Source: an uncultured bacterium (GTDB lineage: Bacteria; Bacillota; Clostridia; Lachnospirales; Lachnospiraceae). Taken from it: a stretch of 64,000 nt of DNA. The notes under the pieces were generated by a model. It did no database searches, had not been told where the DNA came from, and saw only the letters and a list, made by a program, of their open reading frames with translations. Positions 1-64,000 of the stretch are shown piece after piece; position 1 is the first letter of the stretch; each line of letters opens with the position of its first letter. The translations under genes were made by a program, and so were the position numbers. The stretch lies in contig CANSLJ010000024.1 of assembly GCA_947647735.1 (NCBI GenBank), positions 1 through 64,000 on the forward strand, written 5' to 3'.

Positions 1-55
1 CCATTTTTCGGAACACGAAAAACTCCAATGCCCTCAACAGGCTAAAGCCCATACA

Positions 56-81
56 TAAAAGGCTGTCCTGTTCAGACAGCC
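56..81 (-). terminator. Terminator after rpsA
   Basis: On the minus strand a GGCTGTC/GACAGCC stem with a 7-nt loop is followed by TTTT. It starts 15 nt past the rpsA stop and probably ends the cmk-ispH-rpsA transcript. Confidence 0.75.
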
Positions 82-95
82 CTCTATTATTCTTA

Positions 96-1259
96 TTATT
101 CTTCGCCTTCCTCTGTCTGACTTGCAATCACTGCGTCAATATCAACTGATCTTACTTCTGCGTCATCATCTTCTACAGGCGCTGCCGGAGCTTCAGGTGC
201 CGGTTCCGGAGCAAGAAGTGCTTTGATGCTCAGGCTGATCTTCTTATCTTCTTCATTAAAGTCAACTACCTTAGCGGTTACCTCTTCACCGGTCTTCAGA
301 ACATCTGCCGGTTTCTCAATATGCTCTCTGGAAATCTGGGAAACATGCAACAGTGCGTCGATTCCTGTCTCCAGTTCGATAAAGGCACCGAAATCTGTCA
401 TCCGGGCAACTTTGCCGGTCACTACATTTCCAACCGCATATTTTTCAGCCGCATCCTTCCAGGGATTGGAGTCTGCAAATTTCAGGCTCAGTGCGATCTT
501 ATTGCCGGAAATCTCCTTGATCAGGACTCTCTGGGTTTCGCCGACCTTGAATACCTTCTTCGGATTTTCCACTCTGCCCCAAGACATTTCAGAGATATGA
601 AGCAGGCCGTCCGCGCCGCCGAGGTCGATAAATGCACCAAAATCGGTAACATTCTTCACAACACCCTCTACAACGTCACCTTCCTGAATCCTCTCAAACA
701 GTTCTTTCTGTTTCACGGCCTTCTCGGCAACCACAAGCTGTTTTCTGTCGCCGATATAGCGTCTTCTTCTGGGATTGTACTCAGTCACTACGAACTGAAT
801 CTCCTGTCCCGCGTACTTGTTCAGATCTTTCTCATAAATATCCGATACAAGGCTTGCCGGGATAAAGATCCTCACTTCGTCCACAACCACACACAGACCG
901 CCGCTGAGTACTTCCGTTACGACTGCCGTCAGCACTTCCTTATTGTTGAATGCCTCCTCGATCCGCTTATTTCCGCGGTCAACAGCCAGTCTCTTGTAAG
1001 ACAGGGTAACCTGTCCTTCTCCATCATTTACTTTCAATACCTTTACTTCCATCGTATCGCCGACCTTCAGCATTGTTGTCATGTCGACGCCGGACTCATT
1101 GGTATATTCGTTTCTGGTTAAAATACCGTCTGATTTATAGCCAATATTGATGACAGCTTCATCTGGTTTTACATCAATGACTGTGCCTTCAACTACCTCC
1201 CCTGTATGTATTGTTTTAAATGATGCATCGATCATTTGTTCAAAATTCATTTCTGACAT
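96..1259 (-). CDS. rpsA: 30S ribosomal protein S1 homologue, four S1 domains
   Basis: The 387-residue protein has four S1/OB-fold RNA-binding repeats at about 17-88, 105-172, 193-262 and 276-348. The last two are the most canonical, with the TDFGAFI signature and HISE or HVSQ. An acidic tail follows from about 355. It would bind mRNA at the ribosome or free in the cytoplasm. Four domains is the short form common in Firmicutes; Gram-negative S1 has six. The start overlaps the end of ispH by 20 nt in another frame. In several Clostridia ispH and the S1 gene are fused into one protein (established knowledge); here they are separate but overlapping, which suggests translational coupling. Confidence 0.93.
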   Translation of the reverse strand: MSEMNFEQMIDASFKTIHTGEVVEGTVIDVKPDEAVINIGYKSDGILTRNEYTNESGVDMTTMLKVGDTMEVKVLKVNDGEGQVTLSYKRLAVDRGNKRIEEAFNNKEVLTAVVTEVLSGGLCVVVDEVRIFIPASLVSDIYEKDLNKYAGQEIQFVVTEYNPRRRRYIGDRKQLVVAEKAVKQKELFERIQEGDVVEGVVKNVTDFGAFIDLGGADGLLHISEMSWGRVENPKKVFKVGETQRVLIKEISGNKIALSLKFADSNPWKDAAEKYAVGNVVTGKVARMTDFGAFIELETGIDALLHVSQISREHIEKPADVLKTGEEVTAKVVDFNEEDKKISLSIKALLAPEPAPEAPAAPVEDDDAEVRSVDIDAVIASQTEEGEE

Positions 1260-2106
1260 AATTTTGAACCTCCCTAATAATATTATTTGGGGTAGACGCC
1301 CCTGCTGTAATACCCACCAGACGTACTGATTCCGGAAGCTCTAACTTTAGGTCCGCCAGTGACTGTACAAAAAAGGTCTGTGCACACTCTTGTCTGCAAA
1401 TTTCATACAGTTTTCTAGTATTGGAACTGTGTGCTCCACCTATAACTATCATAACATCAGCTTCAGAGGCTATTTCCTTCGCTTCTGTCTGCCTCTCCTC
1501 AGTCGCATTACATATAGTATTCACAACACTACCATTATACCCGCTCTTTTTCAAAATTTCAACTAGTTCTTGAAATTTATTGTAGTTAAATGTCGTTTGG
1601 GAAACCACACAGATCTCTTTTCCAGTTTCCACCGCCAGATTTTCCATCTCCTCCTTCGATTCCACGGTGATCGCCGGCGAGCTGCACCAGCCCCGGATAC
1701 CCTCCACTTCCGGGTGTCCCGGGTTTCCGATGATCAGGATCTGCTTTCCCTGCGCGCTCTCCCTCTCCACGATATTATGGATCCTTTTTACAAACGGACA
1801 GGTGGCATCCACACAGATCAATCCCTTCTCCTCTATGATCTGACAGATTTCCCTGCCGATCCCGTGGGAACGGATGATCACGATACCTTCCCGCAGAGCC
1901 TCCAGTTCCTCCCTGCTCTCCAGAACCCGCACGCCCTTTTCTTCCAGATCCTTTACCACCTGCTCGTTATGGATGATCGGGCCGTATGTATAGATCGGCA
2001 TTTTTTTATCCGAACTTTTTTGTTTTTCAATCTGCTCATATACCGTTTCCACCGCCCGCTTCACGCCGAAACAGAATCCGGCAGATTTTGCCAGTTTCAC
2101 TTCCAT
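1240..2106 (-). CDS. ispH: 4-hydroxy-3-methylbut-2-enyl diphosphate reductase (IspH/LytB)
   Basis: This is the last enzyme of the MEP isoprenoid pathway, reducing HMBPP to IPP and DMAPP with a [4Fe-4S] cluster. The three cluster cysteines are visible at Cys12 (GFCFGVKRAV), Cys103 (DATCPFV) and Cys199 (NTICNATEERQ), with His in IHNEQV and SHG. I start it at ATG 2106 (MEVKLAKSAG). A TTG two codons upstream is also in frame but overlaps the cmk stop codon. The 288-residue length is typical. It lies 2 nt after cmk and overlaps rpsA, so the three genes form an operon. Confidence 0.96.
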   Translation of the reverse strand: MEVKLAKSAGFCFGVKRAVETVYEQIEKQKSSDKKMPIYTYGPIIHNEQVVKDLEEKGVRVLESREELEALREGIVIIRSHGIGREICQIIEEKGLICVDATCPFVKRIHNIVERESAQGKQILIIGNPGHPEVEGIRGWCSSPAITVESKEEMENLAVETGKEICVVSQTTFNYNKFQELVEILKKSGYNGSVVNTICNATEERQTEAKEIASEADVMIVIGGAHSSNTRKLYEICRQECAQTFFVQSLADLKLELPESVRLVGITAGASTPNNIIREVQNYVRNEF

Positions 2107-2108
2107 GA

Positions 2109-2762
2109 TCAATCACACAGCTCCATGATCTTCTCTATCACTTCCTCGATCGTCATATCCGAAGAATCTACCAGTACAGCGTCCTCCGCCTGTTTCAGCG
2201 GAGAAATCTCCCGGTGCATATCCCGGTAGTCCCGCTCTTCGATGTCCTTCTTTATGACATCAATGTCACATTCTTCCCCTCTTGCGGTCATCTCATCATA
2301 CCGGCGCTTTGCCCGCACCTCGCTGCTGGCAGTCAGATAGACCTTCAGATCCGCACCCGGCAGCACACAGGTTCCGATGTCCCTGCCGTCCATCACCACA
2401 TCCGCCTCTTCCGCCAGCTTCTGCTGCAGCTCCACCAGCTTCTTTCGCACATCCCCGTTAACGGAAGACGCCGAAGACATATTGCTTACCTCTTCCGTGC
2501 GGATCAGACCGTTCACATTCCTGCCGTTTAGCAGAACCACCTGTTCTCCGTTCTCGTAGACAATGGAGATATCCGCCTCCTGGCTTTTTTTACTGATCAG
2601 CTCCGCATCCTCCGGAGAAATATGATTTTCCAGCAAAAACAGACCCATCGCCCGATACATTGCCCCCGTATCTACATAGATATAACCCTTTCTCTTCGCG
2701 ATCTGCCTTGCGATCGTACTCTTTCCGGCTCCCGCCGGGCCGTCTATTGCGATATTGTACAT
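2109..2762 (-). CDS. cmk: Cytidylate kinase
   Basis: Cmk phosphorylates CMP and dCMP using ATP. The P-loop GPAGAGKST lies at residues 8-16, DTGAMYRA follows it, and the NMP-binding region contains DGRDIGT. The frame stays open 49 codons further upstream, but that stretch runs through the intergenic stem-loop element. ATG 2762 (MYNIAIDGPAG) has a strong Shine-Dalgarno (AGGAGG about 6 nt upstream) and gives the normal 217-residue length. First gene of the cmk-ispH-rpsA operon. Confidence 0.95.
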   Translation of the reverse strand: MYNIAIDGPAGAGKSTIARQIAKRKGYIYVDTGAMYRAMGLFLLENHISPEDAELISKKSQEADISIVYENGEQVVLLNGRNVNGLIRTEEVSNMSSASSVNGDVRKKLVELQQKLAEEADVVMDGRDIGTCVLPGADLKVYLTASSEVRAKRRYDEMTARGEECDIDVIKKDIEERDYRDMHREISPLKQAEDAVLVDSSDMTIEEVIEKIMELCD

Positions 2763-2784
2763 TTTGTTCCTCCTATTCCGTCTT

Positions 2785-2906
2785 ATTCCAGTTCCGTAAC
2801 TGTCCTTCCAATTCACATTACCCGAAGACAATTTCCAGCCGCAATGCGTCTGTAAATCGTCTTGTGCACTGTTCGGACAGTTACTGTTTTCCAGTTCCGT
2901 AACTGT
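2785..2906 (-). repeat. Intercistronic nested stem-loop element, copy A
   Basis: This is one of three related elements (also 49476-49580 and 58211-58318). The outer stem pairs GTAACTGTCC (2796-2805) with GGACAGTTAC (2875-2884). The inner stem pairs 2825-2834 with 2854-2863; its single A/C mismatch on the plus strand becomes a G-U pair in minus-strand RNA. A small apical hairpin lies around CAGCCGC/GCGTCTG. A duplicate of the left end (CAGTTCCGTAACTGTC) follows at 2891-2906, next to the upstream gene's stop. The other end runs into the leader of cmk. Confidence 0.8.
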
Positions 2907-4177
2907 CAAAATTTTACGCTCGCCCCCGCCAGATGCCCGGTGGACCAGGCGAGCTGCAGATTATACCCTCCGGTCAGTGCATCGATATCCAGCATCTCCC
3001 CGGCGAAATACAGCCCTTCGCACAATCTTGATTCCATCGTGGAGGGATTTACCTCCGATACCGGAATTCCTCCCTGAGTAATGATCGCCTCCGCAAACCC
3101 TCTTGTACCTGTCACGGTAAGAGGCAGATTCCGTATCAGATTCACAAAGCCGCGCCTCTCTTCCCTCGTTACATCATACACCTTTTTCTCCCCATCGATG
3201 CCGGAAAGTTCTACCATAACCGGGATCAACTTTGACGGAAACAGGCCGCCCAGCGCATTTTTAAAAGCTTTGTGGGAATTTTCCTCGAAATCCCGCAAAA
3301 TCCTTTTATCCAGTGTTTCTTCATCCATTGCAGGTTTCAGATTCAGAAATAATTTGATATCCTTCTCCCCTGGCATCTTCGTGCAATAACTGCTTGCACT
3401 TAAGATCAGCGGTCCGCTGACGCCGAAATGCGTAAACAGCATTTCCCCGAAACCACTGTAAACAGGCTTTGCCTCTCCCTCTTTTACCAGCTTTATCTCC
3501 ACATTTTTCAGCGACAGCCCCTGTAGCCTTCTGCACCAGCGCTCCTTCACCTCAAGGGGTACAAGAGCCGAATGACATGGAACCAGAGAATGTCCTGCCT
3601 GTTCCGCCAGTTTATAGCCGGCCCCGTCAGAACCGGTAGACGGATAGGATAGGCCGCCGCAGGCAAGGATCACAGCGTCCGCCTCCATCCTCTTCCCCCC
3701 TGATAACAGCACACCCTGTACCTGTCTCCCCAGCGTTTTTCCCTGCTTTACGCTCTGTGTCTCCGAAAGCATCAGTCCTTTCACTTCCGTTCTCAGCCGG
3801 ATCTCCACATACATCTCCTTTAAAGCCCGCTGCAGGGCTCCCGTCACATCCGACGCATGATCCGACACCGGAAAGATCCGGCCGCCCCGCTCCGTCTTGA
3901 CCCGGCACCCGTACTCCTCCAGAAACGCCGTCATCGCCTGATTGTCAAACTGGTATATACTGCTGTATAAAAACTTGCTGTTGGTGACAATATTTTGAAA
4001 AAACTGCTCTTTATCGGCGGAATTGGTCACATTGCATCTGCCCTTGCCGGTGATATAGATCTTTTTCCCGAGCTTTTCATTCTTCTCCAGCAAAACCACC
4101 TGATGTCCCGCCGCAGCAGCCGCATAAGCCGCCATCATTCCGGCGGCTCCGCCGCCAACCACGATCACCTGACTCAC
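2906..4177 (-). CDS. NAD(P)/FAD-dependent oxidoreductase, HI0933/YhiN family
   Basis: The 423-residue flavoprotein begins with a Rossmann FAD-binding motif, GGGAAGMMAAY (8-18), then KLGKKIYITGKGRCN, which is characteristic of the HI0933/BaiN/YhiN family. The C-terminus has TQGGIPVSEV and the second FAD contact GLYFAGEMLDIDALTGGYN. Family substrates are poorly defined; annotations include aminoacetone oxidase and bile-acid-related reductase, and I would not choose between them. The start overlaps the stop of the rpiR-type gene by 4 nt (ATGA), so the two are translationally coupled. Confidence 0.88.
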   Translation of the reverse strand: MSQVIVVGGGAAGMMAAYAAAAAGHQVVLLEKNEKLGKKIYITGKGRCNVTNSADKEQFFQNIVTNSKFLYSSIYQFDNQAMTAFLEEYGCRVKTERGGRIFPVSDHASDVTGALQRALKEMYVEIRLRTEVKGLMLSETQSVKQGKTLGRQVQGVLLSGGKRMEADAVILACGGLSYPSTGSDGAGYKLAEQAGHSLVPCHSALVPLEVKERWCRRLQGLSLKNVEIKLVKEGEAKPVYSGFGEMLFTHFGVSGPLILSASSYCTKMPGEKDIKLFLNLKPAMDEETLDKRILRDFEENSHKAFKNALGGLFPSKLIPVMVELSGIDGEKKVYDVTREERRGFVNLIRNLPLTVTGTRGFAEAIITQGGIPVSEVNPSTMESRLCEGLYFAGEMLDIDALTGGYNLQLAWSTGHLAGASVKF

Positions 4178-5103
4178 TTCATTTTCCCACTTTCTTTCCT
4201 CAGCGGATAATTCAGCATCGGTTCCTCATCAATAAAATTGATCTCATCATTCAGATAAACCTGATAGCTGTTCCAGACTTCCTCCAGCGTATGCAGGCTG
4301 TTTTTCACCTCCGCCGGACGTTTTAAACACATCGCCACCACCAGCGCATTGATCACGCTTAAGGGCGCCACCAGAGAATCCACGATAGACACCATATCGC
4401 TCCTCGCAAACAGATTGCAGGAAGAGTACATGCACATCGGCGAATGGATGCTGTCCGTCAGGCAGATCACCTTCGCATTTCTGTCGTTGGCAAATTCCAT
4501 CGCCTTCAACGTCCGCATGGAATACCGCGGAAAACTGATACCGATAAAAGCATCCTTATCGCTGATCCGCAGCATCTGCTCAAAGGTCTCGCTCATGCTG
4601 GTCGTTTTGATACAGACAACCTCCCCCCGCATCATATTCAGATAAAAGCAGAGAAAATCCGCCAGCGGTTCACAACTCCGGATACCTGAGATATATACTT
4701 TCTTCGCTCTCAGTATGATATCCACCGCCGCGTCAAACGCCGAAGCATCCAGATGCTCCATCGTATCCCGGATCTTGTCCATATCCGACTGCAACACGGA
4801 TGAGAGCACCTCCGACTGGGTGCGTCCCGCATATTTCACACTCATCCGGGAAACGCCGGTAAGCTGTTCCTTCACCCAGCCCTCCAGCGCCTTCTGAAAT
4901 TCCGGATACCCGGCATACCCCAGCATCAGCGCAAACCTTACCACCGTGGATTCACTGATCTGCAAGGTCTCTCCCAGCTTTGCCGCCGTCATAAACACAG
5001 CTTCATCATAGTGATCCGATATATAGGAAGCTATCACTTTCTGGCTTTTACTCATACGACTGAAATTGCTGACCATATCCGCCATGAAATCTCTTTTTCC
5101 CAT
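4174..5103 (-). CDS. RpiR/MurR-family transcriptional regulator (HTH + SIS)
   Basis: Residues 1-80 form the RpiR helix-turn-helix, with SKSQKVIASYI and LGETLQISESTVVRFALMLG. Residues about 125-260 form a sugar-isomerase (SIS) domain, with YISGIRSCEPLADFL and a second phosphosugar-site segment FIGISFPRYSMRT. Family members sense phosphosugars and regulate sugar or cell-wall amino-sugar catabolism. No sugar genes are adjacent, so the target is unknown. It is the first gene of a two-gene unit with the HI0933-type flavoprotein (ATGA overlap). Confidence 0.88.
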   Translation of the reverse strand: MGKRDFMADMVSNFSRMSKSQKVIASYISDHYDEAVFMTAAKLGETLQISESTVVRFALMLGYAGYPEFQKALEGWVKEQLTGVSRMSVKYAGRTQSEVLSSVLQSDMDKIRDTMEHLDASAFDAAVDIILRAKKVYISGIRSCEPLADFLCFYLNMMRGEVVCIKTTSMSETFEQMLRISDKDAFIGISFPRYSMRTLKAMEFANDRNAKVICLTDSIHSPMCMYSSCNLFARSDMVSIVDSLVAPLSVINALVVAMCLKRPAEVKNSLHTLEEVWNSYQVYLNDEINFIDEEPMLNYPLRKESGKMK

Positions 5104-5127
5104 AAATATCCTGTTCCCTCTTTACTG

Positions 5128-5673
5128 TTACCGGAACGCCCGATATGCGTTCACAAGCTGTCCCACCGTCTCCGTGATCCCCAGATCATAATCCCCTGTG
5201 ATCGCCATACATGCCGCACCATGAATAAACATCCACATCTTCATAAACAACCCCTGTGGATCTTCGCACCCCTCCGCTTTCGCCTTATTGATCTCCTTCA
5301 AAACATTCCCCTGCTTCCCGTTGAGCAGCTCATACAGACTCTTCCCGTTTCTGTTCTCACTCAAAAACATCATCCTGAAGAGGTTTCTCTCCTTCTGGGC
5401 AAAACTGATATAGGCAAGCCCCAGATTTGCAAAAGGCACAGCCTGACTCTTCGGATAATTATCAAAAAACTCATCAAAAAACAGGATCGCCCGCTCCAAC
5501 ACCTCCGCCTGTACTTCCTCCATACTCTGATACAACCGGAAGATCGGCTGCGTGGAACACCCCACAGCTCCGGCAAGCTTCCTCGCCGTCACTTCCTCGA
5601 TCCCCTCTTTTCTCGCCATGCGAAAAGCAGCCTCATCAATATCCTTCTTTGTAACCCTCTCCTTACGCGGCAT
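5128..5673 (-). CDS. TetR/AcrR-family transcriptional regulator
   Basis: The N-terminal helix-turn-helix reads KDIDEAAFRMARKEG...EVTARKLAGAVGCSTQPIFRLYQS, the TetR arrangement, followed by an all-helical ligand/dimer domain. I chose ATG 5673 (MPRKERVTKKDI, 181 residues). An upstream in-frame TTG at 5715 lacks support. A well-formed promoter with a palindromic operator lies about 150 nt upstream, so autoregulation is likely. The ligand is unknown. Confidence 0.85.
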   Translation of the reverse strand: MPRKERVTKKDIDEAAFRMARKEGIEEVTARKLAGAVGCSTQPIFRLYQSMEEVQAEVLERAILFFDEFFDNYPKSQAVPFANLGLAYISFAQKERNLFRMMFLSENRNGKSLYELLNGKQGNVLKEINKAKAEGCEDPQGLFMKMWMFIHGAACMAITGDYDLGITETVGQLVNAYRAFR

Positions 5674-5812
5674 ACACACCCCACTTTCCGGCAGTCTCCG
5701 GAATCCTTCCCCCAAAGTTTCTCTTCCAAAACCGCCTGTCTCCCACGTTCTCTGCTTCCTCTTGTTCCCGATAATAAAATATCAGCCACATATATGAAAT
5801 AATATTTTACCG

Positions 5813-5854
5813 ATAACACTTGTTATTATAAATGTTATAGTATACCACTGTCAA
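5813..5854 (-). promoter_or_regulatory. Promoter with palindromic operator for the tetR-type gene
   Basis: On the minus strand, -35 TTGACA (5849-5854) and -10 TATAAT (5825-5830) are separated by 18 nt. The inverted repeat ATAACA-CT-TGTTAT (5813-5826) overlaps the -10 and probable start site. That placement suits a TetR autorepressor site. Confidence 0.65.
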
Positions 5855-5929
5855 TATAAACGTATATTAAATTTGAGTTGTTATAAAAACAGGCTGATAC
5901 CTTTGGCTCCTTTTCTCCGTCACAGCACA

Positions 5930-6159
5930 GGCAGAGGGCATATCATGTCCGTAAAGCCGGCTCGCGCAGAAAAATGAGATTTTCTTAATATTCCGTTCAA
6001 CACCCAGCAATCCCGGAACACGATGTTCCGGGAAGCCCGCTCTGAGACAGGATGTCGATCAGCGGGCGGTTGCGTCCGCATATCCACAACCATGCCGGAA
6101 TATTTAGAAAATCCATTTTTCGAAGCCGCCGGCTTTACGGACATGATATGCCCTCTGCC
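5930..6159. repeat. ~230 bp long imperfect palindrome (MITE-like or structured element)
   Basis: This explains most of the 573-nt gap between the tetR-type gene and oadA. The terminal inverted repeats are perfect over 31 bp (5930-5960 and 6129-6159). A second imperfect arm pair follows (5970-5995 with 6096-6120). The centre holds a perfect 9-bp hairpin CCCGGAACA/TGTTCCGGG (6012-6032) and a GCCCGCT/AGCGGGC stem (6035-6041/6061-6067). Open frames through it are by-products of the symmetry. No transposase is present, and I could not recognise target-site duplications. The rest of the gap, 6160-6246, shows nothing else. Confidence 0.8.
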
Positions 6160-6246
6160 GTCCTCCACACAAAAACCAGCCCCCGCACATCACACACAGG
6201 GACTGGTTCCATAATATATCATAATATATATAACAAGATGCCGCTC

Positions 6247-7674
6247 TTAAACCGGATAAGCCCCGTTTTTCGTATCAGCCTGGGTCAGATCCACTTTCTC
6301 CTGCTGCGCCTGACGGTACTTGAAGAAGTCAACCGCAACCTGAGGGAACAACGCATAGGATAATACGTCCTCATCCTGCTGCTTCCATTCTTTCATCTCA
6401 GCTTCCAGCTTATCCATCTCGTTCTCCAGAAGGTCTGCAGGACGACAGGTGATCCTCTCTTCGCCCGGAATAACCTTATCGATCACTTCCTGGCTCATCG
6501 GCTTGATCGTCTGGCCGTATTCACCACGGAGAACAGCTTTCGTCTCCTTGGTAGCCATCTTATATCTCTCGCCCATCAATACATTAAATACAGCCTGTGT
6601 ACCAACGATCTGGGAAGAAGGTGTAACCAGAGGCGGCTCACCGAGATCCTTACGAACATTCGGGATCTCACGCAGCACGTCCTCGTACTTGTCTTCCGCA
6701 TTCTGCTCTTTCAGCTGGCTTACCATGTTGGACAGCATACCGCCGGGTACCTGGTACAGCAGTGTCTTGATATTCACGCCGAGCACCTTCGGGCTGAGCA
6801 GTCCTGATTCCAGACATTTCTCTCTGTAAGGACGGAAATAGTCCGCGATCTCTGCCAGCAGATTCTGATCAAATCCTGTATCGTAGGGAGTTCCCTTGAA
6901 AGTCTCAACCATAACTTCTGTCGCTGGCTGGGAAGTACCCAGCGCAAACGGAGAAATAGCACAGTCGATCACGTCCACGCCCGCTTCTACCGCTTTCAGG
7001 TAAGTCATGCTCGCAACACCGGAAGTATAGTGGGTATGAAGCTGGATTGGAAGCTTCGTCGCTTCTTTCATCGCGCCGATCAGTTCCGCCGCTTTATAGG
7101 GAACCAGAAGGCCCGCCATATCCTTGATACAGATGGAATCCGCTCCCATTTCCTCAATTTTCTTTGCAGTATCTACCCAGTATTCCAGTGTATACGCATC
7201 GCCCAATGTATAGGAAAGCGCGATCTGGGCATGGCCTCTGCCCTCTCTTGCCTTGATCTTGTTGGTCGCATTAACTGCTTCCTGCAGGTTTCTTAAATCG
7301 TTCAGACAGTCAAAGATACGGATAATATCAATACCGTTCGCGATAGATTTCTCTACGAAGCTGTCTACCACGTCATCTGCATAAGGCCTGTAACCAAGGA
7401 TGTTCTGGCCCCTGAACAGCATCTGCAGTTTTGTATTTTTAAAACCGTCTCTTAATTTACGAAGCCTCTCCCAGGGATCTTCCTTTAAAAATCTTAAGGA
7501 AGCATCGAAAGTAGCGCCGCCCCAGCATTCTACGGAATGATAGCCGATCTTATCCATGGTTTCCACAATGGGAAGCATCAGATCGGTAGGCATTCTGGTA
7601 GCGATCAGAGACTGGTGGGCATCACGCAATATTGTCTCGGTAATTCCAACCGGTTTTTTAATTTGTTCTGACAT
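6247..7674 (-). CDS. oadA: Oxaloacetate decarboxylase alpha / pyruvate carboxylase B-type carboxyltransferase
   Basis: This is a DRE-TIM-like carboxyltransferase barrel that moves CO2 between a 2-oxo acid and carboxybiotin. Metal and active-site residues are visible: Asp18 in ETILRDAHQS, the lysine in CIKDMAG (Lys184), and His213/His215 in LHTHYTSG. The C-terminal PYC/OADA conserved domain is present, but the protein ends at residue 475 without a fused biotinyl domain; the carrier is a separate gene at 8896-9267. It is the last gene of the Na+-pump operon, 23 nt after oadB. Confidence 0.93.
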   Translation of the reverse strand: MSEQIKKPVGITETILRDAHQSLIATRMPTDLMLPIVETMDKIGYHSVECWGGATFDASLRFLKEDPWERLRKLRDGFKNTKLQMLFRGQNILGYRPYADDVVDSFVEKSIANGIDIIRIFDCLNDLRNLQEAVNATNKIKAREGRGHAQIALSYTLGDAYTLEYWVDTAKKIEEMGADSICIKDMAGLLVPYKAAELIGAMKEATKLPIQLHTHYTSGVASMTYLKAVEAGVDVIDCAISPFALGTSQPATEVMVETFKGTPYDTGFDQNLLAEIADYFRPYREKCLESGLLSPKVLGVNIKTLLYQVPGGMLSNMVSQLKEQNAEDKYEDVLREIPNVRKDLGEPPLVTPSSQIVGTQAVFNVLMGERYKMATKETKAVLRGEYGQTIKPMSQEVIDKVIPGEERITCRPADLLENEMDKLEAEMKEWKQQDEDVLSYALFPQVAVDFFKYRQAQQEKVDLTQADTKNGAYPV

Positions 7675-7697
7675 TTTATTTCCTCCATATATTTTTA

Positions 7698-8849
7698 TTA
7701 GAATACGCCGAAGATTGCCATAAAGGTTCCGGCTGCAACTGCCGTACCGATAACGCCGGCAACGTTAGGTCCCATCGCATGCATCAGCAGGAAGTTCGTA
7801 GGATCTTCCTCCGCGCCTACCTTCTGGGAAACCCTTGCCGCCATGGGCACTGCGGACACGCCTGCAGAACCGATCAGCGGATTTACCTTACCATGTGTCA
7901 GCTTGCACATCAGTTTTCCGAAAAGCACACCCGCCGCCGTACCAAAGGCAAAGGCAACCAGACCGAGGATAACTATCTTGATAGTATCCCAGTTCAGGAA
8001 TGCTTCTGCGGAAGTTGTAGCACCTACGGAAGTACCAAGCAGAATAACAACGATATACATCAGCGCATTGGAAGCTGTCTCCTGAAGCTGTCTTACCACA
8101 CCTGATTCACGGAACAGGTTACCCAGCATCAGCATACCAACCAGGGGAGCTGTTGTGGGAAGGATCATACATACCACGATCGTAACGATGATCGGGAAGA
8201 GGATCTTCTCCAGTTTGGAAACCGGACGAAGCTGCGCCATCTTGATCTGACGCTCTTCTTTCGTTGTAAACAGTTTCATAATGGGCGGCTGAATGATCGG
8301 CACAAGTGACATATAGGAATATGCCGCCACCGCGATCGGTCCCATGATGGCTGTCTGTCCCAGTTTTCCTGCAAGGAAAATGGAAGTCGGGCCGTCTGCG
8401 CCGCCGATGATGGAGATAGCCGCTGCCGCCTTGTCATTGAAGCCCATCCAGATTGCTCCGAAATAAGCCATAAAGATACCGAACTGCGCTGCCGCACCCA
8501 ATAAAAAGCTCTTTGGATTGGCGATCAGTGGACCAAAGTCGGTCATCGCGCCTACCCCCATGAAGATCAGGGACGGCATGATCGCCCATTCATCCAGCAA
8601 ATAGAAATAATACAGTAAGCCGCCGGTTCCGTTAGCTGATTCCTCAATGCTCATCATGATATCCGGATAGATGTTTACCAGCAGCATACCAAATGCGATC
8701 GGGGTAAGAAGTAATGGTTCAAAGCCCTTGGCAATCGCAAGATACAGAAATACACAGGCAACAATGATCATCACATAGTTTCCCCAGGTTAAATTGAAGA
8801 ACGCTGTCTGATGAACCAGATTGTCCAGTGTAGTCATAATATAATCCAT
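7698..8849 (-). CDS. oadB: Na+-translocating decarboxylase beta subunit
   Basis: OadB/MmdB/GcdB is the integral membrane subunit that decarboxylates carboxybiotin and exports Na+. The 383-residue protein is strongly hydrophobic with many membrane segments. It carries the family signature GGADGPTSIF, plus SAGVSAVPMAARV and MGPNVAGVIG near the C-terminus. The start ATG 8849 has AGGAGG 7 nt upstream. It sits between the biotin carrier and oadA genes, as in other Lachnospiraceae operons. Confidence 0.94.
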   Translation of the reverse strand: MDYIMTTLDNLVHQTAFFNLTWGNYVMIIVACVFLYLAIAKGFEPLLLTPIAFGMLLVNIYPDIMMSIEESANGTGGLLYYFYLLDEWAIMPSLIFMGVGAMTDFGPLIANPKSFLLGAAAQFGIFMAYFGAIWMGFNDKAAAAISIIGGADGPTSIFLAGKLGQTAIMGPIAVAAYSYMSLVPIIQPPIMKLFTTKEERQIKMAQLRPVSKLEKILFPIIVTIVVCMILPTTAPLVGMLMLGNLFRESGVVRQLQETASNALMYIVVILLGTSVGATTSAEAFLNWDTIKIVILGLVAFAFGTAAGVLFGKLMCKLTHGKVNPLIGSAGVSAVPMAARVSQKVGAEEDPTNFLLMHAMGPNVAGVIGTAVAAGTFMAIFGVF

Positions 8850-8895
8850 TTCTTTACCTCCTGTTGTTTTTTACATTGCTGCGCTCTCCGCGGCC

Positions 8896-9267
8896 TTAGT
8901 TTAATGTTGCCAGCAGTGCGCCTGCCTCAACAGGATCACCTACAGCCACGTCAATGCTTGCAACAGTGCCGTCCTGCGGTGCAACAACAGGGATTTCCAT
9001 CTTCATTGCTTCCAGAATCACCACAGCGTCGCCTTTCTTCACTGCCTGGCCTACGCTTGCTTCCAGTTTGAATACCTTACCTGCTGCGCCTGCTTCGATC
9101 TTTACAGAACCTGCGCCTGCGCTTGCCCTGGGAGCTGCTGCAGGAGCCGCTTTCGGTGCTGCCTTGGGTGCCGCGGGAGCTGCCTTCGGGGCTGCGCCCG
9201 TAGAAGCGCCTTCTTCTACTACTACATCATATACGTTGCCGTTTACGGTAATTGTATAATTTTTCAT
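8896..9267 (-). CDS. Biotin carboxyl carrier protein of the Na+-pump decarboxylase
   Basis: The 123-residue protein has a short N-terminal beta region, an Ala/Pro/Lys-rich flexible linker (about 21-52), and a biotinyl domain (about 54-123). The biotinylation motif EAMKMEI puts the modified lysine at Lys89. It would shuttle carboxybiotin from the cytoplasmic carboxyltransferase(s) to OadB. As the only carrier in the operon, it may serve both carboxyltransferases encoded here. Confidence 0.94.
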   Translation of the reverse strand: MKNYTITVNGNVYDVVVEEGASTGAAPKAAPAAPKAAPKAAPAAAPRASAGAGSVKIEAGAAGKVFKLEASVGQAVKKGDAVVILEAMKMEIPVVAPQDGTVASIDVAVGDPVEAGALLATLN

Positions 9268-9312
9268 GTTATTTCCTCCTGAATTTATGAGTATTGATTT
9301 ATTTTATAAAGC

Positions 9313-9426
9313 CGAGTTCGCGAAGCGAATCTCGCAATGCGGGCTCTGCCCGCCCTTTTACTGTGTAGGGAACTGTTCCGGATATACGAGAATGCAAAGC
9401 ATTCTCGCAAGCGAACTTGTTCGCTT
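9313..9426 (-). repeat. Array of four intercistronic hairpins
   Basis: The 161-nt spacer between the OadG-like gene and the biotin carrier gene holds four consecutive inverted repeats. They are CGAGTTCGC/GCGAATCTCG (9313-9334), GCGGGC-TCT-GCCCGC (9339-9353), CGAGAATGC-AAA-GCATTCTCG (9387-9407, perfect) and AAGCGAAC/GTTCGCTT (9409-9426). On the minus strand none is followed by a good U-tract, so mRNA processing or stability, or partial termination, is more likely than full termination. Confidence 0.7.
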
Positions 9427-9428
9427 TT

Positions 9429-10196
9429 TTATCGTCTGATAATGGATCTTACCACGTAACCGTCCGCCGATACAGCACCTTCGCTTGCTGCGATCGCTGC
9501 CGCGATAACCGCGATCAGTTCCGTATCATCTGTCTCTTCCACTGCAGCAGCCGCAGGCTCTGCCTTGGCAGGCGCCGGCACGCTCTGTGCCTCAGCCGGT
9601 TTTTTCCGGAATTTCTCCTGAATCTTCGGAATCAGGTTAAAGCTGGAGATCAGAACACTGATCAGGATCAGTACCGCGAACACGGTTCCCATGCCAAGCA
9701 GGGTGTTTAAAGCCGCTTTTGTCATCAGTTCGCTCATATCGTAGTCTACAGAAACACTGATACTCTCGTACCCTTTCTCTGTCAATACCACTTCCACGGT
9801 AGCCGTTCTCTGTTTATTGTCTTTATATACCTTGTCGCCCTGGATCTTTACTTTTACATCGGCCTTATCCTCGGTGATCGTCACTTCCGTTTCATCGCTG
9901 AGGACGGAAACAAAGTTACCGAATTCATCCGATATACTCATATAGCTGTCCATCGCCGCGATGTCCATCGCCGCATCCTCGACATTTCCGCCGCTCATCT
10001 CCACATACTCAGCCATGCCCACACCGTACATGTTAAGCATCTGCTGTATTGTGGAAAGCTGTTCGGCAGTCATCTCCGCAGCCGTTTTTGCTTCATCTTT
10101 CGTGATGAAACTGTTTTCTGTCATCTCCTGACCACAGGCAGTCAGCCCAAGGATGCAGACAAGCATGGCAAGACATATTAAAAGTTTCTTTTTCAT
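9429..10196 (-). CDS. OadG-family Na+-pump subunit with an N-terminal lipoprotein domain
   Basis: The C-terminal part has the OadG/MmdD pattern: one membrane helix (about 165-188), an Ala/Pro-rich cytoplasmic linker, then ETDDTELIAVIAAAIAAS...GYVVRSIIRR. The N-terminus differs from ordinary OadG (about 80-100 residues). It is a lipoprotein signal with lipobox LTAC (Cys21) followed by about 130 extracytoplasmic residues resembling a DUF3887-like fold. I start at ATG 10196, 17 nt after the preceding stop; a longer frame would overlap that gene. It probably anchors the pump complex. The ectodomain role is unknown. Confidence 0.82.
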   Translation of the reverse strand: MKKKLLICLAMLVCILGLTACGQEMTENSFITKDEAKTAAEMTAEQLSTIQQMLNMYGVGMAEYVEMSGGNVEDAAMDIAAMDSYMSISDEFGNFVSVLSDETEVTITEDKADVKVKIQGDKVYKDNKQRTATVEVVLTEKGYESISVSVDYDMSELMTKAALNTLLGMGTVFAVLILISVLISSFNLIPKIQEKFRKKPAEAQSVPAPAKAEPAAAAVEETDDTELIAVIAAAIAASEGAVSADGYVVRSIIRR

Positions 10197-10212
10197 ATAT
10201 GAAGCATCCTTT

Positions 10213-11640
10213 CTAGACTGTTCCATGTTTCTTGTCCGGACAGTCTTCTTTCTTTGTGTAAAGCATCTCCAGCGCACCGATCACATACTTTCTTGTGTCT
10301 GCCGCTTCGATAATGCTGTCCACATATCCTCTTCTCGCTGCGCCCTGTACGCTTGCCTGAAGCTTTGCATACTCAGCCGCTTTCTCGCTGATCACATCTG
10401 CGCCTTTTCCGTCATACATGATCTGAGCCGCATGTTTGGCATCCATGGAGCCGATCTCAGCCGTAGGCCATGCAAAAGTCACGTCTGCGCCGATCGCCTT
10501 GGAGTTCATTGCCACATAGGCGCTGCCGTAAGCCTGGCCGATGATCACATTTACTTTCGGTACAGTTGCCTCCGCGAAAGCTGCCGTCATCTTAGCCACC
10601 GCTTTTGCGATCTTCTTCTCCGCGCACTTGCAGGAAGCATATCCTTTTACGTTGGTCAGCGTCAGCACCGGAATATCAAAAGCATCACAGAACTTCACGA
10701 AGGAAGCAGCCTTCTCACAACCTGAAGGGGAAAGTACCGCGTCAAACTTCTCGGATACCTTGCCTTCTTCATCATAGATCTCTGTACGGTTTGCCACACA
10801 GCCGACAGTAATACCGTCCAGTCTGATAAAGCCCGTCACCATATTTTTGCCGTAGTCAGCTTTTGTCTCAAAGAATACGCCGTCATCTGCGATCTGGGAT
10901 AAAGCGATGGATGTATCGCCCACACAGTTTGCCAGTTCTGCAGATGCTCTGTTCAGATCATCAGTACAGTCGGAAACTGCCTCGTCATCACAGTTTGCAG
11001 GTAAAAATCCTACCAGTTCACGGATTCCCGCATAGATTTCATTTTCCTCCGCCACTACATCCACAATGCCCGCTTCCTCACTCTGGAAAGCCGCCGCGGA
11101 AGTATCGCATTTGCTGATCTCATTTCCATCAATGGCATTGGGAGAATTGACAAACAGTTTAGCTCCCTTCTTCTCCATAAAGGTAAAATCTGTCAGTGTA
11201 GGGAAAATAGCAAGGCCGCCGCCGCAGTTTCCAAAAATCGCTGTGATCTGAGGGATCATGCCGCTTGCTGCAACCTGCTTGCTGTAGATCTCGCCGAATG
11301 CATTTAACGCATCAACGCCTTCCTGTAATCTCAGTCCGGCAGAATCGATCAGGCCGATCACCGGAGCCCCGGTCTTCATTGCCAGATCATAGAGGTTTGT
11401 AATCTTCTTTGCATGCATTTCACCCACGGAACCGTTCAGTACGGAAGCATCCTGGCTGTAAACATATACAAGATTACCGTCGATCACTCCATACCCGGTG
11501 ATAACACCATCAGAAGGAGTCTCTGCCTGTTTCAGATCAAAATCAGTAGCTCTCGCTGTTACGAGCGCACCAATTTCAACGAAACTGTTTTCATCGAGCA
11601 AAGCTGTGATTCTTTGGCTCGCTTTTGAAGTAGTGCCCAT
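10213..11640 (-). CDS. Biotin-dependent acyl-CoA carboxyltransferase (MmdA-like)
   Basis: The 475-residue protein has two crotonase-like carboxyltransferase halves. The first contains DSAGLRLQEGVDALNAFGEI and FGNCGGGLAI (acyl-CoA oxyanion-hole type glycines). The second contains TLTNVKGYASC and GQAYGSAYVAMNSKAIGAD. The family includes methylmalonyl-CoA decarboxylase alpha, glutaconyl-CoA decarboxylase alpha and acetyl/propionyl-CoA carboxylase beta. Here it leads an operon with OadG-like, biotin carrier, OadB and OadA, so it should pass CO2 from an acyl-CoA to the shared carrier. The acyl-CoA substrate cannot be read from the sequence. Confidence 0.87.
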   Translation of the reverse strand: MGTTSKASQRITALLDENSFVEIGALVTARATDFDLKQAETPSDGVITGYGVIDGNLVYVYSQDASVLNGSVGEMHAKKITNLYDLAMKTGAPVIGLIDSAGLRLQEGVDALNAFGEIYSKQVAASGMIPQITAIFGNCGGGLAIFPTLTDFTFMEKKGAKLFVNSPNAIDGNEISKCDTSAAAFQSEEAGIVDVVAEENEIYAGIRELVGFLPANCDDEAVSDCTDDLNRASAELANCVGDTSIALSQIADDGVFFETKADYGKNMVTGFIRLDGITVGCVANRTEIYDEEGKVSEKFDAVLSPSGCEKAASFVKFCDAFDIPVLTLTNVKGYASCKCAEKKIAKAVAKMTAAFAEATVPKVNVIIGQAYGSAYVAMNSKAIGADVTFAWPTAEIGSMDAKHAAQIMYDGKGADVISEKAAEYAKLQASVQGAARRGYVDSIIEAADTRKYVIGALEMLYTKKEDCPDKKHGTV

Positions 11641-11718
11641 ATTTGTTCCTCCATTTATAATAAAAAATAATAACTACTTTATCGAGGGACCAAAATCCCC
11701 CATGTTGCATACTTGATA

Positions 11719-11748
11719 AGTATAACATAGGTATTGCAGAAAACACAA
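11719..11748 (-). promoter_or_regulatory. Probable promoter of the Na+-pump operon
   Basis: On the minus strand, -35 TTGTGT (11743-11748) and -10 TATACT (11719-11724) are 18 nt apart, about 80 nt before the start of the carboxyltransferase gene. A short GGGGA/TCCC inverted repeat lies in the leader. Confidence 0.45.
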
Positions 11749-11770
11749 CAAAAAGAACGAAATATTTTCA

Positions 11771-11807
11771 AAAAAACAGCGCCCTGTTTCTGAATGGCGC
11801 TGTTTTC
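11771..11807 (-). terminator. Terminator after the Ala-rich repeat gene
   Basis: On the minus strand AAAACAGCGCC (11797-11807) pairs with GGCGCTGTTTT (11774-11784), followed by a run of T. It separates the repeat-protein gene from the Na+-pump operon. Confidence 0.85.
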
Positions 11808-11842
11808 ATTTTCAGTATTCTGTTTTCGATATAAGAAACTTT

Positions 11843-12472
11843 TTATTCTTCTGCTTTACGAGCTGCGATCGCTTCTTTCTCTGCCAGAACTGCTGCCGCT
11901 TCTGCCTGCTTACGCTCCAGAATAGCAACTTTTTCCTGCAGTGCTGCGATTGCATCCGCATTCTTACGCTCCATTGTTGCAAGCTGCTCTGCTGCTAACG
12001 CACCGTCATCGCCCTGTGCTGCAAGGATTGCAAGCTTCTCAGCCAGAACTGCTGCCGCTTCGGCATCTTCACGAGCCAGAATGTCCAGTTTCTCCTGCAG
12101 TGCTGCGAGCTGAGCTGCTGTCAGACGCTCTAAAGTTGCAAGCTGCTCTGCTGTCAGTGCACCGTCATCACCCTGTGCTGCAAGGATGGCAATCTTCTCT
12201 GCCAGAACTGCTGCCGCTTCGGCATCTTTACGTACCTGGATGTCATCCTTCTCTGCCAGTGCCACTTCCATTTCAGCCTGCTTACGTTCCATGATCGCCT
12301 GCTGCTCTGCAAGTGCTGCTGCCGTAGCTGCCTGCTTACGCTCCAGAATAGCCTGCTGTTCAGCAAGTGTTGCCTTGCCTGCTGCGCCTACTGTCATGCC
12401 GAGTGTGCTTACCAGTAAAGCAGATACTACTGCCATAGCGCTGAGTTTTTTCCAGATGTTCATTTTTTTCAT
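11843..12472 (-). CDS. Secreted Ala/Glu-rich repeat protein of unknown function
   Basis: I do not recognise a family. A signal peptide (about 1-33, ending TVGAAG) is followed by a low-complexity helical body built from AEQQAILERKQA-like units of about 18 residues. A larger 53-residue tandem repeat begins EKxDIxxRxDAEAAAVLAEK, continues xAILAAQGDDGA and ends AALQ; it occurs about 2.3 times, and the DNA is repeated too. It is probably a coiled coil outside the cell. I start at ATG 12472; an upstream GTG (12481) abuts the Shine-Dalgarno. It has its own strong promoter and terminator, so it is monocistronic. It contains no cysteine. Confidence 0.75.
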   Translation of the reverse strand: MKKMNIWKKLSAMAVVSALLVSTLGMTVGAAGKATLAEQQAILERKQAATAAALAEQQAIMERKQAEMEVALAEKDDIQVRKDAEAAAVLAEKIAILAAQGDDGALTAEQLATLERLTAAQLAALQEKLDILAREDAEAAAVLAEKLAILAAQGDDGALAAEQLATMERKNADAIAALQEKVAILERKQAEAAAVLAEKEAIAARKAEE

Positions 12473-12524
12473 CTCGTTCACCCTTCCTTAATGTTATAAT
12501 AATTCGGTTTTCTCACCCATATAG

Positions 12525-12553
12525 ATTGTAACTCGCCCTATAAAAACTGTCAA
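12525..12553 (-). promoter_or_regulatory. Strong promoter of the Ala-rich repeat gene
   Basis: On the minus strand, -35 TTGACA (12548-12553), a 17-nt spacer and -10 TACAAT (12525-12530) lie about 50 nt upstream of the start. This is near consensus, suggesting high expression. Confidence 0.75.
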
Positions 12554-12603
12554 GAAATATTATCAATTTTTTACCGAATTTGACAAATTCGCCAATTCCT
12601 GTT

Positions 12604-13953
12604 TTACGCCTTTATCAGATACTCCTGCAGGACATATTTCCCCATGTAGCGCCAGTCTTTTTTCTCCACATTTCCTTTCAAAACCAGCTCATATTCCTTT
12701 ACCGGTTCCCCGTTCAGGCTGTACACCACCTTTCCCGCTTTTCTGCCTTTCCTTGCCGGAGCTTCCATCTCGCCCGTATAGGATACATCGATCCTGACTT
12801 CATCCGCCGCGGACATCAGAAGGTTCAGTTCCTTTTCCGGTATCTCCAGGGCACTTTCTCCTTCCCCTCCATCGTCCCTCTTCTCCCGCATTTCCACTTC
12901 CATTGTCACCTCGGCGTAAGGATCGTACCGCTCCGTATCCGGTATCCCCTCCAGTATCTTTACCGGTCTCAGTTCCACTTCCTTATATATATTCCGGTAT
13001 TCATAGTTTTCCAGACCGTATTCCATCAGCTTTCTGGTATCCACCCATTTATATGTCTTATGATTGGGCCAGCCGCAGGCGAGAAGCGCCACGATAAACG
13101 TCCTCTGATCCCGCCTCAGCGCCCCCACATAACAGTAGCCCGCCCCGCCGGTAAAGCCGGTCTTTCCGGAAAGGGCTCCATCCATCATGTTCAAAAACGC
13201 ATTATGGTTCACACAACTGTAGCTGCGGTTTCCCTGCCTGTTGGCAAAGCCGTAATTTGCCGTCCGGGTGATCTCCAGAAAACTTTCTTTCTGAGGCGAT
13301 ATCATAATACAGTACCGCATGATCCGTGCCAAGTCCTCCGCCGTTGTGGAATGGCGGTACTCCTCCCCGTCTATCATCTCCACGGCATCCAGTCCGTTGG
13401 GCGTGATAAAATGGGTATCCACGCAGCCGATCTCCTTCGCCTTATCGTTCATCAGTTTGGCAAAACCTTCAACGGAACCGCCAATATGTTCCGCGATCGC
13501 CACGGCGGAATCATTGTGGGATTCCAGCATCAGGGAATACAAAAGGTCTTTCAGATAAAAACGCTCTCCCTTCGTCACGCCAAGATGCACCTGCGGCTGG
13601 GATGCGGCATAGGAAGAAATTTCCACCTCATCCTCCGGATCTCCGAGTTCCAATGCCAGGATACAGGTCATGATCTTTGTGGTACTCGCCATAGGCAGTG
13701 CCACATCCTCTTCCTTCCCATATAAAACACGCCCGGAATCGGCATCCATAAGTACCGCTCCCCGGGCGTACAGATCAAGGTTTGTCTCTTTTGCCTGTGC
13801 CACCTTATCAGGTACCATCCCCGTAAATAGGGCCACCGTGATGAGCAGCACAGACATCCATCTTTTGAAACCTGCCTTTTTCCTCTTTTCAGGATATTTT
13901 TCTGTTCTGTCTGTTCTTATTCTTTCCTTTTCCGCAATCTTCCCCGTTTTCAT
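12604..13953 (-). CDS. D-alanyl-D-alanine carboxypeptidase (PBP5/DacF family)
   Basis: This penicillin-binding D,D-carboxypeptidase trims the terminal D-Ala from peptidoglycan stems outside the membrane. The three serine-transferase motifs are STTK (90-93), SHN (145-147) and KTG (264-266). A membrane/signal segment lies at about 31-50, after a basic cytoplasmic stretch. The C-terminal region (about 320-449) resembles the beta-rich PBP5-like stalk. A second family member sits at 16439-17656, with the scpB, scpA and phosphoesterase genes between them. Confidence 0.93.
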   Translation of the reverse strand: MKTGKIAEKERIRTDRTEKYPEKRKKAGFKRWMSVLLITVALFTGMVPDKVAQAKETNLDLYARGAVLMDADSGRVLYGKEEDVALPMASTTKIMTCILALELGDPEDEVEISSYAASQPQVHLGVTKGERFYLKDLLYSLMLESHNDSAVAIAEHIGGSVEGFAKLMNDKAKEIGCVDTHFITPNGLDAVEMIDGEEYRHSTTAEDLARIMRYCIMISPQKESFLEITRTANYGFANRQGNRSYSCVNHNAFLNMMDGALSGKTGFTGGAGYCYVGALRRDQRTFIVALLACGWPNHKTYKWVDTRKLMEYGLENYEYRNIYKEVELRPVKILEGIPDTERYDPYAEVTMEVEMREKRDDGGEGESALEIPEKELNLLMSAADEVRIDVSYTGEMEAPARKGRKAGKVVYSLNGEPVKEYELVLKGNVEKKDWRYMGKYVLQEYLIKA

Positions 13954-14069
13954 TCAGCACGTTCCTGTTTGTCTTTATGGCTATTATATGGTGCTGTTTT
14001 TTTCTTTATGCCATTTACCATTTAGTCCGATCATCTGATGCCAAACGCATTTTGGGGAACTCCCATCTG

Positions 14070-14687
14070 TCAGATATCCACCGTCTGGCGGGCTTCGGCT
14101 TCCGCCTGTTCCCGGAATTCCTCCACCTGTACCGGATTCAGCTCCGGCAGATCGCCAAGGCTCTTGACGCCGAAACTCCGGAGAAACTGCTCCGTTGTTC
14201 CGAAAAGCATCGGGCGTCCCGGCGCATCCAGCCGCCCCAGTTCCTGTACCAGATCATACTCCACAAGCCTGTTTACCGCAAAGTCACAGCTCACGCCGCG
14301 GATCCTCTCGATATCCAGCTTCGTGACGGGCTGTTTATAGGCGATGATGGAAAGCGTCTCCAGCATCGTATCGGAGAGCACATGTTTCCTGGGCGTCTTC
14401 GCTATTTTGATCAGGTATTCATACATCTCATTTTTTGTACAGAGCTGTACCGCGTCCTCCAGCTCGATCAATTCAATCCCTTTATCTTCCGCCTGATAGG
14501 ACTGTCTCATCTCCTCCAGCAGTTCTTTTGTCACTTTTTTACTTTCCTCTATCACCTCTGCCAGCCGGCCGATCTCCACAGAATCCCCCAGCGTAAATAA
14601 AATTGCTTCCAATACGGCTTTTGCTTTCTCTCTCTCCACTGTACCTACTTCCTTTTTCTTCGCTCTGAGCTTTTTCACTTCCGGCAA
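14070..14687 (-). CDS. scpB: Segregation and condensation protein B
   Basis: ScpB is the winged-helix kleisin partner of the SMC-ScpA condensin. Recognisable segments are AVLEAILFTLGDSVEIGRLAEVI, TLSIIAYKQPVTKLDIERIRG and DAPGRPMLFGTTEQFLRSFG. No ATG is available upstream in frame; the start is TTG 14687 or the GTG three codons later. It follows scpA by 72 nt. The protein ends soon after the second winged helix, as usual. Confidence 0.93.
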   Translation of the reverse strand: MPEVKKLRAKKKEVGTVEREKAKAVLEAILFTLGDSVEIGRLAEVIEESKKVTKELLEEMRQSYQAEDKGIELIELEDAVQLCTKNEMYEYLIKIAKTPRKHVLSDTMLETLSIIAYKQPVTKLDIERIRGVSCDFAVNRLVEYDLVQELGRLDAPGRPMLFGTTEQFLRSFGVKSLGDLPELNPVQVEEFREQAEAEARQTVDI

Positions 14688-14759
14688 ATTGCTGTTGTGT
14701 TTACCTTCCGATGCCCGCTATCGGATCCGGCTCCGCTTCCACCGCCTGCGATCCCGTCC

Positions 14760-15518
14760 TCACACGATAACCGGTTCCTCCTTCACAACGATCCTTATCT
14801 CCTCAAACAGATCATCCTGCTCGATGGATATCTTTCCGATCTTCATCATTTCCAATATCAGAAGAAACGTTACGATCACTTCCATCTTACTGTTCTGTTT
14901 TTCCAAGAGTTCCCGAAAAGAGCAATATCTGTGCTTCAGCAGATAATTCTGCAGATAAATCTGCTTTCTGTCCAGATCGATCTCATCCTTTTCAATCTTT
15001 CCGAAATTACTCCTGACCGGGTCTATCTTTTCCTCCTGCCGTTTCAACATAAACCGGAACATCTCGTTTAACTTCACAAGCGTTGCCTCCCCGATCAGTT
15101 CTTCATAATTCACAGGAGGCTTGTACTCCGCGATCTCCTTAGGCAGGTGCGGCTCTCTGTAGAACGCTTTTCCCGCGCTCATATGTAAATCCTTCAGCTC
15201 GTAGGACATATATTTATAGATCTTGTACTCCAAAAGCTTCTGTACCAGTTCCGCCCTCGGATCTTCGGCTTCTCCCTCCTCATTCACTTCCACTGGCAGA
15301 AGCATCCTGCATTTGATATCCAAAAGAGTTGCCGCCATCACCAGAAACTCACTCATCACATTCATATCTTCCGTCTCCATCTGACGGATATAATCCAGAT
15401 ACTGTTCCGTGATCAGCGTGATCGGAATGTCATAGATATCTATTTTATTTTTATCGATCAGGTGCAGGAGAAGATCCAGCGGCCCCTCAAACACCTCCAG
15501 TTTTACCGGAATTGCCAT
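14760..15518 (-). CDS. scpA: Segregation and condensation protein A
   Basis: ScpA is the kleisin subunit of bacterial SMC condensin. The N-terminus has the diagnostic KLEVFEGPLDLLLHLI and IDIYDIPI. A charged middle (about 95-175) and a C-terminal winged-helix region (FRELLEKQ...VTFLLILEMMKIGKI) follow. The 252-residue length is typical. Its start lies 1 nt past the stop of the phosphoesterase gene, so the two are co-transcribed. Confidence 0.95.
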   Translation of the reverse strand: MAIPVKLEVFEGPLDLLLHLIDKNKIDIYDIPITLITEQYLDYIRQMETEDMNVMSEFLVMAATLLDIKCRMLLPVEVNEEGEAEDPRAELVQKLLEYKIYKYMSYELKDLHMSAGKAFYREPHLPKEIAEYKPPVNYEELIGEATLVKLNEMFRFMLKRQEEKIDPVRSNFGKIEKDEIDLDRKQIYLQNYLLKHRYCSFRELLEKQNSKMEVIVTFLLILEMMKIGKISIEQDDLFEEIRIVVKEEPVIV

Positions 15519-15519
15519 A

Positions 15520-16410
15520 TTATCCCTCTCTTGTCTCCTTATCCGCCTTCAGCTCCAGCACCACCACTTCCCCGGGATTAAAAAGCCGCACATGGATCGT
15601 GTGCATCCCAAGCCCCCGGCTTATGACCATACGGCTGTCGTATTCCTCAAACAGCCCCCCGTCATAATGGGGAAAGGGCAAAAGCGACGGCGCAATGACA
15701 CCTTTATACCCGGGAATCCTCGCCACGCCGCCGTGAACATGTCCGGACAGCACCAGCTCCGGTTTCCACGCCGCATAGTCCGGAAAAAACTCCGGATTAT
15801 GGGCGAGCAGGATCTGATAGGAAGATGAATCAGCCTCCCCAACAGCTTCCTTCAGATACCCTTCCCTCAGCTTTCTCTTCGCAAACCGCCTGTAGTATGT
15901 CCTGTCGATGGTCAATCCGGTGAGCCGGATGCCAAATTCCGGCAGCAAACAGCTTTCGTTGTCCAGAAACCGGATGCCACTGCCCTTAAAGTTTTCCATG
16001 TAATCCAGATACATGGTATCATAATCTTCCGGATAGATCCTGGCGCGGTATTCATGATTTCCCATCGCATAATAGACAGGGTACTTTTCTCCGCATTTGA
16101 GTATCAGGTTTGCGCCTTTCTGGAAGGAGGCGCCCGGCCTGGCCGTCAGCATATCCCCGCCAACCAGCACCGCATCCGGCGACAGTTCTTCTATCGCCTG
16201 CAGGAGTCTTTCATTTCCGATGCCGTATTCTTTGTTATGCAGATCCGAGAGAAAAACAAGACGGCAGTCCCTTTTCAGCTTTGGGGACCGGAAAGTATAC
16301 GTCCTTGTGACAAACCGGTTGCTGTCCCAGATCATCACCCAGAACAGAAAGAGGACAAGGCACACAAACAGTACAAGTAATATGGTTGCTATCCATGTGC
16401 CATTCATCAT
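15520..16410 (-). CDS. Membrane-anchored calcineurin-like metallophosphoesterase (YkuE-like)
   Basis: An N-terminal membrane segment (about 6-27) is followed by the dimetal phosphoesterase motifs LSDLHN, GGDMLT, GNHEYRARI, LLAHNPEFF and LSGHVHGG. I start at ATG 16410, which follows GGAGG by about 6 nt and gives 296 residues. The longer frame overlaps the upstream carboxypeptidase gene. Relatives include B. subtilis YkuE and lipid-headgroup hydrolases. The substrate is unknown, but its place between a carboxypeptidase gene and scpA fits an envelope role. Confidence 0.88.
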   Translation of the reverse strand: MMNGTWIATILLVLFVCLVLFLFWVMIWDSNRFVTRTYTFRSPKLKRDCRLVFLSDLHNKEYGIGNERLLQAIEELSPDAVLVGGDMLTARPGASFQKGANLILKCGEKYPVYYAMGNHEYRARIYPEDYDTMYLDYMENFKGSGIRFLDNESCLLPEFGIRLTGLTIDRTYYRRFAKRKLREGYLKEAVGEADSSSYQILLAHNPEFFPDYAAWKPELVLSGHVHGGVARIPGYKGVIAPSLLPFPHYDGGLFEEYDSRMVISRGLGMHTIHVRLFNPGEVVVLELKADKETREG

Positions 16411-16438
16411 TACTGTCCTCCATTCCAACAGATGCTGT

Positions 16439-17656
16439 TTAAGCGGAGAGCAAAAACTCCCCGAACGCCTTGCGCACAAAGTCCTTATATACCGCCTCGG
16501 GAACATCCTCCTGGAACAGGATTGGTACGCTCCCCAGTTTATTGCCTGCCAGCAGATAGATCGCCTCCCCGGCGACATCCCCGGCTTTTACCGGCGCCTG
16601 TACCTGTTCCGGCAGGGAGATGATCTTCTCCACGCCGTCCAGGTTCTGGCCTGTGGTATCCAGATAGCGGAAAGGTCCCTGATAGGTTACCGCCGTCTCA
16701 TCCACGACCGCTCCCTTGATCGGCACCGCGGGCAGGATGTCTTCGTTTCCGTCCTCATAGATATGGCTCACGCTGTAACCGTAACTGAGCAGTGTGATCG
16801 CCTCCGAAAACCTTATTTTTCCTTCTTCCGCCCCCATCACCACAGCGATCAGATCCATATTATCCTTTCTCGCCGTAGCGGAAAGGCAGAACTTCGCCTT
16901 GCTGGTGGAACCGGTCTTTAATCCGGTTGCCCACTGGTAACTTTTCAGCAGCTTATTTGTGCTGGACAACGTAAAAGTTTCCGTTCCCCGGTTCGTGGTG
17001 TGGGTGATATCCTCCATCCAGATACCTGTATAATCAAATATTTTCGGATATTTTGTGATCAGTTCTCTGGACATGATCGCAACGTCCTTCGCGGAGGTAT
17101 AGTGCCCGTCAGAATCCGTAAGGCCGCAACAGTCTTCGAAATGGGTATTCTCCATTCCAAGCCCTGCCGCCCTCTGGTTCATCAGATAGACGAACTCCTC
17201 CTCGGAGCCCGCCACATGTTCCGCCGCCGCCACCGCGGCATCGTTGCCGGATGCCACCGCGATACACTTGATCAGCGTATCCAGCGTCTGGACCTCTCCC
17301 TCCTCCAGAAACACCTGAGAACCGCCCATAGACTGTGCGTGGGCGGAAGTCCGCACCTCATCCTCCAGTGTTACCTTTCCGTTCTCAATGTAATCAAAAA
17401 TGACCAGCAGCGTCATGATCTTTGTAATGCTGGCAGGGCTTCTCCGCTCTTCCGCATTCTTCTCATAGATCACCTGTCCCGTGGAAGCCTCTATCATAAT
17501 GGCTGACGGCGATGTGATCTCGGGACCTGCCGCCCGGACGGACATGCCGCTCCCCCACAGACTGACTGCCATAAGGATCATGGACAACCACACGGCAAAA
17601 AACCTGCTTTTTCCCCGGCGCTGCCCTCTGTTTTCTTTGCCTCTAAGCATTTCCAT
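16439..17656 (-). CDS. dacF: D-alanyl-D-alanine carboxypeptidase (DacF-type)
   Basis: This second PBP5-family carboxypeptidase has a signal peptide (about 18-43, ending VRAAG) and the catalytic motifs SITK (76-79), SGN (136-138) and KTG (247-249). The C-terminal domain runs from about 305. Its core is closer to sporulation/vegetative DacF than the paralogue at 12604-13953. It ends 28 nt before the phosphoesterase start. Gene order is dacF, phosphoesterase, scpA, scpB, second carboxypeptidase. Confidence 0.93.
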   Translation of the reverse strand: MEMLRGKENRGQRRGKSRFFAVWLSMILMAVSLWGSGMSVRAAGPEITSPSAIMIEASTGQVIYEKNAEERRSPASITKIMTLLVIFDYIENGKVTLEDEVRTSAHAQSMGGSQVFLEEGEVQTLDTLIKCIAVASGNDAAVAAAEHVAGSEEEFVYLMNQRAAGLGMENTHFEDCCGLTDSDGHYTSAKDVAIMSRELITKYPKIFDYTGIWMEDITHTTNRGTETFTLSSTNKLLKSYQWATGLKTGSTSKAKFCLSATARKDNMDLIAVVMGAEEGKIRFSEAITLLSYGYSVSHIYEDGNEDILPAVPIKGAVVDETAVTYQGPFRYLDTTGQNLDGVEKIISLPEQVQAPVKAGDVAGEAIYLLAGNKLGSVPILFQEDVPEAVYKDFVRKAFGEFLLSA

Positions 17657-17752
17657 GAAATAAACCTGTCATGCGGGTTCCTTTGCCGGAACCTCACACT
17701 CCCCCTGTTATCTGTTTGTTTCATATATATGCCAGAGATGCGTAAGATATTT

Positions 17753-18520
17753 TTATCTGTTCCTTACTTTCTTCTTTTTTTCCACTACAGGATGCTCCTG
17801 CTCATACAGCGCATACAGGTCCGGCCTTCTCTCCTTTGTCCGCTGTTTTGCCATCTCCAGCCGCCATGCGTCCACTTTGGCATGATCGCCGGATAGCAGG
17901 ATCGGCGGCACCGCTTTTTCCTGCCAGATCTCCGGCCTTGTATACTGGGGATATTCCAGCAGGTTATCGTAGAAGGATTCCGTCTCGCCGGAAGCCTGAT
18001 TGGTGAGCACCCCGGGTACCATACGGGCGATCGCATCCACCATCACCATCGCCGGAAGCTCTCCGCCGGTGAGTACATAGTCTCCGATAGAAACATGATC
18101 TGTCACGATCGTTTCCAGCACCCGCTCATCAATCCCCTCATAATGTCCGCACAAAAAGATCAGATCCTCCTCCCCGGCAAACTCCTTCGCCATCTGCTGA
18201 TGAAACGTAGTCCCCTGAGGCGTCACGTAGATCACACGGTTTCTGCGCTTATCCGGCACGCTTTCCTTTTCCTTCCGTGCCAGGATCCGGCGTTCCGCCT
18301 CCAGATAGGCATCATAAACAGGCTGCGCCTGCATCAGCATGCCCGCGCCGCCCCCGTAAGGATAATCGTCCACTTTTTTATGCTTATCCAGCGTATAATC
18401 CCGAATGTTCAGGGCTTCTATGCTGATATGCCCTGCCGCCTCAGCTCTTCCGATGATACTTTCCTTAAGGCCCGACAGCACCATATCCGGAAAGAGCGTC
18501 AGAATATGAAAATGTGTCAT
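17753..18520 (-). CDS. trmD: tRNA (guanine-N1-)-methyltransferase
   Basis: TrmD makes m1G37 in tRNAs and prevents +1 frameshifting. The SPOUT-fold signatures are HILTLFPDMV, YPYGGGAGMLMQ, LCGHYEGIDERV and IGDYVLTGGELPAM. The 255-residue length is typical. Its start overlaps the rimM stop by 4 nt. The rpsP-khpA-rimM-trmD order is the classic Firmicute ribosome/tRNA maturation operon. Confidence 0.97.
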   Translation of the reverse strand: MTHFHILTLFPDMVLSGLKESIIGRAEAAGHISIEALNIRDYTLDKHKKVDDYPYGGGAGMLMQAQPVYDAYLEAERRILARKEKESVPDKRRNRVIYVTPQGTTFHQQMAKEFAGEEDLIFLCGHYEGIDERVLETIVTDHVSIGDYVLTGGELPAMVMVDAIARMVPGVLTNQASGETESFYDNLLEYPQYTRPEIWQEKAVPPILLSGDHAKVDAWRLEMAKQRTKERRPDLYALYEQEHPVVEKKKKVRNR

Positions 18521-19038
18521 AAGCCCGTCGCCTCCAAAAGCCCGTCCATCACATGCACCGTCATAATCCCCTTTTCAGGAGCCACTTCCAGAATACAGTC
18601 CCTGATCGCCGGAAACAAAACTTTGCTCTTATCAGGTAAAGTCACCTCATAGACATCATTTGCGCCGGTCTCCAGAACATCCGTCAGTATGCCCAGTTCC
18701 TCTCCCTCATCCGTGAGAACCCTGAGTCCGATCAGGTCCGCCTGATAATACTCATTCCTCCGGAGCGGCACCGCCTGCTCCCGCGGGATCCAGAGCGTTG
18801 CCCCTCTGTACTTCTGCGCTTCTTCCGGACTATCGATCCCCTCAAACTTCACAATGACCATATTTTTAAAGAACTTTGCCGACTCCAGCCTTACCTCGCG
18901 CTGTCCCTTCTCCGTCCTCAATATGGCCGTCCTCAGCCTCTTGAATTTCCCCGGCTCATCCGTCGTGGGAAACACCTTGACCTCTCCCCTGACACCATGC
19001 ACGGAAGCCACCGCTCCCACCTGAAACTCCTCCTGCAT
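18517..19038 (-). CDS. rimM: Ribosome maturation factor RimM
   Basis: RimM binds S19 and helps mature the 30S head. The N-terminal barrel begins QVGAVASVHGVRGEVKV and the PRC-barrel domain contains YYQADLIGLRV. The start is ATG 19038 (MQEEFQVG) with GGCGGAG upstream, giving 173 residues. An upstream in-frame stretch would run through the intercistronic hairpin at 19061-19083 and is not coding. It overlaps trmD by 4 nt. Confidence 0.95.
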   Translation of the reverse strand: MQEEFQVGAVASVHGVRGEVKVFPTTDEPGKFKRLRTAILRTEKGQREVRLESAKFFKNMVIVKFEGIDSPEEAQKYRGATLWIPREQAVPLRRNEYYQADLIGLRVLTDEGEELGILTDVLETGANDVYEVTLPDKSKVLFPAIRDCILEVAPEKGIMTVHVMDGLLEATGL

Positions 19039-19060
19039 TGCGCTCCGCCTTTCGATAAAA

Positions 19061-19083
19061 AGAATCCTGCAATGCAGGATTCT
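19061..19083 (-). terminator. Terminator-like hairpin between khpA and rimM
   Basis: The perfect 10-bp stem AGAATCCTGC/GCAGGATTCT has a 3-nt loop and on the minus strand is followed by TTTTT. It lies inside the operon, 22 nt before rimM. Either it attenuates transcription between rpsP-khpA and rimM-trmD, or it is a processing site. Confidence 0.7.
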
Positions 19084-19092
19084 CCACATATT

Positions 19093-19320
19093 TTAGATGA
19101 TTTCCACATCCACTCTCTTATTATCCTTCGTAGAAGCTGCCTTCACAACGGAACGGATCGCCTTGGCGATTCTGCCCTGCTTTCCGATCACCTTGCCCAT
19201 ATCGTCAGCCGCCACATGAAGTTCAATGGTAATATTCCTGCCTTCACCCTTTTCAGTCACTACAACTTCTTCCGGATTATCAACAAGCGCTTTTGCGATT
19301 ACCTCAACTAATTCCTTCAT
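19093..19320 (-). CDS. khpA: KH-domain RNA-binding protein KhpA (YlqC)
   Basis: The 75-residue protein is almost all one KH domain, with VIGKQGRIAKAIRSVV as the GxxG RNA-binding loop region. In other Firmicutes KhpA pairs with KhpB (Jag/EloR) and influences elongation and division (established knowledge); the partner is not in this window. It lies between rpsP and rimM as usual. Confidence 0.94.
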   Translation of the reverse strand: MKELVEVIAKALVDNPEEVVVTEKGEGRNITIELHVAADDMGKVIGKQGRIAKAIRSVVKAASTKDNKRVDVEII

Positions 19321-19352
19321 TATCCACCTCCAAAAGAAGACCTGAGATCATC

Positions 19353-19595
19353 TTATTTCTCAATACCTGCGATCTTAAGAATCTTTTCAACGGCTTCTGT
19401 CGGCTGTGCTCCTGTTGCGAGCCATTTCTTTGCCAGCTCTTCATTTACATGGATGGTGCTGGGCTCTGTCTTGGGATCGTATGTGCCGATCTCCTCGATG
19501 AATCTTCCGTCTCTCGGGCTTCTGCTGTCAGAAACTACGATTCTGTAAAAAGGTGCCTTTTTCTGTCCCATTCTTTTTAATCTGATCTTTACCAT
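19353..19595 (-). CDS. rpsP: 30S ribosomal protein S16
   Basis: S16 is an essential 30S assembly protein. The full 80-residue chain starts [20 protein letters not shown] and contains [18 protein letters not shown], both diagnostic. It lies 38 nt downstream of ffh, so the SRP genes and the rpsP-trmD genes may be co-transcribed. Confidence 0.98.
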
Positions 19596-19633
19596 TTTTT
19601 TCTCCTCTGCTTTCTTTAAATATGATTATATGA

Positions 19634-21013
19634 TTAAAACGGGAATCTTCCCCGTCCGCCGAAGCCTCCCATCATGCCGCCGAGGGAACCTCTGCCCTTT
19701 TTCCCCATCATGCCCTGCATCTGCTTCATCATCTTCTGGCTCTGCTCGAACTGTTTTACAAAGCGGTTGACCTGAGCGATATCCACACCGGCGCCTTTTG
19801 CGATCCTGTGCTTTCTGCTGGGGTTTAACAGTTTCGGGTTGGCACGTTCCTTCTTTGTCATGGACAGCACAATGGCTTCATTTCTCGCCAACTCCTTCTC
19901 ATCTATCATGGACGCGATATCCGCGTTCTTTCCGCCGAGCCCCGGCATCATGGAAAGAAGGCTCCCGATGCCGCCCATATTCCGCATCTGCTTCATGCTC
20001 TCCAGATAGTCCTCAAAGTCGAACTTGCCCTTTTTCATCTTTGCGGCCATCTCTTTTTCCCTGTCCGCATCGATCTGAATATTTTCCTGTGCCTTTTCGA
20101 TCAGGGAAAGCACATCCCCCATGCCCAAGATACGGCTTGCCATACGATCCGGATAGAACTGTTCCAGATCAGAAAGCTTTTCACCCATACCGATATACAG
20201 GATCGGCTTTCCGGTGACAGCTTTTACGGAAAGCGCCGCACCGCCTCTGGTATCACCGTCCATCTTGGACAGAACGACGCCGTCTATGCCGACTTTTTCA
20301 TCAAACTCTGACGCCACATTCACCGCATCCTGACCGGTCATAGCGTCCACCACAAGAAGTGTCTGGTGCACATCCAGATTTTCCTTGATCTTCTGCAGTT
20401 CCTCCATCATCGCCTCATCGATATGGAGACGCCCCGCCGTATCCAGGATCACAACGTTGTGCCCGTTCTTCTTCGCATGCTCCAAAGATGCCTTTGCGAT
20501 ATCCACAGGGCTTATGTTCTCTCCCATGGAGAACACATCAACCTCCTGCTTTTCCCCGTTGATCTGGAGCTGTTTGATCGCCGCGGGACGGTACACGTCA
20601 CAGGCAACCAGCAGGGGCTTTTTCCCCTTCAGCTTAAACTTTCCCGCCAGTTTCGCCGTGGTGGTCGTTTTACCTGCACCCTGCAGGCCGCACATCATAA
20701 TGACCGTAATGGACTTTCCCGGCTGGAATTTCAGTTCCGTTGTCTCAGAGCCCATCAGCGCAGTCATCTCTTCGTTTACGATCTTGATGACCATCTGCCC
20801 GGGATTTAAGCCATTCATCACGTCCGCGCCGATCGCCCGCTCCTCCACGGCCTTCACAAACCTTTTCACAACCTTAAAGTTTACGTCCGCCTCCAGAAGC
20901 GCCATCTTGACTTCCTTCAGGGCGATCTTCACATCCTCCTCGGTCAGGCGTCCCTTGCCGCGCAATTTTTTAAATACATTCTGCAGTTTATCTGTCAAGC
21001 TTTCAAAAGCCAT
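19634..21013 (-). CDS. ffh: Signal recognition particle GTPase Ffh
   Basis: Ffh binds 4.5S/scRNA and hydrophobic signal sequences and delivers ribosomes to FtsY. The N domain spans 1-95. The G domain has P-loop GLQGAGKT (109-116), DTAGR, and SKMDGDTRGG. The Met-rich M domain is about 325-459, ending with a Gly/Met-rich tail and RGRFPF. The start ATG directly follows the ylxM stop. Confidence 0.97.
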   Translation of the reverse strand: MAFESLTDKLQNVFKKLRGKGRLTEEDVKIALKEVKMALLEADVNFKVVKRFVKAVEERAIGADVMNGLNPGQMVIKIVNEEMTALMGSETTELKFQPGKSITVIMMCGLQGAGKTTTTAKLAGKFKLKGKKPLLVACDVYRPAAIKQLQINGEKQEVDVFSMGENISPVDIAKASLEHAKKNGHNVVILDTAGRLHIDEAMMEELQKIKENLDVHQTLLVVDAMTGQDAVNVASEFDEKVGIDGVVLSKMDGDTRGGAALSVKAVTGKPILYIGMGEKLSDLEQFYPDRMASRILGMGDVLSLIEKAQENIQIDADREKEMAAKMKKGKFDFEDYLESMKQMRNMGGIGSLLSMMPGLGGKNADIASMIDEKELARNEAIVLSMTKKERANPKLLNPSRKHRIAKGAGVDIAQVNRFVKQFEQSQKMMKQMQGMMGKKGRGSLGGMMGGFGGRGRFPF

Positions 21014-21367
21014 TTAAAAATTCTCCATCAATCCTGCGGTGAGCCGCCTGATCTCGTCAAGGCGCTCCCGGCACTCTGCCTCCGGCATCTGTTTTCCTTC
21101 TTCCGCCAGCATCTCGATCTTAGCGATCGTCTTTTTTGCCTCTGTGAACTTGGCGACAAGGTGAAGTTTTTCCTCATATCCTGCCAGCAGCTTATTGCAG
21201 CGCTTGATCAGGTCATGTACGCCCTGCCTGCTGATGCCGTATTCCTCGGCGATCTCCGCCAGCGACATATCATTATAGACCGCATCCTCATAGATATTTC
21301 TCTGGTGCTCCGTCAGCAGTTCCCCGTAAAAATCATACAAAAGCCCCTGCTCTACGATCTTTTCCAT
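21014..21367 (-). CDS. ylxM: YlxM-type putative DNA-binding protein, SRP-associated
   Basis: This is the standard upstream neighbour of ffh in Firmicutes. A sigma-factor-like helix-turn-helix is visible in [25 protein letters not shown] start at ATG 21367 ([16 protein letters not shown], 118 residues); earlier in-frame codons lack family similarity. Family knowledge links YlxM to SRP function or regulation, without a defined mechanism. Confidence 0.93.
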
Positions 21368-21442
21368 AGCTTTGCTCCTTCTGCCACGATGACGGCATAT
21401 TTTGAGCCACAAACGGTAGTTTACTATAAATAGAGAGAGCTG

Positions 21443-22720
21443 TCAAGTGTTTTTTCTTGACATCCTTTTTCTTTCTTCCTCTCTGATCTCCCACTCACAC
21501 TCAGCAAGCTGCAGATGAACCTCCTGCCTGTATTTCCCCATCTCCTGCTCTGTATCATCTTCAAAATATCTCCTGAAAACATCCGGAATGCCTTTCGGCA
21601 ATTTTCCATTTGATTCTTTTAATGTAGCCTCGGCATCCTGGCGGGCCTTTTCATAGCTGAAGTCACCGTCGAAACGGGCGGCATTATAATCCTGAAATTC
21701 ACCAAATCCATTATTGATATGATATCCTGTCCTGATGTCCTCCCCATAATCATTATCCAGAAATAGAACACTGTACGCACAGGACTGTTCCATCTCTTGA
21801 AGCTGTTCGGGATCATCTATACCATTCCCCTCAAAATACGCCTTGCCGAGCAGATAAATACCGCACCCCGTCACACTGTCCACAAGCAGCGGCACAAACA
21901 CTTCCTCATTCCCCTCTTCCAGCAGGCACCTGTACAGGGCATCACATTCCATATCGCCTGGTTCTCTCCTGCCTTCTCCTCCAGATCCAGCACCAAAAAG
22001 CGTCTTTCCTCTTTTTTGACAATAGGAATCAATCAGCTTTAAAGATTTATCTGTCCGCTGCGCCCGCGAGAAAGCCTTTCCCTCTCCTGAACCCTTCTGC
22101 CTTTTGGCAACAGAATAGCCCTCCTGCTGTTCCACCACCGTATCAAAGAAAAATTCCCTGATATCATAGGCAACCGCCACATCCAGCACAGCATCCGTGA
22201 GGATCATAAGCTTTGTAAACGGTGGTTTCCAAAACCCCCTTTCTCCAAGACGCTCCAAAACCGCCTCATAATCTTTTCCTTCTTTGGTTCCCAGAATATC
22301 ATATACGATCTGCATATTCTGCCCAACATTCGCTCTCTTTTCCGATTTCCTGTTCCCCAAAGCAATCCCGAGCATCTCATGAAGCAAAGGCTGGGGATCG
22401 CGACTAATATAATTGCTGATCCGCCTGCCCTCCAGGTCTTTTTCCGGCTTTCCGCACCGTCTGGCAAACTGAGGTTTTTGTAATAGTACCTCCAAAAGCA
22501 GTCTCAAATATTCTTCCGGAGAAAGTTTCTCTTCCTTCAACAAACGCCTGTAATAACGGATTCTGAGCTGATAGCTCCTTGCCTTTCCCGGATTCTTTTG
22601 CTCATCCTGCCCCGCTCTTTTTTCCTGTTCCTCATCCAGATACTGATACAGCACCGATTTATTTTCATAGAATGTCAGATCATCACCGAGCGTTCTGTAA
22701 AACGCATCTCTTGCATTCAT
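21443..22720 (-). CDS. Unknown protein, second gene of a two-gene unit beside the FtsK-motor operon
   Basis: I do not recognise this 425-residue protein. It is charged, mainly helical, without a signal peptide or clear membrane segment, so probably cytoplasmic. Features are a hydrophobic patch at about 265-280 (VFVPLLVDSVTGCGIYLLG), an Asp/Gly-rich segment DNDYGEDIRTGYHINNGFGE, and a basic, Glu-rich C-terminal helix. It follows the 22724-23635 gene by 3 nt and is surely co-transcribed with it. It lies between housekeeping SRP genes and the accessory operon, so it marks the island edge. Confidence 0.7.
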   Translation of the reverse strand: MNARDAFYRTLGDDLTFYENKSVLYQYLDEEQEKRAGQDEQKNPGKARSYQLRIRYYRRLLKEEKLSPEEYLRLLLEVLLQKPQFARRCGKPEKDLEGRRISNYISRDPQPLLHEMLGIALGNRKSEKRANVGQNMQIVYDILGTKEGKDYEAVLERLGERGFWKPPFTKLMILTDAVLDVAVAYDIREFFFDTVVEQQEGYSVAKRQKGSGEGKAFSRAQRTDKSLKLIDSYCQKRGKTLFGAGSGGEGRREPGDMECDALYRCLLEEGNEEVFVPLLVDSVTGCGIYLLGKAYFEGNGIDDPEQLQEMEQSCAYSVLFLDNDYGEDIRTGYHINNGFGEFQDYNAARFDGDFSYEKARQDAEATLKESNGKLPKGIPDVFRRYFEDDTEQEMGKYRQEVHLQLAECEWEIREEERKRMSRKNT

Positions 22721-22723
22721 ACT

Positions 22724-23635
22724 CTATTCCTCCAGATAGCGCTGCGCTGTGCGAATAGTTTTCTTTAACTGTACCATGACTTCTACAAAAGCTTCTTCCT
22801 CATCCAAAACAGAAAGTCGTCTGTCCGAAAGAAACTGGAAAAGCAGCTCTCTGATCTCTGTCTCCAGCTCATCAGCCCTCACAGAATTTTCTTTCAAATA
22901 CAGTAATATTTCCTCCAAACTTCTACAAAAATGCTCTCGTTCAGGGAACGTTTCCCGTATTCTATTCTCTTCCTCCATTTGGCGAGCCTTCTCATGTACA
23001 AACGCTTCCTGCTCCCCGGCCCTCCATTCCTCCACAGAAGCCCCCAGTTCTCTCAGTTTTTCTTCTTCTAACGCTTCCCAACTTTCGATCTCCACCAGCA
23101 TCTGCTTCTCTGAATCCTCCGTCATCTCAGGTTCCTCCGATCCGGGATTCAGCAGAGCGAGATCGATTTCTTTTTGTTCCAATATTTCATAGAGTATCCG
23201 CATAAAGTATACGATATCCACATCCAGAAGTTCACTATGCACACCCTGAAAAGAAGACACAACATCGAAAAATGTAATCTTCTCCGGTTCCCCAAAATCT
23301 GTCACATTTCCATTCTGGTAATGCGTATATCCTGCGGTCAGCGTGCGCAGTACACAATACAGCAGTTTCCGGTAAAATGGAAATTTATGCAGATATCCTG
23401 CATGATCAAAGGTATGTATCCGCTGATAGTGTTCCTCATCTATCACCTGTTCGACAAACACATTTGTCTGCTCCTCTGAATAATCGCCCCAATAATCTGA
23501 CAGGTATTCCCATATGCGGATATTCCCGCCGTACATCAGGCGTTTCAGGCTCTTCAATTCTCTTTCCAGAACCCGTCGGCGGCTTTTTACCGCATACTTT
23601 CTGTCTTCGTCATAGGCTTGTTTTTCTCTGTACAC
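22724..23635 (-). CDS. Unknown acidic helical protein, first gene of a two-gene unit
   Basis: No family is recognised. The frame is open from 23815, but its first 60 codons cross a terminator hairpin (23740-23778) and a promoter (23685-23713). I therefore place the start at GTG 23635, with AAAGGAAAAGAG upstream, giving 303 residues. The protein is Glu-rich with long predicted helices, especially about 185-303 (EEEKLRELGASVEEW...), and aromatic-rich around 80-125 (HKFPFYRKLLYCVLRTLTAGY). It has no signal peptide. It may assist the neighbouring FtsK-like operon; that is inference from location only. Confidence 0.65.
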   Translation of the reverse strand: MYREKQAYDEDRKYAVKSRRRVLERELKSLKRLMYGGNIRIWEYLSDYWGDYSEEQTNVFVEQVIDEEHYQRIHTFDHAGYLHKFPFYRKLLYCVLRTLTAGYTHYQNGNVTDFGEPEKITFFDVVSSFQGVHSELLDVDIVYFMRILYEILEQKEIDLALLNPGSEEPEMTEDSEKQMLVEIESWEALEEEKLRELGASVEEWRAGEQEAFVHEKARQMEEENRIRETFPEREHFCRSLEEILLYLKENSVRADELETEIRELLFQFLSDRRLSVLDEEEAFVEVMVQLKKTIRTAQRYLEE

Positions 23636-23684
23636 TCGTCTCTTTTCCTTTCCCAAATCCGGCTGATCGCGAAAATATAATTTT

Positions 23685-23713
23685 ATATTAGAGTTGTTTT
23701 CTGTGGTTGTCAA
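23685..23713 (-). promoter_or_regulatory. Promoter of the 22724/21443 gene pair
   Basis: On the minus strand, -35 TTGACA (23708-23713), 17-nt spacer and -10 TAATAT (23685-23690) lie about 50 nt before the proposed GTG start and just after the terminator of the upstream operon. It lacks the palindrome found at the other island promoters. Confidence 0.6.
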
Positions 23714-23739
23714 ATAATTTGAGAAATCGTGTATCAGAC

Positions 23740-23778
23740 AAAAAATTCCGGAATTCCGTTTTTGTGCTGGAATTCCGG
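23740..23778 (-). terminator. Terminator of the FtsK-motor operon
   Basis: On the minus strand CCGGAATTCC (23769-23778) pairs perfectly with GGAATTCCGG (23748-23757), then ATTTTTTG. It starts about 30 nt after the stop of the last zinc-ribbon gene. Confidence 0.85.
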
Positions 23779-23807
23779 AGCCTTTCATTTTATTGACCCA
23801 AAATTTA

Positions 23808-24407
23808 TTATCCAAATATCACATCTAAATACTTTTTCGTATCGTCTTCCATATCATCCTCAAAATGTTCTTCAAAAAACTCTTCACTCCTGTCTTTATT
23901 GACGATATTACAATTCACATACCCGGCTTTATCAAATGAAAGACGTAATCGCTCACTGCCATCCACTGCTTCAACAAACTTAATACTTCCTGAAGATGTC
24001 ATCCCTACGCCTTCTACAGTCTCAAGATATATATCCGCCGACTCCTCTGCCTTTTCCAGATCCCCCTCAAAATAATATACTTTTCCCCATGTATTCAGGA
24101 AGAACATCACTTTCTCTTCCTCTATTCGCATCACTCCATACTCACCGGCTTCTTCTAACGCATAGATATAATACCCGGAATACTCATTTTTGCTCTTGCT
24201 GATAAAAAGCATAACCACTACTGCCGCTGCTACAGCAATCAGTCCGATTGCCGCGATCCATTTTTTACTCTTCCCTTTGTTCTTCCCTCTGTTTTTCTCT
24301 GTTCTACCATTGTCCTTCGGTTTTTTTATCTCTTCCACCGGCGCCCCGCATTCAGGACAATATTGTGTCCCAGCCTCGAGTTGTCCGCCACATTCTTTAC
24401 AAAACAT
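23808..24407 (-). CDS. Zinc-ribbon membrane protein with a short ectodomain
   Basis: The N-terminal zinc ribbon has Cys3/Cys6 (CKEC) and Cys17/Cys20 (CPEC), then a Lys/Arg-rich linker and one membrane helix (about 50-69). An extracytoplasmic acidic domain starts YSGYYIYALEEAGE. Topology is zinc ribbon in, ectodomain out. The ectodomain matches the N-terminal ectodomain of the 24969-26513 product (shared pattern SGYYIYA, AGE, EESA, YLE), so the two are paralogues. It is the last gene of the operon before a terminator. Function is unknown. Confidence 0.75.
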   Translation of the reverse strand: MFCKECGGQLEAGTQYCPECGAPVEEIKKPKDNGRTEKNRGKNKGKSKKWIAAIGLIAVAAAVVVMLFISKSKNEYSGYYIYALEEAGEYGVMRIEEEKVMFFLNTWGKVYYFEGDLEKAEESADIYLETVEGVGMTSSGSIKFVEAVDGSERLRLSFDKAGYVNCNIVNKDRSEEFFEEHFEDDMEDDTKKYLDVIFG

Positions 24408-24459
24408 CTTTTATCTCCTTTATCGTTTATACTTATATTTCTTTGTCCCTATCTCAACT

Positions 24460-24858
24460 TTACTCCAATTTTGTTCCGCAGTGCACACAGAATTTTGCCC
24501 CTTCCGCCAACGGCTTTCCGCATTTCGAGCAATAACCATGACTTCCGTCAGCGCCAGGGACAGCCGCCTCCAGCTTTAATGTAACGGCTGCCGTCTCTGC
24601 TTTTGTACTTTCAATCTGCTGCTTTATTTCCGCTATCTGTTCTTCCGCCTTTTTGATTTCCTCCACCACTTCTTTCATATTTTCATCCGGATTTTCTTTA
24701 TAGAAAGAATAATACTCCTGTCCAGCCCTTAAATACATTTTTTGTATTTCCTTCTGCAGATTGGAAATCTTCCCATTCATTGCTACAATGTCGTAATTTC
24801 CTTTCGCCTTTTGTCCTACTCCACTCACAAAGTTTGACATTCCATCTTTAAATCCCAT
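24460..24858 (-). CDS. Small coiled-coil protein with a C-terminal zinc ribbon
   Basis: The 132-residue protein has an N-terminal region (MGFKDGMSNFVSGVGQKAKG), a coiled coil at about 30-100, and a C-terminal zinc ribbon CSKCGKPLAEGAKFCVHCG. I start at ATG 24858, preceded by GAGAGGAAGG; a longer frame to 24900 has no matching signal. It has no membrane segment. It lies between the two zinc-ribbon membrane genes, and the matching ribbon types suggest a shared partner or assembly. Confidence 0.75.
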   Translation of the reverse strand: MGFKDGMSNFVSGVGQKAKGNYDIVAMNGKISNLQKEIQKMYLRAGQEYYSFYKENPDENMKEVVEEIKKAEEQIAEIKQQIESTKAETAAVTLKLEAAVPGADGSHGYCSKCGKPLAEGAKFCVHCGTKLE

Positions 24859-24968
24859 TTTTCCTTCCTCTCTCTTTTGAATTATTTTATATGTCCACAT
24901 ATCAGATGCTTAAAACAGAACTGAAATCGCAAGGACATTTTCTCTCTACTTTTCCATTTACAGATAGT

Positions 24969-26513
24969 TCATTCCTCAAATGGCAGGGGAATGATAACAT
25001 CCTCCCACTCACCATAAACCTGAACACTCATCTGTATCTCAATCGGCTCATCATTTGGAATCTCCGCTTTTTTACGGATACCTTCCGCCGTATCCTCAAG
25101 GCGTAAAACAGCAACACCGCCCTCTCTTTTTATGCGACCGTTGGAATACCCATATGTTTTATACTCTTTTACCTTTTTCCCATTAATTAACCACGGATTC
25201 TCCAGGCCTGACTGAATACAATATTCATTATTTACCCCATCTTCTGCTCCCATATTCCTCAAAACCACAGTAAACCCATCTGCATCTTGCTTATAATATA
25301 CTTCACATGTCGTTTTCTCCGCTTCCACTTCAAGTTCACATATTTTTTCACCATATGCTTTTTCCAAATTGCCTTCCTGATATTTGGAAGTTTTCAGGAT
25401 CGTGCAGCCGCTTACTAATTCACTGTCACTTCCCACCTGTATCTTGTAATAGAACCCTATCGTCTCCACGGGATATGATTTAAAATCCTGATTCAACCTC
25501 TTTACTGCTTCTTGATAATCATCACTAAATAAACCATCCGCCAGCCAGATTTCTTTGCTGCTGTTCCCTCCTGCTTCTATATAATCAAATCGCAGATCAC
25601 CATAATATAAATCACCTTCTATTCCATTAAAAGTGATCGCAGATACTTCAAATCTCAATTTTTTATTATCAGGGTTATTATTCATGATACTGATAACAGG
25701 CGAATCATCGGAAGAAACATAACCACGATCCTCATAATGTGCAAGCCATTCATCGATCGCAACATTTTCTAACGTTATCGTCACCCCGTCCTGATCATAG
25801 ATCGTAAAATTTTCAGTTTCAAAAAACTCTTCCATTTCGTTCTGTGACTCTTCCTGGTCCTCGGATGCATATACATCTTTCTCATCCCCATCCTGTTTAA
25901 TAACCATACTTTCAGATTTTCTTTCAGGCTCTACTTCCGCAATTCCTTCCTCCTCATATCCTTCCCCCTTTTCCATGTCCTCCGCTATAAATTTTTCAAT
26001 AAATTCCCTGTATTTTTCTTCGCTGACAATATGACATTTTCTATCTCCCCACTTATCTATTGAAATCTGTAACCTGTCACTGTCATCCGCCAATTTAATA
26101 AATGTAATGGTCCCCAAAGCTGTCATTTCTCTATCCTTCGGATTTTCAAGATATAGATATGCAGATTCTTCTTCCTCCTCCAGATAGCCATCCAAACAAT
26201 ACGCATTCCCCCATTCATTCACATAAAATGTAACATCATCTTTGTCTACGCTCATCGCCACAAACTCACCTGCATCTTCCGATGCATATATATAATAGCC
26301 GGAATATTTATGATTGCCGCTCTGTATAAAAATCACGGCGATCACCACTGCCACTGCCAAAATCAAACCAAGTGCTATGATCCCTATAATCCCTTTTTTA
26401 CTCTTCCTTGTATCGTTATATTCCTCCTCGTTCCTCTCTTCTACAGGAGTTCCACACTCAACACAAAACTTTGCCCCTTCCTCCAGTTTTTCCCCACATG
26501 TTTTACAGAACAT
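24969..26513 (-). CDS. Zinc-ribbon membrane protein with a large ectodomain
   Basis: The N-terminal ribbon has Cys3, Cys6, Cys17 and Cys20. A membrane helix lies at about 41-64. The extracytoplasmic part has two portions. The first (about 68-175) is paralogous to the 199-residue protein at 23808-24407. After an acidic linker (about 190-235) comes a beta-rich domain (about 240-514) with NFTIYDQDGVTITLENV, of the DUF5067-like immunoglobulin-type style; that assignment is only a resemblance. The start overlaps the FtsK-like gene's end by 11 nt, so the operon is coupled. Confidence 0.75.
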   Translation of the reverse strand: MFCKTCGEKLEEGAKFCVECGTPVEERNEEEYNDTRKSKKGIIGIIALGLILAVAVVIAVIFIQSGNHKYSGYYIYASEDAGEFVAMSVDKDDVTFYVNEWGNAYCLDGYLEEEEESAYLYLENPKDREMTALGTITFIKLADDSDRLQISIDKWGDRKCHIVSEEKYREFIEKFIAEDMEKGEGYEEEGIAEVEPERKSESMVIKQDGDEKDVYASEDQEESQNEMEEFFETENFTIYDQDGVTITLENVAIDEWLAHYEDRGYVSSDDSPVISIMNNNPDNKKLRFEVSAITFNGIEGDLYYGDLRFDYIEAGGNSSKEIWLADGLFSDDYQEAVKRLNQDFKSYPVETIGFYYKIQVGSDSELVSGCTILKTSKYQEGNLEKAYGEKICELEVEAEKTTCEVYYKQDADGFTVVLRNMGAEDGVNNEYCIQSGLENPWLINGKKVKEYKTYGYSNGRIKREGGVAVLRLEDTAEGIRKKAEIPNDEPIEIQMSVQVYGEWEDVIIPLPFEE

Positions 26514-28698
26514 CTTTTTTCCCCTTTCCTAAAATTTTATCAAAGTCTATGCTTGGCGCCTTTTTCTGCTCAAATTTCCGTCTGTATTTTTTGAAACTGC
26601 GCTCTTCCCCCATGCTCTTAATATTTAGATCCAGAACAATAGAATCCGCCTGCCTGCGGGTATAATTCATCTGAAGCCGCTCATAAATCCTCTGGTTCGC
26701 TCCACCTGCAAAAATATAATCACAATACCTGACCAACTGCGTCATCTGATCAAACTCTGTGCTGGCCATCATGATAAACAATGTATTATAGTTCATGCCA
26801 TTTTTCATAGCCTGGAACAGCCACTCTGGTATACGTTCCATAGCATCGATTCCGATAAACCAATACACCGACGGCGGAAATACAGCATAGGGATTTTTCT
26901 TATAGTTATAAAAATCCAGCAGATTCCGTGCGAGAATCTTTTCCTCTTCCGAATGCTCCCCCGCCTGTATTTTGGTACATGCCTCCGGAATATCTTCCAT
27001 AGATATTTCACCAAACAGCGTTTTTAAAACCTCAGCCGCCTGTTCTTCCATGCTGGCTCTCTCCTGCATGGAAAGCATCTGCCTCTGAAGTTCCAGATTT
27101 TTATGATAATTTCCCAAAACAAACTCGTAAGGTGTATGGCATTCCCTGAAAAGTTCATAGAGCATTTTTTTCTTTAAAAACACCGTCTCCAGTTCTGCTG
27201 CTTCATCCGGATTCGTGTGCTGCTGCACTCCGGAGAATATGGAAGGATCAACAATCGGCTGAAAGCAGAAAACCTCATGCTGATAATCCATTCCTATCAT
27301 TTCCTTTCTTGGAGATGTATCAAAATTCACTTTCAGAAGCTTTTCTAAATATGCCAGATCCTCCGCTTTCGAAGAGATCGCCAAAACATTTTTGTTTCTG
27401 CCATACTCCAGAAATAATGTTTGAATATCATAACAGCGATTACTGTATGTCACAAAAGAACCGAGTGTAAGAATATCAAAATATTTCTGTTCCCCCTCCT
27501 GAAGAAATTTTTTCCGCGTCTCCCTCACCAGATCATTGTGCAATAGTTCCTGCAGTTTTGCGAAAGGTTCCTGCAGTTCTTCCTTATAGAACTTCTGCAC
27601 TTTATGGAAGTGAAGATTTTCTGCATAACTTTCCAGCATTCTTAAATAATTATAGAAATAGGAAATCGTATCGCCTTCTTCCCCTGTCTCGATAAACGGC
27701 ACATTAAATATCCTGTTAGTCTCCTCTGTTCCGTCGGAGGTATTAAAAAGAACTTGTCCTTTACTCAAGGATGTTGCGCCTCTATTGCCGATAATGTCCA
27801 TGGAAACTCCGGCGTTACAATTCAGTGCAAATCTTATCCGGAAATTACCCAGTACAGATCGAGACAATGTTTGGCTCATCTCCTGACTGGCAAACAGAAT
27901 ATGCAATCCAGTAGCACGTCCCTTTTTGACGATGGAAGCCAACATCTGCCGAATCTGCTCCCCCTCCTTCGGACTTGCCTCCGAAAACATCTGCTGAAAC
28001 TCATCCACGATCAAAAGCATACGAGGCAGCACAACATCCGGATAGCGATCCCTGAAATCCGCAATTTTTGCCAGACCAAGCCTTGCAAAAAATTCTTCTC
28101 TCGCATTCATGCAATCCACCAGATAGGAAATCAAGCTCAACACATATCTGATTTCACTTGTCGCCGCACAGACACACACATGGGGCGCCTTATATGTATT
28201 CATATAGCGAGAAAATTCAACTCTTTTAAAGTCTGCTAAATATAGATCCAGCTCCCAGGGTGCATACTCCATCAGCATGTTGAAGATAAGGTTGTTCAGA
28301 AAAACAGATTTACCGCTGCCTGTCTGTCCCACTATCAGACCATGAACCCCGTCATCTCCCATGGTCACTTCCTTAACCTGTCCGTTTTTATCTGTGCCAG
28401 GCCGCAGATTAATTCCATTTTTTGTTGTATTGAACCATATCTTTTGTAATGCTTCTGGCTTTACAGATATTTGCACAAAACTTTTCTTTTTTTCCTCAAA
28501 ATAGTTCTGGCAGCTCTTTTTATCAACTGAGAAATCATCTGTCTCATATAAAAATTTCAGCGGTTCTTCGCAAAGAAAAAGTTCTTTCTTCTCGGCGTAA
28601 AATGTTTCATCTCCCCCACCGCTTTCCATCTGATTTTCGATATATTCTTTAAACTCAAACACAAATTCCGAATGTAAATATATTTCTTCTTCCCTCAT
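26503..28698 (-). CDS. FtsK/SpoIIIE-family motor ATPase
   Basis: The 731-residue protein has an FtsK/SpoIIIE ATPase domain at about 80-350. Walker A is GQTGSGKS (124-131), Walker B LLIVDEF (228-234), and the sensor region is GRATGLHILFASQEMS. It lacks the FtsK membrane and gamma domains. A C-terminal half (about 370-731) appears to be a second, degenerate ATPase-like fold (FIGIDAMERIPEW). I start at ATG 28698, whose ATGA overlaps the preceding stop; an upstream TTG (28722) is possible. The position downstream of a degenerate FtsK-like membrane protein suggests the two form one motor. DNA or protein could be the cargo. Confidence 0.85.
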   Translation of the reverse strand: MREEEIYLHSEFVFEFKEYIENQMESGGGDETFYAEKKELFLCEEPLKFLYETDDFSVDKKSCQNYFEEKKKSFVQISVKPEALQKIWFNTTKNGINLRPGTDKNGQVKEVTMGDDGVHGLIVGQTGSGKSVFLNNLIFNMLMEYAPWELDLYLADFKRVEFSRYMNTYKAPHVCVCAATSEIRYVLSLISYLVDCMNAREEFFARLGLAKIADFRDRYPDVVLPRMLLIVDEFQQMFSEASPKEGEQIRQMLASIVKKGRATGLHILFASQEMSQTLSRSVLGNFRIRFALNCNAGVSMDIIGNRGATSLSKGQVLFNTSDGTEETNRIFNVPFIETGEEGDTISYFYNYLRMLESYAENLHFHKVQKFYKEELQEPFAKLQELLHNDLVRETRKKFLQEGEQKYFDILTLGSFVTYSNRCYDIQTLFLEYGRNKNVLAISSKAEDLAYLEKLLKVNFDTSPRKEMIGMDYQHEVFCFQPIVDPSIFSGVQQHTNPDEAAELETVFLKKKMLYELFRECHTPYEFVLGNYHKNLELQRQMLSMQERASMEEQAAEVLKTLFGEISMEDIPEACTKIQAGEHSEEEKILARNLLDFYNYKKNPYAVFPPSVYWFIGIDAMERIPEWLFQAMKNGMNYNTLFIMMASTEFDQMTQLVRYCDYIFAGGANQRIYERLQMNYTRRQADSIVLDLNIKSMGEERSFKKYRRKFEQKKAPSIDFDKILGKGKKDVL

Positions 28699-29387
28699 AA
28701 AAAATTCATTCCTTTTTTCCAAATAATATGTCCATCAACAGCTCTTCCCACATTGGGAACCTGTTCAATGGTCGTTCCCACACCAACCCTGAACATCCCA
28801 AGCCCATCCTCCACCTGGCCAATCATCCCCTGAAAACTCTGTGTCATACTTATTCCCAGAGACCTGACAAAGCCTGTGATACAGGAAACAGCATTATTTT
28901 CCATCGCCATCATATTAATTTCCGACAACGCATTCTGATTTGCATACTCACAGTTTCTGACACATATAAAAATCGCATTGCTGAATGTTTCAAAGTCCCG
29001 ATCTTCAACCTGTGGTTCCATCGTGTCCACATAAATCTTATTCGGCCCTCTCTGAAACATCAGCATTAAGTGTGCTCCTATCTCATCCATGGCACTCTGT
29101 GACTTTTGGACAGCGGCATACCCTGCGCCAATATTTCTTGACAACGCCTGAAAACTGTATTCACTGTTATACCATCTGTCAAATTCATTTTTTAAATGTT
29201 CCCTCAGCTCTCCCTTATAAAACTCATATATCTGGTTTGTAAAATTAACCAATGGCTCGTAAGCTGTCTTTTTAGCCAGCATGGTGATCTCATCATAAAA
29301 TCCCTCTATGCCACGCACACAAGCTTCAGCCTGCCTCTCATAAATATAGGCGATCCGATTTAATTCAGATAAATTTATAGATGCCAT
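28695..29387 (-). CDS. Unknown helical protein in the FtsK-motor operon
   Basis: No family is recognised. The 230 residues look helical for the first half (SELNRIAYIYERQAEACV...YEFYKGELREHLKNEFDRW), a little like LXG/WXG-type secreted proteins, but without a clear WXG turn or a 100-residue length. The second half contains KIYVDTMEPQVEDRDFET. There is no signal peptide. It has a strong Shine-Dalgarno (GGGGAG) and shares an ATGA with the FtsK-like gene. It may be a substrate or a structural partner of the motor. The 261-residue neighbour shows a faintly similar I-x-VD...DF pattern. Confidence 0.65.
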   Translation of the reverse strand: MASINLSELNRIAYIYERQAEACVRGIEGFYDEITMLAKKTAYEPLVNFTNQIYEFYKGELREHLKNEFDRWYNSEYSFQALSRNIGAGYAAVQKSQSAMDEIGAHLMLMFQRGPNKIYVDTMEPQVEDRDFETFSNAIFICVRNCEYANQNALSEINMMAMENNAVSCITGFVRSLGISMTQSFQGMIGQVEDGLGMFRVGVGTTIEQVPNVGRAVDGHIIWKKGMNFL

Positions 29388-29402
29388 TTTATGTACTCCC
29401 CC

Positions 29403-30188
29403 TTAAAAAAAATCATTTCTCCATCTGGGTCCAGCGCCCTGAAATCCATGTGTTCCCATTTCCGATGCCCAGGCCGCAGAGTGAATGCTGTTTTGAAACT
29501 GTGTTCTAACCTCAAAAAAGCACTCCTGAAAATATCGTAGATAGAGATAAATTTCATTGGACAAATTTTGAAGTATTCCCGCCACAATATAGTTATATTG
29601 AGGCACAGCGCATACATTTGTATGCCACAGCAAATCTATTCCGACATTGCCAATCTGTGAAATGACAAACTCCAGGTTGTCAAAGTCCATCTCTGACACA
29701 CAAACTCTGCTGCCGTCCACGAAGATATCAGGAAGAACCTCCGAAGGTCTGAAAGAATCCAGCGCCTCCTGCATACTGCATTCCAGAGCTTCCGCCTGCC
29801 GCCGTTCCATCGGAGATCTCACTGCTCCTTTAAATCTTCCCGCCACAGACAATGTAAACTCCCGGCGTCCTGCCCTGTAATAGCCATCACATAGTAATTC
29901 ATAGTTGGTATTTCTGATGATCTCCGCCGCATCCACAAGCAGTTCATGCATTCTTCTCTCCCCGGCTTCCAGACACTCTTTAAAATTGCAGGCAATGCAA
30001 TCGCTTACCTTCTCCGTCAGCGCATCAACTCTTCGATATCGATCATCACCGCCGTGACATGGACAATAGATATAATCTCCACCACAATAGACAGAAATCA
30101 CCACTCCGCCAATATTGCACATTGGCCCTGTTGGATAAAGATTTCCCATATAATCCGTACCATATGTATATGTAAAATCAGGACACAT
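29403..30188 (-). CDS. Unknown Cys-containing protein in the FtsK-motor operon
   Basis: The 261-residue protein is not recognised. It starts CPDFTYTYGTDYMGNLYPTG and has a Cys/His-rich patch CGGDYIYCPCHGGDD (about 35-49) that could bind metal. Long helices follow, and it ends in an aromatic, Trp-containing tail (GPRWRNDFF). No signal peptide or membrane segment is seen. It lies 26 nt after the 784-residue membrane protein gene and 15 nt before the next gene, so it is an integral operon member. Function cannot be assigned. Confidence 0.65.
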   Translation of the reverse strand: MCPDFTYTYGTDYMGNLYPTGPMCNIGGVVISVYCGGDYIYCPCHGGDDRYRRVDALTEKVSDCIACNFKECLEAGERRMHELLVDAAEIIRNTNYELLCDGYYRAGRREFTLSVAGRFKGAVRSPMERRQAEALECSMQEALDSFRPSEVLPDIFVDGSRVCVSEMDFDNLEFVISQIGNVGIDLLWHTNVCAVPQYNYIVAGILQNLSNEIYLYLRYFQECFFEVRTQFQNSIHSAAWASEMGTHGFQGAGPRWRNDFF

Positions 30189-30214
30189 AATCTCTCACTT
30201 TCTGCTGCAGAACT

Positions 30215-32569
30215 CTATCCCCTCTGCTCCACCAATGTCAAAGCATTCAGATCCACTCGATAGATCATTCCATTATTCTGTTCAGCTTTCTCGATCAGAT
30301 AATTCCAACTCTCACCGCTCTCCGTCTCTCTCTCTGAGACCAGAAAGATCGGAAGAAAACCAAAATCGGCATAATTGTCTCTCTCCAACAAGTTTTTCAT
30401 TTGCTGCAACCTCGAAACATTGCCCGTTTTCATTCCCAGTTTTTGTTTCTCATCTTCATTGGGAACTACTATAAACACAATATGATAAGGTTTCTTAGCC
30501 GCTTTATTTTTCAGCAAGGAAATATTAACCTGCTGTATAGGCGTCACAGAATCACCCAAACTTTCCTCATAGTCCTGTTTTGCCCTCATGACAGCCTCAT
30601 AATTTATGCGGGCATACTCCTGGATATCATCCTGCTCCCGCTCAATTTCTTTATCCAGTCTTTCGATATCCGCCTCCTCAAATAAGCCTTTTACGGGATT
30701 TCTTATTTCTTCTCTCACGACAAAGCCTTTTTGGTAAGCTTGAAAAAACTCCTTTCGCCTTTCGCTTGGATTTCCAATTTTTCCCCTCACCAATCCACTG
30801 GGATCTATCACAGAAAAATCTAACAGCTCCGCAGGAACCATTTTCGTAAACCCATGCCAGATCTCACTGATCAAATTAATAGCTCCCTCCTCCTTCCAGT
30901 TCGCTTCCCCTGCATATTTGAAAATCATCGGATACATATTATGTCTGATAATCTGAGGATGCCCATTTTCCGGATCTTCATAATTTCGAATACAGATCTG
31001 GCTGCTGAACAGAATTGTCTTCTCATCAAGTTTTGGAAAACAGCTTTCTGCATCAGATAACCAGACTTTTAATTCTCCGCTGTAATAATTTATCTCAGCA
31101 CTGATATCATCACACGCCGCCCTTATCTTTTGCATCTGGCTCCCGCACTTTTCCTGTTCTTTATGCAAATGTTCTATGGCACCCTTCAATCTATTCTGCT
31201 CCTGTTTTAGATAGCGCAAAGTCATCTTGTCTTCTTCCAGATAATCGTCTTCATCAATCACAACAGGAATTGTCGGCATATCATATTTCTTATTGTCTAT
31301 TTCCCTCAGTTCCTCACGGAGTTCAAAATCTATTTTTTCTTTTTCCCGCTTTCCACTCTCCTGTATCTCCCATTTTTTATTCCCACACTCCTCTATCGCT
31401 TTTTTAATCCTTATTCTTTGGTCTGCGATCATATTTGCTCTGCTGGCCGCCATTTGCCGTAGTCTCCATACTCGGTTCTTTTCCTCTGCTTCCAGCTCCT
31501 CTATTCGCTCCCACAAAGCTTTCGAATAATTATGCAATGCATTCTTATACAATCTTCTTCTATGAATTGGCTCTATGATCAATATTTTTACTAAAATTGA
31601 CGCTCCCCATGCCATGATCAGGCTGAGCATTATAATACCGATACTGGAATAATTATAAAGAACAGAAGACAAAATATCTTTGAACAAGCCTGAAATCGCG
31701 ATCAATAAAGCAGATATTATGACACTCCTTTTTATCATCTTTTCCCAAAAGGAACCGCCTCGGGATAAAAACATTATGACGCTGACCAGATACCCGATTC
31801 CTCCGCAGCAACAAATTCCTATTACCACATATTGAGCCGGCATACAAAAAAACCCCGGCGTTCTTTTATCTAATTCTACTGCTATATATTTTCTTAAAAC
31901 CAATATAACCAGAAAAAATATTCCGCTGATCACGAGCTGTAATAATAAAATTTTCCTGTCAGGTTTCCACCTGTCAAATTGATCTGAAACTTTCTTTCTC
32001 CCGCTTTTCAACTCTTGTTCTTCTGTGCGGAGAGTCTGCAGCTCCACAGCCTTTTCTCTCGGCATCGCGGGTATTTCAGGAGTATCCATTCCTTCCAGAT
32101 TTGAAAGCTCATTCTGCCAGTATGTAATCTTATTTTCTATCTCCGCCAATGCTGCCGCTTCATCCTGATCACAAATTTGTTTTTTTGACTCTGCCTGCTC
32201 ACAAGCAGCCTGTTTTTGATATTCGATATCAGCCAGCTCCTGTTCCCTTATCTGCTCCCACCTTTCCCGGGTATTCTCGGGTGCCTCTTCCTTTTTATTT
32301 TGATATTCTTGTGCCAGCCTATTCTTTTGTTCATGGCAATCCTGTAATTCTCTTACTATTTGTTCACGCTTATTTTTGACAGCAAAAAATTCTTGTTCTT
32401 TCTGCTCCTTTTTTCTACAAGCGTCCTCATAACAATCTTGATTTTTCAAATATTCCTCGTATTCTCTCCCACCCCGCACTTCTGGTTCTTTAACAGCAGA
32501 TTCTTTCATCTCTTTTTTCGAGTCAATTTTCCTTTGTCCTTTCAGGCTCTCAAAAAAATTTTCTTCCAT
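30215..32569 (-). CDS. Membrane coiled-coil protein with a degenerate FtsK-like C-terminal domain
   Basis: This 784-residue protein is the first gene of the operon. In order: a Lys/Glu-rich coiled coil (about 35-155), four membrane helices (about 207-225, 246-268, 282-300, 308-331), a second coiled coil (about 345-520), and a C-terminal domain (about 545-784). The last has INLISEIWHGFTKMVPAELL, FSVIDPSGLV and PYHIVFIVVP. The FxxIDPxGL pattern resembles the inactive first domain of large FtsK/SpoIIIE-type proteins that also carry a coiled coil. I infer that such a protein is split here, with the active motor at 26503-28698. There is no P-loop. Confidence 0.72.
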   Translation of the reverse strand: MEENFFESLKGQRKIDSKKEMKESAVKEPEVRGGREYEEYLKNQDCYEDACRKKEQKEQEFFAVKNKREQIVRELQDCHEQKNRLAQEYQNKKEEAPENTRERWEQIREQELADIEYQKQAACEQAESKKQICDQDEAAALAEIENKITYWQNELSNLEGMDTPEIPAMPREKAVELQTLRTEEQELKSGRKKVSDQFDRWKPDRKILLLQLVISGIFFLVILVLRKYIAVELDKRTPGFFCMPAQYVVIGICCCGGIGYLVSVIMFLSRGGSFWEKMIKRSVIISALLIAISGLFKDILSSVLYNYSSIGIIMLSLIMAWGASILVKILIIEPIHRRRLYKNALHNYSKALWERIEELEAEEKNRVWRLRQMAASRANMIADQRIRIKKAIEECGNKKWEIQESGKREKEKIDFELREELREIDNKKYDMPTIPVVIDEDDYLEEDKMTLRYLKQEQNRLKGAIEHLHKEQEKCGSQMQKIRAACDDISAEINYYSGELKVWLSDAESCFPKLDEKTILFSSQICIRNYEDPENGHPQIIRHNMYPMIFKYAGEANWKEEGAINLISEIWHGFTKMVPAELLDFSVIDPSGLVRGKIGNPSERRKEFFQAYQKGFVVREEIRNPVKGLFEEADIERLDKEIEREQDDIQEYARINYEAVMRAKQDYEESLGDSVTPIQQVNISLLKNKAAKKPYHIVFIVVPNEDEKQKLGMKTGNVSRLQQMKNLLERDNYADFGFLPIFLVSERETESGESWNYLIEKAEQNNGMIYRVDLNALTLVEQRG

Positions 32570-32615
32570 GATTAAATCTCTCCCTTGTCCACTTTCTATA
32601 TCTTTATCTGTAAAT

Positions 32616-32641
32616 AAAGACAGGACAATTATCCTGTCTTT
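32616..32641 (-). promoter_or_regulatory. Leader hairpin before the FtsK-motor operon
   Basis: A perfect 10-bp stem AAAGACAGGA/TCCTGTCTTT with a 6-nt loop lies between the operon promoter and the first gene, 47 nt before its start. On the minus strand a weak UUUAUUU follows, so it may act as an attenuator. On the plus strand TTTTT follows, so it could also stop antisense transcription. Confidence 0.55.
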
Positions 32642-32707
32642 TTCTATACTTTTGGACAGTTATTTCTTTTGTATGACACAAATGCTTTTCTATTTTTATT
32701 CTATTAC

Positions 32708-32736
32708 ATTATACTCAATATATTGAGTTTAGTCAA
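32708..32736 (-). promoter_or_regulatory. Island promoter 1: palindrome within the spacer (FtsK-motor operon)
   Basis: On the minus strand, -35 TTGACT (32731-32736), 17-nt spacer and -10 TATAAT (32708-32713). The perfect 16-bp palindrome ACTCAATATATTGAGT (32713-32728) fills the spacer and touches the -10, an ideal repressor site. This belongs to the 406-nt gap 32570-32975, which also holds the leader hairpin and the CAP-gene terminator; 32737-32855 shows nothing else. Confidence 0.8.
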
Positions 32737-32855
32737 TATCCTATTCTTTTTCGAAAAATCCTCCATCCTCATTCTGAAAATAAAGTCATTGACTGCGCGC
32801 TGCTCTTTTTATTTCCGACAGGCATGCTTTTCATCTTCTGTCTGCCTCCCCAACG

Positions 32856-32896
32856 CAAAAGACGTATGGCCTACTATGTACTATTTTCCATACGTC
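32856..32896 (-). terminator. Terminator after the CAP-domain gene
   Basis: On the minus strand GACGTATGG (32888-32896) pairs with CCATACGTC (32861-32869), an 18-nt loop between, then TTTTGCG. It lies 80 nt after the CAP gene stop. Confidence 0.7.
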
Positions 32897-32975
32897 CTTG
32901 CGCTGCTATGTCGATTCCTGCCTATATTATTTCAAATCCCTGATATATAAAAGTTATACTCGGTTTTATATAATC

Positions 32976-33872
32976 TTAGTCTGTAAAGCATTGTGTCCAG
33001 TAAATGCCATATCTACCATTTCCCTGGTAACACCCTACTCCAATATGATGAAAGTTGTCACTCAAAATATTTGCTCTATGCCCCGCAGAATTTAACCATG
33101 TTTGCATAACAGCTTCCGGTGTCTGCATGCCTGCTGCAATATTTTCACCTGCGTAACCATATTTCGCTCCACTTTCTTCAAATGCTGTATAACAGGAGGA
33201 TCCATCCGGCCTGGTATGACTAAATAAAGTTTCCAATTCTCCTGCACGAACCTGTGCCGCATTCCTCAGCGCTGATGTCGTCGTAAGACTATCAAGGCCA
33301 TTCTCCGCACGAACTTTATTGACAAGCCTGACCACTTCATCCTCAAATCCTGCAGTACTTTCCTGAGGAGAATTCGTGGTATTGTTGTCAATATATATTT
33401 CTGTCGGATTACTATTATTTTGAATAATGTTATAGAAGAGATCCGTAAAATCTACAGTTATAACATTTTCGTCCGATATAGTCTCACTTGTCGTAGTTTC
33501 ATTTGCGATACGGCCTTCTGCTTTCCCGTTTGTGATGTAATGCAGATAGTAGTCAGGAAGATTTTCGCCGAATGCAGCCTGCAGGTCAGCATATTTTGTT
33601 TTATAAGACATCACATTAAATTCCTCATTTCCCTGACGTCCTTCTGTCATACCATGATTCAGAAAATGATTTAACAATAATCCGCTGTCGTTGCCAAAGG
33701 CTGTGTACAGATCAGGATTATGGCTTGCATAATATGTACTGTCAAACACAGCCGCATAGGCAGTCTCATTCCCTGAAGCCGCCTGCGCCGGAAGAGCTGT
33801 CAGTACAACCATTATCACCGCCGCAAAAACGGGCACAACCTTCATTAAAATCTTTACACGTTGTCTTTCCAT
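32976..33872 (-). CDS. Secreted CAP (SCP/PR-1-like) domain protein
   Basis: The 298-residue protein has a signal peptide (about 1-32, ending PAQAASG). Two tandem ~45-residue modules follow at about 42-130, each with a Y...NPDL/KYADL-AAFG...LxHxxxxGxxEGR pattern seen in many Lachnospiraceae surface proteins. The CAP domain spans about 175-298, with HTRPDGSSC, GENIAAG, GHRANIL and the final YWTQCF. The CAP-domain His and Glu positions appear intact. It is expressed from a palindrome-bearing island promoter and ends at its own terminator. The role is probably extracellular; the ligand is unknown. Confidence 0.9.
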   Translation of the reverse strand: MERQRVKILMKVVPVFAAVIMVVLTALPAQAASGNETAYAAVFDSTYYASHNPDLYTAFGNDSGLLLNHFLNHGMTEGRQGNEEFNVMSYKTKYADLQAAFGENLPDYYLHYITNGKAEGRIANETTTSETISDENVITVDFTDLFYNIIQNNSNPTEIYIDNNTTNSPQESTAGFEDEVVRLVNKVRAENGLDSLTTTSALRNAAQVRAGELETLFSHTRPDGSSCYTAFEESGAKYGYAGENIAAGMQTPEAVMQTWLNSAGHRANILSDNFHHIGVGCYQGNGRYGIYWTQCFTD

Positions 33873-33973
33873 AATCGTTTCTCCTTTTCCCTAAACTATT
33901 CAGGCATTTGTTATATACAAGAACCTTTTCCTGAGATTTTACCGAGTTCCTTTTATCTTGTATATTCTCCCTC

Positions 33974-34002
33974 ATTGTACTCAATATATTGAGTTTAGTC
34001 AA
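33974..34002 (-). promoter_or_regulatory. Island promoter 2: palindrome within the spacer (CAP gene)
   Basis: On the minus strand, -35 TTGACT (33997-34002), 17-nt spacer and -10 TACAAT (33974-33979). The spacer holds the identical perfect palindrome ACTCAATATATTGAGT (33979-33994). It lies about 100 nt upstream of the CAP start and 10 nt past the stop of the preceding gene. Confidence 0.8.
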
Positions 34003-34011
34003 TACGCGACT

Positions 34012-35079
34012 TCAAGCAAAAATATCAATATTCTTAAGATCCCTAAAAAACTTTTTATGCATCTCTTCTCTTTCTTCCACCTCTTCCGGGGTAATACTGT
34101 AATACTGGCGGACAGGTGCATTCTCATCCTGCGCACTGAACTTTTTCATATAGGTAACCATATCCAGATATATCTCTACGATCCGATAACCGATATCCAT
34201 TGTTTCGTCTTTTTCCAGACAAAGGACATACTCCATTCCTGAATACCGACAGAGCACAGAGTCTTCATGCCGTGCGACAATATCCAATGTATCTCCATCG
34301 TCATGTCTCAATACGATTTCTTTCTCCGTATTATCACCGCTTAGCCACTCGATAATCGTTTCCTCATTTTCCCTTAAAAGCATCATGATCGCTTCTTCTT
34401 CACATGTTCTGCTGATAATGTCAGCAACAGTTGAACTTATATAGCGTCTTCCATCTCTTTTCCTGTCATATTCCAAAGCTTCCTCTTCCGTCATCTCCTC
34501 CTCCTTCGATTTCGGTAAAGAAGCCTCCCTGCCTCCAATGCCTGCTTTCTCCCCGTCGGCAGCATCTTCATATATATCTATACCCGCCTCATATATATCG
34601 TTTTCTTCATCCCCCGTTTCCTCATACTCCTCCCAATCCACCACATCATACTCATCAATCAACAGCTCCTCATCCTCTTCATCAAACATAAATTCCATCC
34701 CCCTGGAACTGTTTTCATACAGATACCAATCCGATTCGGTGTAGAGATCTCCCTTCTTCCCTCTATGCGCATCCCATTCTTCCTTCATTTCCCGGTAATC
34801 CTGTTCCTCATGAGCAGCCTGAATATCCATGTCATACTCGATATAGGGCAGCAACGCGTAAAGCGCGTCCCTTTCAAAGCAGGACACAAAAAACTTTCCA
34901 TACTCTAGTTCCTCTTCTGAAAAGCTTTTTCGGACCTCCTCCGGTACATTATCATTCTCCAAAAATTCCCACCCACTTTCGCCCGAAATTTCCAATGCAA
35001 ATTTCAGTTCACTGCTGTGCCAGTCCGGAATAAACATATAACTTTTCTGGGTTGTTCTCATCTTCTTAAAATCAATCAT
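34012..35079 (-). CDS. Unknown very acidic protein
   Basis: The 355-residue protein is not recognised. It has no signal peptide. The middle (about 125-200) is extremely rich in Asp/Glu/Tyr (DEEDEELLIDEYDVVDW...). The C-terminal third has a short beta-rich stretch (IVLRHDDGDTLDIVARHEDS, about 262-281) and a helical end. It overlaps the 75-residue gene upstream by 8 nt, so the pair is coupled. Acidic proteins next to secreted proteins can be immunity or chaperone factors, but nothing here proves that. Confidence 0.65.
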   Translation of the reverse strand: MIDFKKMRTTQKSYMFIPDWHSSELKFALEISGESGWEFLENDNVPEEVRKSFSEEELEYGKFFVSCFERDALYALLPYIEYDMDIQAAHEEQDYREMKEEWDAHRGKKGDLYTESDWYLYENSSRGMEFMFDEEDEELLIDEYDVVDWEEYEETGDEENDIYEAGIDIYEDAADGEKAGIGGREASLPKSKEEEMTEEEALEYDRKRDGRRYISSTVADIISRTCEEEAIMMLLRENEETIIEWLSGDNTEKEIVLRHDDGDTLDIVARHEDSVLCRYSGMEYVLCLEKDETMDIGYRIVEIYLDMVTYMKKFSAQDENAPVRQYYSITPEEVEEREEMHKKFFRDLKNIDIFA

Positions 35080-35299
35080 TCTGTGCCTCCTCTTTCATCT
35101 TCTTCTGAAAAAATTTCACAAAGTCCTTCTCCTGACAGGCAATGCATTCCTTTGCCCATTCCATAACTTTATCTCTCATCATTTTAAATTCTATATTGGG
35201 AACCGATTCGAGCGTCTCTGCAACTCCCCACATTCTTGCAAAGAAGATGGCGAGTTCATATACCTTAACATCCACCTTTTCATTTTGATCTCCTTGCAT
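35072..35299 (-). CDS. Small unknown protein
   Basis: The 75-residue helical protein (KVYELAIFFARMWGVAETLES...) has a clear Shine-Dalgarno (GGAGGG 6 nt upstream of ATG 35299) and overlaps the next gene by 8 nt. There is no signal peptide or known motif. It contains two cysteines in the segment ECIACQEKDF. It forms a two-gene unit with the acidic 355-residue protein; the shared palindrome at 35389-35405 is upstream. Confidence 0.6.
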   Translation of the reverse strand: MQGDQNEKVDVKVYELAIFFARMWGVAETLESVPNIEFKMMRDKVMEWAKECIACQEKDFVKFFQKKMKEEAQND

Positions 35300-35388
35300 C
35301 TTTGCCCTCCTTATTTACCTTTTCCTGACGATTTTTCTCTGCACTTATCTTTGCTTCCTGTATACTGTAACTCTTTCACTCTGATTTG

Positions 35389-35405
35389 TTCGGAAAATTT
35401 CCGAA
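35389..35405. promoter_or_regulatory. Second palindrome type, copy 1 (possible operator)
   Basis: The 17-bp sequence TTCGGAAAATTTCCGAA has 8-bp arms and a 1-nt centre. The same sequence on the opposite strand occurs at 39482-39498. This copy lies between the divergent 75-residue gene and the transglutaminase-like gene. Confidence 0.5.
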
Positions 35406-35453
35406 AAATATTTTTATATTTTATATACTTTATAAAAATTCGCGTTGCATCAG

Positions 35454-35482
35454 TTGACTACACTCAATATATTAAGTATAAT
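35454..35482 (+). promoter_or_regulatory. Island promoter 3: palindrome within the spacer (transglutaminase-like gene)
   Basis: On the plus strand, -35 TTGACT (35454-35459), 17-nt spacer, -10 TATAAT (35477-35482). The spacer holds ACTCAATATATTAAGT (35462-35477), one mismatch from a perfect palindrome. It lies 47 nt upstream of the ATG. Confidence 0.8.
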
Positions 35483-35528
35483 ACAACTGTAAAAACATGC
35501 AATATTTTCAAGAAAAGGAGTGAAAAAA

Positions 35529-36218
35529 ATGAACAGCATGAAAACAAAACTAAAAACCGTCATCGCTACAGCATTGGTGGCCACAACGACACTCAGTACG
35601 AGCCTGACAGCCCTCGCGGCACCAAGAGAAGATCTGTATGGCCCCATTACAGCAGTAACACCAGGCGGTGTCAACGTATATGGCTATTACATTGACCATC
35701 CTTTCAAACCAATTAAACCTGTACCTGCTGTATACCTGAATGCTATCGACGCAGCAGGCATCACGAACGAAATGAGCGATATGGAGAAATGTATACGCGT
35801 CAACAACTATCTCTGTGCAGCCATCAATGGTGCCGACGACAGCGAGTTTTTCACAAATCCGGCTTGGCTTATCGAAAAACCGCTCGCAGAAGGTGAGTTC
35901 GCACTGACAACAGGTAACGGTGTATGCCGGCACTATGCAGACGCATTTGTAAACATAGTCGGCAGCCTCGGTATCGAATGCAAATACATACACAGCACAA
36001 TGATGAACCACGCTTGGAATGAGGTTGTCATCGACGGTGTAACCTATTACAACGATGCATACTGGAATGACTGCCGTGGAGGCAACGGATGGAGTGATGC
36101 AGTTGCAGGTGATACCTACCTGATGAGCCCTGTGCTCTGGGAAAACCATGCATATCCAGATATTGAAGAGCCAGGCATCATAGACGGCTCCATTATACCC
36201 GTACCCATACAGTATTAA
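35529..36218 (+). CDS. Secreted transglutaminase-like (papain-fold) protein
   Basis: A signal peptide (about 1-31, ending LTALAA) precedes a transglutaminase-like core. The catalytic triad can be read as Cys133 in GNGVCRHYADAF, His161 in MNHAWNEVVI and Asp176 in YYNDAYWND. It could cross-link or hydrolyse amide bonds in extracellular proteins or peptidoglycan. I chose ATG 35529, 8 nt after AAGGAG; a GTG at 35520 overlaps that signal. It is the only large plus-strand gene in the island. A palindrome promoter drives it and a terminator follows, so it is monocistronic. Confidence 0.87.
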   Translation: MNSMKTKLKTVIATALVATTTLSTSLTALAAPREDLYGPITAVTPGGVNVYGYYIDHPFKPIKPVPAVYLNAIDAAGITNEMSDMEKCIRVNNYLCAAINGADDSEFFTNPAWLIEKPLAEGEFALTTGNGVCRHYADAFVNIVGSLGIECKYIHSTMMNHAWNEVVIDGVTYYNDAYWNDCRGGNGWSDAVAGDTYLMSPVLWENHAYPDIEEPGIIDGSIIPVPIQY

Positions 36219-36248
36219 AACCATAACAAACAGTACGATGACAATAAG

Positions 36249-36276
36249 ACACGGTAGAGCAATCTGCCGTGTTTTT
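36249..36276 (+). terminator. Terminator after the transglutaminase-like gene
   Basis: ACACGGTAGA pairs with TCTGCCGTGT (one mismatch) over a 4-nt loop, followed by TTTTT, 30 nt past the stop. Confidence 0.8.
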
Positions 36277-36378
36277 GCGTCTAGTAAACCAATCCCATAA
36301 AAAGAGATGTCACACCCAGCAGATACGGCCATCCCATGCTAAACATCACGGACGCTGCCAGCATTGCATCACTGAACG

Positions 36379-36407
36379 CCATTACACTCAACATATTAAG
36401 TATATCC
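36379..36407 (+). promoter_or_regulatory. Island promoter 4: palindrome upstream of the small XRE gene
   Basis: ACTCAACATATTAAGT (36387-36402) is a diverged copy of the island palindrome, with -10 TATATC (36402-36407) in the same register. The -35 position (GCCATT) is poor, so this promoter is weak or activator-dependent. It sits about 50 nt upstream of the XRE gene. Confidence 0.6.
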
Positions 36408-36458
36408 AACAAAAGAAATGTGATATTTTTGTAAGAAACAGAAAGAGAGGTTCCCGAT

Positions 36459-36662
36459 TTGATTTCTTACAAACCCTTTTACAACACCTTATTTCAAAAA
36501 AATATCACCGAATACGAACTGATCTTCAAACACGGCATATCCGCCAACACCCTGTACCGCATGAAAAAGGGGGAAGCGATCACCACGAAGACGCTGGACA
36601 CGTTCTGTTTCATCCTTGACTGTTCCGTATCCGACGTCCTCGAATATGTAAAGCCGGACTGA
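36459..36662 (+). CDS. Small XRE/Cro-C1-type DNA-binding protein
   Basis: The 67-residue protein is a stand-alone helix-turn-helix (ITEYELIFKHGISANTLYRM, then KTLDTFCFILDCSVSDVLEY). The start is TTG 36459, 7 nt after AGAGAGG; no ATG fits. The coding DNA is the only regulator gene within the island. It is preceded by a copy of the palindrome found at four other island promoters. I infer it may bind that palindrome and repress itself and the others. A similar small XRE is at 54980-55177. Confidence 0.75.
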   Translation: MISYKPFYNTLFQKNITEYELIFKHGISANTLYRMKKGEAITTKTLDTFCFILDCSVSDVLEYVKPD

Positions 36663-36667
36663 CCGCC

Positions 36668-37963
36668 TTATATAGCTTCCAACACCTCTCTTTCTCCCCC
36701 ATCCCTTCCGCCCGGAACATAAGCCATATCCTCGGATGCCGCCCTGCCCCGCAAAGTCTCCAATGTGCTGTAGGGCTTTATCTTATCCACCAGTCTCGCC
36801 TTCTCCCCGTTTGTCAGAAGATACGCCTTGTCTGCAGGTTTACAGAGGATCACCTCCGGTGTTTTATATGCCCTGCAGCCGATAAATTCGGCGGTAGCTG
36901 TGTCCTGACACCCCAGATAGAGCAGATGGTCACAGTTATTGATGATGGTAGTTGCCGCCGCGTCATCGTACATACTGGTCAGCTGCGTCATGCTCTGGAG
37001 GATCAGACTGACGGAGATCCCTCTCGAGCGGATCACAGAGATCACCTTGTCAAAATCGGGAATCCTCGCGCTGGTGGCAAAATCATCCATGATGATGCGG
37101 ACTGGTACGCTCAGCCTTCCGTCCTCCTTTTCGTCCGCCTCCGAACAAAGGAGGTGCAAAGCCTGTGTATAAAAGACATTGACGATATCGTCCAGCGACC
37201 TGTCCGTATCGTTGACGTTTAAAAACAATACCGTCTTTTTTCGCCCAAGGCTTCTGATATCCAGACAATCATTGTTCTCGAAAATATGCCTTGCCTCCCG
37301 GAAGTCAAAAACCTCCAGCGCTCTGTTCGCAAATTCGACGATACAGCTCCATGTCCTATCTGCATCCATGATCCCCCGCAGCTTATAGAATTTTTTCGCA
37401 GCATAGCTGTCCGGATGAGCGTCTATCCATTTGACAAAGGAGAGGTCTCCCTTTTTCCCGATAAAGGTTCTGTGAAGCTCACAGATGCTTCCCATATGTT
37501 GTTCCTCCTCCGGCAGAGAATCCAAAGCAAAAGCAAGCAGAAATGCCAGATAAGAGGCTGCCGCCCTGTCCCAGAAGGGTTCTCTCGTATCGAGGGACGG
37601 CATCAACGTATTCGCCAAAGTGAGTACATCCTGCTCCCTGTAGCCACCGTTTTTATAGCGCCTGATCCCTTTAAGCGGATTATACCCGCAGGATCGCTCG
37701 GGATTCACAAGATCCAACGTATATACATGATATCCCTCCCTGATCAGATTTTTTGCAAATTTTCGCTCCAGAGTGCCCTTGGTATCCGATACCACCAGGC
37801 TCCCCTCTATATTCTGAAGGTTCGGGATCACATAGCCTCCCGTTTTTCCCGCTCCTGAGGAGCCGATGATCAGATCGTTATTGTTCAGCCCTGTCACCCT
37901 CGTATCGTTGGACACGCTGATCCCCTCCGCCAGAATCCTCTCGTTTTTCCTTCTGTTTTCCAT
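36668..37963 (-). CDS. TraG/VirD4-like ATPase lacking membrane segments
   Basis: Residues 34-41 (GSSGAGKT) are Walker A, followed by VVSDTKGTLERKFAKNL, the T4CP pattern. IIMDDFATSARIPDF is the Walker B/TraG region and SLILQSMTQL the C-terminal T4CP signature. Conjugative coupling proteins are usually about 600 residues with an N-terminal membrane domain; this one is 431 residues with neither. No relaxase or mating-pore gene is visible, so it is not an intact conjugation module. It follows the ClpP-like gene by 7 nt and is the last gene of its operon, converging on the XRE gene. Confidence 0.82.
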   Translation of the reverse strand: MENRRKNERILAEGISVSNDTRVTGLNNNDLIIGSSGAGKTGGYVIPNLQNIEGSLVVSDTKGTLERKFAKNLIREGYHVYTLDLVNPERSCGYNPLKGIRRYKNGGYREQDVLTLANTLMPSLDTREPFWDRAAASYLAFLLAFALDSLPEEEQHMGSICELHRTFIGKKGDLSFVKWIDAHPDSYAAKKFYKLRGIMDADRTWSCIVEFANRALEVFDFREARHIFENNDCLDIRSLGRKKTVLFLNVNDTDRSLDDIVNVFYTQALHLLCSEADEKEDGRLSVPVRIIMDDFATSARIPDFDKVISVIRSRGISVSLILQSMTQLTSMYDDAAATTIINNCDHLLYLGCQDTATAEFIGCRAYKTPEVILCKPADKAYLLTNGEKARLVDKIKPYSTLETLRGRAASEDMAYVPGGRDGGEREVLEAI

Positions 37964-37970
37964 ATTTTTT

Positions 37971-38567
37971 TTATTCTCCTTTCAGGTCTCTTGTGTCTGT
38001 TATGATCTTTGTGGCGAGCCCGAACGCCACCGCTTCCTCCGCGCTGTAATAAGTGTCTTCCGCTGTGACCTCATAGATTTCCTCGAGGCTCTTTCCCGTC
38101 TTTTCGGAAATGATCTTCGCCAGCGCTTCTTTTGTCTCATTGAGTTTATCCAGCTCCTGCTGGATCTCATGGGGCTTGCGTCCGCCGATATTATGACTGC
38201 CGAAGGAGGGATCGTGGATCATCAGCCTTGTGTGTGGCAGCATCCTACGGTTTTCACCCGCCAGAAACAGGATCGCACCCATACTGGCGGCAATGCCGAT
38301 GCAAACAGTGTTGACAGGCGCCTCCATCAGCTGAATATAATCATATACCGCCAGTCCGCTGATCACCTCGCCGCCCGGGGAGTTGATATAGAGCATAACC
38401 GGCTCGCTGCTGTCCTCCTGCTCCAGATACATAAGCTGTTTGATCAGCTCATTGGCACTGGCGGCGTCAACCGCATCCACCAGAAATATCGTTCTGTTTT
38501 TCAGCATCTCGTCCTCGATGCGCACTGCCTCCATTCCGCGAACGGTTTCTTTTAAAATATTTGCCAT
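37971..38567 (-). CDS. ClpP-family serine protease (accessory paralogue)
   Basis: The 198-residue protein has the ClpP fold and catalytic triad: Ser95 in GIAASMGA, His118 in LMIHDP and Asp171 in TAEDTYYSAEEA. It differs from housekeeping ClpP in the variable positions around the triad (HD instead of HQ; AEDTYY instead of RDNF). Its N-terminus starts MANILKETVRGMEAVRI. It lies between an unknown protein gene and the TraG-like ATPase gene, not near clpX. A housekeeping clpP is expected elsewhere in the genome. It may form mixed or dedicated proteolytic rings; that is inference. Confidence 0.88.
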   Translation of the reverse strand: MANILKETVRGMEAVRIEDEMLKNRTIFLVDAVDAASANELIKQLMYLEQEDSSEPVMLYINSPGGEVISGLAVYDYIQLMEAPVNTVCIGIAASMGAILFLAGENRRMLPHTRLMIHDPSFGSHNIGGRKPHEIQQELDKLNETKEALAKIISEKTGKSLEEIYEVTAEDTYYSAEEAVAFGLATKIITDTRDLKGE

Positions 38568-38587
38568 CTGTCATCCTCCTGTATTTT

Positions 38588-39379
38588 TCATCCACAACAC
38601 GATTCCCCGATAAACCACGAACCATATTTTCCCAAAATGTACTCCATCGTGAACTTTTCCGGATATAAATACCGAAAAGGTTCTATCAGCAGGCAGTCCA
38701 GTATTTCATAGGCATTCAGTATCCGTTCTTCATAGTACTCTATGGTATCACCGGGGGACCAGGACTGATTCCGGATCTTCTCCGTCTGCCCGAAAATATC
38801 CTCCATGGTGGAGTTGCAGTCTATCTCCAGTTCCAGCAGATCCGCCTTCTCATAGAACTCATTTTGAAGCTCCTTGATCCATTCCCTCTCCTCCTCCTCT
38901 TTGTCTTCTCTGACAAGATCCTCAACTTCAAGATAATAGAACAGTGCCCGGATATTGATGGCGGAAAACATCCGGAACAGATTGCTTGTTTCCTTTCCCC
39001 GCGCCAACAGATGGTTCACAAGCACCATGCAGGGATACCACATTGGCGCTCTCATACGAAAAGCAAGGCTGATATTGACGGCGTTGCCATAGGCGGAATA
39101 CTTTCTGTTCCCCTCCAATTTCGTACTGTCGATCAAAAACAACAGCTCCAGAAAACCGAATTCTTTCATGGTTTCATAATCCTGTTCCAGTCCATATTCT
39201 TCATTTAATATCGTCTGCGCAAGGAGCTTTACATTCTCCTGCACATCTTCATCCACCATATTGTCCACTTCCGCCAGCGTCAAGTCGAAAAATCTTTTCA
39301 GAATATTCTTAATATCACATACTCTGTCAATATAGCCTTTACGGGAATATCTCATCAGTTCTCTTAATATGCCTGCCAT
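38588..39379 (-). CDS. Unknown protein, first gene of the clpP/traG-like unit
   Basis: The 263-residue helical protein is not recognised. It has no signal peptide and ends FIGESCCG. I start at ATG 39379 (MAGILRELMRYSRKGYI) with AGGAAAGAAG upstream; the frame is open further but crosses the promoter and palindrome. A TATAAT -10 lies about 80 nt upstream. It is followed 20 nt later by the ClpP-like gene. It may be an adaptor or substrate, but nothing in the sequence shows it. Confidence 0.62.
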   Translation of the reverse strand: MAGILRELMRYSRKGYIDRVCDIKNILKRFFDLTLAEVDNMVDEDVQENVKLLAQTILNEEYGLEQDYETMKEFGFLELLFLIDSTKLEGNRKYSAYGNAVNISLAFRMRAPMWYPCMVLVNHLLARGKETSNLFRMFSAINIRALFYYLEVEDLVREDKEEEEREWIKELQNEFYEKADLLELEIDCNSTMEDIFGQTEKIRNQSWSPGDTIEYYEERILNAYEILDCLLIEPFRYLYPEKFTMEYILGKYGSWFIGESCCG

Positions 39380-39457
39380 CGTTTTATCTTCTTTCCTGTG
39401 CCGGATTTTTCTGATCTTCTCTTCTTTTCTGTGTCTCTCAAAAGAAGTTATGATGTT

Positions 39458-39498
39458 ATTATACGCAGGTGGATGTGATGGTTCGGAAATTTTCCGAA
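39458..39498 (-). promoter_or_regulatory. Promoter of the clpP-like unit with the second palindrome type
   Basis: On the minus strand a -10 TATAAT (39458-39463) is preceded by TTCGGAAAATTTCCGAA (39482-39498), which covers the -35 region. The -35 hexamer (CCGAAC) is poor, so activation through the palindrome is possible. The same 17-mer is at 35389-35405. Confidence 0.5.
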
Positions 39499-39649
39499 AC
39501 CAGATATTTGAGAAGAATACTGATATTTTCGAGATTTGCGAAAATCTTGTACTCCCGCAGATATAACAATGTTTTACAGCATACAAAAAAGACCGCAAGC
39601 AAATGCTCACAGCCTTTTGTTTTACATACTAATACTCTATATGTACTGT

Positions 39650-40225
39650 TTATTTTTCATTCAAAATATGCTGCACTGCCCCCCATTCGATCACAGGCAC
39701 ATTTTTCTGACTTACCGTGGCAGTCTGTTTCTTCTTGTTCCCGATCTTCACCATATTGATGATCAGGCTTCCTGCTGCCAGTACCAGAAACAGAGCCCCA
39801 GCGCCGATGGCGATCGTCATGGCATTGTCTACGCCTGAGAAGAAATAACAGCCTGCAGCAACGATGATGCCGACGATGATCAGAACGATCGGCGTACCAA
39901 ACATCTCATCCTTCATACCGCTGACAGCCCAAGACTGCGGCTTATGACAGTGCGGACATTCGTCTTTGAACGCCTTGTTGAATATCTGCTTTTCTGTGGC
40001 GTTCTTGTGTGCTTCCTTCACGGCGCTCACGAGATTTTTATGAGCCTGTTCGTTCAGTTTCTGCTGTTTGTTATACTCCAGCTCTCTGTAATTGCTGTTG
40101 ATCTCTGCCTCCATGCCGGAAATGGTTGCTTTCAGCGGACCGCTGTCCTTCATGCACTGTTCACAGCGGAATGAATACGGCACATCGATCGTCTCGGTTT
40201 TTTTGTGTCTGTAATAAGTACCCAA
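39650..40225 (-). CDS. Membrane protein with a putative zinc site
   Basis: The 191-residue protein has Cys pairs CEQC (about 21-24) and CPHC (about 90-93) that could form one zinc site. A coiled region lies between them, and two membrane helices follow (about 112-128 and 135-157). The metal-binding part should be cytoplasmic. Function is unknown. A promoter with -35 TTGATT and -10 TATAAT lies upstream at 40285-40312. Confidence 0.65.
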   Translation of the reverse strand: MGTYYRHKKTETIDVPYSFRCEQCMKDSGPLKATISGMEAEINSNYRELEYNKQQKLNEQAHKNLVSAVKEAHKNATEKQIFNKAFKDECPHCHKPQSWAVSGMKDEMFGTPIVLIIVGIIVAAGCYFFSGVDNAMTIAIGAGALFLVLAAGSLIINMVKIGNKKKQTATVSQKNVPVIEWGAVQHILNEK

Positions 40226-40284
40226 TTTCGGTTTCCTCCTGCATATAAATGATTTTACTGATGGGAAATATCCCTTTTGATTTT

Positions 40285-40312
40285 ATTATACCCCCCCAAT
40301 GTTTGAAATCAA
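40285..40312 (-). promoter_or_regulatory. Promoter of the 39650-40225 gene
   Basis: On the minus strand, -35 TTGATT (40307-40312), 16-nt spacer containing a 7-G run, -10 TATAAT (40285-40290). No island palindrome is present. Confidence 0.55.
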
Positions 40313-40500
40313 GTATAAAAACAGGTACAATCAGGATTGTTTCACGAATCATCACAAATATCTTTGTTCAATCAGAGCTGCCGCACTGCCCTGGAAAACC
40401 CATACTCTTAGTTCTTTTAATTTCTCTCTGTTCTCAAAAACAGAGAGCTTAAAATATTCGTATATTCTTCGCTGTGCTGACATTCACTGGTATACACATT

Positions 40501-40740
40501 CTATATTCGTTTTTGTACGAAGTCGGCAAAACCTTCTGTCTCGAAATATGTACCATCGCTTTCTTTAATGCGGACTGTTTCGGTTTTTCGTTTTTCATAC
40601 CATTCATTTGTACCCATGCCGTATACGATATAATGAATATTGTTGCGCTCCAGTACATAACGCAGGAAATCGCTGCAACCGGTATGTTCCATATAATACA
40701 TATCTTTTGTATTAACATTATTCAAGTTTCCTTTCTGCAT
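40501..40740 (-). CDS. Small unknown protein
   Basis: The 79-residue product contains CSDFLRYVLERNNIHYIVYG and ends FADFVQKRI. It has no known motif or membrane segment. ATG 40740 has GAAGGTGG about 7 nt upstream, better than the GTG at 40749. It follows the 129-residue gene by 57 nt and is probably co-transcribed with it. An alternative frame on the same strand overlaps it but lacks a start signal. Confidence 0.5.
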   Translation of the reverse strand: MQKGNLNNVNTKDMYYMEHTGCSDFLRYVLERNNIHYIVYGMGTNEWYEKRKTETVRIKESDGTYFETEGFADFVQKRI

Positions 40741-40797
40741 TTTTTCCACCTTCAGCCGACATTTACTGATGGCACGCCATTTTCCTCCTCGTTTTTC

Positions 40798-41187
40798 CTA
40801 AACCTCTTCTGGCATTTCCAACAGGATCCTTTTATCTTCTGGGAAGTATTCATTCACTATCTGCTGTATTTCCTGCATGACGGCTTCCGCGTTCTCCAAC
40901 TGCTTTATCAGACCGGGAATATCTTTCTGGTAATAAATGAATTCAAAGGGGTTGGGCTGAACGACCATATCAAAATCCAGTAAAACCATCTTGACAAAGG
41001 ACATGCCTTTCTGTTTTAAATAAACGGCGGCCTTGCTGCCTTTCAGTCTACCTTCGCTGAAATCTTTCGGATAGTCTTCAGCGTAACATATCTTCAGTTC
41101 CCCGCCGCTTTCCGTTTTGTATATTACCCATGCGTTCACCTTTCTGTGCATATTATTCTTTATCAAGGTAAAGGGTTTTTCCTGCAT
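40798..41187 (-). CDS. Unknown protein under a palindrome promoter
   Basis: The 129-residue protein looks alpha/beta (KVNAWVIYKTESGGELKICY... then a C-terminal helix about 90-118). It has no signal peptide. Shine-Dalgarno GGGAGGAG is 8 nt before ATG 41187. It is the first gene after island promoter 5, so it belongs to the putative palindrome regulon together with the downstream 79-residue gene. I cannot assign a function. Confidence 0.65.
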   Translation of the reverse strand: MQEKPFTLIKNNMHRKVNAWVIYKTESGGELKICYAEDYPKDFSEGRLKGSKAAVYLKQKGMSFVKMVLLDFDMVVQPNPFEFIYYQKDIPGLIKQLENAEAVMQEIQQIVNEYFPEDKRILLEMPEEV

Positions 41188-41229
41188 TTTTCACTCCTCC
41201 CTTTAAAACATGATGCAAATTACAGTTTT

Positions 41230-41258
41230 ATTACACTTAATATATTAGGTCTAGTCAA
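41230..41258 (-). promoter_or_regulatory. Island promoter 5: palindrome within the spacer
   Basis: On the minus strand, -35 TTGACT (41253-41258), 17-nt spacer and -10 TGTAAT (41230-41235). The spacer holds a two-mismatch copy of the palindrome, ACTTAATATATTAGGT on the plus strand (41235-41250). It lies about 45 nt upstream of the 129-residue gene. Confidence 0.7.
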
Positions 41259-41283
41259 CTATGGGCATATGTCCTGTCGTTTT

Positions 41284-44109
41284 CTATAAACCCTCCCCCA
41301 GTTCAAACACAATATTACCATACTCATCCTGCCCTATAACCACCTCGAACCGCAGTTCCGGTATATCTTCATATTCTGCTATCCCGAAAAAATCATCCAT
41401 ATAACAGCCGGGCTCTACCCGAAGATAAATCTTTTCTCCCAGTTCAAAATCAGATATCATCCCCAGCTCCAGTCCCGTGACATTCTCTCCGTCCTCCTCC
41501 GGGATCACAGCCTCCGCCAGTTTCTCCCGCGTCTTTGTATCTGTCAGCATAAGTTCCCGCGTTTCCTTATCAAAACTGTAACTGATCCGCTCCTCCAGGA
41601 GCCTTCCGTAATCGTTTAGGGCAAAGTTATTCTCCGACAATGTCCCTGTATCATACTGCTGCAGAACATGCAGTTCATCCGCCGACGCGCCTGTCCCTGT
41701 ATAGACATGGCAGGAGATCTGAAGCTGTCTGCTTTCCGCATCCCAGTAAAGATCCGGCAGTATCGTCTGGGGCGAAGTATAAAACCAGTCGAAGTAATTC
41801 ACATCCTCCCCGATTTCAACGGCGACACCCTGAAATCCCACTTCCTCATCATTATACCCATATACTTTGATATCTCTCTCCGGGATCTCCCCGATGCATA
41901 AAATACTGTCACTGTCATAAACGCCGTCTGTGAACCGGATATTTTTCACCTGATCCCAGGGCACGTTCATAAATCTTGCGATCACATCCACCCGATAGTC
42001 CACCGGCACCCAGATGCCGTTTTCGCCATAAGGCCTGAACATACTGATCGTGCAGGTCGTCTGATCCTGTAAAAAAGTGATATCCAGCCCGATCAGCCCC
42101 TCTCCTTCCGGCTCGTGCAGCGAAAGCTCCACATCCCCCGGATCATCCGATAAATTCAGGAGCAAAACAGCCGCGCTCTCCGGCGAAAACAGATCCCGGT
42201 AAGCCATACTGCTGGATAGCAGAGCATTTTTATTCAGAATCTCACCCAGTCCATTGCGGGTATAATCCATCATTGTGCCATCCAGATAACCGTGGTAGGC
42301 TTCCTCAAATTCCGCGCCTGTGGAAATTTCGTTGTAAGTTTTCGTCTCCGAACCCGTTATGACATATCCGTCATTTTCCCATGTATAGTCCAGCACTTCT
42401 TTCCAGCAGGTGACATGGGGATCCGAGGTCTCTGCAAAATAATAGATCTCCGCCTGTTTTTCATTGTAATCATAGAGATAGGAATCCGTCTCATAGTCCC
42501 GGGGCCAGGGACTGGAATAACCGAAGCTGTAATTCCCCTCGGATCCTTCCACCATATCGTCGATCAGTTCCGACGCTATCATATCCACTATTGTTTCCGC
42601 ATCCCTGTCGCAGTACGCCCTCCTCCAGCGTGTCAGCATTTCCGTCAGCGCGGCTTCCTTATCGCTGTCTGTGCCGTCTGTTTCTGCCGTCTGACTATCT
42701 CTGGCATCTGCGCTCTGACTGTCCTCATATTCCCGGATAAAAGCGAGCATGTCCTCCGTAAATATCTCATCCCCGGGAAAACAATCATTCTCAAACATGA
42801 CCACTATAAATTTCTGCTCCTCCTCTGCTTTTTCAAAGACAAGATATCTGCTGTCCGGATAATCCGGCACCACCCAGCTCAATCCCTCATCTTCCGTGAT
42901 CGACATGCCTCCTGTCAGAATCACCTTCTTTGGGGAAACACTCTGAAACTGAAAATTCAGCTGATAAATCTCATAGGTTTTTCCTTCCAGTTCCTCATAG
43001 GTATAACAGCGCTCCAGATGCTCGATCCGCCAATTCGCATAGTCATAATCGGATGCACTGCCTAAAACCGCCTGATATGCCTCCTCCACATACTGTTCCG
43101 CACGTTCCAACACTTCCGCGGGAACAGCCTGCTCCTCTTCTGACAACTCTTCCTGATCCTCTGCCGCATCCCCGTCATTCGGGCTTGTCAGAAAACAGAC
43201 AGCTGTCACAACACAGCAGACAGCTGCTGCCACGATGATCCAGAACGCCGGCTTTTTATAATACAGCACATTTTTCACCCGCTCCTTTACACCCACCTCC
43301 CCGAAGGCAAGAGGGCATGCCGTCACCATACTCTGTTTCACACTGCAGGACAAAAGTGCCTCCGCATAAGGCTTCTTACTATCCTGCCCCAGTTCCCTGA
43401 TCACCCGTTCATCACAGGCGAGCTCGATATCTTTGCAGAGCAGGATATAGGAGATCCAGCACAACGGATGAAACCAGTAGATGGCCAGGATCAGAAATCC
43501 AAGCGGCTTCCACCAGTGATCGCGCCGCCCCAGATGCGCCCTCTCATGGGCGATCACATACTCCGCCTGCGCCTTGTCCATGTCGGACGGCAGATAAATA
43601 CGAGGCTTCACGATTCCCAGAATAAAAGGCGTATCTATGCTGTCGCACAGAAAAATATTTTCCTTCCACCTGACCGAGGCACAGATCATTCTGTATAACC
43701 TGAGATAACTGAAAAATCCATAAAGCAAAAGCAAAATAACACCTGCCACCCAGAAAATTCCTGCCATATGCATGATATAGTTCCCGTTATCAGCCGGAAC
43801 CGGGACACCTTCATCATAATGATCCCCCAGATATGTATTCACCGGCGTATCCACAAGTCCGATTCCTGTATTTACCTGAAAAGTATTCTCCGTAATGATC
43901 ACTTCCGGCAGGGGCTCATCGCTCGGTATCAGGCTCAGCGCACTCTCCACGGAAAACGGGCAGACCAGCTTAAACGCCACCATCGCCCACAACAAACAGG
44001 AAATCCACTTCGGCGCCTTTTTCAGAAAAATCCTGAAGATCACCACCGCCAGGATCAGCCAGCTTGCCGTAAGCCCCATATTAAGCACCTTTAAAAAAAC
44101 GGCTTCCAT
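41284..44109 (-). CDS. BlaR1-family M56 metallopeptidase sensor with a large extra region
   Basis: The N-terminal ~310 residues are BlaR1/MecR1-like: membrane segments at about 5-28, 37-55, 112-135 and 205-225, a cytoplasmic-facing zinc protease with HERAH (188-192), and a fifth helix at about 288-308. After that come about 630 extracellular residues, far longer than the usual sensor domain. They contain two lower-complexity acidic linkers and beta-rich segments, but no penicillin-binding SxxK domain that I can see. The ligand is therefore probably not a beta-lactam. It sits 12 nt after its BlaI-type repressor. Confidence 0.83.
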   Translation of the reverse strand: MEAVFLKVLNMGLTASWLILAVVIFRIFLKKAPKWISCLLWAMVAFKLVCPFSVESALSLIPSDEPLPEVIITENTFQVNTGIGLVDTPVNTYLGDHYDEGVPVPADNGNYIMHMAGIFWVAGVILLLLYGFFSYLRLYRMICASVRWKENIFLCDSIDTPFILGIVKPRIYLPSDMDKAQAEYVIAHERAHLGRRDHWWKPLGFLILAIYWFHPLCWISYILLCKDIELACDERVIRELGQDSKKPYAEALLSCSVKQSMVTACPLAFGEVGVKERVKNVLYYKKPAFWIIVAAAVCCVVTAVCFLTSPNDGDAAEDQEELSEEEQAVPAEVLERAEQYVEEAYQAVLGSASDYDYANWRIEHLERCYTYEELEGKTYEIYQLNFQFQSVSPKKVILTGGMSITEDEGLSWVVPDYPDSRYLVFEKAEEEQKFIVVMFENDCFPGDEIFTEDMLAFIREYEDSQSADARDSQTAETDGTDSDKEAALTEMLTRWRRAYCDRDAETIVDMIASELIDDMVEGSEGNYSFGYSSPWPRDYETDSYLYDYNEKQAEIYYFAETSDPHVTCWKEVLDYTWENDGYVITGSETKTYNEISTGAEFEEAYHGYLDGTMMDYTRNGLGEILNKNALLSSSMAYRDLFSPESAAVLLLNLSDDPGDVELSLHEPEGEGLIGLDITFLQDQTTCTISMFRPYGENGIWVPVDYRVDVIARFMNVPWDQVKNIRFTDGVYDSDSILCIGEIPERDIKVYGYNDEEVGFQGVAVEIGEDVNYFDWFYTSPQTILPDLYWDAESRQLQISCHVYTGTGASADELHVLQQYDTGTLSENNFALNDYGRLLEERISYSFDKETRELMLTDTKTREKLAEAVIPEEDGENVTGLELGMISDFELGEKIYLRVEPGCYMDDFFGIAEYEDIPELRFEVVIGQDEYGNIVFELGEGL

Positions 44110-44121
44110 CCTGTCTCCTCC

Positions 44122-44481
44122 CTACTTCCCTGTGCTGTCGATCATTTTCCGGATCTCGGAAACCTCTTTCTCACTGAGCGCTTTGCGCTTCGTAAACGCC
44201 GCAATAAAAGCCGGGAGCGATCCCTGAAAGGTCTCCTCCACGAACTGCTCACTCCTCAGCGCATAATATTCCTCTCTGGAGATCAGAGAAGTCACCTGCC
44301 TCTCCTTCATCTGAAAAATACCATGCTCACTCAGCTTCTTCAATACCGTGTAAGTAGTCGTCCTTTTCCACTGAAGTTCCTTCTCACATAACCGAATCAA
44401 TTCATTTGTCGTCATCGGCTCATGAGTCCAGATGATATCCGCAAAACGTGATTCCACTGCTCCCAGTTTATAATCTGTCAT
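44122..44481 (-). CDS. BlaI/MecI/CopY-family repressor
   Basis: The 119-residue protein is a winged helix (LGAVESRFADIIWTHEPMTT, RTTTYTVLKKLSEHGIF) with a C-terminal dimerisation helix. It is cleaved or displaced by the partner BlaR1-type protease in this family. It lies 12 nt upstream of the partner gene. Palindromes in its own promoter (44553-44565 and 44609-44625) suggest autorepression. Confidence 0.9.
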   Translation of the reverse strand: MTDYKLGAVESRFADIIWTHEPMTTNELIRLCEKELQWKRTTTYTVLKKLSEHGIFQMKERQVTSLISREEYYALRSEQFVEETFQGSLPAFIAAFTKRKALSEKEVSEIRKMIDSTGK

Positions 44482-44552
44482 AGGGGATGCTCCTTTCTTT
44501 TGCTGATTATGTTTTTAAATCTTTTGCTGATCGTATTTAAAACAAATATACT

Positions 44553-44636
44553 ATCAGTAACTGATCTATTACATGTTATATTTCGTCTGTTGTCAGTAGA
44601 CACTTTTAGTCTATCATCGATAGACATCTCTGTCAA
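44553..44636 (-). promoter_or_regulatory. Promoter and operators of the blaI/blaR1-like pair
   Basis: On the minus strand, -35 TTGACA (44631-44636), 17-nt spacer and -10 TAGACT (44608-44613). The perfect palindrome GTCTATC-ATC-GATAGAC (44609-44625) lies in the spacer. A second, ATCAGT-A-ACTGAT (44553-44565), lies downstream in the leader. Confidence 0.65.
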
Positions 44637-44707
44637 CTAGAGCACTTAAAATAATTTTCGCAAATTTTACCACAACCAGCGCAATCCAGGCCTGGGCGGT
44701 CTCTTAA

Positions 44708-44744
44708 ACAAAAAAAGCCTGCAAGAGCATTTTACCCTTGCAGA
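44708..44744 (-). terminator. Terminator after the ferritin gene
   Basis: On the minus strand TCTGCAAG (44737-44744) pairs with CTTGCAGG, then CTTTTTTTG. It lies 20 nt after the ferritin stop. Confidence 0.85.
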
Positions 44745-44763
44745 CGGTTCACATCCCACTATT

Positions 44764-45273
44764 TTACAGCACCAGCGAAGGCGCACTATAAACTCTCCCC
44801 TTCAACTCTTCGTTCAGCATATACAAACTTCTTGCGTCATCCCCGAACAGCTCCATCTTTGTGATCTGGTCGGAAGAATTCTTCTCCTCCTCACCCTGCT
44901 CTTTGATGAACCAGTCTAAAAACTGTGTCGTGCGGAAATCCTTTACTTCCTGCGCCGCCGCATAAATCGTATTGATGAGGGAAGTCACATACTGCTCATG
45001 CGCCAGCCCTGCTGTCAGCGGATCAAGCAGTGTCGTAAATGTCTTGTCCGGCTTTGCAATAGCTTCCAGCGTTACCTTCTCATTGTTATTATGCAGATAC
45101 TGGTAGATCAGCATCGCATGATCCTGCTCTTCCTTCGCCTGAATCTCATACCAGTTGGCAAAGCCGTCCAGCCCCTTATTGCTGTAGAAATTTGCCATAT
45201 CCAGATAAAGATACGCGGAATAGAACTCCTTGTTGATCTGATCATTTAAAAGTTCAGCAACTTTTTTATCCAT
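44764..45273 (-). CDS. ftnA: Ferritin
   Basis: This is a 169-residue non-haem ferritin that oxidises and stores iron. Ferroxidase ligands are visible: Glu16 in NKEFYSAYLYLDMA, and Glu49 with His52 in KEEQDHA; the second pair of helices has LAHEQYVTS and FIKEQGEEE. There is no haem-binding Met typical of bacterioferritin. The gene stands alone with its own terminator. Confidence 0.95.
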   Translation of the reverse strand: MDKKVAELLNDQINKEFYSAYLYLDMANFYSNKGLDGFANWYEIQAKEEQDHAMLIYQYLHNNNEKVTLEAIAKPDKTFTTLLDPLTAGLAHEQYVTSLINTIYAAAQEVKDFRTTQFLDWFIKEQGEEEKNSSDQITKMELFGDDARSLYMLNEELKGRVYSAPSLVL

Positions 45274-45334
45274 TGTGATGTCCTCCTATATTTAAAAATC
45301 ATTATGTACAGGATAATACAAAAAATTTGTTCTT

Positions 45335-45934
45335 TCAAGAGGAGATTTTTAATTCTGCTGCCCTTTCTGCCAGTTCCTTTGAAGCTTCCTCCGACACATT
45401 CCCTGTCAGTTCCTCCGAAACTTCCTCTGTCACATCCTCCATCAGCTCCTCCGAAACTTCCTCTGTCACATCCCCCGTCAGCTCCTCCGAAGCCTCCTCC
45501 ATCACATCCTCCGTCAGCTCTTCCATCAGTTCCGACAAAATCCCCTGGCTTTCTTCTATTCCCAGAGCCTCCTCGCGCAATATCTTTTCCCTTTCCTCTT
45601 TGGTCTTTGCCGTGAGCTTCTTTATCTCCTCCGCTATCTTCTCGCCCTTCTCCCTCGCCTCGTCCAGAATATGGCTCATCTGCTCACTGTTATAAGCATG
45701 CTTCACCGCCTTGATCTGATCCTCATAGGAATGTGCAAGTTCCAACTTATTTTCTATTTCCTCGGTCGATCCGCATTCCTTATTTTTCAGGCCTGCCTTC
45801 TGTTTTTCCAGCACAGCGATCTGAGCATCCCGATTCTGCTGACGCTCCGCCTTTTCTTCCCTGCTTTTCAACCCTCCATGACTGATCCTCTGAAAGATCG
45901 GTATCTTTCCCACATTCATCACTACAACACCCAT
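45335..45934 (-). CDS. Coiled-coil protein with an acidic repeat tail
   Basis: The 199-residue protein is not recognised. The N-terminus contains VVVMNVGKIPIFQRISHGG, the middle is a long coiled coil (about 25-125), and the C-terminus is a 12-residue repeat built on SEELTGDVTEEV (about 130-190). I chose ATG 45934 because GAGG lies 8 nt before it; a start at 45952 is possible. No signal peptide or membrane segment is visible. Confidence 0.6.
   Translation of the reverse strand: MGVVVMNVGKIPIFQRISHGGLKSREEKAERQQNRDAQIAVLEKQKAGLKNKECGSTEEIENKLELAHSYEDQIKAVKHAYNSEQMSHILDEAREKGEKIAEEIKKLTAKTKEEREKILREEALGIEESQGILSELMEELTEDVMEEASEELTGDVTEEVSEELMEDVTEEVSEELTGNVSEEASKELAERAAELKISS
45371..45530 (-). 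repeat. 36-bp in-frame minisatellite
   Basis: Four tandem 36-bp units start at 45371, 45407, 45443 and 45479, with a partial fifth at 45515. The second and third units are nearly identical. Each encodes 12 residues, so copy-number change would keep the frame. Confidence 0.85.
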
Positions 45935-46134
45935 TTTTCTGTCCTCGCTCATCTCTGTCTTGTATGATCTTTTGTTTACTGCGCTCTGTTCTTATCCGCC
46001 GCTTTCAAAATCTCTCTGTCTGGTATATCGGATAACATCTGTTAATCTTTAACACTTTTTCAATAAATCCGCTTCCTGTTTCAAAAAGCCATCCTGTAAA
46101 GAGGTGCACAATTTTTTTAAAAAGCAGTTCAATT

Positions 46135-46163
46135 TTGCACATAACCTGCATCTGCTATATAAT
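46135..46163 (+). promoter_or_regulatory. Promoter of the membrane-bound XRE gene
   Basis: On the plus strand, -35 TTGCAC (46135-46140), 17-nt spacer, -10 TATAAT (46158-46163). An imperfect inverted repeat GTGCACAATT...AATTTTGCAC (46104-46140) overlaps the -35. A CCGGACA/TGTCCGG hairpin lies in the leader. This accounts for the gap 45935-46295; I see nothing else in it. Confidence 0.6.
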
Positions 46164-46295
46164 GATCTCAGAAAACAGACGGCCGCAGAGCGATCCACCG
46201 GACACCTTTGTCCGGTAAGATCACAGCCATTTCCCGCTTTGTGTCGTGTTCTTTTCTCTCAGAAAAAGGTAGACTGCAAGTGAAAGGAGGAAAAT

Positions 46296-46988
46296 ATGGA
46301 TCAAAAACAGATAGGAGCATTTCTAAAACAGCTCCGCAGCGAGAAAAAGATCACTCAGGAACAGTTGGCAGAGATCCTGGGCGTATCCGGAAGAACTATC
46401 TCGCGATGGGAAACCGGAAGCAACCTGCCTGACCTCAGCATTTTAGTACAGATTTCCGAATACTACGATGTGGAGATCAAGGAAATTTTAAATGGAGAAA
46501 GGAAAAACGGAAAAATGGATAACGAGTTAAAAGAGACATTATTAAAAGTTGCAGACTATCACGAACTGGAAAAACAAAGGGCATTAAAAAATGGTAATAT
46601 TTCATTTATTATCATGTTTCTTATATGTGCCGCAGCCATCATTGTACAAGCGCTCCTTACAGGGGATCTTTCCCTGATAATCGGTGAAACCATCATCCTC
46701 GTCGCCGGCGGTTTCGTATATATTTTTGGTGCAATAAGGAGCGGTTCATGGAACGGCACACCGCTGAAAAACACGCCCAAAAAAGATCTCTCTGTAAGCA
46801 TCATATGCTCCGGAATATTCAGTATCGTCTTTTATTTTCTGATTAAAGAAAAAGCGGATATACCACACACCGTCTTCGCAGCGGCAAGCTTTTTTGTTGT
46901 GGTCTCAGGAATATCTTTTGCTTTTCTCCGGATCATCTCCCGCCTTTCTTCCAAAAAGGCCGATGCGCTGAAAAGAGACAGGAACTGA
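46296..46988 (+). CDS. XRE-family regulator with a C-terminal membrane domain
   Basis: Residues 1-66 are a Cro/C1 helix-turn-helix (LRSEKKITQEQLAEILGVSG, RTISRWETGSNLPDL). A charged linker follows, then four membrane helices (about 100-118, 122-143, 167-185, 192-214). It probably senses the membrane state or a small ligand at the membrane. Shine-Dalgarno AAAGGAGG precedes the ATG. It converges on the second BlaR1/BlaI pair. Confidence 0.85.
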   Translation: MDQKQIGAFLKQLRSEKKITQEQLAEILGVSGRTISRWETGSNLPDLSILVQISEYYDVEIKEILNGERKNGKMDNELKETLLKVADYHELEKQRALKNGNISFIIMFLICAAAIIVQALLTGDLSLIIGETIILVAGGFVYIFGAIRSGSWNGTPLKNTPKKDLSVSIICSGIFSIVFYFLIKEKADIPHTVFAAASFFVVVSGISFAFLRIISRLSSKKADALKRDRN

Positions 46989-47003
46989 AAGCAGATTTAT
47001 TGT

Positions 47004-47026
47004 TACAGGCGCCGCAAGCGCCTGTA
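47004..47026. terminator. Hairpin between convergent genes
   Basis: TACAGGCGC pairs perfectly with GCGCCTGTA over a 5-nt loop between the ends of the XRE and BlaR1-like genes. No T-tract follows, so its terminator role is uncertain. Confidence 0.45.
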
Positions 47027-47052
47027 CTTCGCCAATCAAAAGACTTTCCCTT

Positions 47053-48315
47053 TCACACCATCTTCATGATCCACCCCAGCAGATCCATATTCGTCTCATA
47101 CCCTATCCTGGCCCATCCCCCGGAGCTTTCCAGTTCCGAACAGTCCACATAAACCATATCACAACATCCGCCCACGCCGGGTTGTTTCATAAAACCGCCG
47201 AACAGGATATAGATTCCTTCCGTCTTGGCACCGCACTCTTCCAGCATATCCTGCATTTCCCGCGCATCCACATAAACCCTGCGCTCATCGAAAGCCACCG
47301 CCTGCCGAAGCCTTTCGCTGTCCGGAAGGATCACATGGCATCCGGTATCGTCAAACACCGTGATATCCTCCAGCTCCGTATACCGCGCATAGGAATTGTT
47401 ATGTATGACGAGAAAACCGCCTCCCACCAGCATCAGGCCTGTCACTAATATAAAAACTATATTTCTTATCCGATACCTTCTGAAATCCGCTATCTGCCGG
47501 ATCCTGCGCTTCAGATCCCTGTAGCCGTCTTTCCCCGCCTCCCCCGCAAAAGCCGCAGATTCCGCAGGCAGCTTTCCCGCTCCCGCCGGACAGAGCAGAC
47601 GAACACACTTTAACAATAACATGCCATAATCAAAGGCATCCTTACCGCTCCTCTGTATCGTCACCCGGTCACACATCTCCTCCAGATCCGCTTTCAGCAC
47701 CTTCATGCAGAGCGTCAGCAGAAAGTTCGGCCAAAACAGCACACGCAGAACATCCCAGAGAAAAAGGCACCACAGATGCCCCAGCCTGATATGCATTTTT
47801 TCATGAAACAGGATCGTGTCCAGTTCCTCCCTGCCGTATGTCTCCACCATACTTTCCGGCAATACAATCTTCGGTGACAGCAGCCCCGTCGCAAAGGGTG
47901 TGACAGAGCTGTCACAAACATAGATATTCTCCCCGAGCCTCTCAAGCCCTCCCACAAAACGCTGCAGTTTTCTTCTTTTATAAAACAGATACCCGCCAAA
48001 AAGCGCCATCACCAGAAAATAAACCTTTCCGGTCAACTGGTGCCTGTAATTCCAGTCTGCCCACCACAAAAATCCCCTGACGCCGAATCTCGTCTCATAA
48101 AACAGCCTGAGCCCGCCTGTAAAAGGAAGCCACAAAAAGAAACTCCACAGAATCATCCTCTGGAAACAATGCCCAAGCAAAGGCAGTTTCCTCAAAAGCA
48201 TCACGACAAAAACCAGTGCAATGGAAAAGAAAACACCCCTTCCCAGCTTCACCGTCACATAACAGAATATATAATTGAGCACATCACAAAGCCGGGTAAA
48301 CCATGCCGCCATCAT
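47053..48315 (-). CDS. BlaR1-family M56 metallopeptidase sensor (second copy)
   Basis: The 420-residue protein has the M56 topology with about four N-terminal membrane helices. The zinc motif HEKMH is at 171-175, followed by LACD-like DLEEMCDRVTI and a fifth membrane helix at about 293-310. The extracellular part is short (about 110 residues), so its sensor differs from that of the copy at 41284-44109. It overlaps the partner BlaI-type stop by 4 nt. Confidence 0.87.
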   Translation of the reverse strand: MMAAWFTRLCDVLNYIFCYVTVKLGRGVFFSIALVFVVMLLRKLPLLGHCFQRMILWSFFLWLPFTGGLRLFYETRFGVRGFLWWADWNYRHQLTGKVYFLVMALFGGYLFYKRRKLQRFVGGLERLGENIYVCDSSVTPFATGLLSPKIVLPESMVETYGREELDTILFHEKMHIRLGHLWCLFLWDVLRVLFWPNFLLTLCMKVLKADLEEMCDRVTIQRSGKDAFDYGMLLLKCVRLLCPAGAGKLPAESAAFAGEAGKDGYRDLKRRIRQIADFRRYRIRNIVFILVTGLMLVGGGFLVIHNNSYARYTELEDITVFDDTGCHVILPDSERLRQAVAFDERRVYVDAREMQDMLEECGAKTEGIYILFGGFMKQPGVGGCCDMVYVDCSELESSGGWARIGYETNMDLLGWIMKMV

Positions 48316-48707
48316 CTCTGCCTCTTCCTGTCAGACAAAATACCCTCCAGCTCCCTCAGTTCATCCTCTGTCAGCTCTGAACTGCCGATCAGCGCCGCCA
48401 CAGCTCCCATCTGATTTCCGCCAAAATAACTCTCTATAAATCTGCTGCTTTTTTCCTTCTGGCAGTCTTCCCTTGATTTCAACGGATAATAGTGATAAAT
48501 GCGGGCGTCCTTCTCATCTACCCGGTATGCCAGGATTCCCTTCTGACAAAGCCGGTTCATCAACACCCGCACCATTTTAGGGTTCATACGGTTCTCAGGC
48601 TTCATCCGCCCGATCACCTCCGAGGAAGTCAGCGCCTCCCCGCTCTCCCACAGCACTTCCATCACCTGCCACTCGCTCTCACTGGGTGTCAGCTCTTCTT
48701 TTCCCAT
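48312..48707 (-). CDS. BlaI/MecI/CopY-family repressor (second copy)
   Basis: Winged-helix repressor with LTPSESEWQVMEVLWESGEA and PKMVRVLMNRLCQKGIL. I start at ATG 48707 (MGKEELTPSE, 131 residues); the longer frame has no family support. It overlaps the BlaR1-type gene by 4 nt, forming a second sensor/repressor pair. The upstream EamA genes end only 56 nt before it, so they may be in the same transcript. Confidence 0.88.
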   Translation of the reverse strand: MGKEELTPSESEWQVMEVLWESGEALTSSEVIGRMKPENRMNPKMVRVLMNRLCQKGILAYRVDEKDARIYHYYPLKSREDCQKEKSSRFIESYFGGNQMGAVAALIGSSELTEDELRELEGILSDRKRQR

Positions 48708-48763
48708 CTCCTGTCCCTTTCTGTTCTTCCATCCCGATATACGCTCCCCCGACACAATATCAT

Positions 48764-49111
48764 TTACCCGAACAGAGAATACACAACGATACCGCTTACA
48801 ATAAGAACAAGCGCAGCCGCTTTCCCCCTGTTCATCTTCTCATGAAATATCTTCACGCCGAATACGGTGATATAAATATAACTGGTCGCCTCCAGGATCG
48901 GCCCCATGGAGAGCGGAATGCCCTTATATGCCAGGATCGACAGAAGGGTTGTCCCCACAAAAAGCACATAGGCAAAGATCACCAGCGGATTCAGATACTC
49001 CTGCAGGTGGGATTTATGCGGCTTATTTGCCTCGATCTTCAGCATCACCTGAGAAATAGCGGCAATAAACGTACCGATCAATATTAAAAGTGCATACATA
49101 TATGTACTCAT
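48764..49111 (-). CDS. Small EamA/SMR-type transporter subunit
   Basis: The 115-residue protein has four membrane helices with the short EamA/SMR pattern (FIAAISQVMLKIEA near the N-terminus, LVLIVSGIVVY at the end). It overlaps its partner gene by 4 nt. Paired small subunits of this type usually form heterodimeric exporters (for example ArnE/ArnF or EbrA/EbrB). The substrate is unknown. Confidence 0.78.
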   Translation of the reverse strand: MSTYMYALLILIGTFIAAISQVMLKIEANKPHKSHLQEYLNPLVIFAYVLFVGTTLLSILAYKGIPLSMGPILEATSYIYITVFGVKIFHEKMNRGKAAALVLIVSGIVVYSLFG

Positions 49112-49464
49112 GCTTTCTCCCCCCTGTCAGACATCGCGAACAATATGATCCCGGCAATGACGAGCACAGCACCCGCCACTTTTCCCGGTGTGATCTTTTC
49201 CTTAAAAATAATAAGCCCCCACAGCATCCCCCAGAAGACTGTGATCGCCCTGTTGGCATAAGCCGCCGTAAGGGGCATGTTTTTAATGATCTGCTGCCAG
49301 AAAATGGCATAAACCCCCAACAGCATCACCACAAATCCATACATCATAATAAACCGAAAGCTCATAAACTGTTCCTGAGCCGCAATCTTACTGCAGACAC
49401 TGCTCAGCGAAAATACAAGCAGTAAAATGTGTAGCAGTACATATCTTTTGATATTTGCTTTCAT
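49108..49464 (-). CDS. Small EamA/SMR-type transporter subunit (partner)
   Basis: The 118-residue protein has four membrane helices and is distantly paralogous to the neighbouring 115-residue subunit. It is first in the pair, with Shine-Dalgarno AGGAGAAA just after the stem-loop element at 49476-49580. The two genes overlap by 4 nt. Confidence 0.78.
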   Translation of the reverse strand: MKANIKRYVLLHILLLVFSLSSVCSKIAAQEQFMSFRFIMMYGFVVMLLGVYAIFWQQIIKNMPLTAAYANRAITVFWGMLWGLIIFKEKITPGKVAGAVLVIAGIILFAMSDRGEKA

Positions 49465-49475
49465 TCTTTTTCTCC

Positions 49476-49580
49476 TATTCCAGTTCCGCAGATACTCTAC
49501 CAGTACACCTTAACCTTAAAACAATTTTCAGCCGCTTCACGTCTGCAAATTGTTTTGTGCACTGTCCGAGTATCTGCTCT
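49476..49580 (-). repeat. Intercistronic nested stem-loop element, copy B
   Basis: The outer stem pairs GCAGATACTC (49488-49497) with GAGTATCTGC (49568-49577). The inner stem pairs AAAACAATTT (49518-49527) with AAATTGTTTT (49547-49556). An apical CAGCCG/CGTCTG hairpin completes it. It starts just after the ZIP gene stop and ends in the Shine-Dalgarno of the EamA pair (CGGAACTGGAATAGGAG on the minus strand). Confidence 0.8.
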
Positions 49581-49584
49581 CTTC

Positions 49585-50379
49585 TCACCCAAGTGCCACA
49601 TCCAGCACCATCATCACCGTAAACCCCACGGAAAAAGCAATCGTCCCCACATCAGAATGAGGCTCCCCGGACATCTCCGGGATCAGCTCCTCCACCACCA
49701 CATAGATCATAGCCCCCGCCGCAAAGCTTAAGAAATACGGCAGCGCAGGCACCAAAAGCCCTGATGCGATGATCACAAGCACCGCGCCGATCGGTTCTAC
49801 CACCCCGGAGAGCACCCCGCATACGAATGCCTTCCACTTTGACATCCCTCCGGCGCGCAGCGGCATGGAAATGATCGCTCCCTCCGGAAAATTCTGGATC
49901 GCGATCCCGATGGATAACGCCAGCGCTCCGCTGACAGACACCGTGGCATTTCCCATCTTCAGCCCGGCGTAGACAACACCCACAGCCATTCCCTCCGGCA
50001 AATTATGAAGCACCACCGCAAACAGCAGCATCGTCGTATTTTTCAGGCCCGTGCTGGGGCCCTCCGGTTCCTTGCTGTTTCTGTGAAGATGCGGGATGAT
50101 CCGATCTAAAAACAGTAAGAACAGGATGCCCAGCCAAAAACCGATCGCCGCCGGCGTAAAAGCAAGCTTCCCCATGGACTCGGACTGCTCCATCGCAGGG
50201 ATCAGAAGGCTCCAGATCGAAGCAGCCACCATAACTCCCGCCGCAAATCCGGTAAGCACCCGCTGCACCTTATCGCCCAGTTCCTTCTTCATAAAGAAAA
50301 CACAGGCAGAGCCGAGCGCTGTACCCAGAAACGGTATAAAAATACCTGCCGCCATGCTCATTTGCAAATTACTCATCAT
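49585..50379 (-). CDS. ZIP-family divalent metal transporter
   Basis: The 264-residue protein has eight membrane helices and the ZIP helix IV/V motifs HNLPEGMAVG and SIGIAIQNFPEGA. The metal-binding His and Glu residues are present. It belongs to the GufA-like, bacterial ZIP subfamily that imports zinc or iron. Upstream and divergent is the DUF305 gene, sometimes metal-linked, so a shared metal theme is possible. Confidence 0.9.
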   Translation of the reverse strand: MMSNLQMSMAAGIFIPFLGTALGSACVFFMKKELGDKVQRVLTGFAAGVMVAASIWSLLIPAMEQSESMGKLAFTPAAIGFWLGILFLLFLDRIIPHLHRNSKEPEGPSTGLKNTTMLLFAVVLHNLPEGMAVGVVYAGLKMGNATVSVSGALALSIGIAIQNFPEGAIISMPLRAGGMSKWKAFVCGVLSGVVEPIGAVLVIIASGLLVPALPYFLSFAAGAMIYVVVEELIPEMSGEPHSDVGTIAFSVGFTVMMVLDVALG

Positions 50380-50547
50380 CTTCTATCTCTCCGTTTAAAA
50401 ATGTCTGCTATAACAACATATGCGATGAGCCTTCATTCGTGCAAAACTCCTAAAATTCTTTTTTCTCTCCGGATGGTACAAAAACCCACGGCCCCGCATA
50501 TGATAAAAGAAAGTATATCTTTATTTGTTATCAACAAGGAGTAATTT

Positions 50548-51189
50548 ATGCATAATGCTCAGGAACAAAATAATCCATCCATTTCCTATCTTACCTGTTT
50601 TGACCGGATTCTTCAAGACATGATTCAGGGAATGACAAAACCCCGTCCCCGGGGCAGCATCTCCGGCTTATTTATCCGCCAGATGATCCCCCACCACGAA
50701 GCGGCCATCCGCATGTCGGAAAATCTGCTCCAGTACACCGCCCCGTCCGGCCAGGGATGTGAGTGCAATGATACATACGAAAAAGACCTGATCCTTCCAC
50801 TGAACAAGATCGCCAAAAACATCATCGAAGAACAGACAAAAAGCATTGAAAACATGAAAAATGCCTTTTTCTGCTGCTGCGAACATGAAAACAACAATCA
50901 GGATATGCGGCGCTATATGACAGCCTTCCGTCCCATTGTCCAGACCATGTTTTCAGAAATGCGCAGGGCTCCCAGAACAGAACGGATTCCCTATGATTTC
51001 CTGCGGGAGATGATCCCTCACCATCAGGGCGCTATCAGGATGTCCGAAAATGCGCTCCGCTTCCCCATCTGCCCGCAGCTCATCCCTATTCTGGATGCCA
51101 TCATCATTTCCCAGAAGGAAGGCGTCCGCCAGATGCAAAAGCTGTTGGAGACAGCATCCTCTCCCTTTGACCGGGATTACATCGGATAG
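50548..51189 (+). CDS. DUF305-family protein with two ferritin-like repeats
   Basis: The 213-residue protein has two copies of the DUF305 motif, FIRQMIPHHEAAIRMSE (about 47-63) and FLREMIPHHQGAIRMSE (about 151-167). DUF305 proteins are helical and often found with metal genes; the His pairs could bind a metal. No signal peptide is seen. Shine-Dalgarno AAGGAG is 6 nt before the ATG. Its end overlaps the convergent phosphopantetheinyl transferase gene by 13 nt. Confidence 0.85.
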   Translation: MHNAQEQNNPSISYLTCFDRILQDMIQGMTKPRPRGSISGLFIRQMIPHHEAAIRMSENLLQYTAPSGQGCECNDTYEKDLILPLNKIAKNIIEEQTKSIENMKNAFFCCCEHENNNQDMRRYMTAFRPIVQTMFSEMRRAPRTERIPYDFLREMIPHHQGAIRMSENALRFPICPQLIPILDAIIISQKEGVRQMQKLLETASSPFDRDYIG

Positions 51190-51854
51190 TCTGTTTCCGT
51201 AGGATCCTCTATGAGCTGTGCCGCGCAGATCCATGCGCTCTGCCCTCCTGCTGCGATCTTCTGCCGGTACAGTTCATACCTTTCTCCTGAAAGCTCCGCT
51301 GTTTCTCCCAGCACGGAAAAACCATTGAGCGCTGTGGCAAGCCCGCTTCCCGCCGCCTTTACCACCGCTTCCTTCCCGGTCCAGATCCGGCAGAAAGCAT
51401 CCTTTTGCTCCCCGCCTTCCAGATCCGCAAGCCGCTCATACTCTTCTTTTGTGAAAAAGCGCTTTGCAACCTTCAGATCAGCCCTGTCTGTAAATTCGAT
51501 ATCCGCTCCCAGAGGCCTCTCCCCAAAGGCAAGCAATACCGCATCCCGGCTATGGGAAATGCTGAAATGTACCGTCCCCTCTCCCTGTCCGTGTTCCGGA
51601 AAAACAGGCTTCCCTCCGGATAAGATGACAGGCTCCTCCTCAATGGAGAACCGCTCTTTCAATAAAAACAGCAGATACCCTGCAGCGATGGACTGCTTTC
51701 GTTTCATCCCCTGTTTTATCCTGTCGGCCTTCTCCTGACGCTGCCCGCTGCACAGGGCATACATCTTCTCAAGCTCCTCATCCGTTATCTTCTCCAGATA
51801 CAACAGCCAGAGCGTGATCTTTTTTATTTTATATTCCTCTATTTTTATATTCAT
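51177..51854 (-). CDS. 4'-phosphopantetheinyl transferase (Sfp family)
   Basis: It loads the phosphopantetheine arm of CoA onto carrier proteins. Motifs are HFSISHSRD, LGADIEFTDR with the magnesium-binding Asp/Glu, and WTGKEAVVKAAGSGL. The 225-residue length suits the Sfp type rather than the shorter AcpS. No NRPS/PKS genes are in the window. It overlaps the rRNA methyltransferase gene by 4 nt. Confidence 0.9.
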   Translation of the reverse strand: MNIKIEEYKIKKITLWLLYLEKITDEELEKMYALCSGQRQEKADRIKQGMKRKQSIAAGYLLFLLKERFSIEEEPVILSGGKPVFPEHGQGEGTVHFSISHSRDAVLLAFGERPLGADIEFTDRADLKVAKRFFTKEEYERLADLEGGEQKDAFCRIWTGKEAVVKAAGSGLATALNGFSVLGETAELSGERYELYRQKIAAGGQSAWICAAQLIEDPTETDYPM

Positions 51855-53323
51855 CCCGCATAATGCCTGTCCGTAAAATGCATCTTTCTAAGCCCTTTCG
51901 GATAATGATTTTTCACCATATTACCGCCGGCTTTCCCCCAGCCCAGGGGCTTTCCCTGCAAAAGCATCAGTACCCAGCCCTTCAGCCCTTCATTTTCCAA
52001 CGTCTCCCCCCGCAGATAAACCTCCGGAAGTTTTACCTCCATCCACTGCGCCACATCCTCCTTTTTCAGCGTCATAGCCCAGGTATGGGAAGGCTCGAAC
52101 CTGCCTTTTTTCGCCTCGCCAAGATACAGCCCGCTTCTCTGCATCCGCAGATTCCCCGTTTCCGGAAGATGTTTCGGTATCCAAAAGAGATGTTCCTTCC
52201 TCCAGATAAGCCTTCCATTACCCTCCAGTTTTACAAGATAACTTTCTCTCAGATATTGTCTGCAAAATTCCTGAAAATAATTCCGGTTATCCTGTTCCGA
52301 ATTTTTTTCTCCGGCTCCCTTTCCTTTTATCGTCCTGCCCTGTTCTCTTCCTCCTCCGAAAGCCTCTGTTTCTCCGCCCTCCTTCACCAGCCTCGCCGCA
52401 AAATGCCCTTCGCCCCTCAACTTATGAGGCCACATCCGCACCGTCCCCGGCAGGCCGCCGGGACATACTCCCGCCTCCAGAAGCTCTTTTGATAAGGCCG
52501 TCTCATCCAAAGAAAACTCCCTATGCTCCTCCAGAAACCACTCTACAACAGCTTCATCCTCCTCCTTCGAAAAACTGCAGGTGGAATACACAAGCACCCC
52601 GCCGGGCTTCACCATCCCCGCCGCATATTCCAGAATTTCCCGCTGTCGTTCCGCACACATCCCCACATTCTCCGGCGACCACTGGATGAGCGCCTGCTCC
52701 TCCTTCCGGAACATCCCCGAGCCGGAACAGGGTGCATCCACTACTACCCTGTCAAAAAACAACGGAAAACGCTCCGCCATGCGATCCACGCTCTCCTTCA
52801 AGATCACACAGTTTTGAACGCCCATCCGCTCCATATTCTGTGCCAGGATCTCCGCCCGTGCAGGCACATATTCATTACAGACAAGCAGCCCCTCTCCCTG
52901 CATCCTTCCGGCGATCTGCGTGCTCTTTCCCCCCGGCGCCGCACAGAGATCCGCAATATATTCTCCCGGTTCCGCCCCCAGGAGCCTCACCGCTATCATC
53001 GCGCTGGGCTCCTGAATGTAAAACGCGCCCGCCTCATGAAAAGGGCTCTTCCCCGGCAGCTCTTCCCTTTGATAAAAATACCCCTCCTCCGCCCAGGGGA
53101 TCCGCTCCAGCGTAAAAGGCATTTTTTCCTCAAACTCTTCTCCGGTGTATTTCAGCGGATTTCTTCTCAGCCCGCAGCTTCTCTCCTCCTGAAGGCTCTC
53201 TAAAAAAGTCGGCAGTTCCGATACCGAAACCCCCGACAGCGTCTGAAAAAGTTCCTTCATTTCTTTTATAAAAGCCGCCGGCAGTTCTATTCTTTCGCTG
53301 ATATTTTTCAACTGTTCTGACAT
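51851..53323 (-). CDS. 16S rRNA m5C methyltransferase, RsmF-like (NOL1/NOP2/Sun)
   Basis: The 490-residue protein has the SAM-binding CAAPGGKSTQIA, the releasing/catalytic cysteines in VDAPCSGSGMF and VYSTCSFSKEED, and a C-terminal PUA-like domain of the YebU/RsmF type (about 370-490). It methylates cytosine C5 in 16S rRNA. It is first in the two-gene unit with the phosphopantetheinyl transferase. Confidence 0.9.
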   Translation of the reverse strand: MSEQLKNISERIELPAAFIKEMKELFQTLSGVSVSELPTFLESLQEERSCGLRRNPLKYTGEEFEEKMPFTLERIPWAEEGYFYQREELPGKSPFHEAGAFYIQEPSAMIAVRLLGAEPGEYIADLCAAPGGKSTQIAGRMQGEGLLVCNEYVPARAEILAQNMERMGVQNCVILKESVDRMAERFPLFFDRVVVDAPCSGSGMFRKEEQALIQWSPENVGMCAERQREILEYAAGMVKPGGVLVYSTCSFSKEEDEAVVEWFLEEHREFSLDETALSKELLEAGVCPGGLPGTVRMWPHKLRGEGHFAARLVKEGGETEAFGGGREQGRTIKGKGAGEKNSEQDNRNYFQEFCRQYLRESYLVKLEGNGRLIWRKEHLFWIPKHLPETGNLRMQRSGLYLGEAKKGRFEPSHTWAMTLKKEDVAQWMEVKLPEVYLRGETLENEGLKGWVLMLLQGKPLGWGKAGGNMVKNHYPKGLRKMHFTDRHYAG

Positions 53324-53379
53324 CTTTGTATCATTCCTTCTTCCTTATGCTCTGTTTCATCATGGAAGGAAATCCTGTT

Positions 53380-53811
53380 TTACAAATATTCCCTAATCCT
53401 CAGCACAATCTGTTCCCCCTCTTTCTCACTCACAAGCTCAAACAGATTTTCTTTTGTAGCAAACATATTCTTCGGGTTTCTACCAATGATCAAATATTGA
53501 TTCTTACCATCAAGTGCAATGTACTTTCTTATGTCATCATCCAAAAGTATGTCCGCATTATCAATCACTATTAGCTTTTTTTCTGCATCCCTGATAATAT
53601 CACCAATATTCTTCTGATAATCTAAATAGTTTAAGCAGACAATATCAGAATTCAATGCCATGCACTCTTTTATAAATGAAAAAGATGCTGTTTTTCCTGT
53701 TCCGGAATCTCCCATTAATAAAGTAATATTATTCGTAAATTCAAAATCCAAAACAAACGAGGTATGCTCTGTGAAAAAATGCTCCATTACAATTGGCTTA
53801 CTCTTCATCAC
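53380..53811 (-). CDS. Small P-loop ATPase of an AT-rich four-gene module
   Basis: The 143-residue protein has Walker A GDSGTGKT (about 33-40) and Walker B KLIVIDNADILLDD. There is little beyond the core fold, so it probably works with a partner. It overlaps the DUF4869-like gene by 14 nt. The DNA is markedly more AT-rich than the flanking genes, as is the whole module 53380-55177. Confidence 0.7.
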   Translation of the reverse strand: MMKSKPIVMEHFFTEHTSFVLDFEFTNNITLLMGDSGTGKTASFSFIKECMALNSDIVCLNYLDYQKNIGDIIRDAEKKLIVIDNADILLDDDIRKYIALDGKNQYLIIGRNPKNMFATKENLFELVSEKEGEQIVLRIREYL

Positions 53812-54241
53812 GCCACCACTCCTTTAATTCTTCATAATCACAAATTTCTTTCTTTCCAGACAAAGTTTGTACACATACTGCTGCCATTTCAAAAGGAATC
53901 AGTGCATAGTCACTATAGACATTACCTGCATCAAGATTATATACCATCTCCAGTGCATTATTTCCACATTCCTTCAAGCAAAACACTTTCTCCGGATTAT
54001 ATAGTACATTTAATACCGTTTTGCAACCGGATGATAACTTATCAACATCCAGGACAATATCATTAAATTTGGAGCATATTTTATACTTGCCGATTAATTT
54101 TGCCTCATCTATTATTCCAATAACTTTTTGGGCTCTATCATCAAGCTTATGTGCGGTATTTTGATTAAAATAAATATCGTTTAATTCTACATATTCCATA
54201 TCTTGCGGAATATCATTTTTGTTCTTAAAAATTGTTATCAT
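53798..54241 (-). CDS. DUF4869-like protein
   Basis: The 147-residue protein resembles DUF4869 in the stretch DIVLDVDKLSSGCKTVLNVL (normally SGGVKTL) and VFCLKECGNNALEMV, and in a C-terminal FEMAAVCVQTLSGK. I judge this by eye. The function of the family is unknown. It overlaps both neighbours (ATGA with the TOPRIM-like gene, 14 nt with the ATPase), so all three are coupled. Confidence 0.55.
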   Translation of the reverse strand: MITIFKNKNDIPQDMEYVELNDIYFNQNTAHKLDDRAQKVIGIIDEAKLIGKYKICSKFNDIVLDVDKLSSGCKTVLNVLYNPEKVFCLKECGNNALEMVYNLDAGNVYSDYALIPFEMAAVCVQTLSGKKEICDYEELKEWWRDEE

Positions 54242-54948
54242 AATACTACCTCCAAGCCAATATTTTGAAATTGCATTAAAAGACTTGTTCCCTTATAAAT
54301 ATTCTGCATTTTTTCTTTAATCTGTAATCTACTTGCATCAAGACCACAAAGATCATCCTGCATTCGTTGTTCCCTCTCACAACATGATTTTATCCAACAT
54401 TCACCAATATTACTTTTCGATACCTCAAAACCAGTATTTCTCGTTAAATCAAACAAAATCTTTGCAGATAACTGCTCTATATTATAGGTATCGACGTTTT
54501 CACTATATTCTACTATTTCACGAATATCCTTATAATTCAATTTATCATTTTGAATTGTTTTTACAAGTTTTTCTCTTGCAGCAATTGCATTTTTACGTTT
54601 TGTTAAAAACTCATCATCTGATGCATAAATCCATTTTATCAAATCCTTGAACTCAAGCAATATGTATTCAAAACATATAATATCCATCATCAGAACATTA
54701 TTTTTGGTTCTCACATATTTTCTTAACAGTTTCTGTTCCATAACTACCTGCAGATTATCGAAAGAATTATCAAATACTATGACATACCTATTCTCGTCAT
54801 CCTCTAACGCCTTAACTGCTTTTACCAGTTCACTATTATTTTTCTTGCTTTCTACTACTATTTCCGGACACAATTGTCCCATAAATGTCTGCCAAAATAT
54901 ATAACCCGATTTATCCTTCCTATCTTCAATCCATAAATATGTTTTCAT
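54238..54948 (-). CDS. TOPRIM-like unknown protein
   Basis: The first half of the 236 residues has a TOPRIM-like alternation: LWIEDRKDKSG, then VIVFDNSFDN and KNNVLMMDIICFEY (beta strands ending in acidic residues). The fold is plausible but the E and DxD motifs are not perfect, so I call it only TOPRIM-like. The second half is helical. No membrane segment. It is coupled to the DUF4869-like gene by an ATGA overlap and follows the XRE gene by 31 nt. Confidence 0.45.
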   Translation of the reverse strand: MKTYLWIEDRKDKSGYIFWQTFMGQLCPEIVVESKKNNSELVKAVKALEDDENRYVIVFDNSFDNLQVVMEQKLLRKYVRTKNNVLMMDIICFEYILLEFKDLIKWIYASDDEFLTKRKNAIAAREKLVKTIQNDKLNYKDIREIVEYSENVDTYNIEQLSAKILFDLTRNTGFEVSKSNIGECWIKSCCEREQRMQDDLCGLDASRLQIKEKMQNIYKGTSLLMQFQNIGLEVVL

Positions 54949-54979
54949 TGTACACCGTCCTCAATTTTCTTCTGTATTA

Positions 54980-55177
54980 CTATTCGTAACTGATAATATC
55001 ATTCACACTGCATTCGAGATATGTACACACTTTCTCTAAAACTTTATTAGATACCGGCTCACCCTTTCCCATTTTGGCTACAGTTGCAGAACTCAATCCT
55101 GCATGTTCAACTAAATCCTGCTTTTGCAGTCCTTTTTCTAACAATATTTTCCATAATCCTATATATGATACCACCAT
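54980..55177 (-). CDS. Small XRE-type regulator of the AT-rich module
   Basis: The 65-residue helix-turn-helix contains QDLVEHAGLSSATVAKMGKG and VLEKVCTYLECSVNDII. It resembles the 67-residue regulator at 36459-36662 in size and C-terminal pattern (CTYLECSVNDII compared with CFILDCSVSDVL). It is the first gene of the module and probably regulates it. Confidence 0.8.
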   Translation of the reverse strand: MVVSYIGLWKILLEKGLQKQDLVEHAGLSSATVAKMGKGEPVSNKVLEKVCTYLECSVNDIISYE

Positions 55178-55227
55178 TTATACTTACCTCGCTTTTATTT
55201 GTGGAACATGATAAAATTTCATTTTAA

Positions 55228-55236
55228 ATTATAGCA
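55228..55236 (-). promoter_or_regulatory. Extended -10 promoter of the AT-rich module
   Basis: On the minus strand TGCTATAAT (55228-55236) is an extended -10, about 50 nt upstream of the XRE gene. The -35 is weak. The rest of the 306-nt gap 55178-55483 shows nothing I recognise. Confidence 0.5.
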
Positions 55237-55483
55237 CTCAAAAAATAAATAATCTATAAAACCTTCATTCTTTCAAAGATTTTTTCATTTGCATGAAGAT
55301 TTATCACCCATTGCCTATATTTCTAAAACATATTCACATATAATTGGGGTACTGCAGCTTCTACCATATAGCAGTAAAGCAAAAAGAAAAGCCTCAGAGC
55401 GCCGTTTAAAGCACACCAAGACTTATAGTTGCTAATATTAAAAGACTATTTTCACCAATTAATTCCTGCTTATGACAGCAGAC

Positions 55484-56395
55484 TCATCGCTCCTTAACCG
55501 CATTCCGCTCCGGCAGCTGCGCCAGTACGATCGCCGCAAACATCATCACGCACCCGAACAACTCCCGACTGCTCAGCACCTCATGCAGCAGCACAAATCC
55601 GGCGAGCACGGAGATCACCGACTCCAGGCTCATGATCAGTGAAGCCACCGTGGGATTCATCCCTTTCTGCCCTACGATCTGAAGCGTATACGCCACGCCG
55701 CAGGACATCACCCCCGCATATAAAACAGGCTTCCATGCCGCAAGCAGCATCGACAATTCCGGCTTCTCAAACAAAAACATACAGATGCTGCACAAAATGC
55801 CGCAGGTCAGAAACTGAATGCAGGACATCTTTACCCCGTCCACCAGCGGTGAAAAATGATCGATCACCATAATATGAAAGGAAAAAACAACCGCACACAA
55901 CAGCACCATGATATCCCCGGTATCCAGCTTGAGGCTCTCTGTCATACACAGCAGGTACAGCCCCGCCACCGCGATCACAACGCTGATACCAATCCGCATC
56001 CCGACTTTCTTTCCCGCAAAGATTCCAAGAACCGGAACCAGTATGATATACATCGCCGTAATAAACCCGGCTTTGCCGACCGTGGTATAAAGCAGGCCGA
56101 ACTGCTGAAGGGAACTTGCCACCGCCAGGATCACGCCGCAGCTGATCCCGCCTGCAAGCAATGTTTTTTTGTCCTCTTTTTTATGTACTTCCCTGCCTTC
56201 CCCTTCCTTTTTCTGCATCTTTTTCAAAAAGAATATACAGGGAACAAGAACCGCCGCCCCGATCAGGCTCCTCGCCGCATTGAACGTAAACGGCCCCACA
56301 TAATCCATACCCACGCTCTGGGAAACAAACGCCACGCCCCAGATCGTTGCCGTCAAAAGAAGAAGGAGCGACTGCCTTATCACAAATCTGTTCAT
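55484..56395 (-). CDS. DMT/EamA-family transporter
   Basis: The 303-residue protein has about ten membrane helices in two EamA repeats (LLTATIWGVAFVSQSVG and SCGVAYTLQIVGQKGMNPT). The substrate is probably a metabolite or amino acid. It overlaps the DUF1905/C39-like gene by 4 nt. Confidence 0.9.
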   Translation of the reverse strand: MNRFVIRQSLLLLLTATIWGVAFVSQSVGMDYVGPFTFNAARSLIGAAVLVPCIFFLKKMQKKEGEGREVHKKEDKKTLLAGGISCGVILAVASSLQQFGLLYTTVGKAGFITAMYIILVPVLGIFAGKKVGMRIGISVVIAVAGLYLLCMTESLKLDTGDIMVLLCAVVFSFHIMVIDHFSPLVDGVKMSCIQFLTCGILCSICMFLFEKPELSMLLAAWKPVLYAGVMSCGVAYTLQIVGQKGMNPTVASLIMSLESVISVLAGFVLLHEVLSSRELFGCVMMFAAIVLAQLPERNAVKER

Positions 56396-57054
56396 ACCAA
56401 AACTTCCAGATATCCTTTCATCTTCGTCATATCATAGCGGTCCAAAACACCCAGATTGGAATCGTAGTACTTTCCGTCAAAAGCAACCAGATAATGGCTG
56501 TAACGTCCCATTTTCTCCAGAATGATCGCACACTTTGGCAGTGTCACATCCGGCTCTCCGCAGGTATAGATGATCTCCTCGGAATGCTCTAATCCATAAT
56601 AGTTCAGCGTATCGATGATCTTTGCGATGGTTGCCTGCCATTCGCTGCAGTGCATCACATTGATCGCTTCATCCAGCGTGATACCTGCCAGCATCGCAAT
56701 ACATGCCTGCCCGCAAAGCCCGTCGTGAGGCTGGATCAGACAGTCGATATGATCGATCTTCCGGATCGGATTGGATGTGCTGTAAGGACTGTCACCCACG
56801 CTGTTTTTCGTAATGCGGAAAGAAATCCTGTACTTCTTTCCGTAGGAAAGCTTCTCCATGATCTCAGGTTGTACCGGAATATTGTAATATCCGTTCTTCT
56901 TGGGCTCTAAATTACAGACAAACAATGTCTCACCGACTCTGACTTTTGCCGGCACCTCACCCTCTCTTTTACAGATTTCCCATACATTAAAAGGAATGTC
57001 GATAATGGCGCCGTTTTCACTCTGTTCAATTTCTTTCTCAAACGTATACTTCAT
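56392..57054 (-). CDS. DUF1905 and C39-like cysteine-peptidase fusion
   Basis: Residues about 1-82 resemble DUF1905 (FEKEIEQSENGAIIDIPFNV, IPVQPEIMEKL). Residues about 100-220 look like a C39-like papain fold: QPHDGLCGQAC with candidate nucleophile Cys114, His187 in YSHYLVAFDG and Asp198 in YYDSN. There is no signal peptide, so it is cytoplasmic, unlike exported C39 peptidases. Start ATG 57054 is the first in the frame. It is coupled to the EamA gene by an ATGA overlap. Confidence 0.7.
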   Translation of the reverse strand: MKYTFEKEIEQSENGAIIDIPFNVWEICKREGEVPAKVRVGETLFVCNLEPKKNGYYNIPVQPEIMEKLSYGKKYRISFRITKNSVGDSPYSTSNPIRKIDHIDCLIQPHDGLCGQACIAMLAGITLDEAINVMHCSEWQATIAKIIDTLNYYGLEHSEEIIYTCGEPDVTLPKCAIILEKMGRYSHYLVAFDGKYYDSNLGVLDRYDMTKMKGYLEVLV

Positions 57055-57114
57055 ACCAAATACCTCTCTCTCTGAAAATTATTTATATAGTATTATAATG
57101 TGTTTTTCCGCATT

Positions 57115-57579
57115 TTACAAGAACACATAAAAATAGATCACCGCAACCGCAACTCCCAGCAACATTCCCGCCATCACCTGAGTCGGCGTATGCCCCACGA
57201 ACTCTTTCAGCTTCTTTTCCATGCTCAGTTTTGACTGTCCCAGTGCCTCTAAAAGTGCCACCATCTCATTCAGTATCTTCGCCTGTTTTCCCGTTTCCAG
57301 CCGCACTCCCATGGCATCGTGCATCACGATGATCGCCACGATACATGCCACTGCAAAAAGAGGAGAACCAAAGCCGCAGGTAAGCCCGGTCATTGCCGCC
57401 ACCGCTGTCACCGTTGCAGAATGGGCGCTTGGCATCCCTCCATCCCCCATCAGTCTTGAAAAATCTATCTTTTTATTGAGCACCGCATATAATATCGTCT
57501 TGACAACCTGTGCCGTAAACCAGCTTAAAATACCCGCCCACAATATGTCATTTTGCAGTAATTCCTGAAACCCGTTCAT
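57115..57579 (-). CDS. Divergent PAP2-family membrane protein (YuiD-like)
   Basis: The 154-residue protein has several membrane helices and the divergent PAP2 motifs: MGDGGMPSAHSATVTA and MHDAMGVRLETGKQA. The latter replaces the canonical third motif. It may be a lipid phosphatase or acid phosphatase-like enzyme. It follows the radical SAM gene by 15 nt. Confidence 0.88.
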   Translation of the reverse strand: MNGFQELLQNDILWAGILSWFTAQVVKTILYAVLNKKIDFSRLMGDGGMPSAHSATVTAVAAMTGLTCGFGSPLFAVACIVAIIVMHDAMGVRLETGKQAKILNEMVALLEALGQSKLSMEKKLKEFVGHTPTQVMAGMLLGVAVAVIYFYVFL

Positions 57580-57594
57580 ATCTGCCCTCGTTTC

Positions 57595-58200
57595 TCATGC
57601 ACCTTCCCACTCCCGAATCCGATAGGTAACGCCGAGCTCTTCGCAGATCTTCCTGCACTGCTCCTCCTCTTCCTTCGAGATCGTGGTCTCCACTGTTGTC
57701 ATCACCACATTGGGCACATACTTTGTACATTCCCCCGCAAAAGCAAGCATCCCGTCGTATCCGCAGACGCCGAACTTACTCCGGACGATCTCCTGATACT
57801 TCTCTCTGTCAGGGTGGTTTAAACTGATGGAAACCGTATCGATCAGCCCCTCAAGCTCCGGCGCGATATTCCTGTCGTTGATCAGGGAACCCTGCCCGTT
57901 GGTGTTGATGCGGATCGGGCACTTCCATTCTTTCTTCACAAAGGCGGCAACCTCCTTCAATACCTCAAAAGCTTCCGTCGGTTCCCCAAAGCCGCAGAAT
58001 ACCACCTCGTTGTAATCCTCCCTGTGAAACTTTGAAAACTCTGCTATCACCTCCTCCGCTGTCGGCTCATGCTCCAGCCAGAGGCTCCCTGACTTCCCCA
58101 TCCTGTCTCTGTCCTGCCGCAGACAGAAAGTGCAGGCACAGTTACATCTGTTGGTCAGATTCACATATAGATTCTGATGTACTTCATATAATATCTCCAT
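57595..58200 (-). CDS. TatD-linked radical SAM protein
   Basis: The 201-residue protein has the radical SAM cluster motif with Cys19, Cys23 and Cys26 (CNCACTFC) and the GFGEPTE segment. It resembles the TatD-associated radical SAM family. No tatD is visible in the window. The length is short, covering the core barrel only. The stem-loop element at 58211-58318 lies directly upstream and runs into its Shine-Dalgarno. Confidence 0.85.
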   Translation of the reverse strand: MEILYEVHQNLYVNLTNRCNCACTFCLRQDRDRMGKSGSLWLEHEPTAEEVIAEFSKFHREDYNEVVFCGFGEPTEAFEVLKEVAAFVKKEWKCPIRINTNGQGSLINDRNIAPELEGLIDTVSISLNHPDREKYQEIVRSKFGVCGYDGMLAFAGECTKYVPNVVMTTVETTISKEEEEQCRKICEELGVTYRIREWEGA

Positions 58201-58210
58201 TGCTATTCTC

Positions 58211-58318
58211 CTATTTCAGTTCCGCATAAGTCCTCCCGATACCTGATAACCGGCAGAACAATTTTCGTCTGCAATACAGCCGTAAATTGTTCTGAGGCAT
58301 CGTCCAGACTTATGCTGT
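58211..58318 (-). repeat. Intercistronic nested stem-loop element, copy C
   Basis: The outer stem pairs GCATAAGTC (58224-58232) with GACTTATGC (58307-58315). The inner stem pairs AGAACAATTT (58255-58264) with AAATTGTTCT (58284-58293). The apical hairpin is CGTCTG/CAGCCG, in reverse order compared with copies A and B. It starts 3 nt after the pyridoxamine kinase stop and ends at the radical SAM Shine-Dalgarno. Confidence 0.8.
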
Positions 58319-58321
58319 TTT

Positions 58322-59161
58322 TCACACACTCCGCAGAGTATGCAGAAACTCCTCAAAACAAACCCCATCCGTAAGTGGTATTCCCATTTCGATGGATTTT
58401 AAAATACATTTTTTGATAAACCTGCCCGCCTTTTTGACTGACTGCTCAAAGGGCACGCCGTTCACTGCATCTGCCGCTATGATCGAGGCAAAGATGTCGC
58501 CGGTTCCGCTTCTCTGGGTACCTGCTTTGATGGTGCGGAAGATCCGGGGCTCCGTCCCTTTTTCATAACAGTAATTCGCTATAAATTCTCCCTGAATGAT
58601 ACCGGTGATGACTACCTTCTCCGGTCCCATCGCGGAAAGCGTCTCCGCCAGCCACAAAAGCTTTTTCCTGCTCCATTTTTCCTCATAGGGAATCCCCGCC
58701 AGAATGCAGGCCTCCGTCAGGTTCGGCGTGATGATATCCGCCAGCGGGATCAGCTCCCGCATCTTCAGGCAGGTTTCCATCGAATAGGTCGGATACATCT
58801 TTCCGTAATCTCCCATCACGGGATCCACGATCACAACGGTATCTGTCTCCTTAAAATCCCTCAGAAAATCCGTCACGATAGCGATCTGCTCCGGAGAGCC
58901 CAAAAACCCGGTACAGATCCCCTGAAAATGGAGTTCCAACTTCTTCCACTCCTCCATATAAGGACGCATTCTCGCCGTAAAATCCTCCAGATAGAAGGAC
59001 TTGAAACCTGTATGATTGGAAAAAACAGCAGTCGGTACAAAACAGCACTGTATCTTCATTGCTGAAATGATCGGCAGTTCCACCGCTATGGAGCACCGTC
59101 CAAAACCGGAAAGATCATTGATGACCGCTATCTTTTTCTGACTGTCACGAATTTTACCCAT
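58322..59161 (-). CDS. Pyridoxamine/pyridoxal kinase
   Basis: The 279-residue ribokinase-family protein has IAVINDLSGFGRCSI at the N-terminus, VDPVMGDYGKMYPTY, ITPNLTEACILAG and the GTGDIFASIIAA anion-hole loop with the catalytic Asp. It phosphorylates vitamin B6 vitamers using ATP and belongs to the salvage pathway. It has a likely promoter upstream, divergent from tmcAL. Confidence 0.9.
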   Translation of the reverse strand: MGKIRDSQKKIAVINDLSGFGRCSIAVELPIISAMKIQCCFVPTAVFSNHTGFKSFYLEDFTARMRPYMEEWKKLELHFQGICTGFLGSPEQIAIVTDFLRDFKETDTVVIVDPVMGDYGKMYPTYSMETCLKMRELIPLADIITPNLTEACILAGIPYEEKWSRKKLLWLAETLSAMGPEKVVITGIIQGEFIANYCYEKGTEPRIFRTIKAGTQRSGTGDIFASIIAADAVNGVPFEQSVKKAGRFIKKCILKSIEMGIPLTDGVCFEEFLHTLRSV

Positions 59162-59288
59162 GTTGTCTCCTTCGTATCGCCGTATATCCTCAGAAGATCT
59201 CCGACCTGCGGCATATGCACAGCCCTGAGCTAAACTCTTACCATTCTATCACATTTTGTAAAAAATAAAAGGGAGTGATATAAAAAAA

Positions 59289-59317
59289 TTGATATTATGG
59301 AGCTTTGCAGATATAAT
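59289..59317 (+). promoter_or_regulatory. Promoter of tmcAL
   Basis: On the plus strand, -35 TTGATA (59289-59294), 17-nt spacer, -10 TATAAT (59312-59317), about 60 nt upstream of the ATG. Confidence 0.7.
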
Positions 59318-59380
59318 AATCTTTACACAAGAAGGAAGATGCCGGGCGCTTTCCGGATAAAAATATAAAATGAGGCCAGC

Positions 59381-60709
59381 ATGAATATTTTAGGTATCAT
59401 CGCGGAATTCAATCCGCTCCACACTGGACATGAATATCTGATGCGAAACCTGCGCCGGGAAACCGGTGCGGATTTTTGTGTTGTGGTTATGAGCGGAGAC
59501 TATGTACAGCGGGGAGAGCCCGCCTTTTTTTCAAAGTTTCTCCGTACCAGAGCCGCGCTTTTATGCGGAGCCGATCTTGTTCTGGAACTGCCCCTTTCCG
59601 TCTCCACAGGCAGTGCGGAATATTTTGCGGCGGGTGCCGTTTCTCTGCTTGATCGGCTCGGATGTGTCACTCATCTCGGTTTTGGCAGTGAAAGCGGGGA
59701 TATCCATGCATTTCATCTCGCCGGAAAATTGCTTTCCGAAGAACCTGCCGCATACCGGAATCTGCTACAAAAACATCTGAAAAACGGTATGAGTTTTCCA
59801 AAAGCCAGATATGAGGCGCTGTCCGCTTTTTTGAGCGGACAGACTGTTCAAAATGCAGATTCCATCGTTCTTTCTCTTTTGGAGGAGCCTAACAATATTC
59901 TCGGCACAGAATATATGAAGGCGCTGTATAAACTGCACTCTTCCATAGCTCCGGTCACCATAAAGCGGGCCGGTGCGGGATATCATGAAGGTATATCTGA
60001 TGCCCCCAAATACATTTCCAGCAATACAGCATTCACTAAAAAAGATTCTGCTTTGACAGGTAATATATCCACCCATACATACGCTTCCGCATCAGGCCTG
60101 CGGGATGCCTTCCTCTCCTCCCCCGAACCGGCGGAAACAAACAGACTGCTGGAATCCTTTATTCCGCAGTCCTGTCATGCCCTCTATCTGGATGCACTGC
60201 AGCAAAAGCAATATCTGACTTTCGATGATTTCTTTTTGCCGCTTTATTATACCCTGCAGTATACCAATGCAGAAACCCTTTCGGGGTATCAGGATGTGAC
60301 GCCGGAATTTTCCGGGAAGCTTCTTTGGCTTTTCCGGGAGTGTTCTTCCGTCACCGGACTCTGCGCCGCCCTGAAAAGCAAAAATCTGACATCCACCAGG
60401 ATCAGCCGCTGTCTTCTGCACATCCTGCTGCATCTGACAAAGGATTCTGTCGAGACGGAAAAAGAACAGGGCTTTGCCCTCTATGCCCGGATCCTTGGTT
60501 TTCGCCGGGAGGCACAGCCGCTGCTCTCCTGTATCAAAAAAAACTCTGCCGTTCCGCTCATCTCCAAACTGGCGGATGCTCCCGGATATCTTTCACCGGC
60601 GGCACTTTCCCAGCTTCAGCGGACAATAAAAGCCTCCGAACTGTACAGGGCGGCTCTCCCTGCTGCCATGTCCGGAAGCGAATATACCCAAAATATTGTT
60701 ATCCTGTGA
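59381..60709 (+). CDS. tmcAL: tRNA(Met) cytidine acetate ligase TmcAL
   Basis: The 442-residue nucleotidyltransferase has GIIAEFNPLHTGHEYL with the HxGH motif (His14/His17) and VVVMSGDYVQRGEPAFF. It makes N4-acetylcytidine at C34 of elongator tRNA(Met) using acetate and ATP. The last helical domain is intact. It is one of few plus-strand genes. It ends adjacent to the convergent MerR gene. Confidence 0.92.
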   Translation: MNILGIIAEFNPLHTGHEYLMRNLRRETGADFCVVVMSGDYVQRGEPAFFSKFLRTRAALLCGADLVLELPLSVSTGSAEYFAAGAVSLLDRLGCVTHLGFGSESGDIHAFHLAGKLLSEEPAAYRNLLQKHLKNGMSFPKARYEALSAFLSGQTVQNADSIVLSLLEEPNNILGTEYMKALYKLHSSIAPVTIKRAGAGYHEGISDAPKYISSNTAFTKKDSALTGNISTHTYASASGLRDAFLSSPEPAETNRLLESFIPQSCHALYLDALQQKQYLTFDDFFLPLYYTLQYTNAETLSGYQDVTPEFSGKLLWLFRECSSVTGLCAALKSKNLTSTRISRCLLHILLHLTKDSVETEKEQGFALYARILGFRREAQPLLSCIKKNSAVPLISKLADAPGYLSPAALSQLQRTIKASELYRAALPAAMSGSEYTQNIVIL

Positions 60710-60976
60710 TCACTGCTGGGCATCTTTCATGATTTCCTTGATCTCAGGCACAGTCTTCCCCGCCTCACGCTGGGCGCGTATCCATTCCACCCGTTTCACG
60801 CTCTCGCTCTGCCGGTATCTTCTTGTCAGATTCTGTTCCGCCTGTTCAAAGGGCAGCATCCCCTCCTCCGTATAAAATTTCAGCGTGCTGTACCTGCAGC
60901 CGGTAAGCCTTGCCAGTTCTCCTATCGTCACATACTCGGATGCGAGGATCTTCTCCATTGTTCTTTGTCTTGACAT
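60710..60976 (-). CDS. MerR-like small regulator
   Basis: The 88-residue protein has a MerR-type DNA-binding start, VTIGELARLTGCRYSTLKFYTEEGMLPF, followed by RRYRQSESVKRVEWI. It lacks a C-terminal ligand domain. It follows the 323-residue gene by 13 nt in one unit. Target is unknown. Confidence 0.8.
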   Translation of the reverse strand: MSRQRTMEKILASEYVTIGELARLTGCRYSTLKFYTEEGMLPFEQAEQNLTRRYRQSESVKRVEWIRAQREAGKTVPEIKEIMKDAQQ

Positions 60977-60989
60977 ATCTTTTCTCTTT

Positions 60990-61961
60990 CTATTGGTAAA
61001 CGGGCAGCAGGCCTGCGCCCTGCACTGGAACCCGGTTGACCGCGATCGTCTTTGGCCAGATGCGGTAATACATATTATCGATCCGCAGCAGAGTCTCTGT
61101 CCCGCTCTTCACCTCTTCCACATAATGCCCTTTTTCTGACAGGAAGAGTTCCACCGCCTGACGCCTCTGTGCCGTGTCCGTTCCCAGAAGAACAAAATCT
61201 ATAAAAATCGCCTGCCTTCTCTCCAAAAACGGAAACAGCAGATTGATTCCCTGAAGATACGGATTTTTGAACAACTGCCTCTTTCCCTTCAAAAAAGATT
61301 TCATCATCAGCTCCGCGCTTTTATGAAACTCCTGCTTCCATAAGATATCCGCACAGAGCGCTCCTGTCAATATGTCCTGCCCTTCTGTTTTCTGTTCCCT
61401 ATTCTTTTCTTCCAGATTTCCCTCTGCACACAGGTCGACCATCCGCTCCTGAATCCGTTCCTGCTCCCGGACAGAACATATATCATGGATACATCCGCAC
61501 TCCCTGATCAGCCAGAGAAGGCAGACGCACTCCAGTGTCACAGGACCATCCTCCAGAATCTCGCCCCGCAGCCCTTCCACTATGGACAGATAATCCTCCC
61601 TATCGGCACGGTATGCCTTCATCTCGATTCCCGCCGTGTAATAATTCATATCGCACCCCAGCAGATCTGGCACGGTCTCCAGTGCACCGTCCGCCAGCAG
61701 AGGCTCTGCCGCTCTCTTTTCCGCCTCTTCTAACTCCTTCCTCCTCATACCTTTTACTTTTTCCAGACCCGCTTCCAGTTTTCTTTTTATCTTCCCCACA
61801 GACAGCCCGTCTTCCTGCTGCAGTATCTCCTCCAGCACTTCCGCCATCGCGATCCCCCGCACCGCGGCGGACTTTGCTGTGGAACAATGAATGCAGGACT
61901 GACCATCCAGACTGACTATCGCAAATTGCTGAGATAACGTATATTCTTTTTTCATGCCCAT
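60990..61961 (-). CDS. Unknown protein co-transcribed with the MerR-like gene
   Basis: The 323-residue protein is not recognised with confidence. The N-terminus (YTLSQQFAIVSLDGQ) and helical organisation are somewhat like GPP34-type proteins, but this is a weak resemblance. It has no signal peptide and no membrane segments; the middle is Glu-rich. The C-terminal ~60 residues appear beta-rich. It lies 13 nt upstream of the merR-like gene. Confidence 0.5.
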   Translation of the reverse strand: MGMKKEYTLSQQFAIVSLDGQSCIHCSTAKSAAVRGIAMAEVLEEILQQEDGLSVGKIKRKLEAGLEKVKGMRRKELEEAEKRAAEPLLADGALETVPDLLGCDMNYYTAGIEMKAYRADREDYLSIVEGLRGEILEDGPVTLECVCLLWLIRECGCIHDICSVREQERIQERMVDLCAEGNLEEKNREQKTEGQDILTGALCADILWKQEFHKSAELMMKSFLKGKRQLFKNPYLQGINLLFPFLERRQAIFIDFVLLGTDTAQRRQAVELFLSEKGHYVEEVKSGTETLLRIDNMYYRIWPKTIAVNRVPVQGAGLLPVYQ

Positions 61962-62120
61962 CTCTCTCCCTGTTTTCTTTGTATTGCTTACTGTTTACTT
62001 CCTTTTACCTTTATAGTTTACTCTTTTGCTTTCTTCTTACTACTTATTACTTACTACTTACGATTTAACTTTAACAGGCAATGACTCACATGTCAAGAAT
62101 ATCCGTATATATTTTGTCCC

Positions 62121-62154
62121 CACAAAAAAGAACACCCTTCTCATAAAGGTGTTC
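62121..62154 (-). terminator. Terminator after the polyferredoxin gene
   Basis: On the minus strand GGAACACC (62147-62154) pairs with GGTGTTC (62130-62136), then TTTTTTG. It lies about 10 nt after the stop. The remaining gap to 61962 is T-rich simple sequence only. Confidence 0.75.
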
Positions 62155-62164
62155 CAACAAGAAT

Positions 62165-62983
62165 TTATAAAGCGTTTTTCGGACAGTTCCTCACACATTC
62201 ATAGCAGAGTATACATTCCGTTCCATTCTTCCTCGCCCTCGAATTATCGGTCATATCCACATCCATCGGACATACCTGTTTACATTTGCCGCAGGATACG
62301 CACTCGTCCGTATCGCATGTTACCCTGAGTAAAGAAAAATAACTCATCGGTTTCAGAAATACCGTGATCGGACATATGTATTTGCAAAAAGCCCTGTTGT
62401 CCCTGAACAGAAATGCCAATCCGATGCCAACAGCATAATACAACAGATTTCCTGTGATAAATGCCCAAAACATTATCCTCTCTATATGATCCACATGGGT
62501 AAGAAACAGTGCTGCAACAAACAGAAACGAGATTACAAATGTAATATAGCGGATCCAGCCGATCTTCTTTCTCGGCCGCTCTGGTACCTTATAGGGCAGG
62601 AAATCTAGAACCATCGCCGTCCAGCAGGCATACCCGCACCAGCCTCTGCCGAAGATCAATGCTCCAAAAATTTTTGCAACCGCATAATGAATTGTTGCAG
62701 CCTCAAATACACCTGTAAACAGATAGTACCAGAACCCTTCGATCTGCATATTTTCATTGCAGATCAGCCCCAGATAAACCAGCATATACAATCCGACTAA
62801 CAGTTGTGTCACTCTTCTTGCATTTTTATATTTCCTGATAAACAAAAAGATACCCAGGGCAATAGAAAATCCAATGTAGCTGAAATTAAACAGATAAAAC
62901 AGGTTATCCTTCACGATCCAGAGAGTGACCGCTATCGCTTCAAATATTGCCAGCATAATGACCGGCAGCCGGTATTTATTCAC
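62165..62983 (-). CDS. NapH/CcoG-like membrane polyferredoxin
   Basis: The 272-residue protein has about six membrane helices and the CcoG/NapH motifs GRGWCGYACW and CKYICPITVFLKP. The C-terminal cytoplasmic domain has two [4Fe-4S] sites, CVSCGKCKQVCPMD and CILCYECVRNCP. It is likely to transfer electrons at the membrane. No nap or cco genes are nearby, so the pathway is unknown. Confidence 0.85.
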   Translation of the reverse strand: MNKYRLPVIMLAIFEAIAVTLWIVKDNLFYLFNFSYIGFSIALGIFLFIRKYKNARRVTQLLVGLYMLVYLGLICNENMQIEGFWYYLFTGVFEAATIHYAVAKIFGALIFGRGWCGYACWTAMVLDFLPYKVPERPRKKIGWIRYITFVISFLFVAALFLTHVDHIERIMFWAFITGNLLYYAVGIGLAFLFRDNRAFCKYICPITVFLKPMSYFSLLRVTCDTDECVSCGKCKQVCPMDVDMTDNSRARKNGTECILCYECVRNCPKNAL

Positions 62984-63063
62984 TTTCTTCCCCCAATCTT
63001 ATGCTGGACGAATATTTATGTTCATCACCTTTGTCTTTACAAACGAAACGTTGCGAGTGGGCA

Positions 63064-64000
63064 TTAATTTTTAAAGCTGTGGATCGGTGCCGGAATCCTG
63101 CCACCTCTGTTCACAAACTGCTCACACCCGAAGGAATTCACCGGCATGATCGGCGCGTGTCCGAGGAGCCCGCCGAATTCCACATTCTCTCCCACGCCCT
63201 TTCCGATCACCGGGATGATCCTGACCGCCGTGGTCTTCTGATTCACCATGCCGATCGCCATCTCATCTGCAATAATGCCCGCAATAGTTGTATCTTTCGT
63301 ATCACCGGGAATGGCTATCATATCCAGTCCCACAGAGCAGACACAGGTCATGGCTTCCAGTTTCTCCAGCGTCAGCGCCCCCGCCTGCACCGCATCGATC
63401 ATGCCCTGGTCCTCGCTGACAGGAATGAACGCGCCGGAAAGCCCTCCCACATAGGAGGATGCCATCACGCCTCCCTTCTTCACCTGATCGTTCAGCAGGG
63501 CAAGGGCAGCCGTCGTGCCCGGCGCACCGGCTCTCTCCAGCCCGATCTCACAGAGAATATCCGCCACGGAATCTCCGATGGCAGGCGTAGGTGCCAGCGA
63601 CAGGTCCACGATGCCGAAGGGCACCTGCATGCGCCTTGAAGCCTCCTTTGCCACAAGCTGTCCTACCCTTGTCACTTTAAACGCTGTCTTTTTGATGGTT
63701 TCGCAGAGCACTTCAAAACTCTCGCCCCGCACCTTCTCCAGCGCGGTTTTTACAACCCCGGGGCCGCTGACACCGACATTGATGATCTGGTCTGCTTCCG
63801 TCACCCCGTGGAATGCGCCTGCCATAAACGGATTGTCATCAGGCGCATTACAGAATACCACCAGCTTGGTACAGCCCATGGAATCCCGGTCCTTTGTCAG
63901 CTCCGCCGCTTCTTTGATGATGCTTCCCATCATCCGCACTGCATCCATATTGATGCCGGTGCGGGTGGAACCCAGATTCACCGAACTGCACACCCGCTCC
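63064..64000 (-). CDS. PFL-family (UPF0210/DUF711) protein, truncated by the window end
   Basis: The visible 312 codons lack the N-terminus, which continues past 64000. Segments [48 protein letters not shown] and [19 protein letters not shown] identify the UPF0210 family, distantly related to pyruvate-formate-lyase-fold proteins. Its usual partner, an ACT-domain protein, would lie upstream outside the window. Biochemical function is unclear. Confidence 0.9.

Follow-up and report, generated by a model that had tools for sequence, protein, structure and literature searches.

The window, which is the whole stretch of 64,000 nucleotides analysed here and probably belongs to a Clostridia genome, carries an island of genes around a small XRE regulator. 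It comprises the following genes:

21443..26513, minus strand: genes after the motor ATPase (zinc-ribbon 514 aa, 146 aa and 199 aa; then 363 aa and 425 aa)
26503..28722, minus strand: FtsK/SpoIIIE-type ATPase, 739 aa (PF01580, 94.5 bits, cut-off 24)
30215..32569, minus strand: 784-aa product of the gene that opens the motor operon (no Pfam family; coiled coils and hydrophobic stretches seen by eye)
32976..33872, minus strand: secreted CAP-domain protein, 298 aa (PF00188, 76.1 bits; signal-peptide-like start by eye)
35072..35299, minus strand: 75-aa protein
35529..36218, plus strand: secreted transglutaminase-like protein, 229 aa (PF01841, 37.6 bits; signal-peptide-like start by eye)
36459..36662, plus strand: 67-aa XRE regulator with a Cro/C1-type HTH and a TTG start (Pfam PF13443 HTH_26; upstream palindromes in close homologues)
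40798..41187, minus strand: 129-aa protein of unassigned function (putative target of site 5)

The XRE protein matches PF13443 (HTH_26) over residues 13-65 with 51.2 bits, above the gathering cut-off of 22, while the VanU model gives 21.6 bits, far under its cut-off of 150. In a search of solved structures, the best credible match was 3tyr (E 0.0017); polyubiquitin chains ranked above it and look spurious. The protein is too small for a sensor domain. The 75-aa protein, whose relatives in four other genomes are encoded tail to tail with XRE, is possibly a partner of the XRE protein. The motor ATPase stays below the cut-offs of the type VII secretion EssC/EccC models (TIGR03924 EccCa, 93.7 against 509; TIGR03928, 71.9 against 778), and the genes in 21443..26513 probably belong to the motor operon, judging from direction and spacing. 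The 129-aa protein has no Pfam, NCBIfam or PHROG family over cut-off. A BlaR1/BlaI pair adjoins site 5.

The palindrome ACTCAATATATTGAGT is found without mismatch at 32713 and 33979, and as variants at 35462 (1 mismatch), 36386 (2) and 41235 (3). All five sites of the original prediction are thus present, but the one at 41235 exceeds the one to two mismatches that had been stated and the fourth starts at 36386 instead of 36387. Five matches at up to 3 mismatches compare with 0.34 ± 0.54 in dinucleotide shuffles (n = 100, largest 2). A genome-wide scan, which had been suggested as a check, revealed that the sites are not randomly scattered: the composite TTGACTNNACYYAATATATTRAGTDYAAT, the full promoter plus palindrome pattern, occurs at ≤3 mismatches in the 4.1 Mb genome at the five places in the island and nowhere else, with 0 for the control. 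The palindrome alone at ≤2 mismatches is found at 6 places in the whole genome, 4 of them island sites (reversed-pattern control 0); the site at 41235 is absent from this count owing to its 3 mismatches, and the other two places (C11, C13) are asymmetric. With ≤1 mismatch, the 14-base core NCTYAATATATTRAGN has 7 places in this genome (5 in the island, 2 elsewhere) versus 3 for the control, so that the bare core is not specific by itself. In several relatives, it is no commoner than its reversed control (4 versus 9 in G634, for example), and a second perfect core, which falls within a reading frame on contig 31 of G517, was taken as chance. All five palindromes are genuine and restricted to the island.

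Their arrangement relative to promoter elements is as follows:

32708..32736, minus strand: operator-promoter 1, TTGACT-AAACTCAATATATTGAG-TATAAT, 139 nt upstream of the FtsK-motor operon start
33974..34002, minus strand: operator-promoter 2, TTGACT-AAACTCAATATATTGAG-TACAAT, 102 nt upstream of the CAP gene
35454..35482, plus strand: operator-promoter 3, TTGACT-ACACTCAATATATTAAG-TATAAT, 47 nt upstream of the transglutaminase-like gene
36381..36409, minus strand: site 4, which is O1 in the control region of XRE, TTGGAT-17-TGTAAT (genome scan, weight matrix, alignment)
36396..36424, plus strand: probable XRE promoter, TTAAGT (36396-36401), 17 nt, TGTGAT (36419-36424) (alignment with 19 relatives)
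41230..41258, minus strand: operator-promoter 5, TTGACT-AGACCTAATATATTAAG-TGTAAT, 43 nt before the 129-aa gene

Four sites consist of TTGACT, a 17-nt spacer holding the palindrome, and then the -10, which confirms the -35 that had been read at four of five sites. At these target promoters, the palindrome takes up the whole spacer and extends over the first -10 base. Operator-promoter 3 is located between the transglutaminase-like gene and the divergent 75-aa gene. The register proposed for all five sites holds for these four, but the site at 36386 has it on the minus strand only: using a weight matrix built from the other four sites, we obtained 28.9 bits for the minus strand (TTGGAT-17-TGTAAT) and 17.9 bits for the plus strand (-35 GCCATT, -10 TATATC). 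Because of this difference, the promoters are oriented four minus and one plus, and not three and two as first described. Site 4 is not directly followed by an annotated gene, and its direction leads into the transglutaminase-like gene at the 3' end. A promoter for the XRE gene in the plus-strand register at 36386 was also rejected by the alignment, in which 19 relatives place it 18 bp farther downstream; the palindrome therefore does not occupy the XRE promoter's own spacer, contrary to the original prediction. The -35 of the XRE promoter is the right arm of O1. A second operator, O2, falls into the spacer of this promoter and is degenerate here (8 mismatches), with O1 kept.

The proposal that the XRE protein is the shared regulator gained support from the comparison of its relatives. 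Within 120 bp upstream, the palindrome (≤3 mismatches) is present for 16 of 18 XRE homologues of at least 58% identity, this genome's own XRE excluded, versus 3 of 26 below 58% (Mann-Whitney p 2.7e-8; Fisher p 2.9e-7; the relatives are not independent). The two close homologues beyond the cut-off have 4 (L028) and 5 mismatches (L030). Alignment of 20 upstream regions uncovered a conserved 45-bp block with two operators for the XRE gene and a divergent gene, with such palindromes being conserved across many genera in these control regions. O1 is found at ≤3 mismatches in 17 of 20 regions and O2 at ≤5 mismatches in 15 of 20, an inverted repeat overlapping the regulator's own promoter thus being kept in relatives. 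O2 is degenerate in L098, L099, L105 and L117 (6-9 mismatches), and since it is likewise degenerate here, autoregulation may be weak in this genome.

Several of the divergent genes in relatives code for secreted or surface proteins, among them a secreted protein in G171 that matches Transglut_core at 24.2 bits (cut-off 23). A signal-peptide measure was positive for 7 of 17 divergent genes and 44 of 224 background frames (Fisher p 0.043), a weak difference in which two starts are miscalled (L112, L117); L100 and L105 yielded no divergent gene for this count. The link between XRE and motor is local, because ten relatives of the FtsK operon had no such XRE by tblastn and no palindrome by eye. A phage origin was considered and rejected: no viral or phage contig carried the composite site, tblastn found no viral XRE relatives, and the phage XRE relatives (27 records) are all less than 60% identical.

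The identity of the XRE protein at 36459 as the shared regulator of these promoters is well supported by the sequence comparisons. An unlikely alternative is that the palindrome is bound by another regulator with its gene elsewhere, which would have the XRE gene as just one of its targets. Candidates exist, as two or more further HTH_26 proteins (45-47% identical) are encoded in the genome and the BlaR1/BlaI pair next to site 5 could supply another regulator. However, the palindrome tracks the XRE clade, and the sites of a global regulator would be expected at other loci as well. Across 9 further genomes or records that encode such an XRE, 6 places match the composite (≤2 mismatches), and only one of them, preceding an 824-aa lipoprotein-like gene (G029, contig 14), is not beside the XRE gene. 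The two paralogues differ in the recognition-helix stretch (DSHTLNDM, SSNTIRRM) and have no such upstream palindrome by eye. BlaI was rejected in view of the different palindrome before its own gene (GTCTATCATCGATAGAC, 44609-44625); moreover, the BlaI/MecI operator core is TACA-NN-TGTA, and the core here is AATATATT.

We also regard an activating role of the XRE protein, whether general or combined with repression at other sites, as quite improbable. Phage switches with similar two-operator divergent regions do have one protein doing both, but a palindrome in the spacer that overlaps the first -10 base is in a position for occlusion, the target promoters are near-consensus unaided (TTGACT, TATAAT), and O1 overlaps the -35 of the XRE promoter. 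It is very doubtful that no regulator is involved and that the five sites arose by recent copying of a single promoter or represent an AT-rich promoter motif: the register is identical and the core near-identical at four sites, and sites 3 and 5 have a few bases after the -10 in common, but similarity largely ends at the edges of the 29-bp unit, such palindromes are kept in the 20 control regions, and an ordinary promoter has no need of a palindrome in its spacer.

Thus, with good confidence, we favour an XRE repressor that regulates its own gene and whose strong operator-promoter is found in front of four further transcription units here as well. We infer palindrome binding, dimerisation and repression by this protein, repression from the operator position only. 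The HTH_26 protein, presumably dimeric, would bind operators of the ACTCAATATATTGAGT type and, since these occupy the whole 17-nt spacer and touch the two promoter boxes, would block RNA polymerase. The divergent control region of relatives contains two operators 18 bp apart, O1 within the promoter of the divergent gene and O2 within the XRE promoter, whose -35 overlaps O1, and from this placement the XRE protein is predicted to repress both itself and the divergent gene. In this genome, O1 still stands beside XRE and O2 has decayed, while four O1-type operator-promoters would serve the FtsK-motor operon, the CAP protein, the transglutaminase-like protein and the 129-aa protein, so that the local regulon would comprise about five transcription units.

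More speculatively, the clade of 65-70-residue HTH_26 proteins might be a widespread Clostridia switch for surface and secretion genes, with a portable 45-bp O1/O2 cassette whose O1 half spreads to new promoters and builds local regulons, as here with four transcription units and perhaps at an O-acetyltransferase operon 12 kb from the XRE gene in G171. Relief of such a sensorless repressor might then come from the tail-to-tail partner of the 75-aa family or a neighbouring ClpP-like protease; we hold this extended scenario only tentatively.

The regulon would place two secreted proteins and an uncharacterised motor operon of FtsK type under a single tiny regulator, so that removal or overexpression of XRE could be a single handle to switch all of them on or off together. 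It would also give a regulator-operator pair for the HTH_26 clade and an example of a cis autoregulatory operator growing into a local regulon. The literature searched contained no description of this regulon and no described operator for this clade.

The regulatory mechanism itself is of a known kind. MerR-type regulators likewise have a palindrome between -35 and -10, but their spacer is 19-20 nt; MerR-type regulation was rejected because the spacer is 17 nt at 4 of 4 canonical sites, and the protein here is HTH_26. The XRE control region can be likened to the lambda CI/Cro and ICEBs1 ImmR switches, which have divergent promoters with two operators. By its family match over the gathering score, the protein belongs with the YozG/VanU-like small XRE regulators of HTH_26 (PF13443), although these models do not name the operator and regulon of this clade. 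Aca (anti-CRISPR-associated) repressors are small HTH autoregulators with one or two inverted repeats, one always inside the core promoter, and are presumed to act by RNA polymerase exclusion (PMC9410906). The system described here shares with them the small HTH protein, the core-promoter inverted repeat and the presumed mode of action, but its targets include several separate transcription units, and its repression is a prediction from sequence.

The palindrome ACTCAATATATTGAGT was found at five places in the window, compared with a mean of 0.34 matches and a maximum of 2 in shuffled sequence (100 shuffles). The sites and the candidate regulator are:

32713 (site 1): 0 mismatches, -10 box TATAAT; before the FtsK-motor operon
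33979 (site 2): 0 mismatches, -10 box TACAAT; before the CAP gene
35462 (site 3): 1 mismatch, -10 box TATAAT; before the transglutaminase-like gene
36386 (site 4, operator O1): 2 mismatches; beside the XRE gene
41235 (site 5): 3 mismatches, -10 box TGTAAT; before the gene of a 129-aa protein of no assigned function
36459-36662 (plus strand): XRE regulator, HTH_26 (51.2 bits, cut-off 22)

The composite of promoter boxes and palindrome, TTGACTNNACYYAATATATTRAGTDYAAT, was sought throughout the genome, an assembly of 4,105,696 bases in 63 contigs that is 86.55% complete. With up to 3 mismatches it occurred at these five island places only, with 0 for the reversed control, so the sites are not scattered at random. 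Palindromes without the boxes (up to 2 mismatches) added two asymmetric places, and the bare 14-base core (up to 1 mismatch) gave 7 places versus 3 for the control, indicating that the specific signal is the palindrome within its promoter setting. Because the genome is incomplete, more sites are possible. The exact palindrome was present in one of the 145 related genomes searched, the source genome of the window. The predicted operator set is real and island-specific, as originally predicted, although the mismatches reach 3 (at 41235) instead of one to two.

At sites 1, 2, 3 and 5, the 16-mer starts 2 nt past TTGACT and overlaps the -10 box by a single base, its first, with a 17-nt spacer and 43-139 nt to the start codon. 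Site 4 fits this register on the minus strand only (TTGGAT-17-TGTAAT), whereas alignment with relatives places the probable XRE promoter on the plus strand downstream of it (TTAAGT-17-TGTGAT). The register proposed for all five sites thus holds for four, and the XRE promoter assignment is corrected. The minus-strand promoter at 36381, with no annotated gene directly after it, reads into the transglutaminase-like gene at its 3' end and may be a relic or a source of antisense RNA.

Homologue searches covered 397 family genomes, 341 class genomes and plasmid records; the matches delivered as loci, 45 including the window's (30 family, 14 new class, 1 plasmid), were analyzed. The palindrome (up to 3 mismatches) lay in the upstream 120 bp of 17 of the 19 loci that are 58% or more identical (16 of 18 without the window), compared with 3 of 26 below 58%. 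The p-values for this association, 2.7e-8 and 2.9e-7, both overstate the independence of the loci, since one of the 19, L074, is interrupted by a stop and the members of two pairs, L072/L073 and L076/L077, are close to each other. This distribution favors the XRE protein as the regulator, and the protein encoded at 36459 is very probably the right one. Its SANTLYRM stretch, which we take, given the general architecture of this fold, to be the recognition helix, reads SSNTVHRL or SANILFRM in the three palindrome-positive distant homologues; loci L035, L038, L039 and L050 (SSNTLRRM or SSNTLNRI) are without the site, and other upstream palindromes were seen by eye in distant clades, e.g. TTAACCGTTTTCGGTTAA with SPGQITRL in L041. 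This co-variation of helix and palindrome, an after-the-fact pattern, would fit a regulator having its own operator.

Alignment of 20 XRE upstream regions to a hand-made 45-base template revealed the layout ATTAT-O1-AT-O2-ATGATA, with O1 (up to 3 mismatches) in 17 and the second operator, O2 (up to 5 mismatches), in 15. O1 lies in the spacer of the divergent gene and O2 in that of XRE, the right arm of O1 being the XRE -35 box; the window's copies carry 2 and 8 mismatches, respectively. We regard this arrangement as the putative ancestral control region. The divergent genes include:

L099: secreted protein with Transglut_core match
L104: SLH protein, 1735 aa
L109: SLH protein, 203 aa
L112 and L116: BspA-type LRR proteins
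L098: ECF-sigma-like protein, not surface-like
L103: predicted transcription factor, not surface-like (by eye)

A crude hydrophobicity count gave 7 of 17 divergent genes versus 44 of 224 background frames, an excess that is suggestive only.

In nine other genomes or records, the composite (up to 2 mismatches) occurred at 6 places, five adjoining an XRE gene and the sixth before an 824-aa lipoprotein-like gene in G029; G296 had none. Five more places appeared at 3 mismatches: G027 (beside XRE), G029 (one), G429 (two) and G171 (one). By these counts, from a small sample, an island with four additional strong sites is unusual. The G171 site, 12 kb away from the XRE gene, precedes an MBOAT gene by 33 nt, and an ALGX-like gene comes next; the XRE homologue's surroundings there (L099:3443-18502) comprise secreted proteins and this operon, whose promoter contains the 3-mismatch operator version.

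Besides the CAP, transglutaminase-like and 129-aa proteins, the putative targets include the motor operon with its FtsK/SpoIIIE ATPase (94.5 bits), for which a type VII assignment was rejected by NCBIfam cut-offs. For ten motor-ATPase relatives (38-53% identical) the window's XRE was not found and no promoter-spacer palindrome was seen by eye, and the operon's first gene was detected in 1 of 299 family genomes, which argues for a local link between XRE and the motor. Other products of the operon (19634-32569) are a coiled-coil protein of 784 aa and several with zinc ribbons, and the operon adjoins ylxM/ffh-like genes; at least 10 further Clostridia-type genomes have relatives of the ATPase.

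The predicted operator spans the spacer and reaches both boxes, so that a bound dimer should shut out RNA polymerase, and the near-consensus promoters would require no activator. As 67 residues leave no room for a ligand domain, induction would proceed via a drop in the amount of repressor, through a partner or by proteolysis. Judged by gene neighborhood, candidates for relief are a 75-aa family and the T4CP and ClpP-like neighbors. In G396, G171, G029 and G208 the 75-aa family is encoded in tail-to-tail orientation with XRE, and in the window it is 1.2 kb from it; G396 additionally has T4CP and ClpP-like genes next in line, each with 45% identity. The window's 75-aa protein (35072-35299) belongs to a small family and matches no Pfam family above cut-off; the T4CP/TraG-like ATPase and ClpP-like protease genes, whose counterparts adjoin the G396 XRE homologue, are adjacent at 36668-38567.

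A second palindrome, TTCGGAAAWTTTCCGAA, lies at 35389-35405, upstream of the 75-aa gene, and at 39482-39498, about 100 nt upstream of the probable ATG (~39380) of the ClpP-like/T4CP gene cluster. Exact copies occur at those two places only in the genome, with one more at 1 mismatch and six at 2 mismatches (control 1); a second island regulator is likely. The window also carries a BlaR1-like M56 peptidase and BlaI-like repressor pair (41284-44481), which has a palindrome of its own, GTCTATCATCGATAGAC (44609-44625), and a second M56 protein is encoded at 47053-48315. A TwoAYGGAY RNA lies at 5962-6128 (112.1 bits).

No description of the palindrome or regulon was found in the literature searched, which took in a minority of the subscription journals. 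Aca repressors have an inverted repeat inside the core promoter, which they repress (PMC9410906); the window's XRE system would share this already known principle. Taken together, the putative regulon is new and its predicted mechanism is of a known kind.
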